Part shown: in pieces, positions 1-64,000 of the stretch | Layout: the number at the start of each line of letters is the position of its first letter | Numbering within the stretch: position 1 is the first letter of the stretch | Assembly: GCF_003386795.1 (NCBI RefSeq) | Contig: NZ_QTUC01000001.1 | Location: forward strand, 1,178,001-1,242,000 | Direction of reading: 5' to 3' | Length of the DNA stretch: 64,000 bases | DNA from: Thermasporomyces composti | GTDB taxonomy: Bacteria; Actinomycetota; Actinomycetes; Propionibacteriales; Actinopolymorphaceae | Notes under the pieces: model-generated | The model's input: the letters and a program-made list of their open reading frames with translations, nothing else | Told to the model about the DNA's origin: nothing | Database searches by the model: none | Made by a program: the position numbers and the translations under genes

Positions 1-1353
1 GGCGGGGGCACCTCGACGTAGCGCTCGGTCGACGGGTCGAAGACGGCGATGCCGCGACCACGGACCCGTCGGCCAAGGTTGACACGGACTCGGCAAGGCT
101 CCTTGTAGGAGTAGTTGACGACCAGCAGCCAGCGGTAGTTCGGCTCATCGGGCTTGCTGAACTGGCTGAGGATGACCGGGTCGCCCCACGACTCGGCGAC
201 GTACTCGTCCGGTGCGAACGCGGGTAACCCAGGCGGCGGGAAGTCCAGCAGGTTGGCGATGCCGAGAACCTCCGGGCGCAAGGGCTTGAGCTGCCGGCCC
301 ACGCGCGCCAGCCAGTTGTTGTTGATGTCCTTGGCGGCGTAGTACAGGTCGGTGCGTTGGCCGTCCAGTGTGATCAACCCGGGGCCGAACTCGGCGTAGA
401 CCTCTGGAGTCCAGTAGGTGAAGTACTGGATGCCCTTGCAACCGAAGGCGAGGCTGACGTTGATCTGCCACAGCAGCTCCTCCGGGGTGGGGCGTCGGTA
501 GTTGGTGCTGGTGAACGACTGCACGTAGACCCACGTCGGGAGGTCGTACGTCAGGCCGGCCGCGCGCACCTCGCCCCACTGTTCCAGGAAGCCGAGGTTG
601 TCACCGGTCCGCCGGAACGGGTAGTTGTCGAACGACACCATGGGGGTGACAGCACCTCGATGAGCTCCCGCAGCGCATCCCCCGTGTGCCAGGGAGCGGC
701 GTTGGTGTGGAACAGGACGTCCGGGGCCAGCTCCCGACCCAGGCGGAAGACTTCGGCCATGCTCGGGTACCACTCCTCGGTGGGCTCATCCTTCAGGTGT
801 AGGCCGGCGAACGCCGGATATGGCCGGTACTCGGCGAGCGTGTCGATGAAGATCTGCCGCCACTGGTCCCGGGGGTAGTCGCGGATTCCGTAGATGCGGA
901 AGTCGGTGGGGACGCCGTAGAGGCCGTGCTCCTCGCACAGCCTCAACATCGTGTCGTTGACGGGGAAGTCGACGATGTCGTTGACGCCGAGGACCCACGT
1001 GAAGCCGGCTTCGGCGATCTCGGCGTACCGCTCGCTGGTGGTGAACGGCTGAGGCGGTGGCCAGAAGAAGCCGATCGGCAGGTCGGGTCCGCTCAACAGC
1101 GGCAGCTCGGCCGCGCCGACGAACGGCGCCGGACCTGCCAGTCCCGGCACACGCGGGGAGAGACGGTGCGCGGTCGGCGCTTCTTCGCCAGCGGACGAGC
1201 TGGCGAAGGCGGGACGCCCCGTTCCCAAGGACAACGCGGCACCGAGGCCACCTGCGGCCAATCCCAGGAAGCGCCGGCGCTCCAGGTTCCCCGACGATGC
1301 GAGGACTGACGATGGGGAGCCTTCGTGCCTGAGGGATCTGCCTCGAACACCAT
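1..1353 (-). pseudogene. Tat-exported TIM-barrel glycosidase-like protein, broken by two frameshifts, 3' end off window
   Basis: The ATG at 1353 follows a strong GGAGGAG site, but its frame is soon lost. A one-base loss in the G run near 1290 is needed to reach the frame reading N-L-E-R-R-R-F-L-G-L, a twin-arginine signal. That frame runs to about 645, where a C5 run needs one more base to continue into V-S-F-D-N-Y-P-F. The joined protein looks like an exported (beta/alpha)8 glycoside hydrolase: H-L-K-D-E-P, N-A-A-P-W and I-Q-Y-F-T-Y-W resemble GH42/GH-A type barrels, and the final part is beta-rich. The C-terminus lies beyond base 1. Substrate unknown. Either a young pseudogene or two homopolymer sequencing errors. 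Confidence 0.6.
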
Positions 1354-1596
1354 GGGAACTCCTCCGGCGCTCCGGTCGAACTCGATGTGGAGTCGCGTGT
1401 CTGACTCGCCTCCACCACTGTCCGGAGAGCTACCGGAGGCACGTAATGAAGCCTTGGATCATGGGCAAGGTCCTGGATCGGTCAGAGCGCTGCCACGATG
1501 TGGCCGCCTAGGACGGCTCGGCCACTTGGAACCCGACACGGCGCACGTCCGTTGACTCCCACGACAGCCTCCGATGACGAACTCGGGAGAACCTTC

Positions 1597-2226
1597 ATGT
1601 CCGACACCACCGTGCCGTCGTCTCCGATCACCGTTCGCCGTGCCACGGCTCACGACCTCGATGAGGTGACCGCTGTCTTCGCGGCGGCGGTCTGGGACGA
1701 GGCGGTCGCGGCGTGGATGCTGCCCGATGAAGAGCGGAGGCGCGCGTGGGGTCACGCCACCGCCTTTCGGCGTTACCTGGGCGCTCAGATCGACGACGGT
1801 GCGCTCGTCGTCGCCGGTGGGGCACAGATCGCCGGCGTCTCCGTCTGGTCCCGCGTCGACGGATCGGACCCCGACGACGATCAGGGCGAGCTGATGACGA
1901 CCGTCCGGACGATCTACGGACCCTACGTCGATCGTTTCGTCACGGTGATGACGGCGACGGCCCACGCCCACCCGTCCGAGTACCCCTACCTCTACCTCGC
2001 GCAGATGGCGGTCTTACCGAGGCATCGCGGTCGTGGGCTGGGAAGCGCGATGCTGCGCCACGGTCTCCGGACCGCGGACGACGACGGCCTCGCCACCTAC
2101 CTCGAGGCGAGTACGACTCGCAACCGCGCGCTCTACGCCCGCCACGGGTTCGTCGACTACGGTCCCCCGATCCGGCTGCCCGACAACGGGCCCAGCCTGC
2201 AACCCATGCTGCGCGAGCCAGCCTGA
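1597..2226 (+). CDS. GNAT family N-acetyltransferase
   Basis: A 209-residue protein starting at ATG 1597, with GGGAGA six bases upstream. It spans the whole GNAT fold. The acetyl-CoA pyrophosphate loop is R-H-R-G-R-G-L-G-S-A near residues 145-155, followed by the C-terminal Y-L-E-A-S and A-L-Y-A-R-H-G-F motifs (beta5/alpha5). GNATs move an acetyl group from acetyl-CoA to an amine; the acceptor cannot be told from sequence. It is likely cytoplasmic, with no signal or membrane segment. It stands alone between the broken glycosidase and the LCP gene. Earlier in-frame starts from 1498 lack a ribosome site and would add a non-conserved extension. Confidence 0.85.
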   Translation: MSDTTVPSSPITVRRATAHDLDEVTAVFAAAVWDEAVAAWMLPDEERRRAWGHATAFRRYLGAQIDDGALVVAGGAQIAGVSVWSRVDGSDPDDDQGELMTTVRTIYGPYVDRFVTVMTATAHAHPSEYPYLYLAQMAVLPRHRGRGLGSAMLRHGLRTADDDGLATYLEASTTRNRALYARHGFVDYGPPIRLPDNGPSLQPMLREPA

Positions 2227-2326
2227 GTCGCGGCAGCCCGGATGCGCCAGCCAATCATCCACACTTTTCGGCGAACTGGTCCTTGGATACCTGAACCGTC
2301 GATATGGGTGTGGTCAGACGCCCACG

Positions 2327-3796
2327 ATGGTTGGCATGCCGGAGCCACGCGAAGACGAGCAGATTTCGTCGCACGAGCCCTCCACCAGTCGGTCAGCCAG
2401 CGCATCACCAGCGAGAATCTTCGGCCGGGCGCTGGTTCTGACAGTCGTTGGCGGACTCGTTCCCGGCCTTGGCCTGATCAAGGCAGGTCGACGCAAGGTC
2501 GGATTGACAGTGCTCGCCCTCTTCGCGCTCCTCGTCGGCGCTGCCGTCTACGCCGTCATAGCGGAGCGACGGACGTTGCTGCACTGGGCTGTCCAGCCCA
2601 AGGCGTTGCGGCTCGCCGCGATCATCCTCCCCGCCTTGGCCGTCGCGTGGGCGGTCGTCATCCTCGCGACCTATCGGTCGCTGCGACCCAGCACCGCAAG
2701 GGCATGGCAACGGCTTGTCGGTGTCGGCGCGGTCCTCGCCTTGATCGGCGTCGTCGCGGCCCCGCTGAGCGTGGCGAGCCGATACGCCATGGTCCAGAAG
2801 GACATGGTCGAGCACATCTTCGCCAAGAAGGAGAGCAAGAGCGCGACCAGACCGACCAAGGTGACCGTCGAAGACCCGTGGGCAGGTCAGGATCGTGTCA
2901 ACGTCCTGCTGCTCGGCGGTGACGGTGGTCACGACCGAATCGGCATTCGACCCGACAGCATCATCACCGCCAGCATCGACACCCGCACCGGCGACACGGT
3001 GCTGTTCAGCCTGCCGCGCAACCTGCGCAAGATCCCGTTCCCCAAGGACTCCGTGCTCGCCGACGCCTACCCCAACGGCATCTACGCGGGACCCGGTGAC
3101 CAGCTGGAGTGGATGCTGAACTCGATCTACGAGAACGTCCCCGACCAGCATCCTGACCTGCTCGACAGCGACAACCCGGGCGCCGACGCGACCAAGCTCG
3201 CGGTGAGCGGTGCCCTCGGGTTGCGCATCGACTACTACGTCCTGGTCAATCTCAAGGCGTTCGAGCAGCTCATCGACGCCTTCGGCGGCATCACCGTCAA
3301 CGTGAACTACCCGGTGCCCAAGGGTGGCAGCGAGGAGGAGGGGCTCAAGCCAGGAGGCTGGATCCAGCCGGGGCCCAACCAGCACCTCGACGGCTTCGAC
3401 GCGCTGTGGTTCGCGCGTGGACGGTGGGGCCTCGACGACTACCAACGGATGCTGCGCCAGCGCTGCGTCATCAAGGCGATCATCGACCAGGCCGACCCCA
3501 TCAAGGTGCTCACCCGGTTCGAGGCGATCGCCAAGTCCTCCAAGGACCTGGTCTTCACCGACATCCCACAGTCGATGCTGCCGGCGTTCGTCGACCTGTC
3601 GCTGAAGGTGAAGCGAGCGAAGGTCACGAGCGTCGCCTTCACCAACAAGATCATCTCTCCGTGGGAGCCGAACTACGACGAGATTCACGCCATGGTCCAA
3701 GAGGGCCTGAGGAAGAGCGCGAACGCCTCCTCCTCGTCCTCCTCCATCACCGACTCCCTCGAGGATGCCTGCGCCTACCGACCGCGTCGCCCGTGA
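2327..3796 (+). CDS. LytR-CpsA-Psr (LCP) family cell-wall ligase with extra N-terminal membrane segments
   Basis: LCP enzymes transfer lipid-linked glycopolymers such as teichoic acids, arabinogalactan or capsule onto peptidoglycan outside the membrane. The 489-residue product has an N-terminal region of about 190 residues with four hydrophobic stretches, where the usual LCP protein has one. The LCP domain follows: V-N-V-L-L-L-G-G-D, R-P-D-S-I-I, S-L-P-R-N-L and later R-Q-R-C-V-I, carrying the conserved Asp/Arg residues of the fold. The C-terminus is Ser-rich. ATG 2327 was chosen as the first Met giving a sensible N-terminus; no good ribosome site is visible, and ATG 2336 is an alternative. 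It could serve the polysaccharide made by the island at 44-60 kb, but that is only inference. Confidence 0.85.
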   Translation: MVGMPEPREDEQISSHEPSTSRSASASPARIFGRALVLTVVGGLVPGLGLIKAGRRKVGLTVLALFALLVGAAVYAVIAERRTLLHWAVQPKALRLAAIILPALAVAWAVVILATYRSLRPSTARAWQRLVGVGAVLALIGVVAAPLSVASRYAMVQKDMVEHIFAKKESKSATRPTKVTVEDPWAGQDRVNVLLLGGDGGHDRIGIRPDSIITASIDTRTGDTVLFSLPRNLRKIPFPKDSVLADAYPNGIYAGPGDQLEWMLNSIYENVPDQHPDLLDSDNPGADATKLAVSGALGLRIDYYVLVNLKAFEQLIDAFGGITVNVNYPVPKGGSEEEGLKPGGWIQPGPNQHLDGFDALWFARGRWGLDDYQRMLRQRCVIKAIIDQADPIKVLTRFEAIAKSSKDLVFTDIPQSMLPAFVDLSLKVKRAKVTSVAFTNKIISPWEPNYDEIHAMVQEGLRKSANASSSSSSITDSLEDACAYRPRRP

Positions 3797-3819
3797 GGCT
3801 CTCGACACCCACCCATCCC

Positions 3820-3859
3820 GTCGTGGCCTGAGCGTGGAGTACGGCGCTCAGGCCACGAC
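3820..3859. terminator. Bidirectional hairpin between LCP and ABC genes
   Basis: A perfect 15-bp inverted repeat (3820-3834 with 3845-3859) has a 10-base loop. It lies between the convergent LCP and ABC genes and includes the ABC stop codon. No U-tract follows, as is common in high-GC actinomycetes. Confidence 0.7.
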
Positions 3860-6800
3860 ATGTTCCCCGCGCGCGTACGCCGCCCACAGCTGGGCGTAGC
3901 GGCCACCCGCGCCCAGCAGCTCCGCGTGGGTGCCGTCCTCGACGACGCGCCCGTGGTCGAGGACGACGATGCGGTCGGCCCGCTCAGCCGTGGTGAGCCG
4001 GTGGGCGATGAGCAGCGTCGTCCGCGACCGGGTGAGCGTCTCGGTCGCCCGGATGACCAGCGCCTCCGTCGCCGGGTCGAGCGCCGCCGTGGCCTCGTCG
4101 AGCAGGAGGATGTCGGGATCGACGAGGTAGGCGCGCGCCAACGCGATGAGCTGGCGCTGTCCGGCTGAGAGATTGCGGCCTCGCTCTCCCACCGGGTGGA
4201 AGTAGCCTCCGCGCATTCGCGCGATGACCCGGTGGGCACCGACGGCACGGGCGGCCGCCTCCACGTCCTCGTCGGTGGCGTCCGGTCGGCCATAGGCGAT
4301 CGCGTCGCGGATCGTCCCTGGGAAGAGGAACGGCTCCTGTGGCACGTATCCAAGCCGCTGGCGGTACGCCTCGAGGTCGAGGTCGCGAAGGTCGTGGCCG
4401 TCGACTCGAACCGCTCCTGACGTGGGGTCGTAGAACCTCGCCACCAGCTTCACCAGCGTCGTCTTGCCGGCACCCGTCTCGCCCACCAAGGCGACCGTCT
4501 CGCCCGGGCGTACCCGCAGGCTCACTCCGTCCAACGCATTCGTCTCAGCGTTCTGGTAACGGAAGGAGACGTTGTCCAGCACGACCTCGCCGCGGAAGCG
4601 GGTCACCTTCATCGGCCGCTCCGCCTGAGGTGTGGACGTCGGGGTACGCAGCAGCTCCGCGATCCGCCGCAGACCCACGCGCGCCTGCTGGTACCCGTCG
4701 AAAACCTGGGACAACTGCTGGACCGGGGAGAAGAACAGGTCGAGGTAGAGCAGGTAGGCGATCAGCTCGCCAGCGGTCAGCTCGCCGCCACGGACGAGTC
4801 CGGCACCGACACCGAGGACGACCGCCGCGGCGACGACGTTGAGGAACTGCACGAACGGGAAGTACGTCGCGATGTAGCGCTGGGCCCGCAGCCGGCTCAC
4901 CCGGTAGGCGTCGCTCTTGCGGACGAATCGGTGGGCGTTGTGCTCCTCCCGCCGGAACGCCTGGGCCACGCGCATCCCGGCGACGTTCTCCTGCAAGTCC
5001 GCGTTGACGACACTGATGCGCTCACGCGCCTCCTGGTAGGCCGCGGACGACTTGGCCCGGAACACCAGCGTGGCGAGGATGAGCGCCGGCATCACCGCGA
5101 GCACGCACAGTGCCAGCTCCGCGTTGATCCACACCAGCGCGACCAGCACACCGACGAACTGCAGGAGCGCGACGACCGCGGTGAGGAGCGAGGTCTGCAA
5201 GAACGTCGACAGCGCGTCGATGTCGGTCGTCATGCGGGTCATGATGCGACCGCCCATCTCGTGCTCGTAGTAGTCGAGACCGAGCCGTTGCAGGTGGGCG
5301 AAGAGCTTGACCCGCAGGGTGTAGAGGACCCGCTCACCGGTTCGTCCGGCCACGCGGGTCTGCGCCACGTTGACCGCCCAGTTGGCGATGACCACGCCGA
5401 GCGCCACGGCGGTGACGACGAGCACCACCGAGTACGCGTCCTTCGCGATGCCCGCGTCCACGCCGTGTCGGATCAGCAACGGCAGGGTCAACGAACCCAG
5501 GGCGTCCAACATGACGAGCAGCACGGCCACCAGCAGCGGCCGACGGAAGGGCCGGAGCGTCCGCCGCAGGCTGAAGGCCGGATCCGGCTCGCGGGCCCGG
5601 GCCGCGTCGGCGTCGGGTGAATCGGTGATCGGCGGCAGCTTGGCGACCTGGGCCAGCAGGCCGGGTGTCGGCGGCAGGTTGGACAGCCAGCCGCCGCCGG
5701 GACCTCCGCCTCGTCCCCCTCCCCCGAAGCCGCCGCCTGGCCCCGTCGGCATCCGCACCCGGGTCAGGTGGCTCGGTTGGGTGGACACGGGACGTGTCGC
5801 CCACGCCGAGGGATCAAGCCTCCCCGCGGGCTGACCATCGGAGGCGTCGGTCGTCTCGGTGGTCGCGAGGAACGCGTCGAGCTCCCCGGCGTCGATGCCT
5901 TCGGCGTCCTCACCCGGCCCCGACAGCAGCAACCGATACAGCGGGCAGCGCGCCTCCAGCTCCGCGTGCGTGCCGACATCGACCAGACGGCCCGCGTCCA
6001 AGACCGCGATCCGGTCCGCCAGCTGGAGCGTGGACCGACGGTGGGCGATGATGATCGTCGTTCGCCCGCGCATGACCCGACGCAAGGTGGCGTGAATCTC
6101 CGCCTCGGTGCGGGGGTCCACCGCTGAGGTCGCGTCGTCGAGCACGAGCAGAGTCGGGTCGGACAGCAGCGCGCGAGCCAACGCGATGCGCTGTCGCTGA
6201 CCCCCGGACAAGGTGAGGCCCCGCTCTCCCACCACGGTGTCGAGACCCTGGGGAAGCGCCTCGATGAACTCCATCGCCTCAGCGGCGCGAGCGGCCGCGC
6301 GGATCTGCTCGTCGGTGGCGTCGGGTCGTCCGTAGGCGATGTTGGCGCGAACCGTGTCGGAGAAGAGGAAGCTCTCCTCGAAGACCAGACCGATCCGCGC
6401 CCGCAGGCTGGCGAGGGTGACGTCACGGACGTCGTAGCCGTCGATGCGCACGGCCCCGTCCCAGACGTCGTAGAAGCGGGGCAGCAGTTGGGAGATCGTC
6501 GACTTTCCTGATCCGGCGGTCCCGACCAGCGCGAGCGTCTCGCCGGGCCGCACCCGCAACGACAGTCCACGCAGGACTGGGTCGGAGTCGACGTAGCCGA
6601 ACGTCACGTTCTCCAGCTCGACACCACCCGGTCCGCGGGGCAGCTCGACCGCCCCCGGCTTCTCCCGTACCTCCGGCTGGGAGTCGATGACCTCGAACAC
6701 GCGGACGACGCTGGCTCGGGCCTGCTGCCCGAGAACCAAGAAGTTGGAGAGCATCCGGGTCGGCGCCACGAGCTGACTCAGGTAGCTGGAGAAGGCCAGG

Positions 6801-7720
6801 AAGGTTCCCAGCGTGATCGAGCCGCGCAGGGTCAGCCAACCACCGAGGGCGAGGATGCCGACCTGGCCGACGAGCGGCACAGCCTGCAGCGTCGGGCTGA
6901 ACCGACTGGTCAGTCGGATGGCGCGCATCCGCGAGCCGAACAGCTGCCTGGCCTGGTGGTCCAGTCGGTCGAGCTCCCGGCGCTCCTGCCCGAAGCCCTT
7001 GACGACCCGGACACCGCTCACGGCGGCCTCCACGATCGCGGCGACCTCGGCAGCCTGCTGCTGTGCCTCCCAGGTGGCGGGGAACAGCCGGCTCCGACTG
7101 CGGTAGCCGATGACGACGAGCGCCGGCACCACCGCGAGAGCGACGAGGGTGAGCAACGGCGACAGCCATGCCATGAGGGCCAGGGAGATGGCGAAGAGCA
7201 GGAGGTTGCCGAGGCTGTTCGGCAGCATCTGCAGCAGGCCCTGCACGACCATGATGTCGCTGATCGAGCGGCTGACCACCTGGCCGGTGTGCAGCTCGTC
7301 CTGGCGCGCCCCGTCCAAGCGCAGCAGGGCCCGGAAGAGGTCCTCGCGCATCGCGTGCTGGACGTCGAGTGCCAGCTTGCCGGCGAGGAAGCGCCGGACG
7401 AATCCAGCGCCGAACACCAGCAGACCGACCCCGAGCAACACCGTCACCCACGGCAGCATCGCGGCGCGGTCGGTGAGGATCACCTCATCGACGATCTGTC
7501 GAAGGATCAGTGGAACCAACGCGGTGCCGCCCATCCCAACGACCGCGCCACCGAACGCCGCGACAACGAGCCACTTCGAACGCCAGCAGTAGCCGGCCAG
7601 ACGACGGATCCACCGGTGCGTGGGAGAGGTGGAGGACGTGATGAGCGGGTGCGTGCTGGCGCGAGCGTCGTTCTCGGTGAACGTGGCGGCTGTGTCGTCG
7701 GTGGGAGTCTCTGGCGTCAT
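3848..7720 (-). CDS. Fused heterodimeric-type ABC exporter (TMD-NBD-TMD-NBD)
   Basis: A 1290-residue protein joining two type-IV ABC exporter halves that are usually separate genes. Half 1: TMD about residues 45-350, Walker A G-T-A-G-S-G-K-S-T at about 398, signature L-S-G-G-Q, Walker B ending L-V-L-D-D. Half 2: TMD about 720-1000, Walker A G-E-T-G-A-G-K-T-T at about 1078, signature L-S-A-G-Q, Walker B ending L-L-L-D-E. A Gly-rich linker lies near 657-680. NBD1 has Asp for the catalytic Glu and Glu for the Q-loop Gln (V-F-E-E-S), and NBD2 has the odd signature. One ATP site is therefore canonical and one degenerate, as in TM287/288 or BmrCD. Probably a lipid or drug exporter. The ATG overlaps the MarR stop (ATGA), so the two genes are co-transcribed and MarR probably controls the pump. 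Confidence 0.92.
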   Translation of the reverse strand: MTPETPTDDTAATFTENDARASTHPLITSSTSPTHRWIRRLAGYCWRSKWLVVAAFGGAVVGMGGTALVPLILRQIVDEVILTDRAAMLPWVTVLLGVGLLVFGAGFVRRFLAGKLALDVQHAMREDLFRALLRLDGARQDELHTGQVVSRSISDIMVVQGLLQMLPNSLGNLLLFAISLALMAWLSPLLTLVALAVVPALVVIGYRSRSRLFPATWEAQQQAAEVAAIVEAAVSGVRVVKGFGQERRELDRLDHQARQLFGSRMRAIRLTSRFSPTLQAVPLVGQVGILALGGWLTLRGSITLGTFLAFSSYLSQLVAPTRMLSNFLVLGQQARASVVRVFEVIDSQPEVREKPGAVELPRGPGGVELENVTFGYVDSDPVLRGLSLRVRPGETLALVGTAGSGKSTISQLLPRFYDVWDGAVRIDGYDVRDVTLASLRARIGLVFEESFLFSDTVRANIAYGRPDATDEQIRAAARAAEAMEFIEALPQGLDTVVGERGLTLSGGQRQRIALARALLSDPTLLVLDDATSAVDPRTEAEIHATLRRVMRGRTTIIIAHRRSTLQLADRIAVLDAGRLVDVGTHAELEARCPLYRLLLSGPGEDAEGIDAGELDAFLATTETTDASDGQPAGRLDPSAWATRPVSTQPSHLTRVRMPTGPGGGFGGGGRGGGPGGGWLSNLPPTPGLLAQVAKLPPITDSPDADAARAREPDPAFSLRRTLRPFRRPLLVAVLLVMLDALGSLTLPLLIRHGVDAGIAKDAYSVVLVVTAVALGVVIANWAVNVAQTRVAGRTGERVLYTLRVKLFAHLQRLGLDYYEHEMGGRIMTRMTTDIDALSTFLQTSLLTAVVALLQFVGVLVALVWINAELALCVLAVMPALILATLVFRAKSSAAYQEARERISVVNADLQENVAGMRVAQAFRREEHNAHRFVRKSDAYRVSRLRAQRYIATYFPFVQFLNVVAAAVVLGVGAGLVRGGELTAGELIAYLLYLDLFFSPVQQLSQVFDGYQQARVGLRRIAELLRTPTSTPQAERPMKVTRFRGEVVLDNVSFRYQNAETNALDGVSLRVRPGETVALVGETGAGKTTLVKLVARFYDPTSGAVRVDGHDLRDLDLEAYRQRLGYVPQEPFLFPGTIRDAIAYGRPDATDEDVEAAARAVGAHRVIARMRGGYFHPVGERGRNLSAGQRQLIALARAYLVDPDILLLDEATAALDPATEALVIRATETLTRSRTTLLIAHRLTTAERADRIVVLDHGRVVEDGTHAELLGAGGRYAQLWAAYARGEHVVA

Positions 7721-8205
7721 TGACCGCGCGGCACCTCTTCCAGCGTCGTCGGCGGTGGAGCGGGTCGCGTCGCGCGTCGCTCGGCACGTCGAGCCCACCG
7801 AGCGTCCAGCGCAGCGTCGATCTCGGCGAGCTGGGTGAGCAGCGCGTGAGGATCGGAGATCTCGGCGAGCAGCGGCTTCAGGCGTTCGCAGTAGGCCTCC
7901 TCGGCACGAGCGAGCGCCTGCCGTCCCCGCGGCGTGAGGGTCAGGCGAATCGCGCGACGGTCCCCCGCGACGCTCTCCCTGTTCAGCAAGCCGGCGTTGA
8001 CCAGTCCATCCACCACGAGGGTGACCGCCGGCTTGCTGGTGGCTAAGCGGCTGGCGATCTGGCTGGACCGCTCGGTCCCTCGAGCGACCAGCTCGAGAAT
8101 GCGGAACTGGGCGAGGCTGACGCCGGCGTCCGCACGCTCGAGCAGTCGAGCCAGGCGCACCAGCGTGCGGGCTCCTTGCGCGACGGATGGTTCAGGGACC
8201 CTCAC
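7717..8205 (-). CDS. MarR family transcriptional regulator
   Basis: A 162-residue winged-helix protein. The helix-turn-helix S-Q-I-A-S-R-L-A-T-S-K-P-A-V-T and the wing D-R-R-A-I-R-L-T-L-T-P-R-G follow the MarR pattern (R-x-x-x-L-T-x-x-G). The GTG at 8205 is preceded by AAGGTG about 9 bases upstream; longer readings of this frame upstream lack any family similarity. Its stop overlaps the ATG of the ABC exporter, so it most likely represses itself and the pump until a ligand binds. A partial palindrome lies at its own start (8207-8221). Confidence 0.9.
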   Translation of the reverse strand: MRVPEPSVAQGARTLVRLARLLERADAGVSLAQFRILELVARGTERSSQIASRLATSKPAVTLVVDGLVNAGLLNRESVAGDRRAIRLTLTPRGRQALARAEEAYCERLKPLLAEISDPHALLTQLAEIDAALDARWARRAERRATRPAPPPTTLEEVPRGQ

Positions 8206-8206
8206 A

Positions 8207-8221
8207 GTTATGCACCTTAAC
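8207..8221. promoter_or_regulatory. Possible MarR operator
   Basis: GTTA and TAAC arms separated by 7 bases, directly in front of the MarR start codon and overlapping its ribosome site. Position and AT-rich arms suit an autorepressor site; no proof. Confidence 0.3.
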
Positions 8222-8347
8222 GACCAAGTGTGACTCAGGACCGAGGCCGCGCGCTCGGAGTGTCCGGATCCGGACCGTGGTCGGCCGGTCTCGATGTCCG
8301 CCGGCATCGCCGTCGACCCGTCGGGACGACCGATGGCGAAGCTCACC

Positions 8348-8364
8348 TCGACGGTGACCGTCGA
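8348..8364 (-). terminator. Possible terminator after the GerMN lipoprotein gene
   Basis: A 17-base palindrome (8-base arms around one base) lies 36 bases past the stop of the GerMN gene. It could fold as a 7-bp stem with a 3-base loop. No U-tract. Confidence 0.3.
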
Positions 8365-8399
8365 CGTTCGACGTGACGGTTCGACCGGGAGGAGGTCGG

Positions 8400-9014
8400 T
8401 CAGGAATCGACCAGCATCAGGTAGCCGTCGGCGGTCAAGGGTTCCGACGTCAGGGACCCGTCGCCCAGGGGCGCCTCGATGGGGCGGCCCGCGCTCGCGA
8501 GCCGCACCCGGTCGACTTCGGGCAGCGCGGTCACCGACAAGACGACCTGTGCCACAGTGAGCGTGCCCTGCTCGGCCGACAGCCCCGCGACGTCGCCGGA
8601 CAAGTCGATGGTGGCGGTGCGGTCGGTCAGCGAGACAAGCCGCAGGCGAAGACCGGGCGGGATGGCCGAGGTGAGACCTTCCGCCTGTTCGGAGTCCGAG
8701 GGGCCCTCGACGAGCGCTCGCAGGACCGCCGTCAGCCGTCGAGTGGCCGGTCCGACACCGATGTCGCGGCGGACACCGGTGAGTCGGTCGTGGGCGACGA
8801 AGTACACCGTCGTGGACGCGGGCATCCGCTCGACGCGCAACTCCGACGGGCTCGTCGGGCTCGTGGACTCGAGCAGGCCGAACGGAACGCTCCTCGGGTC
8901 GATGAGGGTCGGCTTCTCCTGCTCGGGGATTCCACATCCGGTGAGTGTGAGGAACCCCGTGAGCGTGAGGAGCAGGGCCACAGCGGTCAGCGACCGCGTT
9001 CGCGACGTCCTCAT
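8400..9014 (-). CDS. GerMN-domain lipoprotein, partner of a two-component system
   Basis: A 204-residue secreted lipoprotein. A hydrophobic signal ends in a lipobox L-T-G-C about residue 27. The rest is a single GerMN (sporulation/spore-germination type) domain, with T-V-Y-F-V near the start and the pattern L-V-E-G-P. LpqB, the lipoprotein of the MtrAB system, also has GerMN but is near 580 residues and has a beta-propeller; this one is short. The ATG overlaps the kinase stop (ATGA). The likely role is to modulate the sensor kinase from outside the membrane. Confidence 0.8.
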   Translation of the reverse strand: MRTSRTRSLTAVALLLTLTGFLTLTGCGIPEQEKPTLIDPRSVPFGLLESTSPTSPSELRVERMPASTTVYFVAHDRLTGVRRDIGVGPATRRLTAVLRALVEGPSDSEQAEGLTSAIPPGLRLRLVSLTDRTATIDLSGDVAGLSAEQGTLTVAQVVLSVTALPEVDRVRLASAGRPIEAPLGDGSLTSEPLTADGYLMLVDS

Positions 9015-10417
9015 GTCTCCCCTCCCGCCGTCGTCGCGCCATCTGGCCGCGCATCGGCACGAGGCAACGACACGACGAACCGACCGCCTCTTCCTGGCCG
9101 GTCGGCGCACCACACCGCCCCACCGTGCGCCGCCACGGTCTCCGACACCAGCGCCAGGCCGAGTCCGGTGCCCGAGGACGAACCACGTGCGGTCCGGCCG
9201 GTCGCGAAGCGGTCGAAGATGCGCTCCCGCTCCGAGATCGGTACACCCGGCCCGTCGTCATCGACGAGCACGAGCGCGCGATCCCGCTCGCCCACGATGG
9301 TCACCGCCGCCAGGCCGCCGCCGTGGCGCTCGGCGTTGTCGATGAGGTTGGCGAAGACGCGTTCGAGCCGCAGCTTGTCGCCAGTCACCTGGACGTCACG
9401 CGCGCCGGACAGCACCGCGGTGGTCTGACCAGATCGAGCGAGCGTGTGCTCGAGCAGCTCCCACAGCGACATCGGCTCCGCCGCCTCCGGAGCCAGGCCC
9501 GCCCCGACGCGCGCCAGCTCGAGGAGGTTGTCGAGCAGCCGGCGGAACCGATCCAGCTCCTCGATCACCAGGTCCAACGCTCGTTGCGACCTCGGTGACA
9601 GCTCGTCCCGTCGCTTGTCGAGGACCTCGACGCTCGCGACCAGCGTCGTCAGCGGCGACCGCAGCTCGTGGCTCACGTCGGCCGCGAGTCGCGCGTCGCG
9701 CTCGATCCGCTGGTGCAGCGTGTCCACCATGCTGTTGAACGAGCCGACGATCGTGGCGAGCTCTGGATCGCGCGTGGGTGGGAGCCGGGTGTCCAATCGG
9801 CCACCAGCGATCTGGGCCGCCGCCCCCGCCACGTCGTTGAGCGGTCGCACCACCGATCGGCTGGCGTAGACGCCCAGTCCCGCGCCGGCCAGCGCGGCCA
9901 CGAGCGCCCCACCGGTGAGGACGACGCCCAGGGTCCGCAGGTTCTCCTGGAGCTCCCGTAGCGGCGCCACCTCGTAGTAGGACGCCTGCACCGACGGCAG
10001 CGGCACCCCGATGACGATCGCCGGCACGCCGTCGATCCGGGTGCGGATGGACGCGGGTCTGCCGTCGGCCACCACGTCGCGAAGCGAGCGCGGAATCGAC
10101 GAACGACCGACGTCGAGCGAGGACGAGAACCACCGGTCGCGCCAGTGAACGACCAGTGCCGAGCCCGACGTCGGCGCCATGGCGGTGAGGATGGCCGGCA
10201 CGTCCGCGCCGGCGCTCTCGAGCCGGCCGCGAACGTAGTTGGCGTCGAGGTACGCCTGCCGCAGCACCGCCCGCTCCCGCTGGCTGAGGAGGTAGCTTTG
10301 CGCCAGCGCGTACGTGGTGACGGCGAAGATGGCCGACACCAAGAGCGCTCCGACCCCGAAGGCGACCGTGACCCGCCCTCGGAGCCCCGCCGGTCGGAGC
10401 CTCGGGAGACGTCTCAC
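9011..10417 (-). CDS. Sensor histidine kinase (MtrB/AfsQ2-like)
   Basis: A 468-residue membrane kinase. TM1 is at about residues 17-39 and an extracellular sensor lies at about 40-165. TM2 is at about 168-190, then HAMP. The phospho-acceptor box D-V-S-H-E-L-R-S-P has its His near 250. The ATPase domain has L-I-D-N-A-E-R-H-G (N box), D-D-D-G-P-G-V (G1) and G-T-G-L-G-L-A-L (G2), so it should be active. It starts at GTG 10417 inside the regulator stop (GTGA), and its own stop overlaps the GerMN gene. The signal is probably at the cell envelope, judging from the lipoprotein partner. Exact orthology to MtrB or AfsQ2 is undecided. Confidence 0.92.
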   Translation of the reverse strand: MRRLPRLRPAGLRGRVTVAFGVGALLVSAIFAVTTYALAQSYLLSQRERAVLRQAYLDANYVRGRLESAGADVPAILTAMAPTSGSALVVHWRDRWFSSSLDVGRSSIPRSLRDVVADGRPASIRTRIDGVPAIVIGVPLPSVQASYYEVAPLRELQENLRTLGVVLTGGALVAALAGAGLGVYASRSVVRPLNDVAGAAAQIAGGRLDTRLPPTRDPELATIVGSFNSMVDTLHQRIERDARLAADVSHELRSPLTTLVASVEVLDKRRDELSPRSQRALDLVIEELDRFRRLLDNLLELARVGAGLAPEAAEPMSLWELLEHTLARSGQTTAVLSGARDVQVTGDKLRLERVFANLIDNAERHGGGLAAVTIVGERDRALVLVDDDGPGVPISERERIFDRFATGRTARGSSSGTGLGLALVSETVAAHGGAVWCADRPGRGGRFVVSLPRADARPDGATTAGGET

Positions 10418-11112
10418 TGCGGATCCAGGCGGTAGCCGAGTCCTCGGACGGTCACGATGAGCCGAGGCGCTCCCGGATCCTGCTCGATCTTGGTTCGCAG
10501 GCGGCGAATGTGCACATCGACGATGCGCTCGTCACCGAAGAATCCGTGCTCCCAGACCGACTCCAGCAGCGCCCGCCGGCTCTGGACTCGGCCTGGCGGA
10601 TTGGCCAGCTCGCTCAGCAGGCGGAACTCGGTGAGCGTGAGGTGGACGTCCTGCCCGTCGCGCAGCAGCGTTCCCCTGGACGGTGACAGCACCAGCTGCC
10701 GCGTCGAGTCGAGCACGATGTCAGGCGGCACCTCCGGGTCTCCAGGAGTGCGGGCCCGACGTCGAAGCGCGCGGAGGCGTGCCGTGACCTCCTTGATTTG
10801 GAACGGCTTGGTGACGTAGTCGTCGGCCCCGGCCTCCAATCCCGCGACGATGTCATGGGTGTCCGCGCGGGCGCTAATGATGATGATCGGAATGTCGCTG
10901 ACTTTGCGGATGTCGCGAATACAGGTGAACCCGTCCACCTCGCCGAGCATGAGATCGACGATCATCATGTCGACTGGCTTGGTGCGAAACTGACGCAGCG
11001 CCGCTTCGCCCGAGGTTGCCTCGCTGACCTGGTATCCCTCGTCCTCCAGGGCCAGTCGGAGCACGGACCTGATCCGATCGTCGTCCTCGACCACGAGTAG
11101 ACGTGTCGCCAT
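10414..11112 (-). CDS. OmpR/PhoB family response regulator (MtrA/AfsQ1-like)
   Basis: A 232-residue two-domain regulator. The receiver domain has acidic residues V-V-E-D-D-D, phospho-acceptor Asp in M-I-V-D-L-M near residue 53, and K-P-F. The C-terminal winged helix has L-T-L-T-E-F-R-L-L and V-D-V-H-I-R-R-L-R. It is the first gene of a three-gene operon (regulator, kinase, GerMN lipoprotein) joined by 4-base overlaps. A tandem 13-bp repeat 53 bases upstream of the ATG may be its own binding site. Confidence 0.93.
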   Translation of the reverse strand: MATRLLVVEDDDRIRSVLRLALEDEGYQVSEATSGEAALRQFRTKPVDMMIVDLMLGEVDGFTCIRDIRKVSDIPIIIISARADTHDIVAGLEAGADDYVTKPFQIKEVTARLRALRRRARTPGDPEVPPDIVLDSTRQLVLSPSRGTLLRDGQDVHLTLTEFRLLSELANPPGRVQSRRALLESVWEHGFFGDERIVDVHIRRLRTKIEQDPGAPRLIVTVRGLGYRLDPQ

Positions 11113-11164
11113 GCGCCCAATGCTGCCAAAGTGAGCTTCCTCATCCCGGGGCGGCGTCGGACGG

Positions 11165-11190
11165 GACGTTGTCCTGAGACGTTGTCATGA
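11165..11190. repeat. Two tandem 13-bp repeats upstream of the response regulator
   Basis: GACGTTGTCCTGA is followed at once by GACGTTGTCATGA (12 of 13 identical). The pair lies in the shared intergenic region of the regulator operon and the STAS gene. OmpR-type regulators bind tandem half-sites, so this is a candidate autoregulatory site, although the 13-bp period is longer than the usual 10-11. Confidence 0.5.
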
Positions 11191-11283
11191 GATCGCAAAG
11201 TCTTCGTCGGCTCAACCTCAATGTGAAGATCGCACGATAGACCCGAATAGTTGTCCGTTTTTTGCCTTTTGGAGGCGGCGGCG

Positions 11284-11613
11284 ATGCGCACCCCCGCACA
11301 CGTCCTGCTGCATGACGAGGCCGTCGTGACGCTCACCGAGGCCGACGTGGCGGAGGGCACGGCGGAGCTGCGGTGGCAGCTGCGCGACCTGGTGCTCTCC
11401 GGCGTCCGCCGCATCGTCGTCGATGTCGCCGCCATCGATCGGCTCCCTTCCACCACCCTCGCCGCACTGCTCAGCGCCCACCGCGCCTGCCGCGCCCGCG
11501 GGGGCGGGGTACGGATCCGCAATCCCAACCGCGCGACGCTTGACCTGCTCCGTCACACCGGTCTGCACCGAGTCTTCGCCGTGGAGCCCGCGCCCGCGGC
11601 CACGGATCGCTGA
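11284..11613 (+). CDS. STAS-domain protein (anti-sigma factor antagonist type)
   Basis: A 109-residue single STAS domain. Strand V-R-R-I-V-V-D-V-A-A-I-D is followed by the helix L-P-S-T-T-L-A-A-L, where family members carry the phosphorylatable Ser/Thr (here S-T-T). Stand-alone STAS proteins bind anti-sigma kinases, or act in stressosome-like complexes. ATG 11284 has GGAGG eight bases upstream; the leader is unusually T-rich (TTTTTTGCCTTTTGG), standing out from its surroundings. No anti-sigma kinase lies beside it. Confidence 0.8.
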   Translation: MRTPAHVLLHDEAVVTLTEADVAEGTAELRWQLRDLVLSGVRRIVVDVAAIDRLPSTTLAALLSAHRACRARGGGVRIRNPNRATLDLLRHTGLHRVFAVEPAPAATDR

Positions 11614-11718
11614 CCAGGCCTACGACACGCGCCGCCCAGTGCGTGCGGCACCATGGTCGGCGGTGCGCACCCGCCACGCGGACCGGCGGGTCGCGAGGTC
11701 GCCGCGGAAGGAGCTGGG

Positions 11719-12357
11719 ATGCGTCTCGACGACCTGGTGCGACGGGCGGAGTCCTTGGCGTCCGCGGGTGGACGGCGCGTCCTGGGCATCGTGGGTCCCC
11801 CGGGCGCCGGGAAGTCCACTCTGGCGACGATCCTCGTCGAGCGGCTCGGCGACCGCGCCCGCTACGTGCCCATGGATGGCTTCCACCTGGCCAACGTCGA
11901 GCTCGTGCGGTTGGGTCGCCGCCAGCGCAAGGGAGCACCCGACACCTTCGACGGCGCGGGCTACGTCGCGCTCCTCCGCCGCCTACGCGACCCCGCCGAG
12001 GAGACGGTCTACGCCCCCACGTTCCGACGGGACCTGGAAGAGCCGATCGCCGGTGCGATTCCCGTCCCTCGCGAGGTGCCGCTCGTCGTCACCGAGGGCA
12101 ACTATCTCCTCCTCGACACGCCGCCGTGGTCGGAGATCCGCCACCTCCTCGACGACGCCTGGTACCTCGACCCGCCGGAGCCGGAGCGTCTCGACCGGCT
12201 GATCCGACGACACCAGCGCTACGGCAAGTCGCCGGAGGAGGCACGTGCCTGGGCGCTCGGCAGTGACCAGGCGAACGCCGAGCTGGTCGCGACGTCTCGG
12301 GGACGCGCGGACCTTGTCCTCCACGGTTTCGACGCGGTCGACGCCGTGACCCACTGA
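11719..12357 (+). CDS. Nucleoside/nucleotide kinase family protein (uridine/pantothenate kinase-like)
   Basis: A 212-residue P-loop kinase. Walker A is G-P-P-G-A-G-K-S-T near residue 27, followed by M-D-G-F-H-L, typical of the PRK/uridine kinase/CoaA group, then Y-A-P-T-F-R-R-D and E-G-N-Y-L-L-L. The lid helix has R-L-I-R-R-H. AAGGAG lies 5 bases before ATG 11719. The fold and phosphoryl transfer from ATP are clear; the substrate (a nucleoside, sugar or pantothenate) is not. Confidence 0.85.
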   Translation: MRLDDLVRRAESLASAGGRRVLGIVGPPGAGKSTLATILVERLGDRARYVPMDGFHLANVELVRLGRRQRKGAPDTFDGAGYVALLRRLRDPAEETVYAPTFRRDLEEPIAGAIPVPREVPLVVTEGNYLLLDTPPWSEIRHLLDDAWYLDPPEPERLDRLIRRHQRYGKSPEEARAWALGSDQANAELVATSRGRADLVLHGFDAVDAVTH

Positions 12358-12420
12358 GGTTGGCGGAGTCTCTCGGCCGGCACCGTGTTCCCTCGGCACA
12401 ACACGAGCTGTTCCCGACGC

Positions 12421-13143
12421 TCACGTCGCTCCACCCGGCCCCTCGTGGCCGCCGGCACGCTCGTCGTAGCGAGCCAGTACGAGGTCCACGAGCTCCGGGC
12501 GCGCCGCGAGCGGAGACGTGACCCCGTCGGCGCCGACCCCCTGGAGCGCGCGGTAGAACCATCCGTCCGCCAACAGGTACGCCGCCACGAGGACGCGACG
12601 CGCGCCGTCGGCTCGCATCGCGGTGACCGCCTGAGGCACACTCGGCTGCGCCGCGGTCACGTACGCGGCTCGCACCGGTCCCGGCACCAGGCCGTCCAGG
12701 TAGCCCGCCACGGTCTCCACGTCTCGCTGGGCTCGCGGGTCGCGCGACCCGGCGGCGGCCACCACGACCCCGTCCGTCGGCTCGAGGGAGGCCACCTCCC
12801 GCAGTCCGTCCACCAGGAGCGCGGCGAGCGCAGAGTCCGGGCCCAGCGGCCGGCTCACGAGGACCTGAGCGTTGGCGGCCACGGCGGTGGGAATGTCGGT
12901 GTGGACGTGGTAACCGGCGGCCAGCAGCAACGGCACCGCCACCGTGGGCCGGTCGGTCGACGTGACGACCTCCTCGAGGCGAGGTTCTTGGACGTCGAGA
13001 TAGGCCACGTCGACCTCGAGGCCGGGGCGTCGGGCCCGCACCCGTTCGACGAGGTGCCGCACCTGACGCTGGCCGGTGCGGTTGCGAGTGCCGTGCGCCA
13101 CGGCGAGCAACCGCGGCGTCGTCGGCGGTTCTCCCGTGGTCAC
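12421..13143 (-). CDS. CbiX/SirB-type sirohydrochlorin chelatase family protein
   Basis: A 240-residue protein made of two related class-II chelatase halves. The first has L-L-A-V-A-H-G-T-R-N, whose His is the metal ligand, and then P-L-L-L-A-A-G-Y-H-V-H-T-D. The second repeats the pattern at V-V-V-A-A-A-G-S-R-D and A-Y-L-L-A-D-G-W-F. The family inserts Fe2+ or Co2+ into sirohydrochlorin for siroheme or cobalamin. Starts at GTG 13143. No other tetrapyrrole gene is nearby, so the pathway is inferred from family only. Divergent from the SSI-like gene, with 14 bases between starts. Confidence 0.85.
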   Translation of the reverse strand: MTTGEPPTTPRLLAVAHGTRNRTGQRQVRHLVERVRARRPGLEVDVAYLDVQEPRLEEVVTSTDRPTVAVPLLLAAGYHVHTDIPTAVAANAQVLVSRPLGPDSALAALLVDGLREVASLEPTDGVVVAAAGSRDPRAQRDVETVAGYLDGLVPGPVRAAYVTAAQPSVPQAVTAMRADGARRVLVAAYLLADGWFYRALQGVGADGVTSPLAARPELVDLVLARYDERAGGHEGPGGAT

Positions 13144-13157
13144 GTTTCAATGGTCGC

Positions 13158-13484
13158 ATGACGACGGCTAGCACCCACCTCACCGTCACCGTGTGGGAGC
13201 GCCCCGGCGCGCCACCGCGGGTGTGGACGCTCACCGCCGACCCGCCGGGCGGTACGCACCCCGATCCGGAGGCGGCGATCCGCGCGATCGAGGAGGCGCA
13301 ACGGCCGTTCGACCCGGTGCCCCGTGGCGCCCTGTGCGCCCAGGTCTACGGCGGCCCGCAGCGCGCCGTCATCGAAGGCCATTGGCGAGGTCGGCCGGTC
13401 TCCGCCCGGTACGACAAGCGCAACGCCTGCGAGATCGCTCGCTGGAAAGCGCTCAGCGCCGTCCTCGACGCCTCCGACGCCTAG
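13158..13484 (+). CDS. SSI-like serine protease inhibitor domain protein without signal peptide
   Basis: A 108-residue protein matching the Streptomyces subtilisin inhibitor fold: G-G-T-H-P-D-P-E-A-A, then F-D-P-V-P-R-G-A-L-C, Y-G-G-P-Q and N-A-C-E-I-A-R-W. Secreted SSI proteins have a signal peptide and four Cys in two disulfides. This one has no signal peptide and only two Cys, those flanking the reactive loop, which reads C-A-Q-V-Y, so Gln sits at the expected P1 position. No Met or GTG further upstream opens a hydrophobic leader. It may be cytosolic, or act in a role other than protease inhibition. Translation is perhaps leaderless; no ribosome site is visible. Confidence 0.75.
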   Translation: MTTASTHLTVTVWERPGAPPRVWTLTADPPGGTHPDPEAAIRAIEEAQRPFDPVPRGALCAQVYGGPQRAVIEGHWRGRPVSARYDKRNACEIARWKALSAVLDASDA

Positions 13485-13520
13485 GTCGTGCCGGACCGAT
13501 CCCACGGACGCCTGGTGGCG

Positions 13521-13555
13521 GACGGACCAGGAGACCGCGAGGTCTCCGGTCCGTC
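13521..13555. terminator. Hairpin with GCGA tetraloop between convergent genes
   Basis: An 8-bp outer stem (13521-13528/13548-13555) and a 6-bp inner stem (13531-13536/13541-13546) are capped by a GCGA (GNRA) loop. It sits between the convergent SSI-like and aldo/keto reductase genes. No U-tract. Confidence 0.6.
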
Positions 13556-13638
13556 GCACCCGCCTCCCTCGCCACGCTCGGCACCGCCCTCAGGTCGACA
13601 CCGCCGAACCGAGCCGAGCGGACGGGGAGAGCCCACGG

Positions 13639-14550
13639 TCAGAAGGGTGGGGCGCCCGGAGGACGGACCTTCTCGAGGGCGGCCAGGTCGTCGTCGTCCA
13701 AGGCGATCTGCCCGGCGGCCACGTTCTCCTCGAGGTGGGCGACCGAGCTCGTACCGGGGATGAGCAACATGCGGTCATAGTGGGCCAGCAGCCACGCCAA
13801 GGCGATCTGGGAAGCCGAGGCGTCGTGCTTGGCAGCCACCGACGCGATCACCGGCTCCTGCGCGAGGGCCCGCGGGCCGCCGGTGAACGCCGAGCCGAGC
13901 GGGTAGTACGGGACGTAGGCGATGCCGTGCTCGCGACAGAGGTCGAGGACCGGCTCGTCCGCTCGGTTCCCGACGCCGTACGGGTTCTGCACCGCGGCGA
14001 TCGGGGTGATCTGCAGAGCCGTCGTGAGGTCGTCGACCGAGGCCGCGGACAGGCCGATGAGGCCGACCTTGCCCTGGTCACGGAGCTCGGTCAGGGTGCC
14101 GAGCTGCTCGGCGAGCGGGACAGGGTCCGGCCCGCCACCCCCGACCCCCAACCGCATGTACACCAGGTCGATCCGTTCGAGCTGCAGCGTGCGCAGGTCC
14201 TGCTCGAGAGTCACCCGGAGCTGCTCTGGGCGGGAGGCGCGGACCCAAGCACCCGTCTCATCGCGGGTACCGCCGACCTTCGTCGCGATGAAGAGGTCCT
14301 CCGGGTAGGGGTGCAGCACCTCGGCGATGAGCTCGTTGACGACGTCGGGGCCGTAGACCTGCGCCGTGTCGATGTGGTTGACCCCGAGCTCGACGGCGCG
14401 CCGGAGGACGGTCCGGGCCGTGTCGGGGTCCTTCGGCGGTCCGAACACCCCGGGGCCGGCGAGCTGCATCGCACCGAACCCGATGCGTCGCACGGTCTTG
14501 TCGCCAAGGGAAACGGTTCTGTCACCGGGGAAGGCAGTCTGCTGAGTCAC
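13639..14550 (-). CDS. Aldo/keto reductase
   Basis: A 303-residue (alpha/beta)8 NADPH-dependent oxidoreductase. Catalytic residues are visible as D-T-A-Q-V-Y-G (Asp, Tyr) and A-T-K-V-G-G (Lys). The usual His (H-x-P/W) is replaced, as the segment reads D-L-V-Y-M-R-L. The family reduces aldehydes and ketones; the Met in place of His suggests altered substrate choice. GTG 14550 is the start. It is divergent from an XRE regulator that starts 103 bases away and is the obvious candidate controller. Confidence 0.88.
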   Translation of the reverse strand: MTQQTAFPGDRTVSLGDKTVRRIGFGAMQLAGPGVFGPPKDPDTARTVLRRAVELGVNHIDTAQVYGPDVVNELIAEVLHPYPEDLFIATKVGGTRDETGAWVRASRPEQLRVTLEQDLRTLQLERIDLVYMRLGVGGGGPDPVPLAEQLGTLTELRDQGKVGLIGLSAASVDDLTTALQITPIAAVQNPYGVGNRADEPVLDLCREHGIAYVPYYPLGSAFTGGPRALAQEPVIASVAAKHDASASQIALAWLLAHYDRMLLIPGTSSVAHLEENVAAGQIALDDDDLAALEKVRPPGAPPF

Positions 14551-14652
14551 GGCTCGACTGTCCGGCCCGCCCGCCGCCCTCAACCAGAGGTGGAAGGACC
14601 CTGGGACGCACAGACCCACCCTCCTCGGCTCACCGGCGCCTACTGTGGAAGC

Positions 14653-15522
14653 GTGAGCAAGAACGGCGAGCTGCGCGAGTTCCTGCGTACCCGGAGGGCA
14701 CGGCTCCGGCCCGAGGACGTGGGCGTCCAGACCACCGGCCGGCGCCGCGTCCCGGGACTGCGGCGCGAGGAGGTCGCGATGCTGGCGGGCGTCAGCCTGG
14801 ACTACTACACGCGTCTTGAGCAGGGTCGCCGGAACCTGCAGCCGTCCGACCAGGTACTCGACGCGATCGCACGCGCGTTGCGGCTCACCGAGATCGAGCG
14901 GCTGTACCTGCACAACCTCGTCCGCTCGACCGTCGCCGGGTCCGAGTCGACCGAACCCCGGCTTTGGCCCCTTGACGCGGGCACCCGGCTGATGGTCGAC
15001 AACCTCGGCATTCCCGCGATCGTCGTCGACGTGCGCGGCGACGTCCACGCGATGAACCGCCTGGGACGCGCGCTCCTGCCCGGTCTCGAACCGGGGACGA
15101 GTCACCCACGATGGGTGTTCCTGAATCCCGCGACGCGCGACCTCCTGGTCGACTGGGAGATGGTCGCGCGCCTGACCGTCGGCGTCCTACGCGAGGCCGC
15201 GGCCCGGTACCCACGCGACACCCGGCTGCACACGCTGATCGGCGAGCTGTCCGTCGCCAGTCCGGAGTTCCGCACCTGGTGGGCCGAGCACGAGGTCGAC
15301 ACCCGGTGCCGGGGTCCCAAACGGTTCCGTCACCCCGTCGTCGGCGACCTCACTCTGCACGTCGAGGCGCTGCAGCTCCAGGACGGGGAGCGCTGGCTCT
15401 ACGCCTACGCAGCGGAACCCGGATCCTCTTCCGACGAGGCTCTGCGGCTCCTCGGCACGTGGGCCGCGACCGAGGACGCGGCTCCGACGCAGCGTCCCAC
15501 CCCTCGGACGGCCTTACCGTGA
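14653..15522 (+). CDS. XRE-type regulator with MmyB-like ligand-binding domain
   Basis: A 289-residue protein. The N-terminal HTH (about residues 10-75) contains V-P-G-L-R-R-E-E-V-A-M-L-A-G-V-S and Y-Y-T-R-L-E-Q-G-R, the hallmark of actinobacterial MmyB-like regulators. The C-terminal domain (about 110-270) is the PAS-like MmyB domain that binds fatty-acid-type ligands in studied members. It starts at GTG 14653 after a weak GGAA. Divergent from the aldo/keto reductase, which it probably controls through the 102-base shared region. Confidence 0.88.
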   Translation: MSKNGELREFLRTRRARLRPEDVGVQTTGRRRVPGLRREEVAMLAGVSLDYYTRLEQGRRNLQPSDQVLDAIARALRLTEIERLYLHNLVRSTVAGSESTEPRLWPLDAGTRLMVDNLGIPAIVVDVRGDVHAMNRLGRALLPGLEPGTSHPRWVFLNPATRDLLVDWEMVARLTVGVLREAAARYPRDTRLHTLIGELSVASPEFRTWWAEHEVDTRCRGPKRFRHPVVGDLTLHVEALQLQDGERWLYAYAAEPGSSSDEALRLLGTWAATEDAAPTQRPTPRTALP

Positions 15523-15541
15523 GACTCCGGCCGGTCGGGTC

Positions 15542-16930
15542 CTAGCCGTCGCTCGACCGGTCAGGTGTGGTCGCGAGGTACTCGAGCAGATCTTGCCGGG
15601 TCAGCACACCGACAGGCTTGCCGTCCTCGAGAACCAGCAGCGCGTCCTCGGTCTCGAGCAACCGAACCGCCGCGGAGACGGGCTCTCCCGCTCCCAGCAT
15701 CGGAAGCGGCGGCGACATGTGCAGCTCGACCCGGTCCGCGAGCCGGGCCCGCCCGGAGAAGAGCGCCTCGAGCAGCGCGCGCTCGTGAACCGCTCCGGCG
15801 ACCTCCGCCGCCATCACCGGAGGCTCCGCTCGTACCACAGGCATCTGCGAGACGGCGTACTCCTTCAGGATCTCGATCGCCTCGGCGATGGTCTCGTTGG
15901 GATGGGTGTGCACCAAGGACGGAATGTCGCCGCTCTTGGTGCGCAACACCTCCCCCACGGTCTGCGGGCCCTCGGTCCGCAGGAATCCGTAGTTGAGCAG
16001 CCACGAGTCGTTGAAGACCTTGGACAGGTACCCGCGGCCACCATCGGGGAGCAACACGACGATCACCGCGTCCGGACCCGCCTCGCGTCCCACGCGCAAC
16101 GCCGCCGCCACGGCCATGCCCGACGACCCGCCGACGAGCAAGGCTTCCTCGCGTGCCAGCCGACGCGTCAGCTCGAACGACTCGTGGTCGGAGATGGCGA
16201 TGATTCGGTCGCAGACCGACCGGTCGAAGGTCGTCGGCCAGAAGTCCTCCCCGACGCCCTCGACGAGGTAGGGACGACCCGTGCCGCCGGAGTACACCGA
16301 GCCCTCCGGGTCGGCGCCGATGACCTGCACGCGCCCACCGGAGACCTCCTTGAGGTAGCGGCCGACCCCGGTGATCGTGCCGCCGGTACCGATACCCGCG
16401 ACGAAGTGAGTGATCCGCCCCTCCGTCTGCTCCCAGATCTCCGGGCCGGTCTGCTCGTAGTGCGACAAGGGGTTATTGACGTTGGAGTACTGGTCGGGCT
16501 TCCAGGCGCCTTCGATCTCCTTCACCAACCGGTCGGAGACCGAGTAGTAGGAGTCCGGGTGGTCGGGAGGAACCGCCGTCGGGCACACGACGACCTCCGC
16601 CCCGTACGCCTTGAGGACATTGCGCTTGTCCTCACTCACCTTGTCGGGACAGACGAACACGCAGCGATACCCCTTGGCCTGTGCGACGATGGCCAGCCCG
16701 ACACCGGTGTTGCCGCTCGTCGGCTCCACGATCGTGCCGCCCGGTCGGAGCAAGCCCTCGCGCTCGGCAGCCTCGACCATCCGGAGCGCAATACGGTCCT
16801 TCACGCTCCCGCCGGGGTTGAAGTACTCCACCTTGGCCAGCAGCAGACCCTCGACACCCTCGGCGCACTTGGACAGCCGGACCAAGGGCGTGTTGCCGAC
16901 CAAAGACAGCAGCGACTCGTGGTAACGCAC
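15542..16930 (-). CDS. cbs: Cystathionine beta-synthase (PLP domain plus CBS pair)
   Basis: A 462-residue pyridoxal-phosphate enzyme that joins serine and homocysteine to cystathionine in reverse transsulfuration. PLP-binding Lys lies in G-G-S-V-K-D-R near residue 44. The substrate loop is E-P-T-S-G-N-T-G and the phosphate loop is G-I-G-T-G-G-T. Residues from about 340 on form a CBS-domain pair (Bateman module), which in homologues senses AdoMet or adenylates. O-acetylserine sulfhydrylases lack this tail, which supports the call. GTG 16930 has a well-placed -10 element and no leader. Confidence 0.92.
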   Translation of the reverse strand: MRYHESLLSLVGNTPLVRLSKCAEGVEGLLLAKVEYFNPGGSVKDRIALRMVEAAEREGLLRPGGTIVEPTSGNTGVGLAIVAQAKGYRCVFVCPDKVSEDKRNVLKAYGAEVVVCPTAVPPDHPDSYYSVSDRLVKEIEGAWKPDQYSNVNNPLSHYEQTGPEIWEQTEGRITHFVAGIGTGGTITGVGRYLKEVSGGRVQVIGADPEGSVYSGGTGRPYLVEGVGEDFWPTTFDRSVCDRIIAISDHESFELTRRLAREEALLVGGSSGMAVAAALRVGREAGPDAVIVVLLPDGGRGYLSKVFNDSWLLNYGFLRTEGPQTVGEVLRTKSGDIPSLVHTHPNETIAEAIEILKEYAVSQMPVVRAEPPVMAAEVAGAVHERALLEALFSGRARLADRVELHMSPPLPMLGAGEPVSAAVRLLETEDALLVLEDGKPVGVLTRQDLLEYLATTPDRSSDG

Positions 16931-16936
16931 GCCTGC

Positions 16937-16942
16937 ACTCTA
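16937..16942 (-). promoter_or_regulatory. -10 element for leaderless cbs transcript
   Basis: TAGAGT on the minus strand lies six bases before GTG 16930, the spacing typical of leaderless actinobacterial transcripts starting at the start codon. It is inside an imperfect palindrome (CACT-NN-AGTG). No clear -35. Confidence 0.4.
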
Positions 16943-17235
16943 GTGCGATGCGGGGCCGCGACCACAGGTGTCGCGATCGCGTCGTTGCGGGCATAACTGT
17001 GCCGCTTCGTGTGCTCACGCCATTGATGTGCTATCTCCCTTTGCGGAGGGCTGAAGACACGGCAATGCCGGACACCGGGCCGTCGGCGGACGCATGCTGA
17101 AATGGCGAGGCAGGGACGGCCGAGCTCCGTTGGTCGCCACGTCATCGTTCGCCGAACAGCGGGAACCGACCGTTCGCGGGTAACCGAGAAGCCACGTCTT
17201 CGACCCGTTCGACAGAGGCGTCAGAAGGAGGTCTC
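16943..17235. other. Intergenic region between divergent cbs and SGNH genes
   Basis: About 290 bases with no ORF that looks coding. It must hold the promoters of both divergent genes. Apart from the cbs -10 box and the AAGGAGGT site of the downstream gene, I see no repeat or strong hairpin. Confidence 0.5.
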
Positions 17236-18243
17236 GTGGGCAAGGCTCGAGCCGCGCGCAAGCTGGCCGCCGTCGCCGCGCTCGGAGGTGGCGGAGCGGG
17301 GGTGCTCGGCGGGACACTCGTCGCGATTCTCATCGCGGAGGCGATTCTGGCGAAGCGGACGATCGGCCCACCCGATGGCGACCCGCCCTGCGCCGACGGG
17401 ATCTACGGCGAGGGTCCTGGAGAACCGATCTCCTTCGTGGTGCTCGGTGACTCCACCGCGTGCGGTCTCGGCGTCAAAGAACCGGACGAGACCCCGGGAG
17501 CGCTCCTGGCGACGGGCCTGGCCGCCTTGTCGGGGCGCCCCGTCCGGCTGACCGTCGTCGCCAAGTCCGGCGCCGAGACGCGTCACCTCGACGAGCAGAT
17601 CGACCGCGCGCTGCCCGTCCACCCCGACCTCGCGTTGATCATCATCGGCGCGAACGACGTGACACACCGCACTCTCCCGTCCGAATCCGTGCGTCTCCTG
17701 GTGCACGGGGTGCGTCGACTCCGTGACGCCGGCGCCGAGGTCGTCGTGGGCACCTGCCCGGACCTCGGAACGGTCGAGCCTCTGGCGTTCCCGCTGCGCC
17801 AGCTGGCGCGGGCGTGGAGCCGGCGCCTGGCGGCCGCGCAGACCATCGCCTGCGTCGAAGCGGGCGCACGGACCGTCTCGCTGGGGTCCCTGCTCGGGCC
17901 TGAGTTCGCCGCCGCGCCGCGTGAGCTGTTCAGCTCCGACCGCTTCCATCCCTCGGCGACCGGCTACGCCAGCGCCGCCGTCGCGTTGCTGCCCTCGATC
18001 GCGGCGGCCCTGGGCTACTGGCCGGAGGACGAGAGCGACGTCTCGCTCAGCGACGGCGAGATCCTGCCGATCTCCTTCGCCGCCGTCCGAGCCGCGAAGG
18101 ACGCAGGCACCGAGGTCGCGGCCACCGAGGTCGCCGGGGCCGAGCGCGGACCCCGGGGCCGCTGGGCGTTGCTGCGGCGACGGCGCCACCGCGACGTTCC
18201 TCTCGACGAGCGACAGCTGTCGCCTGAGCCCAAGAGCGCGTGA
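17236..18243 (+). CDS. SGNH/GDSL-type esterase, membrane-anchored
   Basis: A 335-residue protein. An N-terminal hydrophobic segment (about residues 12-35, Gly/Ala-rich) is a signal anchor. The SGNH hydrolase domain shows all four blocks: G-D-S-T-A near residue 73 (Ser nucleophile), a Gly block (V-V-A-K-S-G-A), G-A-N-D-V (Asn) and F-H-P-S (Asp/His dyad as D-R-F-H-P). These enzymes cleave ester bonds of lipids or acetyl groups on sugars. The C-terminal 60 residues are charged and not conserved. The GTG start has an excellent AAGGAGGT site. Followed 73 bases later by the SIMPL gene. Confidence 0.88.
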   Translation: MGKARAARKLAAVAALGGGGAGVLGGTLVAILIAEAILAKRTIGPPDGDPPCADGIYGEGPGEPISFVVLGDSTACGLGVKEPDETPGALLATGLAALSGRPVRLTVVAKSGAETRHLDEQIDRALPVHPDLALIIIGANDVTHRTLPSESVRLLVHGVRRLRDAGAEVVVGTCPDLGTVEPLAFPLRQLARAWSRRLAAAQTIACVEAGARTVSLGSLLGPEFAAAPRELFSSDRFHPSATGYASAAVALLPSIAAALGYWPEDESDVSLSDGEILPISFAAVRAAKDAGTEVAATEVAGAERGPRGRWALLRRRRHRDVPLDERQLSPEPKSA

Positions 18244-18316
18244 CCGTGCGCCGCCGGTCACCGCGTCGGGCCCGGGGACGGCCTCCGCGTCGAAGTCAGT
18301 GCCGGGAGCCGGTGCG

Positions 18317-18955
18317 ATGAGCTGGCCCCCTGACCAACGCTTCGCCGGGATCCGGGTCGTGGGCCACGGGGTGGTGCGCGCCACGCCCGACCTCGCGACC
18401 TTCCGGATCGCGGCGGTGGCGTCCGCGCCGACGGCGACGCAGGCCACCGAGCAGGCCAGTGCCGCGATGCGGGCGATGCTCGCGGAGATCGACGCCGCCG
18501 GCATCGCCCGCTCCGACCGGCAAACCCACGGAATCCACGTGACGTCCTGGCGCGAGTACGAGGGGCAGCCTGTGCGCTACCAGGCCAGCCAGCACCTCGT
18601 CCTCCACGTGCGGGACGTGCCCAGCGCGGGGGAGACGATCGGTCGCGTCCTCGCGGCGGGTGGCGACTGCGCCCGCGTCGAGCAGTCCACGTTGTCGTTG
18701 GCGGACGAGGCCGCGCACCAGGACCAGGCTCGGGAGGCCGCGATGGCGGACGCGACCCGAAAGGCGCGCCAGCTCGCGCGGCTCGCGGGGCGGTCGCTTG
18801 GCGCCGTCGTCGCCGTGTCGGAGGCCCCGGGCGCGGTGCCGATGGTCGCCCAGAGCCGGGACCTCGCCGCGCCCGCGGCGTTCACCGTCCCCGTGGAGTC
18901 GGGCGAGGTGGAGATCGCGGTCACGCTGGCGGTCGAGTTCGCCTGGGGCGACTGA
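18317..18955 (+). CDS. SIMPL (DUF541) domain protein
   Basis: A 212-residue protein with a single SIMPL domain: it opens I-R-V-V-G-H-G-V-V-R-A-T-P-D, and has the central T-H-G-I-H-V and Y-Q-A-S-Q-H-L segments. The domain is known from interleukin-1-signalling partners and from bacterial periplasmic or OMP-like oligomers; its molecular role in bacteria is poorly defined. No signal peptide is visible here, so it may be cytoplasmic. ATG 18317 follows GGGAG. Confidence 0.8.
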   Translation: MSWPPDQRFAGIRVVGHGVVRATPDLATFRIAAVASAPTATQATEQASAAMRAMLAEIDAAGIARSDRQTHGIHVTSWREYEGQPVRYQASQHLVLHVRDVPSAGETIGRVLAAGGDCARVEQSTLSLADEAAHQDQAREAAMADATRKARQLARLAGRSLGAVVAVSEAPGAVPMVAQSRDLAAPAAFTVPVESGEVEIAVTLAVEFAWGD

Positions 18956-19184
18956 CGGGTGGAAATCTCGTTGCGGTTCGCGACGGGCCTCCGAAAGAAT
19001 CCTCGGCATGTGATGCGCTGACCCACCCCGCCGCGCTGCGCACCAGACGCGTGCCATCGAGCGTGTGCCGGCGTCACCTCGGGGGTGGGATCTCCTCGGC
19101 GCTGACTGACGTCTGGGCGTCCCTCCCCGCGCGCTGTTCGTGACCTGTCCGTCCGCCTTCCGACTCGTGGAGGCCCTCACCACC

Positions 19185-19283
19185 ATGCGTGTCCTGACAT
19201 GCGTCCGGCTCGACACGCGGCGAGCCGCGACCACGATCTGCGGGAGTTCCTGGCCCACGCCGGAGAGCCCGCCTACCGCCTGA
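19185..19283 (+). CDS. Possible 32-codon leader ORF overlapping the start of the Cfr-like gene
   Basis: ATG 19185 has GGAGG about 11 bases upstream, a better ribosome site than that of the Cfr-like ATG at 19199, which lies inside this ORF in another frame. The ORF stops at TGA 19281-19283. Its product is Arg/Thr-rich with no known family. It could couple or attenuate translation of the methyltransferase, as leader peptides do for some ribosome-methylation resistance genes. It could equally be chance. Confidence 0.3.
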   Translation: MRVLTCVRLDTRRAATTICGSSWPTPESPPTA

Positions 19284-20281
19284 CCCAGCTCCTCCATGCG
19301 GTCTATCGGCGCGGCGTCACCGAGTTCGCCCACATGGACGAGCTCCCGCGCCGGCTGCGCGACCAGCTGGCGGCCCGGTACGGCGAGTCGGTGCTGACGA
19401 TCCGCCCGATCGCCACCCAGCGCGGCCCTCAAGTCGAGAAGCTGCTGTTCGAGAGCCGGCAGGGAGCGCGGATCGAGACCGTGTTCGCGCGGTACCGCTC
19501 GGGCTGGACGTCGCTGTGCGTGTCCACCCAGGTCGGGTGTGGTCTGGGCTGCACCTTCTGCGCCACCGGCGCGGTGGGGTTGGTGCGCAACCTGACCGTC
19601 GACGAGATCTGCGACCAAGTGCTCTACGTCGCCTGCCGCGAGCGCGTCGACAGCGTGGCGTTCATGGGCATGGGTGAGGCACTGGCCAACCCGCACACCT
19701 TCGCCGCCCTGCGGCAGCTGGCCGACCCTGCCCACCACGCTCTGAGCCCGCGCCGGCTCACCGTGTCCACGGTGGGCTTCGTGCCGGGGTTGCGTCGGCT
19801 CGTCGAGGAGCACCCACGGGTGACCATCACCGTGTCCGTGCACTCGCCGTACGAGGAGGAGCGGGCCCGGCTCATCCCCCTGCAGCACCGTTTCCCTCTC
19901 TCGGAGTGCCTCGCCGTTCTGGACGAGCACGTCGCCGCCACCCGACGCAAGGCCTACCTGGCGTACCTGGTGATCGACGGGCTCAACGACACCGACGCGC
20001 ACGCCCGGGACCTGGCTCGGCTGGTCGCCCGGCGACGGCGTCCCGAGCTGTTCCACGTCAACGTCATCCCGTACAACCCCGCGGCCGGGGTCGACGCCGC
20101 CTACCGACGGCCGACGCCCGACCGAGTGCGGCGCTTCCTGCGCGTCCTGCGCGAGCGCGGCGTGCGCGCCACACGCCGCACGCAGTTCGGCGACAGCATC
20201 GACGCGGCGTGCGGCCAGCTCCACGCCCGCTACCTGGGCGATGCGCGCCAGTCGACCGGCAGCGCCGAGGCCACCGACTGA
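19199..20281 (+). CDS. Cfr-like radical-SAM 23S rRNA (adenine-2503) methyltransferase
   Basis: A 360-residue RlmN/Cfr-family enzyme. The [4Fe-4S] motif C-G-L-G-C-T-F-C gives Cys114, 118 and 121. Cys107 and Cys338 match the two catalytic cysteines (Cys105 and Cys338 of Cfr). Several blocks read like Cfr rather than RlmN: F-M-G-M-G-E-A-L-A-N, A-L-S-P-R-R-L, H-S-P-Y-x-E-E-R, L-D-E-H and Q-F-G-x-x-I-D-A-A-C-G-Q-L near the end. RlmN methylates C2 of A2503; Cfr methylates C8 and gives resistance to phenicols, lincosamides, oxazolidinones, pleuromutilins and streptogramin A. Based on remembered sequences, C8 activity is likely but untested. The gene stands alone after a 243-base gap. Confidence 0.82.
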   Translation: MRPARHAASRDHDLREFLAHAGEPAYRLTQLLHAVYRRGVTEFAHMDELPRRLRDQLAARYGESVLTIRPIATQRGPQVEKLLFESRQGARIETVFARYRSGWTSLCVSTQVGCGLGCTFCATGAVGLVRNLTVDEICDQVLYVACRERVDSVAFMGMGEALANPHTFAALRQLADPAHHALSPRRLTVSTVGFVPGLRRLVEEHPRVTITVSVHSPYEEERARLIPLQHRFPLSECLAVLDEHVAATRRKAYLAYLVIDGLNDTDAHARDLARLVARRRRPELFHVNVIPYNPAAGVDAAYRRPTPDRVRRFLRVLRERGVRATRRTQFGDSIDAACGQLHARYLGDARQSTGSAEATD

Positions 20282-20490
20282 GCCCGGGGCCCGCCGTCGG
20301 GGTGACCCTGCCGGTCGCCGAGACCCTGGGACATGCCGTGGCTGGGCATGGGGGCGGGCGCTGGTCACGTTGACGGCGACAGGCTTGTCGGATGGTTCGG
20401 ACTCGTCCGGAGGCGAGGGCTTGTTTCCCGCCGTTCGCTCAGGCAGGCTCAGGCATATGAAGATGTGACGTCGAGCCGCAGGAGGCCGCC

Positions 20491-20721
20491 ATGGCTCTGC
20501 ACCACTCCCAGAAGACCCACGAGGATCTGGTTGCTCGTCTCCCGCGCGTGACAGGACGTGATCTCAGCGAGTGGTTGCGAGCCTTAGACGAAGGACCCGC
20601 CTTCCTCCGCTTCGACGATCGAGTGAACTGGCTCCGTAGCGAGTTCGGTCTTCCGCACGGCCACGCGACCGCGATCGTCCACGAGTACGACCTCCAGCGC
20701 GCCCAGCGCAACTTGGGCTGA
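20491..20721 (+). CDS. DUF4287 domain protein
   Basis: A 76-residue protein with the DUF4287 layout: an N-terminal helix with H-S-Q-K-T-H-E-D-L, then W-L-R-S-E-F-G-L-P-H-G-H-A-T-A-I-V, predicted as two or three helices. Function unknown; the domain is common in actinobacteria. The ATG has a strong AGGAGG site. It is 36 bases before the PPOX-type gene and may be co-transcribed with it. Confidence 0.75.
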   Translation: MALHHSQKTHEDLVARLPRVTGRDLSEWLRALDEGPAFLRFDDRVNWLRSEFGLPHGHATAIVHEYDLQRAQRNLG

Positions 20722-20756
20722 CGGTCGTGGTGTTCGCCCGGGTGTAGAAAGCGTTC

Positions 20757-21167
20757 ATGAACGCGAACGACGTCCGGGCCTTCTTGCGCGAGAACCACCA
20801 CGCCGTCCTCGCGACGTTTCGACGTGACGGCATGCCCCAGCTCTCCCCCGTCACCGTCGGCGTCGACGGCGAGGGCTACGCGGTCATCAGCACCCGGGAA
20901 CCGGCGTACAAGGTGCGCAACCTACGCAGGGACCCACGGGCCGCACTGTGCGTCTTCACCGACGCCTTCTACGGATCCTGGTTCCAGGTGGAGGGCACGG
21001 CGCACATCGTGTCCTTGCCCGAGGCGATGGAACCGCTGGTCGACTACTACCGCCGGGTCGCCGGTGAGCATCCGGACTGGGACGACTACCGCGCCGCGAT
21101 GGAACGGGAGCGGCGTTGCCTCATCCGCATCGCGATCGAGCGTGTGGGGCCGACGGTCGCCGGATGA
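20757..21167 (+). CDS. PPOX-class (F420-dependent type) oxidoreductase
   Basis: A 136-residue split-barrel flavin-fold protein. Motifs A-V-L-A-T-F-R-R-D-G-M-P-Q-L-S-P-V, K-V-R-N-L-R-R-D-P-R-A-A-L and W-F-Q-V-E-G-T-A match the Rv1155-like group that uses coenzyme F420 (or FMN/heme/biliverdin). The substrate is not known. Cytoplasmic; the start is ATG 20757 with a weak AGAAAG upstream. A terminator hairpin follows at 21241. Confidence 0.82.
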   Translation: MNANDVRAFLRENHHAVLATFRRDGMPQLSPVTVGVDGEGYAVISTREPAYKVRNLRRDPRAALCVFTDAFYGSWFQVEGTAHIVSLPEAMEPLVDYYRRVAGEHPDWDDYRAAMERERRCLIRIAIERVGPTVAG

Positions 21168-21240
21168 CTGCTCGTGCCGACTGACGGTCGTCGGGGTCCG
21201 GGTTCCTCTCCGCTGATCCGGGACTCGTTGACTGGGGACG

Positions 21241-21270
21241 ACGAAGGGCCGCCACCGGGCGGCCCTTCGT
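21241..21270. terminator. Bidirectional terminator hairpin
   Basis: A perfect 13-bp stem with a 4-base ACCG loop, between the convergent PPOX and Bax1-like genes. A strong GC hairpin without U-tract. Confidence 0.75.
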
Positions 21271-21289
21271 GGCTTGGTCACTCGGAGGT

Positions 21290-22111
21290 TCAGTCGTCCC
21301 CGCGGAGGATGGCGATGATCCGCAGGATCTCGATGTAGAGCCAGACCAGGGTGACGGTGAGCCCGAACGCCGCGTACCACGCGTCCTTGCTCGGGGCTCC
21401 CATGGCGATGCCCTGCTCGACGTAGTCGAAGTCGAGCAGCAGATTCAAGCACGCGAGAGCGACACCGAGGATCGCGAAGATCAATCCGATGCCGCCGAAC
21501 CCGCTCACGCCCAGCGACACGCCAAACAGGCTGAGCAGCAGATTGGCCACCAAGATCAGGCAGAAGCCCAGGGTCGCGCCGACGACGAACCGCTGGAACT
21601 TGGGCGTGACCCGGATGACCTGGAACTTGTAGACGGCCAGCATGCCCGCCGAGGCGCACAGCGTGCCGAGGACGGCCTGCGCCACGATGCCGCTGTCGCC
21701 ACCGACGGCGAGGGAGAGCACCTTGCTCGCCAGACCGACGAACACGCCCTCGATCGCGGCGTAGGTCAGGATGACCGCGGGGTTGGTGACGTGCTTGAGC
21801 CCGATGAAGAAGCCGACGGCCATCCCCACGAGCGCGGCGCCGACCAGGAAGCCGAAGTGCGACGGGGTGATCGGATCAGCGAGATACCAGGTGGCGGCGG
21901 CCGCGACGATCAAGACGCCGAGGGTCATCGCGGTGCGGGCCACGACGTCGTCGATCGTCATCCGGTCCCGCACCCTGACGCCCTCGTAGGCGGGCGCGTT
22001 GTAGAGCTCGCGAAGCTCCTCGGCGCTCATGGTCGCCGCCTGCGCGGCGTAGGCCGCCGATGTCGAGCCGAACGCATCGGTACGCGTGAAGACCGGGTTT
22101 CTGCTCTGCAT
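21290..22111 (-). CDS. Bax inhibitor-1/YccA family membrane protein
   Basis: A 273-residue integral membrane protein with about seven hydrophobic segments from residue 60 on, ending in an aspartate pair (R-G-D-D). The soluble N-terminus has M-T-I-D-D-V, as in actinobacterial members, and the last helices carry D-F-D-Y-V-E and Y-I-E-I-L-R. Family members are pH-sensitive calcium-leak channels; the role in actinomycetes is not defined. ATG 22111 has GGAGGAGG upstream and was preferred over the earlier in-frame start at 22159. Confidence 0.88.
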   Translation of the reverse strand: MQSRNPVFTRTDAFGSTSAAYAAQAATMSAEELRELYNAPAYEGVRVRDRMTIDDVVARTAMTLGVLIVAAAATWYLADPITPSHFGFLVGAALVGMAVGFFIGLKHVTNPAVILTYAAIEGVFVGLASKVLSLAVGGDSGIVAQAVLGTLCASAGMLAVYKFQVIRVTPKFQRFVVGATLGFCLILVANLLLSLFGVSLGVSGFGGIGLIFAILGVALACLNLLLDFDYVEQGIAMGAPSKDAWYAAFGLTVTLVWLYIEILRIIAILRGDD

Positions 22112-22459
22112 CCTCAGCTGTCCTCCTCCGCCCACGGCCGATCCGAGGCGTGCGCTCATGGTAATGAACAGGTAAAGCGCCTGTCGTCACCTTGCGGAGG
22201 GATTGTCCGACCAACGGCACGCGGTGTGGCGGACCGGCGCGGCACAGGTGAAGCAGCACCGCCGGGTTGGCGGCGACCGTCTGCCGGGCACGGCTGAGCG
22301 GGATGTGGCGCACGTGGGGCGACGAAGCGTGAGCCGTGAAGGCAGCGCTGCTGTGACGGCATCGGCCACGAGGCCACCGTCGGGCACGACAGACGCGATG
22401 AGACAGGCTCGGTGACACGGCCGCCGTGGCCGCGGCGGAGTTCGACGTGTCGCCGAGAG
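22112..22459. other. Intergenic region upstream of the Bax1-like gene
   Basis: About 350 bases with no convincing gene. It presumably carries the Bax1-like promoter and the region downstream of the tRNA. Only short GC-rich inverted repeats are visible near 22420-22440. Confidence 0.5.
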
Positions 22460-22536
22460 TGCCCCCGGTGGGATTCGAACCCACAGAGTGTCACCCATTT
22501 TAAGTGGGCCGCCTCGACCAGTTGGGCTACGGGGGC
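22460..22536 (-). tRNA. tRNA-Leu (anticodon UAA), unusually short variable arm
   Basis: A 77-base cloverleaf on the minus strand. Acceptor GCCCCCG pairs with CGGGGGC with discriminator A; the T arm is GTGGG-TTCGAAT-CCCAC; the anticodon stem is GCCCA/TGGGT with loop CTTAAAA, giving UAA. CCA is not encoded. The variable region is only about 8 bases, whereas tRNA-Leu is normally class II with a long arm. Decodes UUA, a very rare codon in high-GC genomes. Confidence 0.85.
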
Positions 22537-22672
22537 GGCACGACGTCCAGCGTCAGCGTAGTGCCTTGTCGGACGGGCGCCTCGCGGCGTCCGCCAGCGG
22601 CACGGGCCCTCCGGGGGTCGTTCGCCAGGCGCTGGCCGCGGCGTCCAGGTGCGGGAGGGTCCTACGAGAGGC

Positions 22673-23956
22673 TCACTCCGTGCGCGCCCACGGCATGTCC
22701 GCCCGTCCGTCGGCGTGAGGGCGGACCGCCACCAGCTGGTACACCGTGATCCGTGCGAGCTCGAACGCCAGGGCCGCCAACGCGAGGTAGAGATGCCACA
22801 CCCGCAGCCGACCGGGTGAGGTCTGGGACAGGCATGCGTCCCACGCGTCCTCGAGGTTGGCGATCCAGGCGCGCAGGGTGCGGGCGTAGTGCTCGCGGAA
22901 CGTCTCGAGGTCACGGATCTCCAGACCAGCGCCCTCGAACGTGTCGACGATCGTGCCGAGCGTCAGCAGTTCCGCGCCGGGGAAGACGTAGGCGTCGATG
23001 AACGACCGTTCCTCAACGACTCGCTCACCGCGGGCGCTCACTTGGTGGACGAGCAGCCGACCACCGGGGCGCAGCAGCCCGTAGAGCGTGCGGGCGTACT
23101 CCGCGAGGCGCGCCGGCCCGACGTACTCGGCCATCCCGCTGCCCGCGATCGCGTCGAACGGGCCGTCGCCGACGTCGCGCCAGTCGGCGAGACGGAACTC
23201 CACCTGGTCGGAGAGCCCGGCCTCGACCGCGCGCTTCGTGGCGATCTCCGCCTGGTGGGGCGACAGCGTCACACCGATCCCGGTCACGCCGTAACGTTCG
23301 GCCGCGTGGATCAGGAAGGAGCCCCACCCGCATCCGACATCGAGGACACGCATGCCGGGTGACAAGCCGAGCTTGCGGCAGGCGTGCTCAAGCCCCGCGT
23401 GCTGCGCCTCGTCGAGACTGGCGTCCGGCCGCGTCCAATACCCCGTGGAGTGCACCATCGTCGAGCCGTAGATGCGGGCGAGCAGGGGCGGCCCCAGCGA
23501 GGAGTCGGGGGCGGCGGTGAGGGTCTTGTCGCGGACGAGACCGTGCCGGCGTTCGGCGCCGGTGATCTCCTCCGCCGGAGGCTTGGGCTGCGGGCCCACG
23601 GCGCCGAGGAGCGCCGCCGTTCGCAGGAGCTCACCGCGGTCGGCGGCGGTGAGCTCCGGTCGGCGACCGATCGCCCGGCCGAAAGGGGCGAGGCGCTCCA
23701 AGGCGTCCAGAAGCTTGCCCTCAACCTCCACCTCGCCCGCGACGTAGGCACGGGCCAGACCGAGCTCATCGGGCCGCCACAGCAACCGACGCAAAGCCCG
23801 CCGGGAGTTCACGGTGACGACGGGAGCGTCGGGTGGGCCAGCGATCGACCCATCCCAGGCGCGAATGCGTACCGGCGCCTCCCGACCGAACAGGCGCAGG
23901 AGGACGTCGTGCAAGCGCTCTGCCACGACATGACGCACCACGATCTCTTCCCCCAT
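22673..23956 (-). CDS. Cyclopropane-fatty-acid-synthase family methyltransferase
   Basis: A 427-residue SAM-dependent lipid methyltransferase. An N-terminal substrate domain (about 1-150) precedes the Rossmann domain with V-L-D-V-G-C-G-W-G-S-F near residue 205, typical of CFA synthases. Then come G-V-T-L-S-P-H-Q and G-S-G-M-A-E-Y-V-G, and the C-terminal F-I-D-A-Y-V-F-P and H-Y-A-R-T-L-R-A-W. These enzymes act on double bonds of membrane phospholipids to make cyclopropane or methyl-branched chains. ATG 23956 has GGAG five bases upstream. It follows the NDH-2 gene on the same strand after 41 bases and may share its transcript. Confidence 0.88.
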   Translation of the reverse strand: MGEEIVVRHVVAERLHDVLLRLFGREAPVRIRAWDGSIAGPPDAPVVTVNSRRALRRLLWRPDELGLARAYVAGEVEVEGKLLDALERLAPFGRAIGRRPELTAADRGELLRTAALLGAVGPQPKPPAEEITGAERRHGLVRDKTLTAAPDSSLGPPLLARIYGSTMVHSTGYWTRPDASLDEAQHAGLEHACRKLGLSPGMRVLDVGCGWGSFLIHAAERYGVTGIGVTLSPHQAEIATKRAVEAGLSDQVEFRLADWRDVGDGPFDAIAGSGMAEYVGPARLAEYARTLYGLLRPGGRLLVHQVSARGERVVEERSFIDAYVFPGAELLTLGTIVDTFEGAGLEIRDLETFREHYARTLRAWIANLEDAWDACLSQTSPGRLRVWHLYLALAALAFELARITVYQLVAVRPHADGRADMPWARTE

Positions 23957-23997
23957 GAAAGCTCCGACACCCCCCGTGGCGATGGGTCGTTCGAAGG

Positions 23998-25362
23998 CTA
24001 TCCCCCGCTGCCGACCCGCGCTCGCTCCGGCGCGCCAGGTTCATATTGACGTGGCAAGGCGCTCCTGCGGAACTCTTCCCGCGGACGCTGCAAGCTGCCG
24101 AGGGAGACGATCTCGCGCGGGAAGAACAGCGCCAGCGTCCAGTCGCCGATGATGTGAACTTTACGGTTGAGCGTCGGCATCCGCATGACGTGGTACGTCC
24201 GGTGCATGAACCACGCGGGCCAGCCACGCAGCTTGATGCCGTAGACCTGGGCCACGCCCATGTGCAGTCCGAGGCTCGCCACCGACCCGGCGTTCTTGTG
24301 TCGGTACTCGCGCAAGGGCTTGCCGAGAAGCGAGCGCGCGACGTTGTCGCCGAGCAGCTTGGCCTGTCGGACGGCGTGCTGGGCGGTGGGCGCACAGGTC
24401 GCACCGGGTGCGCCGGTCAGGTCGGGCACGGCTGCGGCGTCACCCGCCGCCCACGCGTTCTCGACGCCGGCGATACGCAAGTCGGCGGTGGTGACGACGC
24501 GGCCCTTCTCGTCCAACGGCAGGTCCGTCGCACTGAGCACCGGATTGGGCTTCACCCCGGCGGTCCACACGATGGTGTCGGCCTCGAAGCGTGAACCGTC
24601 GGACAGGACGACGTGGCCGTCGACGCAGGACTTGAGCAGGGTGTTGAGGCGGACCTCGATGCCGCGGTCGCGGAGGCAGGCGACGGTGTAGCGGCCCATG
24701 TCCTCGCCGACCTCCGGGAGGATGCGGTCGGCGGCTTCGACGAGCACCCAGCGCATCTCGGCGGGGTCAACGTGCTCGTAGTAGCGGCAGGCGTACCGGG
24801 CCATGTCTTGGAGCTCGCCGAGGGCTTCGACACCGGCGTAGCCGCCCCCGACGAACACGAACGTCAGCGCCCGCCGTCGGACGGCCTCGTCGGTGGTGGA
24901 CTCGGCGAGGTCGAGCCGGTCGAGCACGTGGTTGCGCAGCTGGATGGCCTCCTCGACCTGCTTGAAGCCGATCCCGACCTCGGCCAGCCCGGGAATCGGC
25001 AGCGTGCGCGACACCGAGCCGAGCGCGACGATGAGCTCGTCGTACTGCAGGGCGTACTCGCCGCCCGAGCGAGGCGCGACGAGCGCGGTGCGCTGCTCGT
25101 GGTTGATGCCGGTGATGCGACCGGTGATGACGTGCACGTCGCGGAGGACGGCGCGGAGGGGGACGACCACGTGGCGGGGCTCGAGGTTGCCGGCCGCCGC
25201 TTCGGGAAGGAACGGCTGGTACGTCATGTAGGAACGGGGATCGACGACGGTGATGCTCACGTCCCCGTTGCGGATCTGGCGCCGCAGCGCCTTTTGGAGC
25301 CGGTACGCGGCGTACATGCCGACATAGCCACCGCCGGCGACGAGAACAGACTTCTTGGGCAC
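23998..25362 (-). CDS. ndh: Type II NADH dehydrogenase
   Basis: A 454-residue single-subunit flavoprotein that passes electrons from NADH to quinone at the inner membrane face without pumping protons. The N-terminal FAD loop is V-A-G-G-G-Y-V-G; the second dinucleotide fold has F-V-F-V-G-G-G-Y-A-G-V-E near residue 170; and A-A-G-D-A-A-A-V is the third FAD contact. The hydrophobic and basic C-terminus serves membrane binding. GTG 25362 follows GGAGG/GAGGGG sites. Upstream of the CFA-type gene on the same strand. Confidence 0.92.
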   Translation of the reverse strand: MPKKSVLVAGGGYVGMYAAYRLQKALRRQIRNGDVSITVVDPRSYMTYQPFLPEAAAGNLEPRHVVVPLRAVLRDVHVITGRITGINHEQRTALVAPRSGGEYALQYDELIVALGSVSRTLPIPGLAEVGIGFKQVEEAIQLRNHVLDRLDLAESTTDEAVRRRALTFVFVGGGYAGVEALGELQDMARYACRYYEHVDPAEMRWVLVEAADRILPEVGEDMGRYTVACLRDRGIEVRLNTLLKSCVDGHVVLSDGSRFEADTIVWTAGVKPNPVLSATDLPLDEKGRVVTTADLRIAGVENAWAAGDAAAVPDLTGAPGATCAPTAQHAVRQAKLLGDNVARSLLGKPLREYRHKNAGSVASLGLHMGVAQVYGIKLRGWPAWFMHRTYHVMRMPTLNRKVHIIGDWTLALFFPREIVSLGSLQRPREEFRRSALPRQYEPGAPERARVGSGG

Positions 25363-25506
25363 CGTCCCCTCACCTCCTCCGTCCACGGCCCAGGCTATCG
25401 GCTCGTGAATGCTTTCACAAAGTGGTTCTTGGCGACAAAACGATCCGTGTTGGGTCGACTCCTCCACGTAGCGGAGCCTCTAAGCTCGAAGGATGGGAGG
25501 CACGCC

Positions 25507-26178
25507 GTGGGGACGCTGATCGCCGTCAGCGTCATCGCGCTCATCGCGGTGGTCGTCACGCTGTCGGTCCCGCTCATCGCGCTCACCCAGCGCCGTGAGC
25601 AGCGGCGCCTGGAATCCCTCGCCGCCTGGGCGACCACGCTGGGCTGGACCGTGTACGCGGGGAACGTCGAGGTGCCGTGGACCGCCCGGCTGCCTGGCGC
25701 CAACCCGCGTGGGGTCCGCTGCCTCTTCACCGGCATCTACCGGGACCTGCCCATCTCGGTCGCGGAGTACACCTACCAGACGACCCAGGTCACCCATCTC
25801 AACGGACAGACGCAGGTCATGACCGACCACCACGACTTCGTCGTGTGCGTCGTCCACCTTCCCTACAGCTATCCGGCCATTGAGGTCAGCGGACGCGGCT
25901 CCGGCTCACGCGCGTGGCGATGGCTCACCGGCCCCGACACCACCGAGATCGGGATCCCGGCATTCGACAAGAACTACCGCGTTCGAAGCACCCACCCGGA
26001 GCTCGTGCGGCACATCATCGGACCCGCCTTGGTCCGCGCCCACCTCGCCGGAATGGTGCCGAACTGGAGCCTCCACGGCACCGATCTCCTCGTCTACTGG
26101 CCCGGTCGGATGGAGCCGGCGCGCGTGCTACCCGCCCTCGACGCCGTCGTGCGGGTAGGGTCGCTCCTCGGCCGCTGA
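25507..26178 (+). CDS. Uncharacterised single-pass membrane protein
   Basis: A 223-residue protein with one N-terminal transmembrane helix (about residues 3-27), then Q-R-R-E-Q-R-R and a cytoplasmic domain of about 190 residues with several strands, including Y-Q-T-T-Q-V and V-V-C-V-V-H-L-P. I do not recognise the family; similar proteins of about this size are common as hypotheticals in actinomycetes. The GTG start has GGGAGG six bases upstream. Divergent from ndh and convergent with the UDG gene. Confidence 0.7.
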   Translation: MGTLIAVSVIALIAVVVTLSVPLIALTQRREQRRLESLAAWATTLGWTVYAGNVEVPWTARLPGANPRGVRCLFTGIYRDLPISVAEYTYQTTQVTHLNGQTQVMTDHHDFVVCVVHLPYSYPAIEVSGRGSGSRAWRWLTGPDTTEIGIPAFDKNYRVRSTHPELVRHIIGPALVRAHLAGMVPNWSLHGTDLLVYWPGRMEPARVLPALDAVVRVGSLLGR

Positions 26179-26193
26179 CGCGGGTCGTCAGCG
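26173..26193. terminator. Hairpin spanning two convergent stop codons
   Basis: An 8-bp perfect stem with loop CGGGT covers both the stop of the membrane-protein gene (26176-26178) and the stop of the UDG gene (26188-26190). A compact bidirectional terminator for genes only nine bases apart. Confidence 0.55.
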
Positions 26194-27051
26194 CACCTCG
26201 TTCGCCGTGGCCGCGACGTCCTTGGCTCGCCGCAGGACATCGACGAGCATCTGGCGGGTCAGCTTGCCGGTGAAGGTGTTCTGCTGGCTGGGGTGGTAGG
26301 AGCCGATCACGACGACGTCGTGCTCGGTGCCCGGCAACGACACCTCGGCACCGTGCCCGAACTTCGGCCTGGGGCGTGGCACGGAGAACCCCGCCGCGGC
26401 GCACCCGCGGAGCGCGGCGTCCCAGGCGTACGACCCGAGCGCGACCACCGCGCGCAGAGTCGGCACGCAGAACCGCACCTCACGGGCCAGCCACGGAAAG
26501 CACGTGTCACGCTCGACCGGCAAGGGCTTGTTCGCCGGAGGCGCACACCGGACCGCGGCGACCACACGGGTGTCCCGCAACCGCTGGCCGTCGCCGGCGT
26601 AGGTGCTGGTCGCGATCTCCGCAAGACCCACGTGGTGCAGCGCGGCGAAGAGCCAGTCACCAGACCGGTCACCGGTGAAGATCCGGCCGGTGCGGTTCCC
26701 CCCGTGGGCGGCCGGCGCCAGCCCGACGATCAGGATGCGCGGCGCCTCGTCGCCCCACCCGGGGACGGGGCGTCCCCAGTACGGCTCGTGGGCGAACGCG
26801 CGGCGACGTTCGCGCGCGACCTGCTCCCGCCACGCCACCAGTCGCGGGCAGGCTCGACACACCGACTCCAAGGCGCACAGCTCGCTCACGCTCGTCGCCG
26901 CGTCGGCCAACCTGGCCACCTCGGCGCCATCGCGGGCCGCGGGAGTGTCCGGGCTCGCGGGATCCTCCGGCCAGCCGGCACCCGGAGGAGCGGGACTGAC
27001 GAAGGGCTCCCCGGTCACCGGGTGCGGCGACGCGACGTCCTCTCCGCTCAT
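26188..27051 (-). CDS. Family 5 uracil-DNA glycosylase (UdgB)
   Basis: A 287-residue DNA-repair enzyme that removes uracil and some other deaminated bases. Motif A is [13 protein letters not shown] (family 5 lacks the polar catalytic residue of family 4), motif B is [10 protein letters not shown]. Cys ligands for the 4Fe-4S cluster include C-R-A-C-P-R-L near residue 68. The first 60 residues are a non-conserved Pro-rich extension. The ATG overlaps the Ppx/GppA stop (ATGA), so the two are co-transcribed. Confidence 0.9.
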
Positions 27052-28019
27052 CCGCGGCCTCGCACGTCGGACCCCGCGTCCTCGCGGACGCACGAGAGCG
27101 CGATGCCGTCGAGGATGTCGTGCTCGCTCACGACGACCTCGTCGTCGGCCAGGCTCGGGCCCACCCGAGCGACGATCCGGTCCAGGATCAACGCTCCCCC
27201 GCCGATCACGTCGACGCGTCCGGGATGCATGAACGGGAGCGCGCGCCGCTGTCCGCGGTCCATCCTCAGCAGGCGCTCGGTCACGGCGTGGATCTCGCTC
27301 GCCGCGACGCGCGCGTGGTGGATCCGCTCGGGGAGGTACGCCGGAAGGTCCAGCGCCATCGCCGCGACCGTGGTCACCGTTCCGGCCAGTCCGACGAGCG
27401 TGCGAGCCTGATCGAGCGGGACAGCCGCCGCGGCCCGGTCGAGCTGTCCCTCGATCTCCGCGCGAGCCGCCGCCACCTCGTCCGGCGTGGGCGGGTCGCC
27501 GGCCAGACACCGCTCGGTCAAGCGGACACAGCCCATGTCGACCGACACGGCGGCGAGGGGGTGCCCGTCCCCGAGCACGAACTCGGTCGAACCACCGCCG
27601 ATGTCGACGACCAGGTACGGCGTGGGCAGGCCGAGCGCGCCGAGCGAGGCGGTGGCACCGGTGAACGACAGCCGAGCCTCCTCGTCACCGCTGATCACCT
27701 CGGGCTCGACGCCGAGCAGCTCCCGGACCCCCGCCACGAACTCGTTCGCATTGATGGCATCCCGCGTCGCCGAGGTCGCGACGAAGCGGACCCGCTCCGC
27801 ACCCAGCTCGGCGATCCGGTCGGCGTAGCGCCGACAGGCGTCGAAGGTGCGTGCCAACGCCTCCGGCGCCAACCGTCGCGTGCGGTCGACGTCCTGCCCC
27901 AACCGGACAATCTCCAGCCGGCGGTCGAGATCCCGCACCACCGGCACCGGCCCGGGCTCCACGTCGGCGACGAGGAGACGGATCGAGTTGGTGCCGCAGT
28001 CGATCGCCGCAACCCTCAC
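27048..28019 (-). CDS. ppx: Ppx/GppA phosphatase family protein
   Basis: A 323-residue ASKHA-fold enzyme. Phosphate loop 1 is D-C-G-T-N-S-I-R-L; catalytic Glu lies in S-G-D-E-E-A; phosphate loop 2 is [10 protein letters not shown]; and G-L-A-G-T-V-T-T follows. The family hydrolyses inorganic polyphosphate and/or pppGpp. The length fits the short actinobacterial forms that lack the C-terminal HD domain. GTG 28019 has GGGAGGG upstream. In Mycobacterium the gene follows the eno/ftsB-like/DUF501 block; here a two-component system intervenes. Confidence 0.9.
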
Positions 28020-28208
28020 GTCGCTGTCCCTCCCAGGGGGCATGGAGCTCGGGCGATCCCTCGACCGCCCACCGACCGCCAGGCACCCCTGGCGCGACGG
28101 GAGCACGCTGTGGGCGCGCAGGGCGTCACCTCCGCCGCTCCCTCGGGTGCGCCACCCATCGTACGGACCTCGGTCGACCACGAACGTCGCGCGCCCACTC
28201 CCGACGCG

Positions 28209-28260
28209 TGGACCGACGGTCTGGACCGACGGTCTGGGCCGACGGTCTGGACCGACGGTG
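28209..28260. repeat. Four tandem 13-bp repeats upstream of a response regulator gene
   Basis: Four units of TGGACCGACGGTC with two substitutions (a G in unit 3, a final G in unit 4). Each unit carries the odd-length palindrome ACCG-A-CGGT (GCCG-A-CGGT in unit 3). The block ends 55 bases before the -10 box of the response regulator gene, a plausible site for cooperative binding by that regulator. Confidence 0.75.
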
Positions 28261-28315
28261 TGGAACTGCGCAGAACCTGCACACTTTGCCCCGAGTGGCC
28301 TGCACACCCCGCCCC

Positions 28316-28321
28316 TAGGCT
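28316..28321 (+). promoter_or_regulatory. -10 element for leaderless response regulator transcript
   Basis: TAGGCT ends seven bases before ATG 28329, matching the leaderless-promoter pattern. No ribosome site precedes the ATG. No clear -35, which suits an activator-dependent promoter with the upstream tandem repeats. Confidence 0.45.
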
Positions 28322-28328
28322 TGCTGCC

Positions 28329-29018
28329 ATGCCACAGCCCCAACGCCGGCGCGTCCTCGTCGTCGAGGACGACACGACGATCGCTTCGGCTATCGCCCAC
28401 CGCCTGACTGCCGAGGGCTTCGAGGTCCACGTGGCCGGGGACGGCGAGTCGGCCCTGGCCGCGTACGAGCGCACCGAGCCGGACCTGGTGGTGCTCGACC
28501 GGCTCCTCCCCGGGATCGACGGGCTGGAAGTCTGCCGCCGGATCCAGGCCAGCCGACCCGTGCCGGTCCTCATGGTGACCGCGCTCGGGGAGGAGACCGA
28601 CCTCCTGGTGGGCCTCGGTGTCGGCGCGGACGACTACGTGACCAAGCCGTTCAGCATGCGGGAGCTGGTGGCGCGCGCGAACGCGTTGCTTCGGCGCGTG
28701 GAACGCGCTGCCCAGCTCGCGGCCGAGAACCAGACCCTCCGGGTCGGCGACCTCGTCATCGACACGGCCGAGCGGCGCGTGTTCGTGGGCACTGAGGAGG
28801 TGCGGCTCACCAAGACCGAGTTCGAGCTGCTCCGACGCCTCGCCGAGCGCCCTGGACAGGTCTTCGAACGAGAGCGCCTGCTCAGCGATATCTGGGGCTA
28901 CTCGCACGCCGCCGCGACCCGGACGGTCGACAGCCACATCCGCGCGCTGCGCCGCAAGCTGGGGTCCGACCTGATCCGGACCGTGTTCGGTGTCGGCTAC
29001 GCGCTGGTGCGCCCATGA
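28329..29018 (+). CDS. OmpR/PhoB family response regulator
   Basis: A 229-residue regulator. The receiver has V-V-E-D-D, the phospho-acceptor Asp in V-V-L-D-R-L near residue 54, and K-P-F-S-M-R-E. The winged helix has L-T-K-T-E-F-E-L-L and V-D-S-H-I-R-A-L-R-R-K-L. Its TGA overlaps the ATG of the kinase fusion gene (ATGA), so the pair is translated together. Probably binds the 13-bp repeats upstream of its own gene (inference). Confidence 0.93.
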   Translation: MPQPQRRRVLVVEDDTTIASAIAHRLTAEGFEVHVAGDGESALAAYERTEPDLVVLDRLLPGIDGLEVCRRIQASRPVPVLMVTALGEETDLLVGLGVGADDYVTKPFSMRELVARANALLRRVERAAQLAAENQTLRVGDLVIDTAERRVFVGTEEVRLTKTEFELLRRLAERPGQVFERERLLSDIWGYSHAAATRTVDSHIRALRRKLGSDLIRTVFGVGYALVRP

Positions 29019-31741
29019 GCATCCGCAGCCCGCTGGCCAACCTGGGCCGGATCAAGGTCAAGCTCGGACTGGTCATCGTGCTGGCGGTGGCGACCGCCTT
29101 CCTCGTCAACGAGGTCGGCATCGCCCTGGGCGCGCCGACGGTGCTCCGCCTGGCCGTGGCCGCGGCGCTCGCGCTGCTCATGGTCCAGGTGCTGGCCCAT
29201 GGGATGACCAAGCCGTTGCGGCAGATGGCGGCCGGCGCCCAGACCATCGCTCGAGGCCGCTACGACCTGCGCGTCGACGCCACGTCCGCGGACGAGGTGG
29301 GTGAACTGGCCCGGGCGTTCAACGCGATGGCCGCGGACCTGGCGGAGGTCGACCGACAGCGGCGCGAGCTGGTGGCCAACGTCAGCCACGAGCTCCGCAC
29401 CCCGATCACCGCGCTGCGCGCCCTGCTCGAGAACCTCGTCGACGGGGTGTCGGCACCCGACCATGAGACCTTGAGCACCGCCCTCGCCCAAGCCGAACGC
29501 CTGGGCCGGCTGGTCTCCCAACTGCTCGACCTCTCGCGGTTGGAATCCGGCGCCCGGCTGCTCGACGTCACCGACGTCGACCTGACCGACCTGTGCGACC
29601 AGGCCGCGAAGGAGGCCGTGCTGGGCGGCAAGTCCGTCGAGATCCGCCGTGAGGTGACACCCGGGCTGGCCGTCCGAGCCGACCCCGACCTCCTCGCACA
29701 GGTGCTCGCGAACCTCCTCGACAACGCCGTCCGACACAGCCCACCCGGTGGCGTCATCACGATCGGGGCCCAGCCGTCCGGGGAGGGCGTTCGCCTGACG
29801 GTGAGCGACGAGGGCCCCGGTATCCCAGCCTCGGAGCGGACTCGGGTGTTCGAGCGCTTCTCCAGGCTCGACGCCGGCCGCGCCGCCGACGAGGGCGGCA
29901 CAGGGCTCGGCCTCGCGATCACCAAGGAGATCGTCGAGCTGCACAACGGCACGATCGAGGTCGAGCCGGGCCCTGGCTGCACGATGCGAATCGACCTGCC
30001 CGGAAGGATCACGATGACCGAGAGCTCGCACGCCCAGGACAGCCCGAACGATGTCGCGTCCGACTCCGCACCGCGACAGACCGCGACGGTGGCGACGACA
30101 GAGGCGGGCGGTGAGACGAGGGCGGCGCCTGGTACGAACGAGCCGGCCCCAGGTGCGGGCTCCGACCGCCAGGCGAAACAGGCCAGCTCGGCGAGCGCTC
30201 GTCCGACACCCTCGCCAGCGACCTCCGCCGCCTCGACACCGTGGGCGCCACCGCTCCCGCCCCCGCCGTACGTGCCGCCGCCGCTGTTCCCCCGCCCGGA
30301 GGTGCCGGACGCGCCGTCGTGGCTCGTGCCCGCCGCGGCCGTGGTCGGCCTCCTGGCCGCCTTCGCGCTGCCGTTCAGTGAGCCCGGCCTCGGCTTCGTC
30401 CTCGTGACCGTCGCCATCGGAGCGGCGGTCCTCCCCGCCCTGCGGGCGCGGATGACACCGTGGACCGCTGTGTTCCTCGTCCTGGCCTACGGGCTCGCCG
30501 GCATGGCGGTGCTGCGAGACGCCGGGTGGCTGGTCGTCCTCGCCATCCTCGGCTCGTTCCCGCTGGCGACACTGGCCGTCTCCGGGGCCGGTCGACACTG
30601 GCTCGGGCTGGTCCGAGGCGCGCTCTCCGTGCCGCTGGCGTACCTGCCGCTGCCGTGGTTCCTGGCCTCAGCGCTGCGGCGGTTCGGCATGCGGAAGCGA
30701 GCCGGATCCCTCCTCGTCGGGCTCGGGCTCGCCGCGATCCTGGTGGCGATCTTCGGCGCGCTGCTCGCCTCCGCCGACGCGGTGTTCTCCACCTACGTCG
30801 AACGGATCCTCCAGGTGTCGGCCTGGGTGGACACGGTGCCGGCGCGGGTCGTCGTCTTCGGCATGGTGGCGACGTTCGTCGCCGCCGCTGTCCTCGTCGC
30901 GCTGCGGCCGGTGCGGGATCCCGCGACACCTCGGGTCGCGGCGAACGTGAGCCGTGCCACGTGGCTCCTTCCCCTGACCGCGCTCAACCTGCTGTTCGCG
31001 ACGTTCATCATGGTGCAGCTCTCCGTGCTGTTCGGAGGGCAGCGCCAGGTGCTCCAGACCGCCGGCCTCACGTACGCCGAGTACGCCCGCTCCGGGTTCT
31101 TCCAGCTCGCCTGGACCAGCCTGTTCGTCCTCGGCGTCATCGCCCTGGCCACCGGCGTGGTCACCGTTCACGGCCGTGACCGGTGGCTGATGGCGCTCGA
31201 GCTGGGCGTGCTGTGCGGGCTCACCCTCGTCATCCTGAGTTCCGCCTACCAGCGGCTCGCCCTCTACGTGGACATGTACGGGCTGTCGAGGCTGCGCGCC
31301 TGCGTCGGGGCCGCCATCGTCTGGCTCGCCGTGGTCTTCGCGCTGGTGCTGGTGGCGGGAGCACTGCGACTCGTTGGTCGAGGGCCGGAGGGATGGTTGC
31401 CGCGCACGCTTGTCGCGATCAGCGCCGCCGGTCTGCTCGCGTTCGCCGTCTGGAACCCCGACTACCGAATCGCGCAAAGCCAGCTGGACGTGCGCGAGCT
31501 CGGCACCTACGACCTCGACTACCTGCGTGGACTGTCCGCTGACGCGGTACCGGCGCTGCAGCGGCTGCCCGAACCGGCGCGCACGTGCGTGCTCCGCGAC
31601 GTCGTCCGCTCCAACCTGCTGGACGAGCCGGACCCGTGGAACGGTTGGAACCTCGCCCGCGCCCGGGCGCGTGACCTGGTCGCCGCCAACCCCGCCGACC
31701 CCTCGGTGTCCTGCCCGGAACCCTCCTTCGCTTCGCGGTAG
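29015..31741 (+). CDS. Histidine kinase fused to DUF4173/DUF4153-type membrane protein
   Basis: A 908-residue protein. Residues 1-333 form a compact kinase: two TM helices with almost no extracellular loop, HAMP, H box N-V-S-H-E-L-R-T-P (His near 125), N box N-L-L-D-N-A-V-R-H and G2 G-T-G-L-G-L-A-I. Residues 334-440 are a Pro/Ala-rich linker. From about 445 there are roughly ten TM helices of the DUF4173 type, with Y-A-E-Y-A-R-S-G-F-F-Q-L near the middle and a final soluble tail. In relatives as I recall them, the two parts are separate adjacent genes. Here no stop separates them, but GGAAGG stands six bases before an in-frame ATG at 30014, so a free DUF4173 protein may also be made. Confidence 0.9.
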   Translation: MSIRSPLANLGRIKVKLGLVIVLAVATAFLVNEVGIALGAPTVLRLAVAAALALLMVQVLAHGMTKPLRQMAAGAQTIARGRYDLRVDATSADEVGELARAFNAMAADLAEVDRQRRELVANVSHELRTPITALRALLENLVDGVSAPDHETLSTALAQAERLGRLVSQLLDLSRLESGARLLDVTDVDLTDLCDQAAKEAVLGGKSVEIRREVTPGLAVRADPDLLAQVLANLLDNAVRHSPPGGVITIGAQPSGEGVRLTVSDEGPGIPASERTRVFERFSRLDAGRAADEGGTGLGLAITKEIVELHNGTIEVEPGPGCTMRIDLPGRITMTESSHAQDSPNDVASDSAPRQTATVATTEAGGETRAAPGTNEPAPGAGSDRQAKQASSASARPTPSPATSAASTPWAPPLPPPPYVPPPLFPRPEVPDAPSWLVPAAAVVGLLAAFALPFSEPGLGFVLVTVAIGAAVLPALRARMTPWTAVFLVLAYGLAGMAVLRDAGWLVVLAILGSFPLATLAVSGAGRHWLGLVRGALSVPLAYLPLPWFLASALRRFGMRKRAGSLLVGLGLAAILVAIFGALLASADAVFSTYVERILQVSAWVDTVPARVVVFGMVATFVAAAVLVALRPVRDPATPRVAANVSRATWLLPLTALNLLFATFIMVQLSVLFGGQRQVLQTAGLTYAEYARSGFFQLAWTSLFVLGVIALATGVVTVHGRDRWLMALELGVLCGLTLVILSSAYQRLALYVDMYGLSRLRACVGAAIVWLAVVFALVLVAGALRLVGRGPEGWLPRTLVAISAAGLLAFAVWNPDYRIAQSQLDVRELGTYDLDYLRGLSADAVPALQRLPEPARTCVLRDVVRSNLLDEPDPWNGWNLARARARDLVAANPADPSVSCPEPSFASR

Positions 31742-31772
31742 GACCACCAGGGCCCGGCTTTCCCGAGCGCCG

Positions 31773-32291
31773 TCATGACACGTCGTCATCGACGTCGACG
31801 CACGGGCCGGCGGCCGCCCAGTCGGGAAGCATCGCCAGCGCCTCGTCGCCGAGCGGGTTCACCCCTGGCCCGGCGGCGAGCGCGTGGGCGACCAGCGCAT
31901 GCAAGCACTTGACCCGGTCCGGCATGCCACCCGCGGAGACTCCCGCGATCTCCGGGACGTCCCCGAGCTGGGCGCGGTGGGCGAGGTAGCGCTCGTGCGC
32001 CCGCCGGTACGCCGCGGCCAGCTCGGGGTCCGCCTTGAGCCGCTCGGTCCACTCCCGCATCAAGCCGGTGCTCTCCAAGCGGCCGATCTGGGCGGACAGC
32101 CGAGGGCAGGTGAGGTAGAAGGTCGTCGGGAACGGCGTCCCGTCGGGAAGCCTCGGCTCAGTCTCGATCACGTCCGGAAGGCCGCAGCGACAGCGGTGGG
32201 CCACCTGCCGGACGCCGCGCGGCGGACGCCCCAGCTGCCGGGCGATCACCACGAGGTCACGGTCGCTGGGAGGAGTCGACTCCGTTGTCAC
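31773..32291 (-). CDS. DUF501 family protein
   Basis: A 172-residue protein of the DUF501 family, found next to eno and the FtsB-like gene across actinobacteria. Conserved segments include V-A-H-R-C-R-C-G-L-P-D-V-I, T-F-Y-L-T-C-P-R-L and M-P-D-R-V-K-C-L-H. The Cys/His pattern suggests a metal site. Function unknown. The GTG start lies within the stop of the FtsB-like gene (GTGA), so the two are translationally coupled. Confidence 0.88.
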   Translation of the reverse strand: MTTESTPPSDRDLVVIARQLGRPPRGVRQVAHRCRCGLPDVIETEPRLPDGTPFPTTFYLTCPRLSAQIGRLESTGLMREWTERLKADPELAAAYRRAHERYLAHRAQLGDVPEIAGVSAGGMPDRVKCLHALVAHALAAGPGVNPLGDEALAMLPDWAAAGPCVDVDDDVS

Positions 32292-33097
32292 TGGCGTCCT
32301 CCCCGTGCGGTGTCGGCGTCGTTCCCGCGGCCAGCCGATCGCTGGTCAGCGTCGGTGGCCGCGGTCTCCGGGTCGATGGTGGTCGCGGGCTTGGGCCGAG
32401 GCGGCGGCGTCGTGGGACGTGGTGACGGGTTTCCCGCGTCCTCGACGCTGTGCCACAGGTCACGCCACCAGGCACGAGGCTCAGGTGACTGCGTGCGTCG
32501 CGCGCCGCGCGCCGTGGGCGGTGTCGTCTCCTCGGGGCCGACGACGACGTAGCCCACCTCGCCCGGCCTGACCCAACCGAACCTGTCCCGCGCCTGCGCC
32601 TCGACGTAGGCGGGGTCACGCCAACGACGCAGCTCCCGCTCCAGCTCCGCCACTCGCTCCTGGCGCTGTGCCTTCTCGGCACGCAGCTCGGCGAGCTCCG
32701 AGCGCTGCTCGGACCAGGCCCGCAGGCTGGAGGCGTAGGAGATGATCAGCGCGGCCAGGACCAAGGCGAGGACCGCGGCCCGCCCGGTCAGCGTCGTCCG
32801 GGGCTGCGTCTTCTGAGCCCGCGTCTTCCGGGGCGGGGCCGTTCGGCTCTGCGGACGCCCCTGATCCGACGTGGGACGCCCCCGAGACCCACTCTGCTTG
32901 GACGTGCGGGTGGGCGCGGACGACCGAGCGGGACGGTCCGCGGGGGGACGACGCTCCGTCGAGCCCATTCCGGCCCGACGCCGAGTCGGACCCCGCCCAG
33001 GCCCTATGCCCGGCCCCGACGTGGCCGGTGTGGAGCGGGGTCGCCCCCGTCCGCGACCGTGCGGGCGACCGTCCCGCCCGCCGCGAGCATCAGCCAC
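32288..33097 (-). CDS. FtsB/DivIC-type septum formation initiator
   Basis: A 269-residue bitopic membrane protein of the divisome. A long basic, Pro/Arg-rich cytoplasmic N-terminus (1-100) is followed by one TM helix (about 105-122), a Leu/Glu/Arg-rich coiled coil (about 124-160) and the Y-V-E-A-Q-A-R-D-R-F-G-W-V-R-P-G-E motif typical of DivIC/FtsB. A disordered C-tail follows. It acts with FtsL/FtsQ to activate septal wall synthesis. GTG 33097 has GGGAGGT just upstream; an internal ATG near 32968 is a less likely start. Between eno and DUF501, as in other actinobacteria. Confidence 0.88.
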   Translation of the reverse strand: MADARGGRDGRPHGRGRGRPRSTPATSGPGIGPGRGPTRRRAGMGSTERRPPADRPARSSAPTRTSKQSGSRGRPTSDQGRPQSRTAPPRKTRAQKTQPRTTLTGRAAVLALVLAALIISYASSLRAWSEQRSELAELRAEKAQRQERVAELERELRRWRDPAYVEAQARDRFGWVRPGEVGYVVVGPEETTPPTARGARRTQSPEPRAWWRDLWHSVEDAGNPSPRPTTPPPRPKPATTIDPETAATDADQRSAGRGNDADTARGGRQ

Positions 33098-33175
33098 GGG
33101 ACCTCCCTGACGCCGTGGAGCGGGCGACGTGCCGCCGCCCTCCGTTTCCCGTCGCGGCCCCGCACGCCATGGTGG

Positions 33176-34474
<1,299 letters not shown>

Positions 34475-34622
34475 TTACCCTCCGATGATCTACCGACAGC
34501 TCCTTCTGCGCGCGTGCCCGTCCCGTCGAGGATGGCGGACGCACGCGTTCTGAGCGTATCCGCGCCGTGGGAGCCGAACGTGACCCGACCCGCCCGGAGA
34601 CGGCGGGACGGCCGAGCTCGAC

Positions 34623-35657
34623 TCAGCTTTGCGCCTCCGCGGCGTGGACCGCCTCGACGAAGCGACGGCAGGCGTCGCGCAGAGCTTGCTCAGGATCGAT
34701 TCCAGCGGTGTGGGCTCGCCGGACCAGCGCGAACAACGCGCGACCGATGTCGTCCGTCGTGGGCCGGTCCGGCAGACGCGGCTCGTCCTCGTCCACGTCG
34801 GCAAGGTCGAGGTCCCGCCCCGCGGTTCGGCCGAGGAGCTTGTCGGCGAGCGTGAGCGCCGGCAGCGCGAGCGGCACCCCCTCGACCGCCGATCGGCGTC
34901 CCTTCTCCTCCTCCTTGAGCGCGTCCCACATGTTCTCGATCTCGGCGACGTCGTCGACCTGCGCCGACCCGAACACGTGCGGGTTGCGGCGGATCAGCTT
35001 CTCCACCAGGTCGCCGGCCACGTCGTCGATCGTGAAGGGTGCCTCGGGGTGCTCGCTGGCCAGCTGGGCGTGGAAGGCCACTTGGAAGAGCAGGTCCCCC
35101 AGCTCCTCGCGCAGGTGCACGCGGTCACCGGTCTCGACTGCCTCGACCGTCTCGTACGTCTCCTCCACCAGGTAACGCACGAGTGAGCGGTGCGTCTGTT
35201 CGCGCACCCAGGGACAGCGTGCTCGCAGCTGGTCCATGACCGACACCAGGTCGAGCAGGCGCGCGCCCGGTACGTCGTAGGAGGCGGGAAGCACCTCGAG
35301 CACGGGCTGGTCGGCCTCGCCCGCCTCCGCCCGACTGGCCAGCAGGTGCCCGAGGGCGCGGCCGAGCCAGGAGCCGTCGTCCGATGCCAGCCACACCAGG
35401 TCCAGGCCGGTCGCCGCCTCGTCGACGAGCGAGCGCGCGATGCGCTCCGCCCGTGTCGGCTGCTCGACGTCCAGGATGTCCTCCTCGAACGTCCGCACCT
35501 CCACGCCGGCCGCCTCGAGCGCGACGCGTTGCGGGTGCTCGGGGTCGTCGGTCAGGACGCGGTCGGCCCGTTGGAGGATCTGCCACGCCGGCCAGCTGAG
35601 CAGACCGGGCGCGACGCGCGGGCTGGTGAGGAGCAGGGTGATGCGTCCGGCGGTCAC
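34623..35657 (-). CDS. mazG: MazG nucleoside triphosphate pyrophosphohydrolase
   Basis: A 344-residue protein. Residues about 1-135 resemble the degenerate N-terminal half of actinobacterial MazG (SAM-methylase-like remnant). The MazG domain follows: C-P-W-V-R-E-Q-T-H-R-S-L, then the acidic motif E-E-T-Y-E-T-V-E-A and E-E-L-G-D-L-L, the Mg-binding E-x-x-E/E-x-x-D residues. It hydrolyses NTPs, including damaged ones, to NMP and PPi. GTG 35657 start. Precedes eno on the same strand. Confidence 0.93.
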   Translation of the reverse strand: MTAGRITLLLTSPRVAPGLLSWPAWQILQRADRVLTDDPEHPQRVALEAAGVEVRTFEEDILDVEQPTRAERIARSLVDEAATGLDLVWLASDDGSWLGRALGHLLASRAEAGEADQPVLEVLPASYDVPGARLLDLVSVMDQLRARCPWVREQTHRSLVRYLVEETYETVEAVETGDRVHLREELGDLLFQVAFHAQLASEHPEAPFTIDDVAGDLVEKLIRRNPHVFGSAQVDDVAEIENMWDALKEEEKGRRSAVEGVPLALPALTLADKLLGRTAGRDLDLADVDEDEPRLPDRPTTDDIGRALFALVRRAHTAGIDPEQALRDACRRFVEAVHAAEAQS

Positions 35658-35726
35658 GGACGCCAGGCTACGGCGGCGTGGTCGAGACGCCGCGGTGTGG
35701 GCACCGACGTCGGCGCCACGGGCCTC

Positions 35727-36320
35727 CTACGGCCGCACCTCACCGCGGGTGCGCACAAGCTGGCCACCCAAGGGCGCCAGACCGAGTCCCTCCCACCTGC
35801 CGTAGCGGGGGTTGACTTCGACGCCGACCTCACGGGCGGTCTTGGCCACTTCCGCGCGAAGCCTCAGATCGACCTCCTGCTGATCCGCGACACTAGCCGG
35901 TCGCCTGCCCAGCAGCTTGACGGCGAGCTCGTCGGAATACGCGAGGAACCGCGCGTACTCGTCGATCAGCCCACGGGGGATCTGGCGCTGTTGCTGACGG
36001 AGCTCACGCTTCTCCCGGTCGATGTCGGCCTGGGTGACTCGGACGCCCAAGCGCTCCCCGGTCGCGGCAGCGAGCTTGAAGTCGATCATGACCCGGAGCA
36101 GGTTGCGCTGGGACTCGCCGACCACGGAGGTGTCGTTCGGGTTCGCCCCGACGAGCTCCAGGCCCTCCCTGACCTGCTCCTGGAGGAAGCTGACCGGGAT
36201 CGTCTCGTCGCCCACCCGAGCCGCGACGCTTGGGTCGTTCAGCGAGCCGCAGCCGGTCAGTCCGAGTCCGGCGACGAGGGCTAGTGCGGCGAACCGACGA
36301 GTGAGCCTCTGACCGACCAC
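35727..36320 (-). CDS. SurA N-terminal-domain lipoprotein
   Basis: A 197-residue secreted lipoprotein. The signal peptide ends with lipobox L-T-G-C near residue 25. Then V-G-D-E-T-I-P-V-S-F-L-Q-E-Q-V begins a SurA-N chaperone-like helical domain with V-T-Q-A-D-I-D-R-E. No PPIase domain follows, so it is probably a chaperone or periplasmic-space binding protein. GTG 36320 has GAGGAG upstream; the longer frame to 36479 is not supported. Same strand as mazG, 69 bases upstream of it. Confidence 0.85.
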   Translation of the reverse strand: MVGQRLTRRFAALALVAGLGLTGCGSLNDPSVAARVGDETIPVSFLQEQVREGLELVGANPNDTSVVGESQRNLLRVMIDFKLAAATGERLGVRVTQADIDREKRELRQQQRQIPRGLIDEYARFLAYSDELAVKLLGRRPASVADQQEVDLRLRAEVAKTAREVGVEVNPRYGRWEGLGLAPLGGQLVRTRGEVRP

Positions 36321-36482
36321 GGGACTCCTCTTGTTGTTCTCGTACGTCGTGGTTGTTCGTGGACGTGGGCGCCTTCCAGACGACCCGATCGTACGCAGCG
36401 CCCCGACGCCGGCGTTCGCCGGGCCAGGGTCCCCGAGCTCGAGATCACCGCAGCTCTCCGGGGTCGGGATCGCGGGCACCGA

Positions 36483-36854
36483 TCACTCGGAACGGGAGCG
36501 CCGGCTGGGGTGGACGGGGGTCGGAGGGTCGGGCGCGAGCGAGCCGTCGGGAGCGATGTGCTGGAAGATCTGGTCGACGAGCGTGAGGACGTGCGGGTCC
36601 TCGACGGCGTAGATGTGCCGCCGACCCACCCGGCGTGAGGTGACCAGCCCGGCGAGCCGGAGCTTGGCGAGGTGCTGGCTGACGGCTGCCACGGTGGCAC
36701 CGGTGTACTCGGCGAGCGTGCCGACGTCGTACTCCCCACGCGCGAGTAGCCAGACCAGGTGGAGTCGGGTGGGCGCGGAGAGCAGGTCGAAGGTTTCGGC
36801 GGCGGCCTTCAGCTGCGGTCCAGTGGGCCCGTCGACGCGAGGATCGGTGCTCAT
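36483..36854 (-). CDS. ArsR/SmtB family metal-sensing repressor (alpha5 type)
   Basis: A 123-residue winged-helix repressor. The HTH is T-G-A-T-V-A-A-V-S-Q-H-L-A-K-L and the wing is S-R-R-V-G-R-R-H-I-Y. In the C-terminal helix, D-P-H-V-L-T-L-V-D-Q-I-F-Q-H shows D-x-H-x10-H, the alpha5 metal site of SmtB, CzrA and NmtR (Zn, Co or Ni sensors). The fourth ligand is not obvious. Divergent from the GDT1 gene, whose promoter overlaps a candidate operator, so it likely controls both. Confidence 0.88.
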   Translation of the reverse strand: MSTDPRVDGPTGPQLKAAAETFDLLSAPTRLHLVWLLARGEYDVGTLAEYTGATVAAVSQHLAKLRLAGLVTSRRVGRRHIYAVEDPHVLTLVDQIFQHIAPDGSLAPDPPTPVHPSRRSRSE

Positions 36855-36923
36855 GTCCCGTCCGATTGTTCCCCACGGGTCCGCCTGGCTGACGGTGAGG
36901 GTGTGGCGAAGCTCACATTCTTC

Positions 36924-36943
36924 TATTACTTGCGCAACTATTT
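36924..36943. promoter_or_regulatory. Candidate ArsR operator
   Basis: An imperfect 20-base palindrome centred on TTGCGCAA with AT-rich flanks, in an otherwise GC-rich region. It lies between the ArsR start and the TTGACA box of the GDT1 transcript, overlapping the latter by two bases. Suited to repress that promoter. Confidence 0.4.
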
Positions 36944-36971
36944 GACAATCAGCGTCAGCGCCGGGCAGGCT
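36942..36971 (+). promoter_or_regulatory. Promoter of the GDT1 riboswitch transcript
   Basis: TTGACA (36942-36947) and CAGGCT (36966-36971) are separated by 18 bases. The likely start is near 36978, just before the riboswitch. Confidence 0.5.
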
Positions 36972-36977
36972 GGACCG

Positions 36978-37085
36978 CGCGGAGGGGAGTAGCCCCCAAC
37001 GCCGTGGTCGACACGCTGGCGCTGACCCGCGCCCGGCCCGGCGGCCTACGCGACGCGGAGGCGGGCGAGACCTTCGACCCAGGCG
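36978..37085 (+). promoter_or_regulatory. yybP-ykoY manganese riboswitch
   Basis: The two conserved metal-docking loops are visible: GGGGAGTAGC at 36984-36993 and GCGAGACCTTCG at 37065-37076, separated by a variable helical arm. Both match the yybP-ykoY consensus as I remember it. This class binds Mn2+ and commonly controls UPF0016/GDT1-type exporters, which is the gene that follows. An ORF reading through this element (from 37004) is not the real protein start. Confidence 0.8.
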
Positions 37086-37106
37086 GCACGCCGGGTCGAG
37101 GGCACG

Positions 37107-37128
37107 CCTCGATCCGGCCGGATCGAGG
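37107..37128 (+). promoter_or_regulatory. SD-sequestering hairpin (riboswitch expression platform)
   Basis: A 22-base perfect palindrome whose 3' arm ends in GAGG, the core of the GAGGA ribosome site for GTG 37139. When folded it hides the ribosome site, so Mn2+ binding to the upstream aptamer could open it and turn translation on. Confidence 0.55.
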
Positions 37129-37138
37129 AACGGACGAC

Positions 37139-37726
37139 GTGGACGCACTCACCACGAGCTTTCTGGTCAGCTTCGGCGTCATCTTCGTCGCCGAGCTCGG
37201 CGACAAGTCCCAGCTCATGGCGATCACCTTCGCCAGCCGCTACAACGCCACCCAGGTGCTGGTCGGCATCAGCCTCGCCACCGCCGTGGTGCACGCCCTC
37301 TCGGTGGGCCTGGGCTACGGCCTCGGCGCCAACCTCCCCACGGCCTGGGTGTCCTTGGCGGCAGCCCTCGCCTTCGTCGGGTTCGGCATCTGGACAGTGC
37401 GCGGCGACAGCCTGTCGGAGACCGAGAAGCAACGGGCACAGCGAAGCGGGCGAGCCGCGATCATCGCCGTCACGGTGGCCTTCTTCCTCGCCGAGCTCGG
37501 CGACAAGACCATGCTCGCCACCGTCACCCTGGCCACTCACCACGAGTCCTTCGGCACCTGGTTCGGCTCGACGCTGGGCATGGTCGCCGCCGACGCGGTC
37601 GCCATCCTCGTCGGACACCAGCTCGGCAAGCGGCTCCCAGAGCGGGCCGTCCGGTACGGCGCCGCCGCGCTCTTCGTCGTCATCGGTCTGTGGCTGCTGG
37701 CGGACGCCGTTCCCCAGCTGGTCTGA
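37139..37726 (+). CDS. TMEM165/GDT1 family (UPF0016) manganese exporter
   Basis: A 195-residue membrane protein with six TM helices in two repeats. Each repeat carries the family motif E-x-G-D-K (A-E-L-G-D-K-S near residue 19, A-E-L-G-D-K-T near 122), which forms the cation site. Members export Mn2+ (and Ca2+ in eukaryotes). GTG 37139 was chosen because GAGGA lies nine bases upstream and everything 5' of it is the riboswitch. Regulated by the Mn riboswitch and probably by the divergent ArsR protein. Confidence 0.9.
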   Translation: MDALTTSFLVSFGVIFVAELGDKSQLMAITFASRYNATQVLVGISLATAVVHALSVGLGYGLGANLPTAWVSLAAALAFVGFGIWTVRGDSLSETEKQRAQRSGRAAIIAVTVAFFLAELGDKTMLATVTLATHHESFGTWFGSTLGMVAADAVAILVGHQLGKRLPERAVRYGAAALFVVIGLWLLADAVPQLV

Positions 37727-37790
37727 GGGCTCCATCCGGTCCGCCCGCCAGGCCCCGTCACCAGGCGGGGTCCGGCCCCGGAGCAACGAC

Positions 37791-37823
37791 GTGGCCCGGC
37801 CCCTCACACCGGGGCCGGGCCAC
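37791..37823. terminator. Bidirectional terminator hairpin
   Basis: A perfect 13-bp GC-rich stem with a 7-base loop between the convergent GDT1 and aldo/keto reductase genes. No U-tract. Confidence 0.7.
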
Positions 37824-37845
37824 CGCACGTGGACGCGACTGAGCG

Positions 37846-38676
37846 TCAGCCCTCGAACTCGTCCGGGTTGCCGCCGGTGCGCATGCCTTTGTCGAGGCCG
37901 CTGATCTCGTCGACCTCCTCGACCGTCAGCTCGAAGTCGAACACGTCGAAGTTCTCCTTGATGCGCGACGGCGTGACCGACTTCGGAATGACGATGTTCC
38001 CCAGCGCCAGGTGCCAGCGGATGACCACCTGAGCGGGGGTCTTGCCGTACTTCTCGGCGATGCGCGTGATCACCGGGTCCTTGAGCAGGTCCCCACCGCG
38101 CGCGAGCGGGCTCCACGCCTCGGTGGCGATACCGTTCTGGGCGTTGAACTCCCGCAGCTCGGCCTGGACGAGGTAAGGGTGCAGCTCGATCTGGTTGAGC
38201 GCGGGAACCGTGGTCGTCTCCTGGAACAGCCGGCGCAGGTGGTGGGGGTGGAAGTTGGAGACGCCGATGGCGCGCACGACACCGTCGCTGTACAGCTTCT
38301 CGAAGGCCCGCCACGTCTCCACGTACTTGTCCTTGCGGGGGCAGGGCCAGTGGATCAGGTAGAGGTCGATGTAGTCGAGCTTGAGGCGACGCAAACTCTC
38401 ATCGAACGCCTTCAGCGTGCTGTCGTAACCCTGCTCGCTGTTCCACAGCTTGGTGGTGACGAACACCTCCTCCCGGGGAATGCCGGACGCCGCGATCGCC
38501 TTGCCGGTCCCCTCTTCGTTGCCGTAGGCCGCGGCCGTGTCGATGCTCCGGTACCCCACCTCGAGGGCGGTCGTGACAGCGTCCACCACCTGGTCGTTGG
38601 GGATCTGCCAGACCCCGAAACCCAGCTGGGGGATCTGGACGCCGTTGTTGAGGGTTCGCATGGGAACGCTGCTCAT
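37846..38676 (-). CDS. Aldo/keto reductase (2,5-diketo-gluconate reductase type)
   Basis: A 276-residue NADPH-dependent reductase. The full catalytic tetrad is visible: Asp and Tyr in D-T-A-A-A-Y-G-N-E, Lys in V-T-T-K-L-W, His in Y-L-I-H-W-P. The C-terminal I-P-K-S-V-T-P-S-R-I-K-E-N binds the NADPH phosphate. Resembles Corynebacterium 2,5-DKG reductases; the true substrate is unknown. ATG 38676 has GGAGGT about ten bases upstream, favouring it over GTG 38694. Confidence 0.92.
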   Translation of the reverse strand: MSSVPMRTLNNGVQIPQLGFGVWQIPNDQVVDAVTTALEVGYRSIDTAAAYGNEEGTGKAIAASGIPREEVFVTTKLWNSEQGYDSTLKAFDESLRRLKLDYIDLYLIHWPCPRKDKYVETWRAFEKLYSDGVVRAIGVSNFHPHHLRRLFQETTTVPALNQIELHPYLVQAELREFNAQNGIATEAWSPLARGGDLLKDPVITRIAEKYGKTPAQVVIRWHLALGNIVIPKSVTPSRIKENFDVFDFELTVEEVDEISGLDKGMRTGGNPDEFEG

Positions 38677-38824
38677 CGAATACGGGACCTCCACGTCAGG
38701 TCATGTCGTGTCGCGCCTATTGTCAGGCGAGCCAACGGCACCCATCAGATCACACAGATGCGGCTGCCTCCACCGCCGTGACGACCTGGACCGGACGACG
38801 GCACTCTCCGATCGCCCCTGACGG

Positions 38825-39748
38825 CTACCTGGCCGGGATCGGGGCCGACGTGGTGGACGTGGGGAACGGCGTCGGTGTCCGCTCAGGCCACGGGATCGGC
38901 ACCGGCGGCACTGGCCTCGACGTCGGCCTGGACGTCGGACTCGGCGTCGGCTCCGGTGTGGGGCTCGGCGCCGGGTCGGTGGTCGGCGCCGGGTCGGTGG
39001 TCGGCGCCGGGTCGGTGGTCGGCTCGGGTGAGGGCTCGCTCGTCGGCCCTGGTTCTGTGGTGGGCTCCGGCGTCGGCTCGGTCGTGGGTGTCGGCGTCGG
39101 CTCGGTCGTGGGTGTCGGCGTCGGCTCGGTCGTGGGTGTCGGCGTCGGCTCGGTCGTGGGTGTCGGCGTCGGCGAGGGCTCGAGCGTGGGATCACTCGTC
39201 GGCTCGGAGTCCGAGGTCGGTGACGGCTCCGGTCCGCGCGGCGACGGGTCGGCCGGCGACGGTGTCGGCTCACCCGAAGACTGACCGGAGTGCCACGGCG
39301 ACCCAGCAGCTCGTGCCGTCGTGGCGGCTGGCCTCGCCGCGTGGACGAGCGGCGACGGGACCGGCGACGTGGGCGCCAGGATCGGCGAGCCTTTGCTCAC
39401 CGGCGCGTCAGCGGACGGAGCGCGGGAGCCACCAACCCGCTGCGTGTCGCGCTCGGACGGCAGCGTGAAGCCCCGCGACAGGCTCTGCGCCACCGTCGGC
39501 GGCCCCGAGGCCACCGGGCCGCCCTCGTTCGGCCCGAAGACCACCCAGCCGACGCCGGCGGCGGTGCTCAGTCCGACGAGGCATCCGACCGTGACAGCGA
39601 TGGGAACGGCTCGCTGCTCCATCCAGGTCCAGGCTGAGCTGACCCGGCCCTCCCCCTGGGGGCGTTCACCCCGGTGGCGGCCGCGTTGGTCTCGACGGCT
39701 CCCCACGGCGGGCAGGCGTACGGTCTCCTCCGACATCTCGGGCTTCAT
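38825..39748 (-). CDS. Single-pass membrane protein with Pro/Thr repeat tail
   Basis: A 307-residue protein. A short charged cytoplasmic N-terminus (1-45) precedes one TM helix (about 48-70) and a long outer part. From about residue 165 to the end it is almost only Pro, Thr, Ser, Glu and Ala, with T-E-P-T-P-T-P-T repeated four times and T-T-D-P-A-P three times. Such stalks are typically O-mannosylated in actinomycetes and span the cell wall. No enzymatic domain is seen. ATG 39748 has GGGGAGGG upstream. Confidence 0.75.
   Translation of the reverse strand: MKPEMSEETVRLPAVGSRRDQRGRHRGERPQGEGRVSSAWTWMEQRAVPIAVTVGCLVGLSTAAGVGWVVFGPNEGGPVASGPPTVAQSLSRGFTLPSERDTQRVGGSRAPSADAPVSKGSPILAPTSPVPSPLVHAARPAATTARAAGSPWHSGQSSGEPTPSPADPSPRGPEPSPTSDSEPTSDPTLEPSPTPTPTTEPTPTPTTEPTPTPTTEPTPTPTTEPTPEPTTEPGPTSEPSPEPTTDPAPTTDPAPTTDPAPSPTPEPTPSPTSRPTSRPVPPVPIPWPERTPTPFPTSTTSAPIPAR
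38970..39023. repeat. Three 18-bp tandem repeats (six-residue units)
   Basis: Three copies of the unit GCCGGGTCGGTGGTCGGC within the Pro/Thr-repeat gene. Coding minisatellite, likely to vary in copy number. Confidence 0.85.
39071..39166. repeat. Four perfect 24-bp tandem repeats (eight-residue units)
   Basis: Four identical 24-base units encode the T-E-P-T-P-T-P-T repeat. Identity at the base level suggests recent duplication by slippage or unequal recombination. Confidence 0.9.
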
Positions 39749-39933
39749 CGGCCCTCCCCGGCTATCGCGTCGACCTCCTGCGATGCCCCCGTACTGGCTC
39801 AGCCGACGCAAACCCTAGCTGATTGCCTTTGCGGGCCAGACGGTCACGATCCGTAGCAATGGGGCGGGAAGTCTCGCGAAATGATCACGGACAGTGAGTG
39901 AGGCACGGGATACAGCGGGCGAAGGCCAGGCGA

Positions 39934-42900
39934 CTACCTCGCTGGTACGGCCGCGCCGTCCAGCAAGACCGCGTCGATGAGCTCGCGGGCCCAGGCCAGC
40001 AACTCCACATCGCGCAGCGGTTGACCGCCGATCGGCGCCGTCGTCGGCCGCGGGACCAGAATCGTCCGGATCGGCCGCTTCACCACCGACCGGGGATACA
40101 GGCGGGTCAGCCGCAGCTCCTGGCTCTCCCGCAGCTCCACCGGGCTGAACCGCACCTGGTTGCCCTGCAGCGTGACATCGGTGAGGCCCGCCTTCCGGGC
40201 ATGAATCCGGAACCTCGCCACCTCCAGGAGGTTCTCCACCGGACGGGGCATCGGGCCGTACCGGTCGACCAGCTCGTCGGCGACCTGGTCGACCTCCGCC
40301 AGGTCCCGGACGGCGGCCAGGCGCTGGTACATCTCCAGACGCAGCCGCTGGCTGTCGATGTAGTCGCGCGGCAGGTGCGCGTCGACCGGCAGCTCGACCT
40401 TGACCTCGGCCTCCTCGGGCTCCGCCTCCCCGCGAAACTCGGCCACAGCCTCGCCCACCAGTCGCACGTACAAGTCGAAACCGACGTCGGCGATGTGGCC
40501 GGACTGCTCGTCCCCCAGCAGGTTGCCGGCACCGCGAATCTCGAGGTCCTTCATCGCCACCGCCATGCCGGCGCCGAGCTCGGAGTGCTGCGCGAGCGTG
40601 GCCAGCCGCTCGTGCGCGGTCTCGGTGAGCGGCCGCTCGGGCGGATAGAAGAAGTAGGCGTACGCACGCTCCCGGCCGCGTCCCACGCGACCCCGCATCT
40701 GGTGCAGCTGCGACAGGCCGAACAGGTCGGCGCGCTCCATGATCAACGTGTTCGCGTTGGAGATGTCCAGGCCCGCCTCCACGATCGTCGTGCAGACCAG
40801 GACGTCGGCGCGGCGCTCCCAGAAGTCGAGCATCACCTGCTCCAGGCGGTGCTCGCCCATCTGGCCGTGCCCGACGACCACCCGCGCCTCCGGCACGAGC
40901 TCCCGGATCCGCGCGGCCGCCTTCTCGATCGTCTGCACCCGGTTGTGCACGTAGAAGACCTGGCCCTCACGGAGCAGCTCGCGTCGGATCGCGGCGACGA
41001 CCTGGCGCTCGTCGTACGGGCCGACGAACGTCAGCACGGGGTGGCGCTCTTCCGGCGGCGTCATGATGGTGGACATCTCGCGGATGCCGGTGATCGCCAT
41101 CTCGAGGGTGCGCGGGATCGGGGTCGCCGACATGGTGAGCACGTCGACACTGGTGCGCAGCGTCTTGAGCTTCTCCTTGTGCTCGACGCCGAAACGCTGC
41201 TCCTCGTCGACGACGATGAGGCCGAGGTCCTTGAACCTCACCTCGTCGCCGAGCAGTCGGTGCGTCCCGATGACGACGTCCACGGTGCCCGCCGCCAGGC
41301 CGCTGATGACCTCCTGGGCCTCCTTGTCGGTCTGGAACCGCGACAGCGCCTTGACCGTGACCGGGAACGGCGCGAACCGCTCCGAGAACGTGGCGTAGTG
41401 CTGCTGCACGAGCAGCGTGGTCGGGACGAGAACGGCCACCTGCTTCCCGTCCTGCACCGCCTTGAAGGCCGCCCGAACCGCGATCTCGGTCTTGCCGTAC
41501 CCGACGTCGCCGCAGATCAGCCGGTCCATCGGCACGGGCTTCTCCATGTCCCGCTTGACGTCCTCGATGGTGGCGAGCTGGTCGGGCGTCTCGACGTAGG
41601 GGAAGGCGTCCTCCAGCTCACGCTGCCACGGCGTGTCCGGACCGAACGCGTGCCCGGGCGTCGCTTGTCGCGCGGCGTAGAGCTTGATGAGCTCGCTCGC
41701 GATCTCGCGGACCGCCTTCCGCGCGCGGCGCTTCCGCTTGGCCCAGTCCGAACCACCGAGCCGGTCGAGGCTGGGCTGCTCACCGCCGACGTAGCGGGTG
41801 ACCTGGTCGAGCTGGTCGGTCGGCACGAAGAGCCGGTCGCCGGGCTGGCCTCGCTTGCTGGGGGCGTACTCGATGACGAGGTACTCGCGCGTCGCTCGCT
41901 GCTGGCCGCTGCCGACGGTGCGCTCCACCATCTCCACGTACCGGCCGACCCCGTGCTGCTCATGGACGACGTAGTCCCCGGGACGCAGCTCGAGCGGGTC
42001 GATCGTGCGCCGCCTTCGGCTCGGCATCCGGCGCTGGTCCTTGGTCGAGACACCCGCTCGACCAGCGATGTCGGCCTCGGTGAGGACGGCGAGACGCAGC
42101 CCGGGCGCGACGAAACCGCGGTCGATCTGCCCGCAGGTCACATGGACGAGGGCCGCCTCCGGCGGCGCGGCGAGCTGGTCGACGAACCGGGCTGGAACCT
42201 CGCGATCCCGCAGAACCTCCACCATGCGCTGGGCGGGTCCATGGCCCTCGGTGACGAACACCACCCGCCAGGCGTCGTGGACCCAGCCGCGAACGTCGGC
42301 GACCATGGCCTCGGTGTTGCCGCGGTAACCGTCCGTGGCCTGGGCGTCGACCGACGTCGACTCGACCGCTCCCTGCTCGACGTCGATGTCGACCTGAACC
42401 AGCTCGCCGGCCTCCGTCCGGACCGGCTCCGACGGCGTGGTCCGCTCCGCTGTGAAGGGCGAGATGCTCCACCAGGCCAGACCGTGGTCGAGCGCGTGGC
42501 GACGGACATCCGCGAGCGACCGGTAGGCCGCCTCACCGAGGTCGATCGGCGCCTTGCCGCCCGCGGCCGCCGCCGCCCAGCTCGCCTCGAGGAACTCCTT
42601 GCTGGTCGCCACGAGGTCGTGCGCCCGGCTCCGCACCCGCTCGGGGTCACAGACCAGCACGTGGGTGCCGGCGGGCATGAGGTCGAGCAGGAGCTCCATC
42701 TCGTCGACCAGCACGGGCGCGAGCGACTCCATGCCCTCGACGGCGTGACCGTGGGCGAGCTTCTCGAACAGCTCGGCCAGCTCAGGGTGCTCCTGAGCGA
42801 GCTTGGCCGCGCGCTCGCGCACCTGATCGGTCAGCAGCAGCTCACGGCAGGGTGGCGCGTACAGCCCATGCTCGGCGCGACCGAGGGAACGCTGGTCGGC

Positions 42901-43563
42901 GACCCGGAACGACCGGATCTCGTCGACCTCGTCCCCGAACAGCTCCACCCGGACCGGGTGCTCCTCCGTGGGCGGGAAGACGTCCACGATCCCGCCGCGA
43001 ACGGCGAACTCGCCCCGACGCTCGACCAGGTCGACGCGGGTGTAGGCGGCCGCCACGAGCCGCTCGACGAGCTCGTCCAGGTCGCACTGGTCGCCCTCGC
43101 GCAACGACACTGGCTCCAAGTCGGCGAGCCCGCGCACCTGCGGCTGGAGCACGCTCCGCACCGGCGCGACGACCACCTGCGGAGCCGGCGCCTCCTTGGT
43201 GGGGTGGACCAGCCTGCGCAGCACGGCCAGCCGACGCCCCACGGTGTCGGAGCGCGGGGACAACCGCTCGTGCGGCAGCGTCTCCCACGCCGGGTAGTAG
43301 GCCACCGCGTCGTCGTCGCCCAGCAGGCTTCGCAGCGCCGAGGTGAGCTCCTCCGCCTCGCGCCCGGTCGCCGTCACCGCCAGGACGGGACGGTCGGCGC
43401 CGCCCAGCTCGCGAGGCGCAGCGATCGCCGCGACCGCGAACGGCTGAAACGGCTTCGGCGCGGTGATGTCCAAGGGGGCGGCAGCAGGTGCCCGGGCCGC
43501 CTCGACCGCCGAGGCGATCGTGGGGTCGGCGGTGACGAGTGCGACGAGTCCAGTGAGGCTCAT
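39934..43563 (-). CDS. mfd: Transcription-repair coupling factor
   Basis: A 1209-residue ATPase that removes RNA polymerase stalled at lesions and recruits UvrA. Order of parts: UvrB-like N-terminal region (1-about 480), CarD-like RNA polymerase interaction domain around 520-590 ([15 protein letters not shown]), then the RecG-like translocase with Walker A G-D-V-G-Y-G-K-T near residue 682, D-E-E-Q-R-F-G near 783, and R-V-G-R-G (motif VI). A TRCF C-terminal domain closes it. ATG 43563 has AAGGA upstream. Full length for the family. Confidence 0.96.
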
Positions 43564-43740
43564 GGGATCCTTGCCAGGGCGAGCGGGACGCGGACATCAC
43601 GAACGCCCCGGTTCGCGTCGCGGACCGGGGTGCCTGGACAAGGCTAGCGCGGAGCGGCGACCGTCCCAGGCGGGCCGAGGCGTCCGTCGGTGAACGACGG
43701 ACAGGACAGGGCGAGAGACGCAAAGACGGACGAACGGGGT

Positions 43741-43759
43741 CGGGCCTCCGCGAGGCCCG
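43741..43759 (-). terminator. Hairpin after the sulfotransferase operon
   Basis: A 7-bp stem with loop CCGCG just past the sulfotransferase stop at 43765. A likely end for the 48427-43765 operon; no U-tract. Confidence 0.4.
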
Positions 43760-43764
43760 GCGGG

Positions 43765-44682
43765 TCAGCGCCGCCAGATCGGCGTCCGTCCGAGGATCTT
43801 CGCCAGCTCCTCGTCGAGGGGGAGGAAGTACTCGTCCAGCTTCTTGCGGACGTGCTCGGGCATGGGGTCGCCATCACGAGCGTTGTGTCGCTCGAATGAC
43901 GGAGGCAGCCAGGAGGGCAGACCCAGGAACGCGAGCACCTCCTCGTAGACCTCCTCGGGCCGGGCGAAGAAGTCCTCGCTCTCGATGATGTGCACCTGGT
44001 CCCGGTCGAACAGCTCGAACACCCTCCGGAGCTGCTCGGCGTACCGGCCGCGCGTGACGTACGCGTGGTGACGGTGCGAGTAGCTCTCGTAACCCGGCTC
44101 GGTGCGCAGTCGCTCCTCCTCGCCGGCGAGTCGCTCCTCCTCCAGCTCCAGGGCGCGTTCGAACGGCTCGGTCTCGAAGCCCCGGGCGACCGCGTGCTTC
44201 CATGCCGAGTAGGCCCGCTCGACCGGGTTGCGGATCATGATGAGGAGCCGGACACCGGGCAGATCACGGGCGATCCGGGGCAGTGCCAGCGGGTGGTAGA
44301 GGTAGTAGCCGCTGGACTCCATCGCCTGAGGCTCGCCCGAGCCGACGGACCAGTCACCGGCTCGCCGCCGCGCCGTGGACAGCAGCGGGAAGTGTCCGCG
44401 GTACCACGCCGGTCCGCGGTGGTAGTTGAGGTCGAAGTAGTTGACGCCTTTGTGCAGGATGGGCCCCGCCACCACGGGGTGAGCGATGAGCGCCCGGTGG
44501 AGGGACGTCGTGCCACAGCGCTGACCGCCGACGATCAGGAAGCTGGGCATGAGGCGACCACCGGACGTGTAGCGGCCGATCGTTCGGGTCACCGCCCGGC
44601 CCGACCGCCTCACCCACGGCGGTGCCGCTGCCTTGAGTGCCGCCAGTCCTCCCCCTGATCCCCGAGGAAGCGTCCCACTCAC
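43765..44682 (-). CDS. PAPS-dependent sulfotransferase
   Basis: A 305-residue sulfotransferase. The 5'-phosphosulfate loop V-G-G-Q-R-C-G-T-T-S lies near residue 51 and the 3'-phosphate motif R-N-P-V-E-R-A-Y-S-A-W near 153. It moves sulfate from PAPS to a hydroxyl, usually on a sugar, and resembles the heparan/chondroitin sulfotransferase group. Its GTG overlaps the stop of the AMIN-like lipoprotein gene (GTGA). As part of a polysaccharide island it probably sulfates the polymer or its glycolipid precursor (inference). Confidence 0.88.
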   Translation of the reverse strand: MSGTLPRGSGGGLAALKAAAPPWVRRSGRAVTRTIGRYTSGGRLMPSFLIVGGQRCGTTSLHRALIAHPVVAGPILHKGVNYFDLNYHRGPAWYRGHFPLLSTARRRAGDWSVGSGEPQAMESSGYYLYHPLALPRIARDLPGVRLLIMIRNPVERAYSAWKHAVARGFETEPFERALELEEERLAGEEERLRTEPGYESYSHRHHAYVTRGRYAEQLRRVFELFDRDQVHIIESEDFFARPEEVYEEVLAFLGLPSWLPPSFERHNARDGDPMPEHVRKKLDEYFLPLDEELAKILGRTPIWRR

Positions 44683-45326
44683 CTGCTGCGCACCTCCACA
44701 ACCAGTCGCGTCGGCTCGTACAGCTCCTTGGTCCGGAACTCGGCTCGCTTCGCGAGGCCCACGCCGAACCCCAGCTCACGCCCGACGTTGCGGGCGAGCA
44801 CGGTCTGCTTGATCAGCGGCTGCTCGGGCTCCAGGTCGGCCGGAACGGCGAGTCGACCTTTCGTGTTGGGGTTGGTCAGGGAGAAGCTGACCTCCAAGTA
44901 CGCGGTCCCACGCACCGGGATCGGATCGTCCTCGGCATGGGCCCGCACGGCGTCGACGTACCGCACGCGGTACTTCGGCAGCACGTCGGTGTCGGCGAAG
45001 GTGAACACCAGACGCTCGACCCCGTCGCCCCGACCGACCCGCAGATCGACCAGCCGGGCCGCGGCGTCGCTGCGGTTCCCCTGCGGCTTCTCCCCGAACT
45101 CGCTCGTGCGGGGCACCCCCGGCGTCGACTCGGGGAAGGTCGCCTCGACCTCCTCCATGTCGCTCGGGGACAGACCGGTCGAGCCGCGTCGCGTGTCCTC
45201 CGCCGCCACATCGGCCCGCGCGGGGGCGACACCCTCCCCGCTCGGCTCGTTCCGTGTGCACGCCGCACCGGCCGAGATCACCAATCCGGCGAGCACGAGT
45301 GCTGCGATGACCGTCCTCGCTCTCAT
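44679..45326 (-). CDS. AMIN-like domain lipoprotein
   Basis: A 215-residue secreted protein. A hydrophobic signal ends with A-A-C near residue 23, a plausible lipobox. After a disordered stretch, residues about 90-215 form a beta-rich domain (L-V-D-L-R-V-G-R-G, V-F-T-F-A, Y-L-E-V-S-F-S, L-V-V-E-V) like AMIN-type domains that bind peptidoglycan or surface glycans. It overlaps the PKD gene by four bases (ATGA) and the sulfotransferase gene by four more. Confidence 0.7.
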   Translation of the reverse strand: MRARTVIAALVLAGLVISAGAACTRNEPSGEGVAPARADVAAEDTRRGSTGLSPSDMEEVEATFPESTPGVPRTSEFGEKPQGNRSDAAARLVDLRVGRGDGVERLVFTFADTDVLPKYRVRYVDAVRAHAEDDPIPVRGTAYLEVSFSLTNPNTKGRLAVPADLEPEQPLIKQTVLARNVGRELGFGVGLAKRAEFRTKELYEPTRLVVEVRSR

Positions 45327-48300
45327 GACGCCGGCCCGATCAGGATCGACCACATCGTGGCGTGTCGGCTCGCGGCGTCCGCAGTGGCCGTCAACCCGCC
45401 CCGTGGCTTGAGGCCGACCGTCGCGCCGCTGTCCGTCACGAGGCTCGAGACCCGCCCGCTGCCGGAGCCGAACGAGGTCCGCCGAACCGTCTGACCGGCG
45501 GGAGGCGTCCACGCCGTCGTCGCCGACGACTTGTCGGCCCAGTAGCTCACCAGCCACGCGCCCGACACGTTGTCGACCTGGGGCGTGGTGTGCGCCGCGG
45601 TCGCCTCGGTCTCCGCGGCGCTGGCGAACGCCCGCACCCCCAGGTTGGGTCCTCGGTAGGCGACCACCGCGAGGTCCGCCTTGCCGTAGTCGGACAAGGT
45701 CACCGTGACGGTCGCGCCCGCGTCCGTCGGCGCCGCGACCTTCTTCCACACCCGGGTCATGGTGCCCGACGTAGCTTGCGTGCCGACAACCGCCCACTCA
45801 CCACCGGACCCGCCGCTCGGCGCCGAGATGGTGAGGTCCGCCGAGTTGACCGTCATGAAGAGCAGCAGCAGGTCACCTGCCGCGACGTCCCCCGGGATCG
45901 TCACCTGGTGTGTCCGCAGGTTCGCGTTGACACCGGCCTGCGCGACGAACCGCGTGGATGTCGCCGGAGGCGCGACACGAATGTCCTGGGTCGTCTCGCC
46001 CTGGCCACCGTCGTTGTCGGTGACGGTGAGCCGAATGGTGTAGCCGCCCTCACGCGCGTAGGTGTGGGACGCCGTACGACCGCTGCCGGTGGAGCCGTCA
46101 CCGAAGTTCCAGGAGTACGACGCGATCGTGCCATCCGGGTCCCTGGACTGGCTCGCGTCGACGGTGCAGCTCAGCCCGTCGCACGACACGGTGAAGGCGG
46201 CCGTCGGCTCCTGGTTGGGCCGGGTGACCGTCACGTCGACGCTCGCCTTCCCGATCGCTCCGTTGTCATCGGTCACCGTGAGCGTGATCCGGTAGGTGCC
46301 GCTGGCGGAGAAGGTGTGGGACGGCGTGGGCCCGGTCGCGGTCGTACCGTCCCCGAAGGACCAGTGGTAGGACACGATCCGACCGTCGGGGTCGTGCGAG
46401 CCCACCGAGGTGAAGTCGCAGGAGAGCTCCTCACAGGAGGCGGCGGCGACGGCCACGGGTGCCTCGTTGGGCGGCGGCGTCCGGTCGGCCAGGACGAAGA
46501 TCGCCCGGCTCCGCCAGTCGAGACCGTCGATGGTCGGGCCGCTCACCGGCCTGACCGTGCCGGGCACCGGCGCGCCGTCGCGGAAGGACACCCGGCGCAG
46601 GATCCCGTCGGACGAGGACGCGAAGTACAGCTGGTCGCCGACGAGGAACATGCCCGCCACCCGGGAGAAGTCCACACCCGTGATGCTGGCGCTGGCGGTC
46701 AGCCGCTGCGCCCCCACCACGAGGCTCTCCGGTGTGAAGTACCGGTAGTAGAGGTAGTTCGACCCGGAGCGGGTGTAGTACAGCCGACCGTTGTGGACGA
46801 ACATGCCGGTGGCCGAGGCGACGTCGTTGTGCCAGGTCGTGTCCACCACCAGCTGGTCGGCGGTGTCGATGACCTGGCTGAGGCCGAAGCTCGACCCGTC
46901 GAACGAGCGACGGGTGAAGCTGCCGTCGGACCAGCCGGTGTAGAGCTGGTCGCCGAGCATGAACGCGCCACGCACCTTGTCCCAGGACAGGCCACCGGCC
47001 GGGGCCACGGTGGCGTCGCCGACGGTCTGCCCGTCGAAGTGGACCTTGCGCGGCGAGACGTTCGATCCGCCTGTGGGGACGACGTACACCTCGCCCGGCA
47101 GCTGCCCGGGGTTCAGCCGTGGCACCTCGGTGCCACCGGCGAGCGGGAAGAACGCGATCCGCGCGTGGTACTCCCAGTTGCCGATCCGGTCGGTGTCGCT
47201 GCCCACCCACAGGCCTTGGGAGGTGGCCAGCATGTCGAATACGCCCACGCCCTTCGTACGCCCGGGGTTCCACCGCAGCGGCAGCCCGTTGGTGGGGTCG
47301 AGAGCGGCGATGCCTTCGCGCGCCACCGCGCCAGGGCCGGCCTTGTCCCCCCGGTGGGGGTTGTTCTGCCAGCGGAAGTGCCCACCGACGTAGACGGCGG
47401 TGCCCGTCACCGCCACGGCGTAGGTGGTGTCCCCGCCGGTGTAGTTCACCCACGTCGGCTTGAGGTTGGACCCGCGAGCCCCGGTCTCGAACCGGGCCGT
47501 GGTGTCACAGGGACCCGGCGGGCCACCGGCGTAGCTGCCGGTCGTCGACACGACGAAGTAGGAGCCGTCCGGCGCGATGTCGAGGTCGCGCATGTAGGAG
47601 TCGAACGACGAGGAGCATTGCGCGGAATAGAAGTCGGTGTGCCAGTCAGCCAGGCGCGCCCTCTGACCGGTGAGGTCGAGGACCGCGATCTGCGGGCGGG
47701 ACTGGTCCTCGACCTTCGTGAAGTTTCCGATCGCCACCAGACGCGACCCGTCGGGCGTCACGTCCATCTTCATGACCTGGAGGACGCCGCCGTTGCGCGG
47801 GCCGGAGAAGGTCAGGCCCTGGAAGGGGTCGAACGCCCCGGTCTTGGGGTCCACGGTCGCCAGGGCGGCCTGCGGCCGGTCGGCGACGTAGCCGAAGGTG
47901 CCGGCCACGAAGAGCCGGCCACCGCTCAGCCGGAGGTCCTTGACGCGCCCGTTGAGCTTGGGAGCGGTGAAGCCCGGCACCAACGCGCCGTCGGAGAGCC
48001 GGATCCGGGCGAGACTGCGGGACGGCGTGCCGTTCACCGTGTCGAAGAAGCCGCCCACGAACACCGACGCGTTGTCCTCGGCGACGGCGAGCGAGGTGAC
48101 CTCGCCGTCGACCTCGGGCGCGAAGCTCGTGCTCACCGCGCCGGTGGTGGCGTTGAAGGCGACCAGGTTGGTCCGGTCGTAGATGGTCCTGCCGTCGGCG
48201 GAGCTCACCTGGGTGAACAAGCCACCCAGCACCACGGTGTCACCGACCTGCACGATCGCCTTGACACGTCCGTCGAGGACGTGGGGCGTCCAGTTCACCG

Positions 48301-48427
48301 GGTCGTCGCTGACGACCTTGGCTTGCGAAGTCTGGACGGCTTGCGCCGGCGGTGCGAACGACAGAGAAACGGCCGGCAGCGCGGAGCAGATGACGGCGAA
48401 TGCCACGCCGAGGCGGCGTAGGAACAC
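45323..48427 (-). CDS. Secreted beta-propeller protein with two PKD domains
   Basis: A 1034-residue exported protein. The signal peptide is residues 1-30 (P-A-Q-A cleavage). Residues about 45-330 hold repeated V-L-G-G-L-F-T, V-F-V-G-G-F-F and L-F-V-A-G-T-F blocks like delta-60-type propeller blades. A second beta-rich region lies around 340-660. Two PKD domains (Y-H-W-S-F-G-D-G-T and Y-S-W-N-F-G-D-G-S) lie around 675-850, and a final jelly-roll-like domain ends the protein. These parts suggest glycan or surface binding. First gene of an operon with the AMIN-like and sulfotransferase genes, divergent from the polymerase operon. Confidence 0.82.
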   Translation of the reverse strand: MFLRRLGVAFAVICSALPAVSLSFAPPAQAVQTSQAKVVSDDPVNWTPHVLDGRVKAIVQVGDTVVLGGLFTQVSSADGRTIYDRTNLVAFNATTGAVSTSFAPEVDGEVTSLAVAEDNASVFVGGFFDTVNGTPSRSLARIRLSDGALVPGFTAPKLNGRVKDLRLSGGRLFVAGTFGYVADRPQAALATVDPKTGAFDPFQGLTFSGPRNGGVLQVMKMDVTPDGSRLVAIGNFTKVEDQSRPQIAVLDLTGQRARLADWHTDFYSAQCSSSFDSYMRDLDIAPDGSYFVVSTTGSYAGGPPGPCDTTARFETGARGSNLKPTWVNYTGGDTTYAVAVTGTAVYVGGHFRWQNNPHRGDKAGPGAVAREGIAALDPTNGLPLRWNPGRTKGVGVFDMLATSQGLWVGSDTDRIGNWEYHARIAFFPLAGGTEVPRLNPGQLPGEVYVVPTGGSNVSPRKVHFDGQTVGDATVAPAGGLSWDKVRGAFMLGDQLYTGWSDGSFTRRSFDGSSFGLSQVIDTADQLVVDTTWHNDVASATGMFVHNGRLYYTRSGSNYLYYRYFTPESLVVGAQRLTASASITGVDFSRVAGMFLVGDQLYFASSSDGILRRVSFRDGAPVPGTVRPVSGPTIDGLDWRSRAIFVLADRTPPPNEAPVAVAAASCEELSCDFTSVGSHDPDGRIVSYHWSFGDGTTATGPTPSHTFSASGTYRITLTVTDDNGAIGKASVDVTVTRPNQEPTAAFTVSCDGLSCTVDASQSRDPDGTIASYSWNFGDGSTGSGRTASHTYAREGGYTIRLTVTDNDGGQGETTQDIRVAPPATSTRFVAQAGVNANLRTHQVTIPGDVAAGDLLLLFMTVNSADLTISAPSGGSGGEWAVVGTQATSGTMTRVWKKVAAPTDAGATVTVTLSDYGKADLAVVAYRGPNLGVRAFASAAETEATAAHTTPQVDNVSGAWLVSYWADKSSATTAWTPPAGQTVRRTSFGSGSGRVSSLVTDSGATVGLKPRGGLTATADAASRHATMWSILIGPAS

Positions 48428-48792
48428 GGTGGTCCCCCCCGAGGTAGGACGAGACACAGCGGCGCTCCGCCGATGCAGCGGAGTGGGAGCGATGACGGCA
48501 GACGATGCCGACGCGGACGATAATCTTGCCGCCCTCGATGGTCTCCGGCAAGGCGTGATCTCGACCGGGCGCGACCACGCCGATGCGGGCTGTGGACGAC
48601 TCGCGCGCGGTGCCCTGGGTCCCCGTTGGCGGAGAAGTCGGCATCCCCGCCCGCGATCACCCCAGGTCTCGTATCCTCGGGCACGGCCGGAAGGTGGCAC
48701 GGGCTCGGCGCCGGCCAGGCCTGCGGACACCCCGACGGCACGCCGAGCTTCGGACTCACGTTCCCGTGGCCGCACGCGGGGAGGGCACCCAG
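48428..48792. other. Divergent regulatory region of the polysaccharide island
   Basis: About 365 bases between the PKD operon and the polymerase operon. Reading frames through it look non-coding. It must hold both promoters; the only clear element is the GGGGAGGG ribosome site of the polymerase gene (48778-48785). Confidence 0.5.
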
Positions 48793-50292
48793 ATGGGGAC
48801 GACGTCCGCCACGGGTTCGCCGGCAGTCCGACCGGAGGCCAGTGGCGTCGAATCAGGAGTCGGTGGGGCCGGCTCACGCACCCGGGAAGGCACCGCCGGG
48901 TCGAGCACCGCCGCGGCACCCGCCTCGCCCACCCCTGCCCGCAGATCCCGCGGCACCCGCCTCCCGGGCTGGCCGCTCACCGTGCTCTACCTCGGGTTTC
49001 CCCTCTGGTGGGCCCTCGGCCTGGCGACGTTCATGTTCGTCCTGGTGGCCGTCCCCATGGCGATCCACCTGCTCGCCCGGCCGCAGGTGCGGGCACCGCG
49101 AGGGTTCGGCCCGTGGCTCGCGTTCTTGGCGTGGATGCTCGCCGGCGTCACGATGCTGTGGGCCGACGCCCCCGGCGCCGAGCCGGGCGGCGGCGGACCC
49201 GGTCGACTGCTCGTCTTCGGGTTCCGTGCCGCGATGTACGTCGCCGCCACGGTCACCTGCTTGTACGTCCTCAACGCCGACGAGCACGACCTGCCCACCC
49301 GTCGGGTGGTGCGCCTCCTGGCGTCCATGTTCGTCGTGACGACCTGTGGCGGGCTGCTCGGCGTCGTGGCTCCGACGCTGGAGTTCCGCTCCCCCATGGA
49401 GATGCTGCTGCCGCGCGGCATCGCCACCAACGAGTTCGTCTCCCGGCTCATCCACCCGGCCGTGGCGGACGTGCAGACGATCCTCGGCTACGCGGAGGCA
49501 CGGCCGATCGCGCCGTTCGCGTACGCCAACTCCTGGGGCGCGAACTTCTCGCTCTTCCTCCCGTTCTTCTTGCTCGCCTGGCTGGGACGCGACGCCGGCT
49601 GGCGGCGTGCGGTGGCACCGTTCGTCTTGGTGATCTCGCTGGTCCCGGTCGTGTACTCGCTCAACCGCGGCCTGTGGCTCGCCCTCGGTGTGGGCGTCTG
49701 CTACCTCGCGCTCCGGCTGGTCCAGATGGGGTACCACAGAGCCTTCGCGGCGCTCGTCGGCACCCTCCTGGTCGGGGCTGTCACCTTCCTGGTCAGCCCG
49801 CTCGGCGCGATGGCCCTGCGACGCCTGGAGTCGCCGCACTCCAACGACCGCCGTGAGCGACTGGCGGTGGAGACGGTCCGCTCGGTGCTCGAAGGCTCCC
49901 CCCTCCTCGGGTTCGGGTCGACGCGGGACGTACAGGGCAGCTTCTTCTCCGTGGCCGGCGGGGCCACCCCGGACTGCCCGGCGTGCGGTGTCCCCCCGTT
50001 GGGCACCCAGGGACAGCTTTGGCTGGTGATCTTCTCCCAGGGCCTGGTCGGCTTGGCGCTGTTCCTCGCGTTCTTCTCCCGCCAGCTCGCCGCGGCCTGG
50101 AAGGACACCTCGCCGCTCGCCGTCGCCGTCTGCTGCGTCCTGGTGTTCTTCGGCATCGAGCTGCTCGTCTACGACACCTACGACGCACCGATGGTGACGG
50201 TCATGATCGCCATCGGCTTGCTCGCCCGGCAGTCGGACGCACGAGCGCGCTGGCTGGACGGGCGGCTCGAGCGAGAAGGAGGCACACCCTGA
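48793..50292 (+). CDS. O-antigen ligase-like (WaaL/Wzy) membrane protein
   Basis: A 499-residue membrane protein with about ten to twelve TM helices after a disordered 55-residue N-terminus. A large outer loop lies between helices near residues 190-260 and another near 355-420 (with C-P-A-C-G-V-P-P), the place where Wzy/WaaL proteins act. L-N-R-G-L-W is the familiar R-G motif of the family. It would polymerise or ligate undecaprenyl-linked glycans outside the membrane. ATG 48793 has GGGGAGGG upstream, far better than the earlier in-frame starts. First gene of a four-gene operon. Confidence 0.85.
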   Translation: MGTTSATGSPAVRPEASGVESGVGGAGSRTREGTAGSSTAAAPASPTPARRSRGTRLPGWPLTVLYLGFPLWWALGLATFMFVLVAVPMAIHLLARPQVRAPRGFGPWLAFLAWMLAGVTMLWADAPGAEPGGGGPGRLLVFGFRAAMYVAATVTCLYVLNADEHDLPTRRVVRLLASMFVVTTCGGLLGVVAPTLEFRSPMEMLLPRGIATNEFVSRLIHPAVADVQTILGYAEARPIAPFAYANSWGANFSLFLPFFLLAWLGRDAGWRRAVAPFVLVISLVPVVYSLNRGLWLALGVGVCYLALRLVQMGYHRAFAALVGTLLVGAVTFLVSPLGAMALRRLESPHSNDRRERLAVETVRSVLEGSPLLGFGSTRDVQGSFFSVAGGATPDCPACGVPPLGTQGQLWLVIFSQGLVGLALFLAFFSRQLAAAWKDTSPLAVAVCCVLVFFGIELLVYDTYDAPMVTVMIAIGLLARQSDARARWLDGRLEREGGTP

Positions 50293-51611
50293 GCGGCGAC
50301 CAGTCCGACACCCTCACGGCGCTTCTGGAGACCATCGCGTTGCTGTGGCCGGCACCGGCGCGCGTGGACGTCCCCCTCGAGCCCGGACACGCGGTGGTGC
50401 GCGAGTTTCTGCTGCTGCCGAGCCGTCGTCATCCGAGCCTTGCGTTGCCGGCCGCCGGAGGCGGCGTGGCCGCCGCAGCGGTCCGCAAGTACAGCCAAGG
50501 GGTCGGCTGGACCGAGCGTGCCGCTCGAACCCTCGCGTCCGGTGTGCTCCGCCTCCCCGGCGGCTACGTGACGCTGCGTCGCCTGGCCCGGGACCGGCTG
50601 CGGGTGAGCGCACCCGTCGGAGCACTCGTCGACTCGATCGAACGTCACCTCGGCGAGATCCTCGGTGCGGACGTCGTCGTGACCATGACCGTCGGACCGC
50701 CCCGAGCCAACCGCAAGCCCATCCTGCAGGTCCTGGCGCTCGACGGCCGTACGGTGGCGTTCGTCAAGGTCGGCACCTCGGCGGTGAGCCAGGCGCTGGT
50801 CCGTGGCGAGGCTGAGGTGCTTTCCGCGCTGTGGTCGGCCGACCGACCTCCGCGACAGCTCCGGATCCCCCGGGTGCTGCACCACGGGCGATGGCGTGGC
50901 CTCGACCTCCTCGTGCTCACCCCGGTGCGCCCCACGTCGCTTCGGTGGCGACGCCAGGACGTCCCCACCGCCGCCATGCGAGAGCTCGCCGGCTGGCTCG
51001 GAACCTCCCGCCGCCCTCTCAGCACGAGCGAGGCGTGGAAGCTCGCCCAGGACACTCCCGCCCAGCTCGCCGACCCACGGCAGGCCGCGGAGTTCGAGCG
51101 CCTCGTCGACGTCGCCGGACAGCGGTACGGGGATGTCGAGCTGGCCCTCGGGGCCTGGCACGGCGACTGGACGCCGTGGAACATGGCCTGGGACGGCACC
51201 CAGGTGTTGCTCTGGGACTTCGAACGCTTCGCCACCGGCGTCCCGGTGGGGTTCGACCTCCTTCACTACACCCTGCAGGTGGTGCTCCGGGACCGCGGTG
51301 AGCGAGCGGCCGCCGACGTCGTCCGAGCCGTGCTGACCGGCGACCCCAGCCGCGTCCGGGCCGCCACGGGGCGGCGCCGCGGCGTCGCGGGCGGGTTGGT
51401 CCAGCGGGCGGTCACCGACCTGGTGAGTCGCCGCGTCGACGACGCCCACGACCCGTTCGCCGGCAACGACGTACCGGCCGTCATGGTGGCCTACCTGGTC
51501 GAGCTGGCCAGGCGTTACCTCCTCGCCTCGGAGCCACCCGAGGGCGCGCCCTTGCGGTCGCGGACTCGCTGGCTGCTCGACCTGCTCGCGGAGGTGGTGG
51601 TACGCCCGTGA
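50289..51611 (+). CDS. Phosphotransferase (aminoglycoside-kinase fold) in polysaccharide operon, CTG start
   Basis: A 440-residue kinase-fold protein. The catalytic loop is G-A-W-H-G-D-W-T-P-W-N near residue 295 and the metal site follows as L-W-D-F-E-R-F. The N-lobe has V-A-F-V-K-V-G-T, whose Lys should bind ATP. The N-terminal 110 residues are unusual. The start appears to be CTG 50289: it overlaps the upstream TGA (CTGA), AAGGAGG lies six bases upstream, and no ATG or GTG with a ribosome site occurs in the first 70 codons. Probably phosphorylates a sugar or lipid of the pathway. Confidence 0.8.
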   Translation: MSGDQSDTLTALLETIALLWPAPARVDVPLEPGHAVVREFLLLPSRRHPSLALPAAGGGVAAAAVRKYSQGVGWTERAARTLASGVLRLPGGYVTLRRLARDRLRVSAPVGALVDSIERHLGEILGADVVVTMTVGPPRANRKPILQVLALDGRTVAFVKVGTSAVSQALVRGEAEVLSALWSADRPPRQLRIPRVLHHGRWRGLDLLVLTPVRPTSLRWRRQDVPTAAMRELAGWLGTSRRPLSTSEAWKLAQDTPAQLADPRQAAEFERLVDVAGQRYGDVELALGAWHGDWTPWNMAWDGTQVLLWDFERFATGVPVGFDLLHYTLQVVLRDRGERAAADVVRAVLTGDPSRVRAATGRRRGVAGGLVQRAVTDLVSRRVDDAHDPFAGNDVPAVMVAYLVELARRYLLASEPPEGAPLRSRTRWLLDLLAEVVVRP

Positions 51612-53023
51612 TCTCCGCGTCCACCCGGCACCTCACGGTCTCCACCGTGGACCTGGCGACCTACGGGAGCGCGCTGCGCCGTCACTGGCGGATGTGCGTC
51701 GCACTCGGCCTGGTCGGACTCACGCTGGGCGGGTTGCTGGCCGCGGCGATTCCCGCGACGTACACCGCGACCGCCAAGGTGTTCGCCCCCGCCGTACCCG
51801 CGCACGTCACCCTCGACCTTGGCCAGGCACGGGCCAATTCGCGACCACCACGGGAGTGGACGCAAGACACCGAGGCGGAGCTCCTCCGCTCGACGGCGGT
51901 GCTCGACCCTGCCGCCCGACGACTCGGCGACTCCTGGACGGCCGTCGACCTAGCTCCCCGCATCCACCTCGCCGTACCGACGAGCACCCGCGTGTTCCTG
52001 GTGAGCTTCACCGCCGAGGACGCCGAGACGGCCCGACGCGGCGCCCAGATCGTCGCGGAGGAGTTCGTTCGCGAGCGCTCGACGTTGCTTACCCGTCGCG
52101 CCCAGCGCATCACCGCTGCGCTACGCGATCGTCGCTCCCAGCTCCAGACGAGGCTCAGCGACGAATCCGCCACCTCGAGAGCGCGTGCGCGCCTCCGGAA
52201 CCAGATCGCCCGGATCGACAAAGCGCTGCAGGAGGTCGCGGCCTCCAGCGCGAACCCCGCTCGGGTCGTGGAGAACCCGGACCCGCCACGGCAACCGGTT
52301 CGCGGCAACGTCGAGGTGCCGCCTGTCTCCGGTCTCATGACCGGTCTGCTCGCGGGCGTCGCCGTGGGATGGCTCCGGGACCGACGCCACCCCTACGTCC
52401 GAGACGCCGACGACGTCGCCCAGGTCACGAACCTGCCGGTCCTCGCCCACGTGGATGACCATTTCCTGCAAGCCGGGTTCGGGTCACGGACGGGGATCAC
52501 GGCGCTCGCCGCGCTGCTGAGGCGCGCGGCACCCGTGGACGGCCTTCGTGTCCTGGTCACGGGATGGTGCCCGGACGACGTCCTCACCCTCGTCGCGGAG
52601 CAGCTCCGACGAGCGCTTGTGGCGGTGTCGAGTGACAGCGCGGAAGCCACCGACGTCGAGCGGGCCGCCACCACCCTCGACGGCGCCTCGACGGGTGCCG
52701 TGGCGGTGGTGAGTTGTCGTGCCGGCTCGGCCACCATGGTCCGCCGGGCCGGGGAGGCCGACGTGGTGCTTCTCGTGGCTGAGCTAGCCCGAGGCGTCCG
52801 ACACGATCTCGCGCGGACCGCGCGGATCCTGCGTCGCACCGGTGCCCTGGCCGGCGTCGTCACCCTCGCCACGACGCGCATCGCCGCGACGTTCTCGTCC
52901 GCCCCCCAGCGCAGTTCAGAGCAGTCCAGCCCGGATCCGTCCGGCTCACCACCCTCGCCGGCACCGGCGACGCCGGCGGAGCCACCAGCCGACCAGACCA
53001 TGACGGGGAGCGCAGCACCATGA
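51608..53023 (+). CDS. Wzz-type chain-length protein with P-loop-less kinase-like domain
   Basis: A 471-residue polysaccharide co-polymerase. TM1 is at about residues 30-52, followed by an external region with coiled-coil potential (about 150-205). TM2 is at about 240-258, preceded by a P-P-R-Q-P segment. The cytoplasmic part (265-430) is laid out like a BY-kinase/MinD domain but lacks the Walker A loop: V-L-V-T-G-W-C-P-D-D stands where G-E-G-K-S/T is expected. A-D-V-V-L-L-V keeps the later strand. The C-tail is Pro/Ser-rich. GTG start inside the kinase stop (GTGA). Confidence 0.82.
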   Translation: MISASTRHLTVSTVDLATYGSALRRHWRMCVALGLVGLTLGGLLAAAIPATYTATAKVFAPAVPAHVTLDLGQARANSRPPREWTQDTEAELLRSTAVLDPAARRLGDSWTAVDLAPRIHLAVPTSTRVFLVSFTAEDAETARRGAQIVAEEFVRERSTLLTRRAQRITAALRDRRSQLQTRLSDESATSRARARLRNQIARIDKALQEVAASSANPARVVENPDPPRQPVRGNVEVPPVSGLMTGLLAGVAVGWLRDRRHPYVRDADDVAQVTNLPVLAHVDDHFLQAGFGSRTGITALAALLRRAAPVDGLRVLVTGWCPDDVLTLVAEQLRRALVAVSSDSAEATDVERAATTLDGASTGAVAVVSCRAGSATMVRRAGEADVVLLVAELARGVRHDLARTARILRRTGALAGVVTLATTRIAATFSSAPQRSSEQSSPDPSGSPPSPAPATPAEPPADQTMTGSAAP

Positions 53024-54036
53024 CCGAGACGACTCTCAACCCACCCACGAACGGCTCGTCGACCACGTCGACAGACGTCCCGAAGGCGGCGACAGCCCGG
53101 CGCGAGGACGTCACGGGCGGCACCGGAACCCTTCCCTTGGTGAGCGTCGTGATCGCCACCAAGAACCGTCCCGCCCTGCTGCGTCGAGCCATCGACGCGG
53201 TCCTCGGGCAGACCTATGCCGGTCCGATCGAGTGCGTCATCGTCTTCGACCACGTCCCCATCGACGAGTCGCTGGCGTACGAGGCGGAGAACCGCAGGGT
53301 CGTCTGCGTCCCCAACGTCCGCACGCCTGGTCTGGCGGGCGCGCGCAACAGCGGCATCGACGTCGCGGCCGGCGAGTTCGTCGCCTTCTGCGACGACGAC
53401 GACGAATGGCTCCCGGACAAACTGCACCTGCAGATCGAGAAGCTCCAGTCCACCGGGTGCGACGTCGCGGTGTCCGGTATCGAGGTCCACTACGAGGGCA
53501 AGGTCACGCCGCGAGTGCCGCGCCCGGACGACATGACGGTGCGGGTCCTCGCCCGTCGGCGGGTCATGGAGGCTCACCCGTCGACGGTGGTGGTCCGGGC
53601 CAGCGCGCTGCGGGAGCGCATCGGTCTGGTGGACGAGGCGATCCCGGGCAGCTTCGGCGAGGACTACGACTGGATGCTGCGGGCCGCCCAAACCGCCCGG
53701 ATCGCCGTGGTCGAGCGTCCGCTCGTGCGCGTGCTCTGGGGGCGCCAGTCGTACTTCACCAGGCAGTGGCGCGTCATCATCGAGGCGATCGACTACAAGA
53801 TCGCCAAGCACCCGGCGCTCCGCGAGGACCCGCACGGGCTGGCCCGCCTCCGCGGTCAGCAGGCCTTCGCTTACGCCGCGCTCAAGGACCGGCGCTCGGC
53901 CCTGCGGTACGCCGCCCAGACCATCCGGCTCAACTGGCGGGAGCAACGGGCCTACGTCGCCATCCTGGTCGCGTTGGGCTTCGTCACCGCCGACCAAGCA
54001 CTCGCCTTGGCCAACTCGGCCGGTCGAGGCATTTGA
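53020..54036 (+). CDS. Glycosyltransferase family 2
   Basis: A 338-residue GT-A fold enzyme. P-L-V-S-V-V-I-A-T-K-N-R-P opens the nucleotide-sugar domain near residue 34; G-A-R-N-S-G-I and the metal-binding F-C-D-D-D-D-E-W follow near 125; E-D-Y-D-W-M-L-R near 215 supplies the catalytic base. The C-terminus has amphipathic helices but no clear TM, so it is peripheral. It adds a sugar to the growing repeat unit. ATG overlaps the Wzz stop (ATGA). Confidence 0.9.
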   Translation: MTETTLNPPTNGSSTTSTDVPKAATARREDVTGGTGTLPLVSVVIATKNRPALLRRAIDAVLGQTYAGPIECVIVFDHVPIDESLAYEAENRRVVCVPNVRTPGLAGARNSGIDVAAGEFVAFCDDDDEWLPDKLHLQIEKLQSTGCDVAVSGIEVHYEGKVTPRVPRPDDMTVRVLARRRVMEAHPSTVVVRASALRERIGLVDEAIPGSFGEDYDWMLRAAQTARIAVVERPLVRVLWGRQSYFTRQWRVIIEAIDYKIAKHPALREDPHGLARLRGQQAFAYAALKDRRSALRYAAQTIRLNWREQRAYVAILVALGFVTADQALALANSAGRGI

Positions 54037-54046
54037 GCCTCGTCCG

Positions 54047-54070
54047 GTGCGCGGGCACTCTCCCGCGCAC
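54047..54070. terminator. Hairpin between convergent glycosyltransferase genes
   Basis: A 9-bp perfect stem (GTGCGCGGG with CCCGCGCAC) and 6-base loop between GT2 (stop 54036) and the PssE-like gene (stop 54077). Confidence 0.6.
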
Positions 54071-54076
54071 GCGACG

Positions 54077-54616
54077 TCAGCGCGCCCTTCCCGACGTGGG
54101 TGAGTCGTCTCGGCCACGGAACAGGCTCGCGACCAAGGCGGCGAAGCGCTGGACGGCCTCAGCGGTGGTGTCCGCCTCCTGCGTCGAGCTTGCCCGCACC
54201 AGCTCGGGGTCGTCCAGCGCCTGGTCGAGCACGCTCTCCAGCTCTTGCCGCGTCGTGACGGTCAGCACCAGGTCCCGTTTCACCAGATGGGTCACGAATC
54301 TCACTTGGTGGTCGTCGACGTGCTCGCCCAGACGAGCCCGGCGCGGCACGACGATCGGCTTGAGACCGTGCCGCCGCGCCTCCAGGATCGTCGACGGGCC
54401 TCCGTGACAGACGACGATGGCCGCCTGTGCCATCCACGCCTCGAGGTCAGCGTGGCCGAGGTACGCCATGCCGCGCGCGTGTTGGGGCGGCGTGGACGTC
54501 CCGTACTGGATGAGACAGTCGACCTCGGGCCGTCGGGCGCACCACATGTCCACCCAGGTCACCAGCCGGTGGAAGGGGTGGTAGTCCGTGCCGACGACGG
54601 TGAGCACGCGTCGCAT
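54077..54616 (-). CDS. PssE/Alg13-like glycosyltransferase subunit (donor-binding half)
   Basis: A 179-residue protein matching the C-terminal half of GT-B (GT28-type) enzymes. V-C-H-G-G-P-S-T-I-L-E-A near residue 70 is the UDP-sugar-binding motif, followed by P-I-V-V-P-R and H-V-D-D-H-Q. Works with the PssD-like membrane subunit encoded just upstream, as Alg13 does with Alg14. ATG 54616 is preferred; GTG 54625 is possible. Confidence 0.85.
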   Translation of the reverse strand: MRRVLTVVGTDYHPFHRLVTWVDMWCARRPEVDCLIQYGTSTPPQHARGMAYLGHADLEAWMAQAAIVVCHGGPSTILEARRHGLKPIVVPRRARLGEHVDDHQVRFVTHLVKRDLVLTVTTRQELESVLDQALDDPELVRASSTQEADTTAEAVQRFAALVASLFRGRDDSPTSGRAR

Positions 54617-54633
54617 GCGACTCACCGGGTCGC

Positions 54634-55119
54634 TCAAAGTAGTGTCCCCACGACGTGGGCGCCCTTGTACAGCGCGGCCTGCTCCTCCCACTGCACGCAG
54701 AACAGTGACGAGAGCGGTCGACAGAGCCGGCCGGTGAGCGTACGGCTGTCGAGCCGGTCGTAGACCTCGAGGTACACCGTCGGAATCCCCATCGCACGCG
54801 CCAGGAGGAAGAACGGGAACGCTACACCAGCGCCGGTCGAGATCACCACGTCTGGACGTGTGCGACGGAGGACACCGGCGGCGAGGACAAGGTTGCGCAC
54901 GAGATTGGGGATGTTGCGGGTCGTCGGGAAGTGCGCCCAGACGACCTCCTCGCCCTGCAGACGTGACTTCGCGTCCTGCGTCGCGAACGTCACCCACACA
55001 CGTTCCCGTGTCTCCCACCACGGTCGCAAAGCCAACAACTGCGCGAGGTGCCCACCGCTCGAGCCGACGAGGAGCAAACGTCGCGGCGGATCTGGGCGCG
55101 CGTCGTCATCACCGTGCAT
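54634..55119 (-). CDS. PssD/Alg14-like glycosyltransferase subunit (membrane/acceptor half)
   Basis: A 161-residue protein matching the N-terminal GT-B half: L-L-L-V-G-S-S-G-G-H-L-A-Q-L near residue 15, then W-V-T-F-A-T-Q-D, and V-I-S-T-G-A-G-V-A-F-P-F near 95, which helps membrane contact. It recruits PssE to the membrane and together they add the second sugar to the lipid carrier in exopolysaccharide assembly. ATG 55119 start after a G-rich stretch. Separated from the PssE gene by 17 bases. Confidence 0.85.
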   Translation of the reverse strand: MHGDDDARPDPPRRLLLVGSSGGHLAQLLALRPWWETRERVWVTFATQDAKSRLQGEEVVWAHFPTTRNIPNLVRNLVLAAGVLRRTRPDVVISTGAGVAFPFFLLARAMGIPTVYLEVYDRLDSRTLTGRLCRPLSSLFCVQWEEQAALYKGAHVVGTLL

Positions 55120-55263
55120 GTGACCCCCCAAGGACAAACCTGCGAACAATGTCAAGCCACGGGCTGACGAAGTTCCGGTGACAGGTAGTGGTCCGTCGAT
55201 GCTGCAAGGTAGACGATCGACGAATCCGGGCGGCACGGGCGCTACACAATCGTGATCCCCGCT

Positions 55264-55294
55264 TGCGGAACGTCCCGACGCCGATGCGGAACGT
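55264..55294. repeat. Direct repeat in the region shared by pssD-like and Wzz/kinase genes
   Basis: TGCGGAACGT occurs at 55264-55273 and again at 55285-55294, 21 bases apart (two helical turns). A candidate regulator site; each copy contains GGAAC, which also resembles ECF sigma -35 boxes. Confidence 0.4.
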
Positions 55295-55374
55295 GATCAT
55301 GGCCGGAAAGTGGTTCGCCTCGGCCTACGGTGGTCTACCGTCTTCCGGCAGAGACGACCACAAGGGGAGGGCAG

Positions 55375-57231
55375 ATGCGTGGCGCCACAGGCACGTCCAC
55401 ACCGGTGACGTTCGTGGCCACCGCACTGCGCCGTCACCTCGCCCTCCTCATCGTGCTCACCCTCGCCGGTGCGGCGTGCGGTGTCGGGGTGGCGATGCGC
55501 CAAGGCCCGCGGTACACCGCCAGCTCCTCCATCATGCTCAACCCCCTGCCGGGCAACCCGTACTCCCCGGAGGGACGCGGCGACCAGCTGGTCAACGTCG
55601 AGACCGAGGCGCAGCTCGTCCGCGCCGAAGGCGTCACCAAGCTCGTACGGCAACGGCTCGGCCTCGACGTCAGCGACGACGCGCTGCGCCAGCGCGTGAG
55701 CGTGGAGAACCCCCCGAACTCGCAGATCCTCCACATCTCCTACACCGCGTCGACACGTGAGGAGGCGCTGCGCGGCGCTCAGGCGTTCGCCACGGCCTAC
55801 TTGAGCTACCGCGAGAACCTCGCGAAGACCACCATCGAGACTCGCCTCGAGCGGCTCCGCAGCCAGCAGCCCACCAGCGAAAGCCTGCAGAACGAGATCG
55901 ACGCGCTGAGAGCCACGGACCTGACCCCAGGACACATCCTCAGCCCGGCCGACGCTCCGGAGTCGCCGCGCCGCACCGACCTCTTCGTCCTCGGCGGCGC
56001 CGGCGGCATCGGGGGCCTCCTCATCGGTGTCCTCCTGGCGCTCGTGCGTGCCCGCCGCGACGACCGCCTGCACGATGCCAACGACGTCGAAGCGGTCGAT
56101 CTGCGACTGCTCGGCGTCGTCCCGGACGCCGACCGCTACAGCGCGGCACGAGCGGCCAACCCCGCTCAAGGGTTGCCCGAGTGCTACCGCGCGATCCGCA
56201 CCGCCGTGATCACCTCCCTCGAGCGGCCACCGATGATTCTCAGCGTGGCGGGAGTCTCCGAGGAGGTCTCGGCCGCGCCCGAGGCCACCGCCATCGCCGT
56301 CGGACTGGCCAGGTCCGGGTTCACCGTCGTTCTCGTCGACGCGGTCGGCGAGGCGACCCGCATGCTCGCCGGCAGGTCGCTGCCCGGCCTCGCTGAGGTG
56401 CTCGCGGGAGAGGCCGAGCTCCGCGGCGTCCTCGTCCAACCCGAGGACAACCTCGTCCTGCTCCCGTTCGGTCAGCCGCAGCAGGAGACGATGGACCAGC
56501 TGCTCTCCCCGCGCATGCTGACCACCATCCGGCGGTTGCGGGACTGGTATGACTATGTGATCATCGCCGGTCAGTCGGCCGCCGGCGCCGACGGGCAAAC
56601 CCTGGCGGCGCTCGCCGACGGTGTCGTCCTCATCGCCATCCGTGGAGTGACCACGCACCGCGAGCTCAGCGCCTGCACGTCCGCGCTCGCCCGCGTCCAC
56701 GCGGTCCCCGTCGGTGCCGTCGTGTTGGACCGGCCCTCCCGTCGCCGTGGGCGCACCACGTCCAAGGCGGCTGACGAGTCCACGGCGGCTGACGACAACA
56801 CCCCACAAGGCGACCGCTCCGCCGCGACCACCAGTCGCTCGACCGTTCCGTCCGCTGATGCGAGGCCGTCGACCAGCCCACGGTCGACGACGTCGTCCAC
56901 CACGTCCCCGACCATGACGTCCACCGCCACGACCCACACCACCCGCGAGGCAGCCACGCGTGCGACGCAGGCACGGTCCGGCTCGACCTCGCCAGCCTCG
57001 GCGGGCCACGACCACGCCGCCTCCCGAACCGCCCCAGCCTCCACACCGTCGGACTCGTCGACAGCCGCAAGCTCGGCCCTCACAACCCCGGTCTCGTCCA
57101 GCCAGCGCGAGGCCATCCGCGGCGAGGCCCCCGAGAACGGGCACCCGGCCTCGGACCATCCGAGGTCTCCCGCACCTGATCACGAGGACGACTACCCGAC
57201 CGCTCTCCTCTACCCGGCGGACGAACGGTGA
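55375..57231 (+). CDS. Wzz/BY-kinase-like co-polymerase lacking the P-loop
   Basis: A 618-residue protein. TM1 is at about residues 20-40, an external Wzz domain at about 41-195 (P-R-Y-T-A-S-S-S-I-M-L-N), TM2 at about 205-225. The cytoplasmic MinD-like domain (about 270-440) keeps C-Y-R-A-I-R-T-A and V-V-L-V-D-A-V, but where the Walker A loop belongs it reads V-A-G-V-S-E-E-V-S-A-A-P. It is thus a predicted pseudokinase. The last 150 residues are Ser/Thr/Pro-rich and lack the Tyr cluster of true BY-kinases. ATG 55375 has GGGGAGG upstream. Its stop overlaps the flippase fusion gene. Confidence 0.85.
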   Translation: MRGATGTSTPVTFVATALRRHLALLIVLTLAGAACGVGVAMRQGPRYTASSSIMLNPLPGNPYSPEGRGDQLVNVETEAQLVRAEGVTKLVRQRLGLDVSDDALRQRVSVENPPNSQILHISYTASTREEALRGAQAFATAYLSYRENLAKTTIETRLERLRSQQPTSESLQNEIDALRATDLTPGHILSPADAPESPRRTDLFVLGGAGGIGGLLIGVLLALVRARRDDRLHDANDVEAVDLRLLGVVPDADRYSAARAANPAQGLPECYRAIRTAVITSLERPPMILSVAGVSEEVSAAPEATAIAVGLARSGFTVVLVDAVGEATRMLAGRSLPGLAEVLAGEAELRGVLVQPEDNLVLLPFGQPQQETMDQLLSPRMLTTIRRLRDWYDYVIIAGQSAAGADGQTLAALADGVVLIAIRGVTTHRELSACTSALARVHAVPVGAVVLDRPSRRRGRTTSKAADESTAADDNTPQGDRSAATTSRSTVPSADARPSTSPRSTTSSTTSPTMTSTATTHTTREAATRATQARSGSTSPASAGHDHAASRTAPASTPSDSSTAASSALTTPVSSSQREAIRGEAPENGHPASDHPRSPAPDHEDDYPTALLYPADER

Positions 57232-60137
57232 GCTCCACGGCCTCTGTCCGACGACTCGCCCGCAGCGGCACCCTCAACCTCGCTGGGACCCTCGTCGGTG
57301 GCATCGCTGGCATCGCGCTGGTCATCGTGGTGACCAACGGCGCCCACGCCGATGTCGCCGGAACTCTCTTCGCCGCCACGTCGTTCTTCCTGCTCACCAC
57401 CGCGGTCGCGACCCTCGGCACCGACGCCGGTCTCGCCCACACCATCCAGCGCCAGCTAGCGGCGGGCCGCCCCGCCGGCGCGGCCGCCGCCACCCGGACA
57501 GCGTTGCGCGTCGTCGGTTGCCTGAGTGTGGCGCTGGCGGGGATGGTCTGGGTCGCCGCACCGACCCTCACCGGACTGGTGAGCCATGACACGGACCCGG
57601 CGACCCTCGTCGCGACGTTGCGCGTGCTCGCCGTCCTGCTTCCCGTGGCGACGGCGTACGAGGTGCTGCTCGCCACGACGCTCGCGTACGGCACCGCCCG
57701 CGCCAACGTCCTCGTCGAGAAACTCGGTCGACTGCCCACCCAGACGGCTCTCGTCGCGGTCGCGACGCTGGTGGGAGCCGGACCGGTCGGACTGTCGATC
57801 GCGTGGGGAGCGCCCTACGTCGTGGGCCTCGCCATCGTGGGCTGGTGGTGCCTGCGTCTGATGCGAGGCCACGGTGCGGTCGCGCCCCTCACCGAGGCAG
57901 AGCAGGCCGAGGTCACCCGTGCCTTCTGGGCCTTCACGACGCCTCGGGCGGCTGGCCGCATCTGCCAGGTCGCCCTCCAGCGCGCCGACATCGTCCTGGT
58001 CGCGGCGCTCCTGGGACCCGCGGACGCGGCGGTCTACACAGCCGCGACCCGTTTCCTCGTCCTCGGGCAGCTCGCCACGCAGGCCGTCCAGCAGGTTCTC
58101 CAGCCCCAGCTCTCCGGTCTGTTCGCCCGCGGGGACCTCGCCGAGGTCCGGCGCCTCTTCGTCGTCGCGACCGCCTGGCTCATGGCTCTAGCCTGGCCGG
58201 TCTACCTGGTCAGCGCCGTCGCGGCGCCGGTGCTGCTCCAGGTCTTCGGCGAGGGGTACGGCGACGGTCGCGCGACCGTGGTCATCCTCTGCCTGACCAT
58301 GCTGGGCGCGACCGCGTGCGGGTCCGTCGACGTCGTGCTGCTCATGGCCGGACGCAGCCGGGCCAGCCTGGTCAACAACGCCGCGGCGCTCGTCGTCGAC
58401 ATCGTGCTCCTGTTCCTGCTCGTGCCGAGCCTCGGCATCACCGGCGCGGCGCTCGCGTGGGCCGCCGCCCTCGCTGTCCGCAACGTCTTGCCGATGGTTC
58501 AGGTCCGCCGGGCGTTCGGAGTCTCCTCGCTCGGCGCGCCGGTCGCCTGGGTGGCCGCCAGCGCGGCTGTGTGCTTCGGCCTGGCGCCCCTGGTGGTCAC
58601 CCTCGTGGTCCCGCCCACCCCGTCGAGCATGGCGGTGTGGCTGCCCGCGGCCGGACTCGCGTACGCCGGTCTGCTCTGGCGTGGACGTCGGATCCTCCAG
58701 CTGAGCGCGTTCCGGACCGCGTTCCCCGTGCCGCGACCCCACGCGGTGCTGCGACGACTCACGCGCCTGGCGACCGCCCTGCTGGCGCGTGTCACGCGCC
58801 TCCTACGACGTCTGCCGATCCCGCACCGGGTTCGCGTGGCGCTGTCCACGCTGTTGTTGCGCCGCCCCGGGCTCGCCGAGGTACCGCTGGACCGCCTGCT
58901 GCTCGGGGTGCAGGACGGCGTCTCGACCAGCGAGTACGCCGAACGGTTCGACGACCTCCTGTGGGCCTCCACACCCATCGCCCAGGGCCCTCACGCGTGG
59001 TTGTTGCGCGCCGCCGCCGAGCGCGGCAGCGCGGGCCTGAGCGACGAGGAGATCCTCGCGTCGCCGTACGGCACACACGCCAGACGCTGTCTCCAGCTCA
59101 CCGGACGCTACTTCTCCGCGACCGACGACGCCGGCATCGTGGCGGAGGCGCGCTCCTTCTTGGCCCGCGCCGGCGAGCACCACGCCGCCCCTGTGCCCGT
59201 ACCCGCAGGCGTGGTGTCGAACGAGCTCGCCGAAGCCAGGCCGGTTGCGCACCCCGGCACGGACAGCGGAGGCGTCCCGCCCGAGGCAGCTCTTCGTACC
59301 GGTAGCCACGCCCACAGCGGCCCGCGGGACCCCATCCTGGTCGCGCCCATCCGCGACTCCGACTGCTTCCAGATCCTCGACGGCCACCACCGGCTGGCCA
59401 TGCTCGCCCACCGGGGCGCCCGCACGGCTCACGTCAAGGTCAAGCGGATTCCCGTCACCACGCCACTTCAGGACCTGCTGTCGCGGATGAGCTGGATCGG
59501 CGGGAAGAAGGAGCTGTACCAGCCGATCGACGCGCCCGAGCTGCGTCAACGCTGGGTCGTCGTGCGGCGCTGCACCGACCGGCTCGCGCTCATGGAACGC
59601 TTCCTGGCCGAGCACGACATCCAGCCGCCGGGGCGCGACTACCTCGACGTGGCCAGCTGCTACGGCTGGTTCGTCCACCAGATGAGCGAACGGGGCTTCG
59701 CCGCGTACGGCGTCGAGCGCGACCCCCTGGCGCCTCGCCTCGGCGCGGCCGTGTACGGCCTGGATCCGGGACGCATCCACGTCGGCGACGCTGTGGAGTT
59801 CTTGCGCGAGGCCGAGAGCAGTGGTCGACGCTGGGACGTCGTCTCCTGCTTCAGCCTCCTCCACCACTTCGTGCTCGGGCGGGGCAGCACCACGGCGGAG
59901 GAGCTCGTCCGGCTGCTCGACCAGGCGGCCGGCCGTGTGCTGTTCCTCGACACCGGTCAGGAGCACGAGGCGTGGTTCGCCCACTCGCTCAAGGGGTGGA
60001 ACGCCGAGTCCATCGCGGCGTTCCTCCGCGAGCACACGACGTTCGACGAGGTGGTCGACCTCGGGCCGGACCAGGACGCCGTCGGCCCGTATGCCGACAA
60101 CTACGGCCGGCACCTGTTCGCCTGCATCCGTCGGTGA
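57228..60137 (+). CDS. Flippase fused to ParB-like and methyltransferase domains
   Basis: A 969-residue protein. Residues 1-about 485 have twelve or more TM helices of the Wzx/MOP-flippase type, which move undecaprenyl-linked sugars across the membrane. Residues 510-690 form a soluble region (S-T-S-E-Y-A-E-R-F, S-P-Y-G-T-H-A-R-R). A ParB/Srx-like motif I-L-D-G-H-H-R-L-A lies near 718. From about 780 on, a class I SAM methyltransferase has D-Y-L-D-V-A-S-C-Y-G-W-F near 804 and V-S-C-F-S-L-L-H-H near 870. Such a combination is unusual. It may methylate the glycan end before export. GTG overlaps the preceding stop (GTGA). No internal stop or ribosome site splits it. Confidence 0.87.
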   Translation: MSSTASVRRLARSGTLNLAGTLVGGIAGIALVIVVTNGAHADVAGTLFAATSFFLLTTAVATLGTDAGLAHTIQRQLAAGRPAGAAAATRTALRVVGCLSVALAGMVWVAAPTLTGLVSHDTDPATLVATLRVLAVLLPVATAYEVLLATTLAYGTARANVLVEKLGRLPTQTALVAVATLVGAGPVGLSIAWGAPYVVGLAIVGWWCLRLMRGHGAVAPLTEAEQAEVTRAFWAFTTPRAAGRICQVALQRADIVLVAALLGPADAAVYTAATRFLVLGQLATQAVQQVLQPQLSGLFARGDLAEVRRLFVVATAWLMALAWPVYLVSAVAAPVLLQVFGEGYGDGRATVVILCLTMLGATACGSVDVVLLMAGRSRASLVNNAAALVVDIVLLFLLVPSLGITGAALAWAAALAVRNVLPMVQVRRAFGVSSLGAPVAWVAASAAVCFGLAPLVVTLVVPPTPSSMAVWLPAAGLAYAGLLWRGRRILQLSAFRTAFPVPRPHAVLRRLTRLATALLARVTRLLRRLPIPHRVRVALSTLLLRRPGLAEVPLDRLLLGVQDGVSTSEYAERFDDLLWASTPIAQGPHAWLLRAAAERGSAGLSDEEILASPYGTHARRCLQLTGRYFSATDDAGIVAEARSFLARAGEHHAAPVPVPAGVVSNELAEARPVAHPGTDSGGVPPEAALRTGSHAHSGPRDPILVAPIRDSDCFQILDGHHRLAMLAHRGARTAHVKVKRIPVTTPLQDLLSRMSWIGGKKELYQPIDAPELRQRWVVVRRCTDRLALMERFLAEHDIQPPGRDYLDVASCYGWFVHQMSERGFAAYGVERDPLAPRLGAAVYGLDPGRIHVGDAVEFLREAESSGRRWDVVSCFSLLHHFVLGRGSTTAEELVRLLDQAAGRVLFLDTGQEHEAWFAHSLKGWNAESIAAFLREHTTFDEVVDLGPDQDAVGPYADNYGRHLFACIRR

Positions 60138-60215
60138 GCAACAGCGCCGCGGGCCGGACAGCGACGCGGGGCCCCACAGAGCTGGGCTTCCCCAGAGCTG
60201 GTGGACGACACAAAG

Positions 60216-60254
60216 ACGCCGGCCCCGCGCACCCCCCAGACGCGAGGCCGGCGT
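60216..60254. terminator. Hairpin ending the polysaccharide operon
   Basis: A 9-bp outer stem (60216-60224/60246-60254) and an inner 4-bp CGCG pair lie between the convergent flippase-fusion and pth genes. No U-tract. Confidence 0.55.
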
Positions 60255-60327
60255 TCCCCCGTGTGAGGAAACGCCCGACCGGGCGCGCTGGTTGCACGGT
60301 CGGCCGACGTGGTAGCGACCAGTCAGG

Positions 60328-60921
60328 TCAGACGCGCTGCGCGTGGTAGGCGTTCTGGGCCGCTTCGAGTCCGCGCAGCACCAAGGTCTCGACCGCGTCG
60401 GCGGCACGGTCGAGGACGAACGGCAGCTCCTTGCGCTCGGCGCTGGAGAAGGGCGACAAGACGAAGTCGGCCGGATCCTGGCGGCCAGGCGGGCGGCCGA
60501 TCCCGACCCGGACCCGGTAGAAGTCGGCGGTCCCCAGGGACTGCCGGATCGAGCGGATCCCCCGGTGACCGCCATCACCGCCGCCGAACTTCAACCGCAA
60601 CGCGCCGGGCGCGATGTCGAGCTCGTCGTGGACGACCACGAGCCGGTCAGCGCTGAGCTTGTAGAACGACAGCAGGCTGGCGACCGGACCGCCGGACTCG
60701 TTCATGTAGGTCCGCGCCTTGCCCAGGACGACCCGAGTACCCGGAAGCGGGCCGAGTCGTCCTTCGACGACCTCAGCCCGCCCACGAGGATGCGGACGGA
60801 ACCGCGCACCCATGCGGTCGGCCAGCAGGTCCACCACCATGTGGCCGACGTTGTGTCGATGCGCGGCGTAGGTGGGGCCCGGGTTGCCCAGCCCCACCAC
60901 GAGCCATCCGCTGGTCGTCAT
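60328..60921 (-). CDS. pth: Peptidyl-tRNA hydrolase
   Basis: A 197-residue enzyme recycling tRNA from peptidyl-tRNA released by stalled ribosomes. Active-site residues are in place: Asn in L-G-N-P-G-P-T-Y, catalytic His in H-R-H-N-V-G, and Asp in V-V-H-D-E-L-D near residue 100. [12 protein letters not shown] is the tRNA-binding loop. ATG 60921 start. It follows rplY by 21 bases on the same strand. Confidence 0.96.
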
Positions 60922-60942
60922 CGAGGACGGCGAGGACGGTGC

Positions 60943-61545
60943 CTACTCCTGCCCGCCGGACTCGCCAGCGGACTCCTCGCCCTCGGCCTCGGCCTCGACC
61001 TGCCCAGCGGTCGGAGCCGCGGTGATGTTGACGATCAAGGTCTCCGGGTCGATCTGGAGCGAGACACCCGCCGGCAGGTTGATGTCGCGAGCGTGGATCT
61101 GGGTGCCCACCTCGGCGTCGTGGATCGGGACCTCGATGCTGGTGGGGATGTGCGTGGCTTCAGCCTCGACCGACAGCGTGGTGTGCTCGATGGTCACCAA
61201 CGTTCCCGGCGCCGCCTCGCCAACGGTCTCCACGGGGACCTCGACGACGACCTTCTCGCCGCGCTTGACGATGAGCAGGTCGACGTGCTCCAGGAAGCCC
61301 TTGATCGGGTCCCGCTGGACCTGCTTGGGGATCGCCAGCTCGCTCCGACCGTCCAGGTCGACCTCGAACAGCGCGTTCGGGGTCTTCAGCGCGAGCATCA
61401 GCTCGTGGCCGGGCAGCGCGATGTGGACCGGAGCGCTGCCGTGGCCGTACAGGACGGCGGGCACCATGCCCGCGCGTCGGATCCGTCGTGCCGCACCCTT
61501 ACCGAACTGGGTGCGGGGCTCGGCCTTGATCTTGACCTCGGGCAC
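60943..61545 (-). CDS. rplY: 50S ribosomal protein L25 / general stress protein Ctc
   Basis: A 200-residue CTC-form L25: an N-terminal L25 domain (about 1-92) binding 5S rRNA, with F-G-K-G-A-A-R-R-I-R-R near residue 14, plus the C-terminal beta domain of the TL5/CTC type, then an acidic tail. The GTG start has GGAG upstream. First of the rplY-pth pair; prs lies 170 bases upstream and may have a separate transcript. Confidence 0.95.
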   Translation of the reverse strand: MPEVKIKAEPRTQFGKGAARRIRRAGMVPAVLYGHGSAPVHIALPGHELMLALKTPNALFEVDLDGRSELAIPKQVQRDPIKGFLEHVDLLIVKRGEKVVVEVPVETVGEAAPGTLVTIEHTTLSVEAEATHIPTSIEVPIHDAEVGTQIHARDINLPAGVSLQIDPETLIVNITAAPTAGQVEAEAEGEESAGESGGQE

Positions 61546-61715
61546 GGACGCTACTCCTCGACTGGATCACGGTGACGGTGGCGGGATCGCTGCCCGGCGG
61601 CACGTGCCAGACCGGCACCGCGTCGATCACGGAGCCGAGGACCGGCATTCCCTCGCCGAGGCAACCCGGCCAGGATATCCCGGCGACGATCGCGGCCGGT
61701 GACCAGGTCCGCCGC

Positions 61716-62696
61716 TCAGCTCGCGCCGCCGAACAGGCTCGTCACCGAGCCGTCCTCGAACACCTCCCGGATCGCCCGGGCGATGAGCGGAGCGATGGAC
61801 AGCACGGTGAGGTTGTCGAACCGACGCTCCGGCGGGATGGGCAGCGTGTCGGTGACGACGATCTCCCGGATCGGGGCGTTCTTGAGCCGGTCGACCGCGG
61901 GGTCGGACAGGACGCCGTGGGTGGCGGCGACCATGACGTCCGCCGCGCCGGCGGCGAGCAGGGCGTCGGCGGCCTTCACCACCGTGCCACCGGTGTCGAT
62001 CATGTCGTCGACCACCACACAGATGCGCCCCTCGACGTCGCCCACGACGCGGTTGGCGACCACCTGGTTCGGCGCGTTGATGTCCCGGGTCTTGTGGATG
62101 AAGGCGAGCGGGCAACCACCCAGCCGGTCCGCCCACTGCTCCGCGACCCGCACTCGACCGGAGTCCGGCGCGACGACCGTGACCTGGCTCGTGTCGACCC
62201 GTGACTCGATGTAGGAGGCGAGGATCGGCAACGCCAGCAGGTGGTCGACCGGCCCGTCGAAGAAGCCCTGCACCTGGGCGGTGTGGATGTCGACCGCCAT
62301 GAGCCGGTGGGCGCCGGCCGTCTTGAGCAGGTCGGCCATCAGCCGCGCCGAGATGGGCTCTCGACCGCGGTGCTTCTTGTCCTGCCGCGCGTAGCCGTAG
62401 AACGGCGTCACGACCGTGATCCGCTTCGCCGAGGCCCGCTTCAACGCGTCGACCATGATCAGCTGCTCCATGATCCACTCGTTGATAGGGGCCGGGTGGC
62501 TCTGGATCACGAACGCGTCCGAGCCGCGGACGGACTCCTCGAACCGGACATAGATCTCGCCGTTGGCGAAGTTGTACGCCGTGGTGGGCGTCAGCTCCAC
62601 GCCCAGGAGCCGGGCGACCTCACGCGCGAGCTCGGGGTGGGCTCGCCCGGAGAAGAGCATGAGGGTCTTGTGGGTGGTGCGCTTCAGCCCGGTCAC
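61716..62696 (-). CDS. prs: Ribose-phosphate pyrophosphokinase
   Basis: A 326-residue PRPP synthase making phosphoribosyl pyrophosphate from ribose-5-phosphate and ATP. The flexible loop, [10 protein letters not shown], and the PRPP loop [11 protein letters not shown] near residue 225 are both present. A family-class I enzyme by length. The GTG start overlaps the glmU stop (GTGA), with GGAAGGAAAGGG upstream. Confidence 0.96.
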
Positions 62697-64000
62697 TGCC
62701 CTTTCCTTCCCGACCTCTCCTGGCCCGACGTCTCCTGGACGATGCCAGTGTCCCTCGCCCCGTCCTCCGGCGGTCGCGCCTCCTCCGTCCCTTCGACCAG
62801 GGCGCGACGAGCCGCCTCCGCCGACGGTGTGCCGGGGCGCTTGCGCTCGACCCATCCCTCGAGGTTGCGCTGGGGTGCGACGTTGATCGCCAACGCGCCC
62901 GGAGGGACGTCCTTGCGGATCACGGTGCCGGCACCGCTGTAGGCGCCGTCACCAATGGTCACCGGCGCCACGTACATGTTGTCGGAGCCCATCCGGCAGT
63001 GCTTCCCGACCGTGGTCCGGTGCTTCTGCACTCCGTCGTAGTTGACGAAGACCGAGGCGGCGCCAATGTTGGTGCCTTCGCCGATCGTCGCGTCGCCGAC
63101 GTAGGACAGGTGCGGGACCTTCGCCGCCGGTCCGATGTCGGCGTTCTTCGTCTCGACGAACGTGCCGATCTTGCCGCCCGCACCGAGCCGGGTGCCGGGC
63201 CGGAGGTACGCGTAGGGCCCGACGGACGCACCGGGGCCGATCTCGGCCTGCGAGCCGTGTGTGCGGACGACGGTCGCCTCCGGACCCACCACCGTGTCGG
63301 TGAGGGTGGTGTCGGGCCCGATCTGGGCGCCGGCGGCCACGCGCGTCGCCCCATGGAGCTGGGTGTGGGGGTGCAGCACCACGTCCGGCTCGAGGGTGAC
63401 GGTCACGTCCACCCAGGTCGTGGCGGGGTCGACGATGGTGACGCCCGCACGCATCCAACGCTCGAGGACGCGGTCGTTGAGGATGCGCCGGAGCTCGGCC
63501 AACTGCACCTGGTCGTTGACGCCGAGGATGTCGCGGTAGTCGTCGGCCACGACGGCGGCGACGCGCTGTCCGTCGCCGTGGAGGATGCCAAGGACGTCGG
63601 TGAGGTACTCCTCGCCCTGGCTGTTGTCGGTCTTGAGCCGGGCCAACGCGCCGGCCAGCAGCTCGGCGTCGAACGCGTAGATCCCTGAGTTGATCTCGGT
63701 GATCTCGCGCTGCTCCGGCGTCGCGTCCCGGTGCTCGACGATGCTGGTGACCGAGCCGTCGGAGGCTCGGACCACCCGCCCGTAGCCGGTGGGGTCGGGC
63801 ACGATCGCCGACAGCACCGTCGCCGCCGCGTCCTCGCGGGCGTGGCCCTCGAGCAGGGCGGTCAGCGTCTCGGCGGGCAGCAACGGGACGTCGGCGTAGG
63901 TCACGACCACGGTGCCGCGCAGCGCTGGCAGAGCCTCCAGCGCGACGCGGACGGCGTGACCGGTACCACGTTGCTCCTCCTGGACGATCGGCTGCGCCTT
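62693..64000 (-). CDS. glmU: Bifunctional GlmU, 5' end off window
   Basis: The last 435 residues of the UDP-GlcNAc-forming enzyme; about the first 100 residues lie beyond the right edge. The visible uridyltransferase part includes [11 protein letters not shown] at the edge, [10 protein letters not shown] and I-N-S-G-I-Y. The acetyltransferase part is a left-handed beta helix with hexapeptide turns ([14 protein letters not shown]). A Pro/Glu-rich tail closes it. It makes the precursor for peptidoglycan and for surface glycans. Confidence 0.96.

Follow-up and report, generated by a model that had tools for sequence, protein, structure and literature searches.

Does Thermasporomyces composti encode, besides its housekeeping RlmN, a second A2503 methyltransferase of the Cfr type, and if so, what would it do in a bacterium of this kind? 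The question is raised by one open reading frame in the window, by which we mean the whole analysed stretch of 64,000 nucleotides from this organism. A first-pass annotation had called the product a chromosomal Cfr-type rRNA methyltransferase on the strength of five cysteines and three sequence blocks, and had proposed that it could be an ancestral source of mobile Cfr or serve the self-protection of an antibiotic producer. Our analyses of the protein, its relatives and its upstream region (Table 1) lead us to regard it as likely that the locus encodes an intrinsic Cfr-type A2503 methylase for drug-induced resistance to peptidyl-transferase antibiotics, probably under WhiB7 control.

Table 1. 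Features of the methylase locus (positions in the window)
Feature	Position	Strand	Detail or basis
WhiB7 box GAAATC	18962..18967	+	exact match to WblC/WhiB7 motif GAAAWY (PMC7157823)
-35 element TTGCGG	18971..18976	+	TKGMNN; 3 bp (TCG) after WhiB7 box
-10 element AAGAAT	18995..19000	+	18-bp spacer; one mismatch to TANNNT
Start-stop codon pair ATG-TGA	19008..19013	+	exactly 7 nt after -10, at predicted transcript start
mRNA leader	19014..19198	+	between start-stop pair and coding start
Overlapping out-of-frame 32-codon ORF (MRVLTCVRL...)	19185..19283	+	GGAGG upstream at 19169-19173
Cfr-type 23S rRNA (A2503) radical-SAM methyltransferase, 360 aa	19199..20281	+	profiles, PDB, residues, tree
Cys114/118/121, [4Fe-4S] motif; Cys338, methyl-carrying cysteine	within 19199..20281	+	alignment

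Residues and profiles of the methylase

The window protein is 44% identical to S. aureus Cfr and contains the CxxxCxxC radical-SAM motif as well as the two further conserved cysteines. Its Cys107, 114, 118, 121 and 338 align with Cys105, 112, 116, 119 and 338 of Cfr, so the pattern reported in the first-pass annotation, including the identical number of the C-terminal cysteine, is indeed present. However, the alignment revealed all five cysteines in the RlmN of the same genome too. Hence, the cysteines alone are uninformative on the choice between Cfr and RlmN, and we dropped them as proof of a Cfr, keeping them as a necessary feature only. The blocks fared unevenly: two of them, FMGMGEALAN and Q-F-G-x-x-I-D-A-A-C-G-Q-L, agree with S. 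aureus Cfr, whereas ALSPRRL is weakly diagnostic. The A of GEA is replaced by P in 25/25 RlmN sequences, yet four of the 11 Cfr-type proteins from Bacilli also have P there; Q329 is found in 11/11 Cfr-type proteins, in 33/33 members of the window's clade (see below) and in no RlmN.

Scored at the positions that distinguish Bacilli Cfr-type proteins from RlmN, the window protein has the Cfr state at 21, the RlmN state at 2 and neither at 13. Since the RlmN comparison set was weighted to the window's own order (20 of 25 sequences), we defined a stricter set that also demands agreement with five other RlmNs; at its 12 positions the protein has nine Cfr states, one RlmN state and two of neither kind. 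NCBIfam profiles returned 409 bits for CfrAB, 407.5 for rSAM_Cfr, 406 for PRK14453 and 267 for the RlmN profile TIGR00048, all four under the curated cut-offs (530, 550, 468 and 290, respectively), and Cfr(C) itself also falls under the rSAM_Cfr cut-off (523 against 550). Because the Cfr profile scores lie below their cut-offs, we label the protein Cfr-type, or a member of a sister clade, and not a named Cfr. The PDB search gave 360 bits for the Cfr structure 9p0p and 237 bits for the RlmN structure 6fz6, and a solved structure is available at 44% identity; C2 and C8 methylation are not separable by fold.

Phylogeny and the separate RlmN

An IQ-TREE phylogeny of 70 proteins groups the window protein with actinobacterial and myxobacterial sequences in a 33-member clade (support 100/100). 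Bacilli Cfr, Cfr(C) and Cfr(D) join this clade at 100/98, and RlmN lies outside; some long outer branches of this tree are unsure. Distant and very long-branched Cfr/RlmN-like proteins of ~338 aa from Rhodocyclales/Sulfuritalea (L044-L051, L053 and L054) lie outside both families. A group of 'SAM-dependent methyltransferases' from Actinomycetia and Deltaproteobacteria is already known as sister to Cfr from the part of Kardos et al. (2024; PMC11047308) on which we draw, and the clade recovered independently here appears to be the same one. That part of the study gives the phylogeny, to which we add promoter, leader, synteny and operon context.

A separate RlmN of 412 aa (C1:629795-631030), 40% identical to the window protein, is encoded in the genome, a single contig of 4.37 Mb, and rlmN was found in 29/29 genomes of the order that were examined. 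By its tree placement, by not being the sole copy and by a TIGR00048 score of 267 against 290, the window protein does not qualify as a member of the RlmN family, with which it shares fold, cysteines and the presumed target nucleotide. The first-pass annotation had held that placement inside RlmN with no second rlmN in the genome would overturn its reading; as the protein lies outside that clade and a second rlmN was found, this is not the situation here. Sequence comparison thus confirms the open reading frame as that of a Cfr-type radical-SAM methylase placed outside RlmN. The enzyme could still be a diverged second RlmN, making only m2A2503 (or m2A37 of tRNA) and having no part in drug resistance, which would agree with the common fold and cysteines, with the bits that the RlmN profile still awards and with the diagnostic positions of neither type. 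Nevertheless, the strongly supported placement, the Cfr state at 9/12 strict positions, the presence of an rlmN elsewhere and the ABC-F genes adjoining its relatives make such an enzyme unlikely in our judgement.

With Cfr, Cfr(C) and Cfr(D), which are A2503 C8-methyltransferases, the Cfr-type enzyme of the window has in common the family architecture, the five cysteines and the strict residues just mentioned, and it differs from them in its 42-44% identity and its scores under the NCBIfam Cfr cut-offs; moreover, those genes are mobile and reside in Bacillota, whereas the window gene is chromosomal, vertically inherited and differently regulated. Two 23S genes of the genome retain intact the conserved segment holding A2503, the position within it being the one we take for A2503 from E. 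coli numbering and the conserved sequence. From these similarities we infer that the enzyme methylates A2503, most likely at C8 and on top of the C2 methyl group placed by the housekeeping RlmN, and that this modification would protect the ribosome from phenicols, lincosamides, pleuromutilins, streptogramin A and oxazolidinones. We know of no assayed member of this actinobacterial/myxobacterial clade.

Inheritance and neighbourhood of the gene

The gene is present in 6/8 genomes of the window's Actinopolymorphaceae-like family, the five other copies being 66-70% identical to the window's. The family locus has the order cystathionine beta-synthase (CBS), SGNH hydrolase, cfr-type gene, thiolase, 76-aa protein, PNPOx and Bax1, with the thiolase following the methylase in all family loci except the window; in genomes G001 and G005 additional genes lie between SGNH or SIMPL and the methylase, while in G003 and G004, which have neither the methylase gene nor its start-stop promoter, SGNH is directly followed by thiolase. 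The window neighbours include enolase, mfd, Ppx, CBS, Bax1 and CMAS, and the neighbouring ORFs that were scanned contain no transposase, integrase or antibiotic biosynthetic enzyme. A tRNA-Leu with anticodon TAA (bldA-type, reading UUA) lies 2 kb downstream of the methylase, at 22459-22536 on the minus strand; the methylase gene itself has no TTA codons.

A recently acquired mobile resistance gene might be expected to show the patchy distribution that we observed: 51 further genomes of the order yielded no copy at threshold, among 396 genomes sampled across the phylum, with five candidates per genome scored, only the window's own reaches it, and clade members elsewhere stand in unrelated contexts. 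However, the locus is the same across the family, GC3 is host-like (0.92), and 72,556 plasmids contain no relative at >=60% identity; the scanned neighbours and the plasmid search thus gave no sign of a mobile origin, in line with the first-pass annotation, and we consider recent acquisition very improbable.

Self-protection within an antibiotic biosynthetic cluster could be argued from the clade members in Streptomyces, Saccharopolyspora and myxobacteria, and a producer origin is proposed in the portion of Kardos et al. (2024; PMC11047308) used here. The housekeeping character of the conserved neighbourhood, the absence of antibiotic biosynthetic genes from the scanned ORFs of the window and the long vertical residence implied by family synteny speak against it, and we judge this role, suggested in the first-pass annotation, to be improbable at the present locus. 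Taken with the lack of mobile or biosynthetic neighbours, the synteny points to an old resident gene and supports the view, drawn from gene order and sequence, that the methylase is an intrinsic, vertically inherited gene of this family. To call the gene an 'ancestral source' of mobile Cfr is too strong, since a sister position and 42-44% identity support a shared ancestor and not direct donation; the Cfr-ancestry idea is, moreover, already in print in the portion of the literature just cited (PMC11047308).

Partner genes in relatives

In 12 horizontally placed relatives, among them Saccharopolyspora, Microbacterium, Microtetraspora and Streptomyces niphimycinicus, a bL32 (rpmF) paralog immediately precedes the methylase at a constant position (for example, L015:9716-9892), and one example of these paralogs passes the NCBIfam rpmF cut-off. 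An ABC-F-like gene lies near the methylase in nine relatives (examples are L011:11141-12751 and L006:7740-9401), in L019 only at ~9 kb; against the ribosomal-protection ABC-F model (cut-off 380), two tested examples reached 314 and 328 bits. Such horizontally spread actinobacterial relatives have compact bL32-paralog/cfr/ABC-F clusters. Given that ABC-F factors and Cfr act together (PMC10201436), these partner genes lend indirect support to a resistance role of the clade. The window contains neither a bL32-paralog nor an ABC-F partner, and a search of its genome for a close homologue of the L011 ABC-F returned only weak, partial ABC matches. In eight relatives (L009:14884-15843, L012-L014, L016, L019, L020 and L024), an alpha/beta hydrolase distantly similar to hormone-sensitive lipases and chloramphenicol hydrolase adjoins the Cfr-type gene.

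A putative WhiB7/WblC-type promoter

In published WblC/WhiB7 promoters, GAAAWY is followed after 3 bp by TKGMNN and, 16-19 bp further on, by TANNNT, and the transcript begins 7-8 bp downstream of the -10 element (PMC7157823). The site upstream of the methylase resembles the promoters of this regulon (PMC3905903, PMC7157823) in its GAAAWY box 3 bp before the -35 element, both of them exact matches, and in its 18-bp spacer, and departs from them in its -10 element (AAGAAT against TANNNT) and in a predicted transcript that begins with a start-stop pair, since the published distance puts the start at about the ATG (19008). The full pattern with NANNNT matches the 4.37-Mb genome four times, this site included, and its reversed control once; when the upstream 500 bp were shuffled, 0/300 sequences scored as high as the window site. 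A generic sigma-70 scan missed the promoter, which is unsurprising for a site that depends on an activator and has a weak -10. Another genome match lies in front of a gene resembling GNAT acetyltransferases, which are among the classes listed for the WblC regulon (PMC7157823). A perfect WhiB7-type match also occurs at L116 (C1:852740-852778, minus strand), where no obvious long gene follows immediately downstream.

An AT-hook WhiB7 is encoded in the genome (L115, C1 ~1015600; ...GVWGGELF...RPRGRPRK), with a strong WhiB7-type box some hundreds of bases upstream of its gene. By eye, the whiB7 leader contains a terminator-like hairpin with a T-run and resembles the known autoregulated, attenuated whiB7 arrangement. 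By the shuffle test, the window, L005/L098, L096 and L095 have a convincing WhiB7 box and L008 a moderate one, and the boxes of L097 and L010 are weak. The L005/L098 box overlaps the end of the SGNH coding sequence, and parts of such a box also occur in a family genome that lacks the methylase gene. Judging by this promoter layout, methylase expression is probably induced via WhiB7 when translation is inhibited. Our search of the literature available without subscription found no cfr-type WhiB7 target.

The start-stop pair and the leader

The window, five family loci and two Phytoactinopolyspora loci constitute eight basal loci, and in 8/8 of them RTG followed immediately by a stop codon lies 7 nt after a -10, though the spacers have diverged. 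The pair is ATG-TGA in six loci, ATG-TAG in L097 and GTG-TGA in L008; in L096 the 7-nt layout needs the -10 GAGAGT with a 17-bp spacer, and L005 and L098, being close relatives, count once. The strict pattern TTGNNN-N17/18-NANNNT-N7-RTG-stop has seven matches in ~1.48 million strand-bases, all upstream of this methylase gene; as the pattern was defined after the sites had been seen, the count of seven is descriptive and the informative part is the zero elsewhere. Within 1.3 kb, the layout was not found in other actinobacterial/myxobacterial relatives.

Leaderless ATG starts are common in actinobacteria, and in the same genome the GNAT-like gene has an ATG 6 nt after the -10 of its WhiB7-type site. 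The pair could accordingly be a non-regulatory by-product, for example one left over from a leaderless start or one reflecting a preference in transcription start, a possibility to which we assign a modest chance in view of the immediate stop and the constant 7 nt across all basal loci despite diverged promoter spacers.

A strong fold of the leader was seen in Phytoactinopolyspora only (L008 and L010; z -4.5 and -4.0), where the start-stop region base-pairs with both the ribosome-binding site and the start codon of the methylase gene. A ribosome on the pair would there open the gene, which would amount to translational attenuation with a two-codon leader. The stem sequences of the hairpin differ between the two species. 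The longer window leader (191 nt) has no convincing fold (z +0.9), no intrinsic terminator and no Rfam match, and a hairpin hiding its ribosome-binding site is thus unsupported. Furthermore, it is uncertain at exactly which codon the methylase starts, the best Shine-Dalgarno-like sequence lying in front of the out-of-frame ATG at 19185. Given this uncertainty and the lack of such a fold in the window, a sensor is something that we infer, and we put it forward tentatively: the leaderless start-stop pair may be a minimal, peptide-free drug sensor, possibly an attenuator responding to ribosomes stuck at initiation, which acts on top of WhiB7 promoter activation. A peptidyl-transferase antibiotic would hold the ribosome at initiation or fMet release on the ATG-TGA at the mRNA 5' end, and the leader, altered by the held ribosome, would then permit synthesis of the Cfr-type methylase. 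The idea fits the action of the pleuromutilin retapamulin, which holds ribosomes at start codons (PMC13410324). The uORF attenuators of resistance genes (erm, ABC-F; cplR, PMC10201436) likewise place a short start-codon element upstream of the gene, and the hairpins hiding the start region in two relatives of the window locus recall them; the 'uORF' of the window differs in being one start and one stop codon only, and hence there is no nascent peptide to sense. No bacterial start-stop leaders of such kind came up in the literature accessible without subscription.

Implications

The regulation of the gene, i.e., the WhiB7/WblC-type promoter together with the start-stop pair, is what we provisionally regard as new. 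It would tie the Cfr lineage, usually met on the mobile elements of pathogens, to the intrinsic WhiB7 stress response of actinobacteria, and would offer a concrete context for soil bacteria to have kept an enzyme of this type outside any antibiotic cluster. It also presents an unusually small leader element that is directly testable. Should members of the clade prove to make m8A2503, this would establish intrinsic resistance of the Cfr type in some soil actinobacteria.

Follow-up and report, generated by a model that had tools for sequence, protein, structure and literature searches.

A predicted two-sensor switch, an ArsR-family regulator and a yybP-ykoY-type Mn2+ riboswitch, upstream of a GDT1-type exporter gene in Thermasporomyces composti

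Background

Double control of a manganese exporter by a transcription factor and a riboswitch is already known from E. coli, where both MntR and a translational Mn riboswitch are reported to act on mntP (PMC11647493). The T. composti locus analyzed here resembles mntP in this pairing on one putative Mn exporter gene; however, MntR is described as an activator, whereas the protein partner in our case is a divergently encoded, presumed repressor of the ArsR family. With the leader of E. coli alx, reported as a Mn-responsive riboswitch, the present leader shares the L1 motif GGGGAGUA, the GAGACC strand, helices P1.1 and P1.2, a P3 with a 7-nt bulge, an exporter gene downstream and the lack of P2. 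Set against the yybP-ykoY family and alx, it is distinguished by the absence of a detectable score with the family model RF00080 and by a four-segment expression platform that ends on a Shine-Dalgarno (SD) hairpin. Leaders of this riboswitch family have been annotated in another actinobacterium, C. glutamicum (including that of cg2157 terC), with an older Rfam release (PMC3890552); as far as described there, they match RF00080 at 43-50 bits, in contrast to our leader.

On the protein side, SmtB, NmtR and CzrA have the fold and the alpha5 D-x-H-x10-H arrangement in common with the regulator described here, which differs from them in having Pro at the fourth ligand place with an invariant Asp one residue on, and in belonging to a branch that adjoins genes for GDT1 or CtpH/I-like ATPases. 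The Mn-sensing transcription factors named in a review of 2022 on Mn regulation in bacteria belong to the DtxR and Fur families (PMC9334652), and its available text does not contain the word ArsR. Neither a Mn-sensing ArsR nor an ArsR combined with a Mn-riboswitch exporter was found in the open PMC literature searched, although either may of course have been published elsewhere, and PMC3766115 and PMC4531530 offered nothing against either absence. The new elements of the present system are the ArsR partner, a set of riboswitches missed by Rfam and a conserved SD-hairpin platform.

Results and Discussion

Organization of the locus

The window, as we call the whole 64,000-nt stretch of DNA that was analyzed, comes from a host genome of 4.37 Mb assembled as a single contig. 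Two divergent genes define the locus:

36483..36854, minus strand: gene for an ArsR/SmtB-family repressor of 123 aa, divergent from the exporter (NF033788, PF01022)
37139..37726, plus strand: gene for a GDT1/UPF0016-family divalent cation exporter of 195 aa, GTG start (PF01169)

In profile searches the ArsR protein scored 83.2 bits with the metalloregulator model NF033788 (cut-off 55) and 47.7 bits with PF01022. The nearest folds to its structure model, as ranked by Foldseek, are SqrR, SmtB and CzrA, so that both the wHTH fold and the subfamily score place it among ArsR/SmtB metalloregulators. The exporter matched PF01169 in two stretches (149.3 bits) and carries the motifs ELGDKS and ELGDKT, in agreement with the GDT1/UPF0016 consensus of one or two E-x-G-D-[KR]-[ST] motifs (PMC7380456); its closest named relatives, among the matches listed, are from Actinopolymorpha. 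The two genes are separated by a TTGCGCAA palindrome, a -35 element TTGACA and a leader of ~160 nt, an arrangement which supports the earlier view that a single exporter gene stands behind both an ArsR operator and a riboswitch leader.

A conserved aptamer without P2

The following elements were assigned to the leader:

36980..37076, plus strand: predicted yybP-ykoY-type Mn2+ riboswitch aptamer, a three-way junction without P2 (covariance model R1, covariation)
within 36980..37076, plus strand: aptamer helices P1.1 (CGGAGG/CCTTCG), P1.2 (GCCC/GGGC), P3 and P4
36984..36992, plus strand: aptamer loop L1, GGGGAGTAG, with GAGA
37011..37017, plus strand: 7-nt L3, ACACGCT, in P3

Helices and loops are named after PMC6754395; in that nomenclature P1.1 denotes the switch helix, and GAGACC opens the 3' strand of L1/P1.1 there as it does here, the same sequence being present in the X. 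oryzae construct of that paper. At least 445 relatives of the GDT1 protein were found, and 80 loci were kept for comparison of the leaders. Within 350 nt upstream of the GDT1 homologue, GGGAGTAG is present in 78 of the 80 listed loci, the full GGGGAGTAGC in 73 and GAGACC in 79. Omission of L073 and L076 (without GGGAGTAG) and of the truncated L020 left 77 loci, which together with the window make 78 leaders; all 78, chosen for GGGAGTAG, contain GGGGAGTAG and CGAGACC, and hence an L1 with GGGGAGUAG and a GAGACC 3' strand closing on P1.1.

When 41 aptamers were folded with RNAalifold, no structure being supplied, P1.1, P1.2, P3 with its 7-nt bulge, a distal P3 hairpin and P4 were recovered, with two-sided changes at 16 of the 31 predicted pairs. 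P1.2, for example, appears as GCCC/GGGC, GCTC/GAGC or GTCC/GGAC in different leaders. The structure is thus conserved far beyond chance. The L3 bulge is likewise conserved as ACANRCT (consensus ACAUACU in both R1 and RF00080) and contains the putative Mn-contacting A, which we place by alignment to A41 of L. lactis. The spacer between L1 and L3 is 15 nt in most of the parsable leaders (36-37 nt in two) and at this length is too short to hold P2, so that the four-way junction with P2 is missing. The loss of P2 was dismissed as a novelty, the alx sequence being likewise too short for it; P2 is therefore not obligatory.

Failure of the Rfam model and detection by R1

The search with RF00080 gave no match in the window, whether at the gathering score, at E<=1 or at E<=10, nor in the whole genome, and the 20 related GDT1 loci (out of 80) that were submitted to it gave none either. 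The sequence-only reading had called the leader a yybP-ykoY riboswitch and had named precisely such a missing covariance-model hit as grounds for abandoning the assignment. The expected hit failed to appear, but the assignment stood, and we regard the result as a false negative: a cmscan with all of Rfam (Rfam 15) also gave no RF00080 match at E<=1 in the 421-base stretch holding the alx leader (L169 874-1001, E. coli K-12), so that this search is uninformative on homology. The argument that no Rfam match means no riboswitch was rejected on the same ground, as R1 does find alx. In the printed RF00080 consensus the L1 strand is unpaired and the GAGACC/P1.1 3' strand is absent, which may be the reason why alx escapes detection.

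R1 is a covariance model trained exclusively on actinobacterial GDT1 leaders, with no proteobacterial sequence among them. It scores the window aptamer, a member of the training set, at 80.7 bits, and it matches E. coli K-12 alx in register with 37.4 bits (E 1.6e-9), which establishes homology to a literature-reported Mn riboswitch outside the training set. Together with the covariation, this match argues for the leader being a yybP-ykoY riboswitch. R1 matched at E<=0.001 in 136 of 246 genomes of the class, vs 10 of the same genomes with an RF00080 match at E<=0.01 and none above the cut-off. If the assignment is true, the current Rfam model overlooks Mn riboswitches in the majority of the class genomes sampled, and re-annotation as Mn genes would follow for numerous genes of the GDT1, TerC and P-type ATPase kinds.

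To judge from 49 such loci typed by their downstream gene (50 chosen for diversity rather than at random, less the window), the genes following R1 matches are mostly Mn-exporter-like, their names reflecting sequence resemblance except for the window-type GDT1 and the P-type ATPase. They comprise 16 window-type GDT1, 5 of a second GDT1 group, 16 TerC-like, 2 Na/Ca-exchanger-like, 1 MntP-like, 1 P-type ATPase, 3 of unknown type (two alike, one alone) and 5 unmatched.

It is possible in principle that the leader retains the yybP-ykoY fold and has lost Mn2+ sensing or senses another cation, as the failure of RF00080 and the missing P2 might suggest. We consider this very improbable, given that L1, the GAGA strand and the ACANRCT bulge are all conserved, that the associated downstream genes are exporter-like, and that alx, also devoid of P2, is described as Mn-responsive.

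Several minor observations were made with R1. TerC-linked leaders (L146, L157, L151, L140, L166 and others) have GGGGAGUA[U/C] where GDT1 leaders have GGGGAGUAG, and on this criterion they form a second actinobacterial aptamer subtype. Two loci, L155 and L152, have R1 matches of 50.6 and 45.1 bits in front of genes for mutually related, unnamed proteins of ~290 aa. A match of 22.3 bits inside the coding strand of the L183 ATPase was taken as chance.

Expression platform

Downstream of the aptamer, four segments capable of alternative pairing lead to the ribosome-binding site:

37071..37101, plus strand: anti-aptamer hairpin S1:S2, CCTTCGACCC (S1, 37071-37080) with GCCGGGTCGAGG (S2, 37090-37101), from the window fold and permutation
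37107..37128, plus strand: SD-sequestering hairpin S3:S4, a perfect 22-nt palindrome CCTCGATCCGG/CCGGATCGAGG (S3, 37107-37117; S4, 37118-37128, with the SD)
37125..37129, plus strand: Shine-Dalgarno sequence GAGGA, 9 nt before the GTG

The arms of S3:S4 are 100% complementary, leave no loop and cover 4 of the 5 SD bases. S1 includes the 3' strand of P1.1, which S1:S2 would capture. All of S1:S2, S2:S3 and S3:S4 are able to form, so that S2 and S3 have two partners each. In a pairing permutation over 47 non-redundant leaders (of 77 parsable, L074 being dropped), pairing with the segment of the same leader was favored over permuted partners with z of -4.0 (S1:S2), -3.5 (S2:S3) and -5.6 (S3:S4), none of 2000 permutations in each case reaching the observed value, vs z of +0.9, -1.1 and -0.2 for the three non-partner combinations. 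When the permutation was confined to taxonomic groups, S3:S4 was still significant (5 of 5000 reach the observed energy), whereas S2:S3 (485/5000) and S1:S2 (1624/5000) were not, and it is therefore the SD hairpin that is firmly supported. The existence of the 22-base palindrome over the ribosome site, pointed out earlier, is hereby confirmed, and its covariation argues for an SD-sequestering role.

In a fold of 43 whole leaders by RNAalifold, S2:S3 appears together with P1.1, which corresponds to the predicted ON state. When SD opening was modelled thermodynamically, in the presence and in the absence of the P1.1 3' strand, the 78 leaders did not stand apart from shuffles: the mean change was 0.046 vs 0.030, and a change above 0.2 was seen in 11.5% of leaders vs 10.4% of shuffles. 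The change in SD accessibility for the window itself was 0.28 vs 0.33 for window shuffles, a shift of at least equal size that is probably explained by pairing of CCTTCG itself with the SD. The interpretation that best fits these data is a putative relay in which Mn2+ would turn expression on. The control had originally been described as three-layered; this was an overcount, since the SD palindrome belongs to the riboswitch as its output arm, leaving two layers.

The candidate ArsR operator

The intergenic region contains, in addition, the following elements:

36925..36942, either strand: candidate ArsR operator palindrome ATTACTTGCGCAACTATT, with the core TTGCGCAA at 36930-36937
36942..36971, plus strand: GDT1 promoter by sequence, -35 TTGACA (36942-36947), 18 nt, -10-like CAGGCT (36966-36971)
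36920..36948, minus strand: candidate arsR promoter suggested by sequence, -35 TTGTCA (36943-36948), 17 nt, weak -10 TAGAAG (36920-36925)

The palindrome overlaps the divergent promoters: its core falls within the 17-nt spacer of the candidate arsR promoter, and it lies immediately upstream of the exporter -35. TTGCGCAA is accompanied by the -35 TTGACA in each of the 5 ArsR-linked leaders (window included), and both are absent from 73/73 leaders without a linked ArsR; among the 80 listed GDT1 loci, TTGCGCAA is found upstream of the leader in exactly the 4 ArsR-linked ones. Furthermore, TTGCGCAACTAT, identical to 36930-36941 of the window, is present at 6 distant ArsR promoters and TTACGCAACTAT at 3; these 9 are all the ATPase-linked promoters among 14 other ArsR homologue loci. 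Taken singly, the promoters of the homologues have operator scores (8-10 of 12) that overlap with those of shuffled sequences, and we give weight only to the shared 12-mer. The pattern ACTTGCGCAA is not enriched in its own genome (4 occurrences vs 11 for the reversed pattern), and no wider regulon is claimed for this reason. Overall, the co-occurrence and the distant promoters with TTGCGCAACTAT favor the original proposal that the promoter palindrome is the ArsR operator.

Many ArsR proteins are autorepressors, and 73 of the 78 riboswitch-GDT1 leaders have no ArsR at all; the regulator might accordingly control arsR only, the operator being shared by mere geometry and the exporter run by the riboswitch alone. 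This is unlikely in our judgment, as the operator ends on the exporter -35, the perfect TTGACA is confined to the 5 ArsR-linked leaders and the promoter looks rebuilt for repression.

The ArsR branch, its metal site and its neighbors

A divergent ArsR with a D-x-H-x10-H site had been recognized from the bare sequence, and the profile scores together with the conservation of the residues bear this out:

36558..36599, minus strand: alpha5 site D86-P-H88-x10-H99 (alignment, structure model)

D86, H88, H99, Pro102 and Asp103 are invariant in 10/10 aligned homologues. Relative to the tetrad D-x-H-x10-H-x2-[E/H], the first three ligands are thus present in all ten, and the fourth place is taken by Pro102, which presumably occupies the position of SmtB E120/NmtR H107; the invariant Asp103 follows it, at H99+4. 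In an AlphaFold model (five sequences, pLDDT 77.6) alpha5 comprises residues 87-100, which would place H99 near the helix end and Asp103 beyond the helix.

A divergent ArsR with 82-90% identity accompanies 4 of the 80 listed GDT1 loci, three from Actinopolymorpha and one from Allonocardiopsis opalescens. Homologues with ~60% identity are rare, being found in 8 of 394 genomes of the class at E<=1e-30 (own included) and in 8 of 98 genomes in the genus of G205. At the 14 other homologue loci the neighbor is a divergent CtpH/I-like P-type ATPase in 9 cases, a CDF in one (top NCBIfam match MntE with 286 bits, under the cut-off of 500) and an ABC permease in 2, the remaining 2 having no transporter of these types. 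The label CtpH/I-like is assigned from PMC3573892, where CtpH and CtpI are described as type-II P-type ATPases of unusual size that had not been characterised. The ArsR-linked ATPase of G205 (L183) has a paralogue (L182) that is 61% identical over 1415 aa; both have E1-E2 ATPase domains, and the paralogue carries a Mn riboswitch according to R1 (47.9 bits, L182 514-615). This pair suggests Mn as a substrate of an uncharacterised ATPase family. By gene context, two transporter families, GDT1 and CtpH/I-like ATPases, are associated both with the ArsR branch and with the predicted Mn riboswitch.

The identity of the inducing metal has to be weighed against these data. SmtB senses Zn and NmtR senses Ni/Co; both are the nearest solved relatives of our ArsR, and D-x-H-x10-H on alpha5, which it possesses, is the classical Zn/Co/Ni arrangement. 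An MRF gene, from a family linked to zinc starvation, also lies nearby in 3 of the 14 homologue loci (L083, L175, L177). The switch could therefore be an AND gate, with Zn, Co or Ni required for transcription and Mn2+ for translation, a reading to which we give somewhat less than an even chance. On the other hand, Mn by itself would be a poor inducer of an exporter that depends on two distinct metals, the neighbors of the subfamily are GDT1 (5 loci), CtpH/I-like ATPases (9/14) and one MntE-like CDF, and the 61%-identical ATPase paralogue in the same genome bears a Mn riboswitch. The assignment of Zn/Co/Ni to the ArsR, with Mn acting at translation only, was thus not established, the neighbors suggesting Mn export for both layers. 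The operator shared with ATPase-linked ArsRs, along with the riboswitch on an ATPase paralogue, indicates that the ArsR probably serves Mn export as well, its inducer probably being Mn too or another metal that these exporters transport.

Proposed mechanism

The most probable interpretation of the locus is a switch in which two sensors act on a single GDT1-type Mn2+ exporter, with the pump probably expelling manganese. The elements themselves, their conservation, the homology of the leader to alx, the strict co-occurrence of operator and ArsR and the covariation of the SD hairpin are observed; Mn2+ binding, the direction of switching, repression by ArsR and the nature of its inducer are what we infer. 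At the level of transcription, an ArsR dimer would bind the TTGCGCAA palindrome, inside the arsR promoter and abutting the exporter -35, and would repress both arsR and the exporter until the inducing metal occupies the alpha5 site. At the level of translation, control would pass to a P2-less Mn2+ aptamer of the yybP-ykoY family, resembling that of alx. In the absence of Mn2+ the P1.1 3' strand would pair downstream (S1:S2), leaving S3 free for S4 and the SD hidden; with Mn2+, L1 and L3 would dock and P1.1 would keep its 3' strand, so that the released S2 could take S3 and the SD would open.

A more tentative proposal, possible but rather doubtful at present, is that the regulator represents a new Mn2+-responsive branch of ArsR/SmtB proteins in actinobacteria, controlling Mn exporters of no fewer than two families (GDT1 and CtpH/I-like P-type ATPases) and added onto an older Mn riboswitch, with DPH-x10-H-IAPDG and the operator TTGCGCAA as its signature. 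The stacking of ArsR upon the existing riboswitch would then be placed in an Actinopolymorpha-like lineage, where a protein and an RNA would both read the same metal on behalf of a single exporter gene. If true, this would single out one ArsR-family protein as a possible Mn sensor open to testing, and an exporter under both an ArsR and a Mn riboswitch would make protein and RNA metal sensing comparable on a single gene.

Other genes in the neighborhood

Downstream of arsR is a lipoprotein-like gene (35727-36323, minus strand) with a weak match to the SurA N-terminal domain (PF13624, 22.8 bits, below cut-off). A 328-aa ORF at 38825-39811 (minus strand) has long Thr/Pro/Glu-rich tandem repeats (TPTPTTEP) and probably encodes an extracytoplasmic low-complexity protein. 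At L083, the ArsR homologue is followed (1869-3125) by a gene for an MRF-type GTPase, a ribosome-hibernation factor (NF047431, 528.9 bits vs cut-off 375).

Follow-up and report, generated by a model that had tools for sequence, protein, structure and literature searches.

Within the 64-kb stretch of the Thermasporomyces composti genome analysed here (hereafter the window), one open reading frame (57228-60137, + strand) encodes a 969-aa protein in which a Wzx/MurJ-type flippase runs on, in the same chain, into a ParB-like part and a class I methyltransferase of the WbdD type. This fusion is kept in relatives within one small family of soil actinobacteria, derives from operon neighbours and carries WbdD-type active-site residues. 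Each of the three components is known; their union in one chain was not found described. Searches of open-licence PubMed Central papers, which are not proof of absence, returned no description of a protein that combines flippase and methyltransferase domains, in agreement with the initial sequence-only reading, which knew of no protein with this layout. The same collection yielded no description of a flippase operon that uses a WbdD-type methyltransferase, and no paper on polysaccharide synthesis in Actinopolymorpha. Our best reading, with a probability of roughly 0.55, is that a lipid-linked repeat unit is (phospho)methylated in the cytoplasm by an enzyme tethered to its own flippase, following a single fusion of operon neighbours.

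To our knowledge, how Wzx/Wzy pathways, which export finished repeat units, check the completeness of these units is largely unresolved. A flippase naturally fused to a modifying enzyme points to direct contact of the two partners, gives a testable system and suggests a physical coupling between the chemical finishing of the sugar unit and its export. WbdD-type methyltransferases, known as chain terminators from ABC systems, would also be extended to glycans that depend on a flippase in Gram-positive actinobacteria, and a nucleotide domain of the ParB-like kind would be linked to the synthesis of cell-surface sugars.

Architecture and integrity of the fused gene

The fused gene opens with a GTG at 57228, ends with a stop codon at 60135-60137, contains no in-frame stop and is present as a single copy in the 4.37 Mb single-contig genome. 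Third-position GC ranges from 0.78 to 0.98 in each 60-codon window of the gene, junction included, and stops are present in both alternative frames of 57228-60137, so that nothing points to a frame shift. The one-chain layout proposed at the outset (flippase, ParB-like motif, class I methyltransferase) is borne out by the open frame and by six more genomes; the junction, at about 58.68-58.81 kb, falls a little ahead of the 58.7-58.9 kb initially noted. The possibility that sequencing or assembly had joined two genes, through a stop or frame shift overlooked at 58.7-58.9 kb, was ruled out and retains next to no probability: the halves do occur as two genes in relatives of other families, but the coding signal is without break, the junction stop that the sequence-only reading had regarded as telling against the fusion is absent, and the six further genomes with the same fusion were independently sequenced.

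The flippase part (residues 1-485; 57228-58682, +) comprises 14 transmembrane helices in a MOP fold, as judged by Pfam, AF2 and Foldseek. Pfam MatE scored above the gathering score in this N-terminal part, and the best Foldseek match was MurJ (7waw, E 6e-8), with WzxE (9g9n, E 1e-6) and MATE transporters also matched. By its 14-helix fold, its MatE signature and its setting in an operon with Wzy and Wzz, this half belongs with the Wzx/MurJ-type flippases of the MOP superfamily, flipping itself being predicted; it differs from them by the extra soluble half of ~440 residues that follows the last helix. The even number of helices places both ends of the flippase half on the same side. From the last transmembrane segment to residue 560 there are 17 K+R versus 2 D+E and, applying the positive-inside rule to this arginine-rich tail, we infer that the C-terminal half is cytoplasmic. 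AF2 gives the full-length chain a pLDDT of 88 and the soluble half one of 85, and the full model, with a pTM of 0.64, does not fix the mutual placement of the two halves. The chain may also undergo post-translational cleavage.

The flippase is joined to the soluble half by an arginine-rich linker (residues 486-527; 58683-58808, +), recognised by charge count, pN/pS and an AF2 helix of moderate confidence at residues 504-527. The soluble half, hereafter ParB-MT, begins with a helical region (residues 528-655; 58809-59192, +) that is modelled by AF2 and, in alignments, is found in the separate genes of other families too. A variable loop follows (residues 656-695; 59193-59312, +), with pLDDT mostly <50 and a pN/pS of 0.91 for residues 651-695.

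The ParB-like part

The ParB/SerK-like core (residues 696-745; 59313-59462, +), delimited by alignment with SerK, is centred on D718-R722 (DGHHR; 59379-59393), a P motif with its nucleotide-binding Arg that is invariant in 25 sequences. The ParB-like motif D-G-H-H-R-L pointed out in the sequence-only reading therefore stands as DGHHR with SerK/ParB similarity around it, and is not accompanied by a Pfam ParB_N match above cut-off: the similarity lies below every Pfam threshold, and ParB_N was matched in one of the 25 members, at an E of 0.02. Structure searches with the soluble half gave lists occupied by matches to the methyltransferase part. With the ADP-dependent serine kinase SerK (5x0e), a short similarity around DGHHR is shared by 24 of the 25 members at E <0.1 in NCBIfam; it spans only about 34 residues, far under the family cut-off.

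A 2025 survey reported fusions of ParB-fold domains to Methyltransf_23 and found that bacterial fusions with SAM-methyltransferases bind ATP (PMC12704722). The protein described here resembles these ParB-CTPase fold fusions in having a ParB-like P motif with an invariant Arg beside a Methyltransf_23-like domain. It differs in belonging to an exopolysaccharide operon and in being joined to a transporter; the survey text mentions neither flippases nor polysaccharides. A nucleotide is the probable ligand of the ParB-like domain.

A WbdD-type methyltransferase

The methyltransferase (residues 759-969; 59502-60134, +) was assigned through profile, structure and hhalign matches. Pfam Methyltransf_23 scores just under the gathering score in the whole protein and just over it for the soluble half alone. 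In a PDB sequence-profile search with the methyltransferase halves, WbdD came first (E 6e-6), followed by UbiG (3e-3), and WbdD alone aligned the pre-core motif ELYQPIDAPEL..RRCTDRL. WbdD was also first by structure alignment (Z 17.3 over 198 residues; next family 16.0), and hhalign against a WbdD-type domain from E. coli produced the same alignment, with 23% identity. The match to WbdD has an identity of about 16-25%, with a Z score only slightly above that of other methyltransferases. Hits in a viral structure library were for the most part generic methyltransferases. The SAM-binding fold of this half is predicted to be intact.

Six residues, Y764, R780, C782, R785, H879 and H880, correspond to Y16, R31, C33, R36, H132 and H133 of WbdD and are invariant in 17 aligned sequences. 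In WbdD, methyl transfer to a sugar phosphate requires Y16, H132, H133 and R203, and a neighbouring sulphate pocket is lined by R31, C33, N34, Q35, R36, F194, D195 and H197 (PMC3482155). The ParB-MT halves have other residues in place of N34 and Q35, and H197 is unmatched; sequence alignments assign no position to R203, a candidate counterpart being R961, which precedes the last strand. The suggested likeness to a known O-antigen terminator thus holds by profile, structure and residues, the terminator of E. coli O9a and Klebsiella O3 being the closest solved methyltransferase domain. The two proteins otherwise differ. WbdD has a protein-kinase domain in its chain, whereas the fused protein ends at the methyltransferase and an APH-like gene is found elsewhere in its operon; the C-terminal coiled-coil ruler of WbdD, and the ABC exporter with a carbohydrate-binding domain that goes with it, are respectively absent from the fused protein and unrecognised in its operon; and WbdD has neither ParB-like domain nor flippase. 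MftM, the mycofactocin oligosaccharide methyltransferase, is likewise a glycan methyltransferase and was weakly matched by 9 of 25 ParB-MT halves (best E 4.7e-4), so that methylation of a sugar hydroxyl is conceivable too. A role as DNA methyltransferase or in chromosome segregation was considered; the similarity to WbdD and the operon context speak against it.

As a separate observation, an E. coli IncX5 plasmid typed as conjugative (NZ_CP022158.1, locus L083) carries O9-family wzm and wzt with a WbdD-type gene, and near-identical WbdD segments were seen on other enterobacterial plasmids.

The polysaccharide locus

The operon is of the Wzx/Wzy/Wzz type, with flippase, polymerase and Wzz encoded together, the Wzy_C match of the polymerase lying below cut-off. 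Immediately upstream of the fused gene, and overlapping its start by 4 bases, is a gene for a Wzz-type chain-length protein with a BY-kinase-like half (55330-57231, +). A normal Walker A motif cannot be seen in that half, which is possibly a pseudokinase. A second Wzz-type protein (51608-53023, +) matches Pfam Wzz above cut-off. The Wzy-like polymerase (48583-50292, +; start uncertain; Wzy_C E 2.8e-4) is kept in related loci. Domain searches also identified a GT2 glycosyltransferase (53020-54036, +) and, on the opposite strand, a glycosyltransferase pair formed by an Alg14-like and a GT28 C-terminal (Alg13-like) member (54077-55116, -), kept in several related loci. No ABC exporter gene was recognised in the locus of the window or in those of relatives, and no initiating polyprenyl-phosphate sugar transferase was recognised near the fused gene.

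An APH-like phosphotransferase (50313-51611, +; start uncertain) displays HGDWTPWN and WDFE motifs. All the loci that were read contain such a gene together with that for ParB-MT, with the APH motifs kept; Pfam APH matches 4 of 16 APH-like members (best E 1e-8), and the profile of this putative kinase found no match among solved structures. On the strength of its motifs and the Pfam matches, it is the natural candidate for the kinase that would make a phosphate on the glycan.

A sulfotransferase (43765-44592, -) accompanies the polysaccharide locus in four actinobacterial families (loci L044-L053, L068-L070 and L077-L081 in addition to that of the window). The copy of the window is 57-63% identical to those inside the loci of two of these families (f20 and f73, see below), and the association suggests a sulfated glycan.

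Distribution and origin of the fusion

The same unbroken chain, without stop, was found in all six Actinopolymorpha genomes searched, at 66-68% identity. Every Actinopolymorphaceae genome having both halves (7/7, two genera) has them fused, at odds with homologues that are always two separate genes, the pattern that the sequence-only reading had held to count against its interpretation. In a third genus of the family (G007), the flippase is encoded alone and is followed by a sulfotransferase. Between fused genes, pN/pS is 0.33-0.45 on both flanks of the junction, indicating protein-level constraint, and 0.93 for linker residues 501-526, which are nearly free to change and where indels are of whole codons. 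Near the junction, no internal start codon with a Shine-Dalgarno sequence is conserved in any of the seven fused genes, which speaks against separate translation of the soluble half.

A search for the soluble half covered genomes of the order (293), the class (394) and the phylum (296), in partly overlapping samples, as well as 120 genomes of one further family, and showed it to be uncommon. In three other actinobacterial families, designated f4 (10 genomes), f20 (7 genomes) and f73 (1 genome), the two halves are separate genes of one polysaccharide operon. The order in f4 is Wzz, flippase, sulfotransferase, ParB-MT and APH-like kinase. In the seven f20 genomes and the f73 genome, the ParB-MT gene lies directly behind the flippase gene; in five f20 loci the two genes, as annotated, share 1 or 17 bases, ParB-MT having its own AGGAG-type site and a different frame. 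The f20 order (Wzy, APH-like, sulfotransferase, Wzz, in one locus GT2 and Alg14/GT28, then Wzz-kinase, flippase and ParB-MT) closely matches that of the window. In one f20 locus (L068), a gene for an RCC1-repeat protein (10283-12943) lies directly behind the separate ParB-MT gene, with a GH26-like gene next.

In the trees of each half, the fused proteins form one clade (support 0.99 and 1.0). Since this clade is monophyletic and the halves are separate in the same operon of three other families, a single lineage-specific event joining operon neighbours is well supported, as is its placement in an ancestor of those Actinopolymorphaceae that carry the fused gene. A plasmid or phage origin was rejected: the soluble half had no match in the plasmid and phage collections, and the one match in the plasmid collection concerned the flippase only.

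Such an event might have been neutral, a stop or frame having been lost between co-transcribed, overlapping genes, with both halves unchanged, no new coupling and the tethering incidental. The unfused pair maintained in three other families and the slight constraint on residues 501-526 are what this would predict, but the fused state has been kept in two genera without acquiring a stop or an internal start. We regard a neutral fusion as plausible, if not favoured.

Proposed role of the fused protein

The following model, which covers the substrate, the sequence of events and a possible gating of the flippase, is inferred. The N-terminal half would flip an undecaprenyl-linked repeat unit, and the C-terminal half, remaining in the cytoplasm where S-adenosylmethionine is found, would methylate this unit. 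The methyl acceptor would most likely be a phosphate on a sugar, given the WbdD-like site, or otherwise a sugar hydroxyl. The acceptor phosphate could come from the APH-like kinase of the operon or, with lower likelihood, from the ParB/SerK-like domain. With the enzyme tethered, modification of a unit ahead of flipping should become more probable. By analogy with ABC exporters, which check for a capped chain, flipping might even depend on a methyl-phosphate mark completed at the transporter mouth, as a form of quality check, an extension that we hold to be speculative.

The sequence-only reading had suggested that the fusion could cap or check each unit on export, with methylation of the terminal sugar as a stop signal for chain growth in some O-antigens. 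With capping, a unit (phospho)methylated on its acceptor sugar could not take a chain from Wzy and could only start one, so that the fused enzyme would set chain number and length. Terminal methylation is established as a stop signal for ABC-transporter pathways (PMC3482155, PMC11231755), in which WbdD and its relatives end O-antigens with methyl or methyl-phosphate groups (PMC3482155, PMC11231755), chain growth stops and the exporter recognises the cap (PMC11231755). The WbdD-type methyltransferase with its matching active-site residues would suit such a function. However, the operon encodes Wzy, two Wzz-type proteins that already supply length control, and a flippase, and neither the coiled-coil ruler nor the cap-reading ABC transporter of the WbdD system has a recognised counterpart in the protein or its operon. 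In a Wzx/Wzy/Wzz-type locus with no recognised ABC exporter, a classical chain-stop role is thus unlikely, and decoration of the lipid-linked unit before flipping is the likelier function.

Finally, the ParB-MT half could act as a nucleotide- or SAM-binding sensor that regulates the flippase rather than as a glycan methyltransferase. ParB-fold domains serve as nucleotide switches in other proteins (PMC12704722), and SAM motif I is atypical here (DVA.CYGWF). A purely regulatory domain would nevertheless have no need for the catalytic positions Y16, H132 and H133 of WbdD, which are invariant in the sequences examined, and we consider this alternative very unlikely. Methylation before flipping by a tethered enzyme remains the reading we prefer.

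Two further genes of the window were noted. At the edge of the polysaccharide locus, 45323-48427 (-) encodes a 1034-aa protein with PKD domains, and a single 908-aa frame at 29015-31741 (+) combines HAMP, HisKA and HATPase domains with DUF4153, an uncommon arrangement for a histidine kinase.
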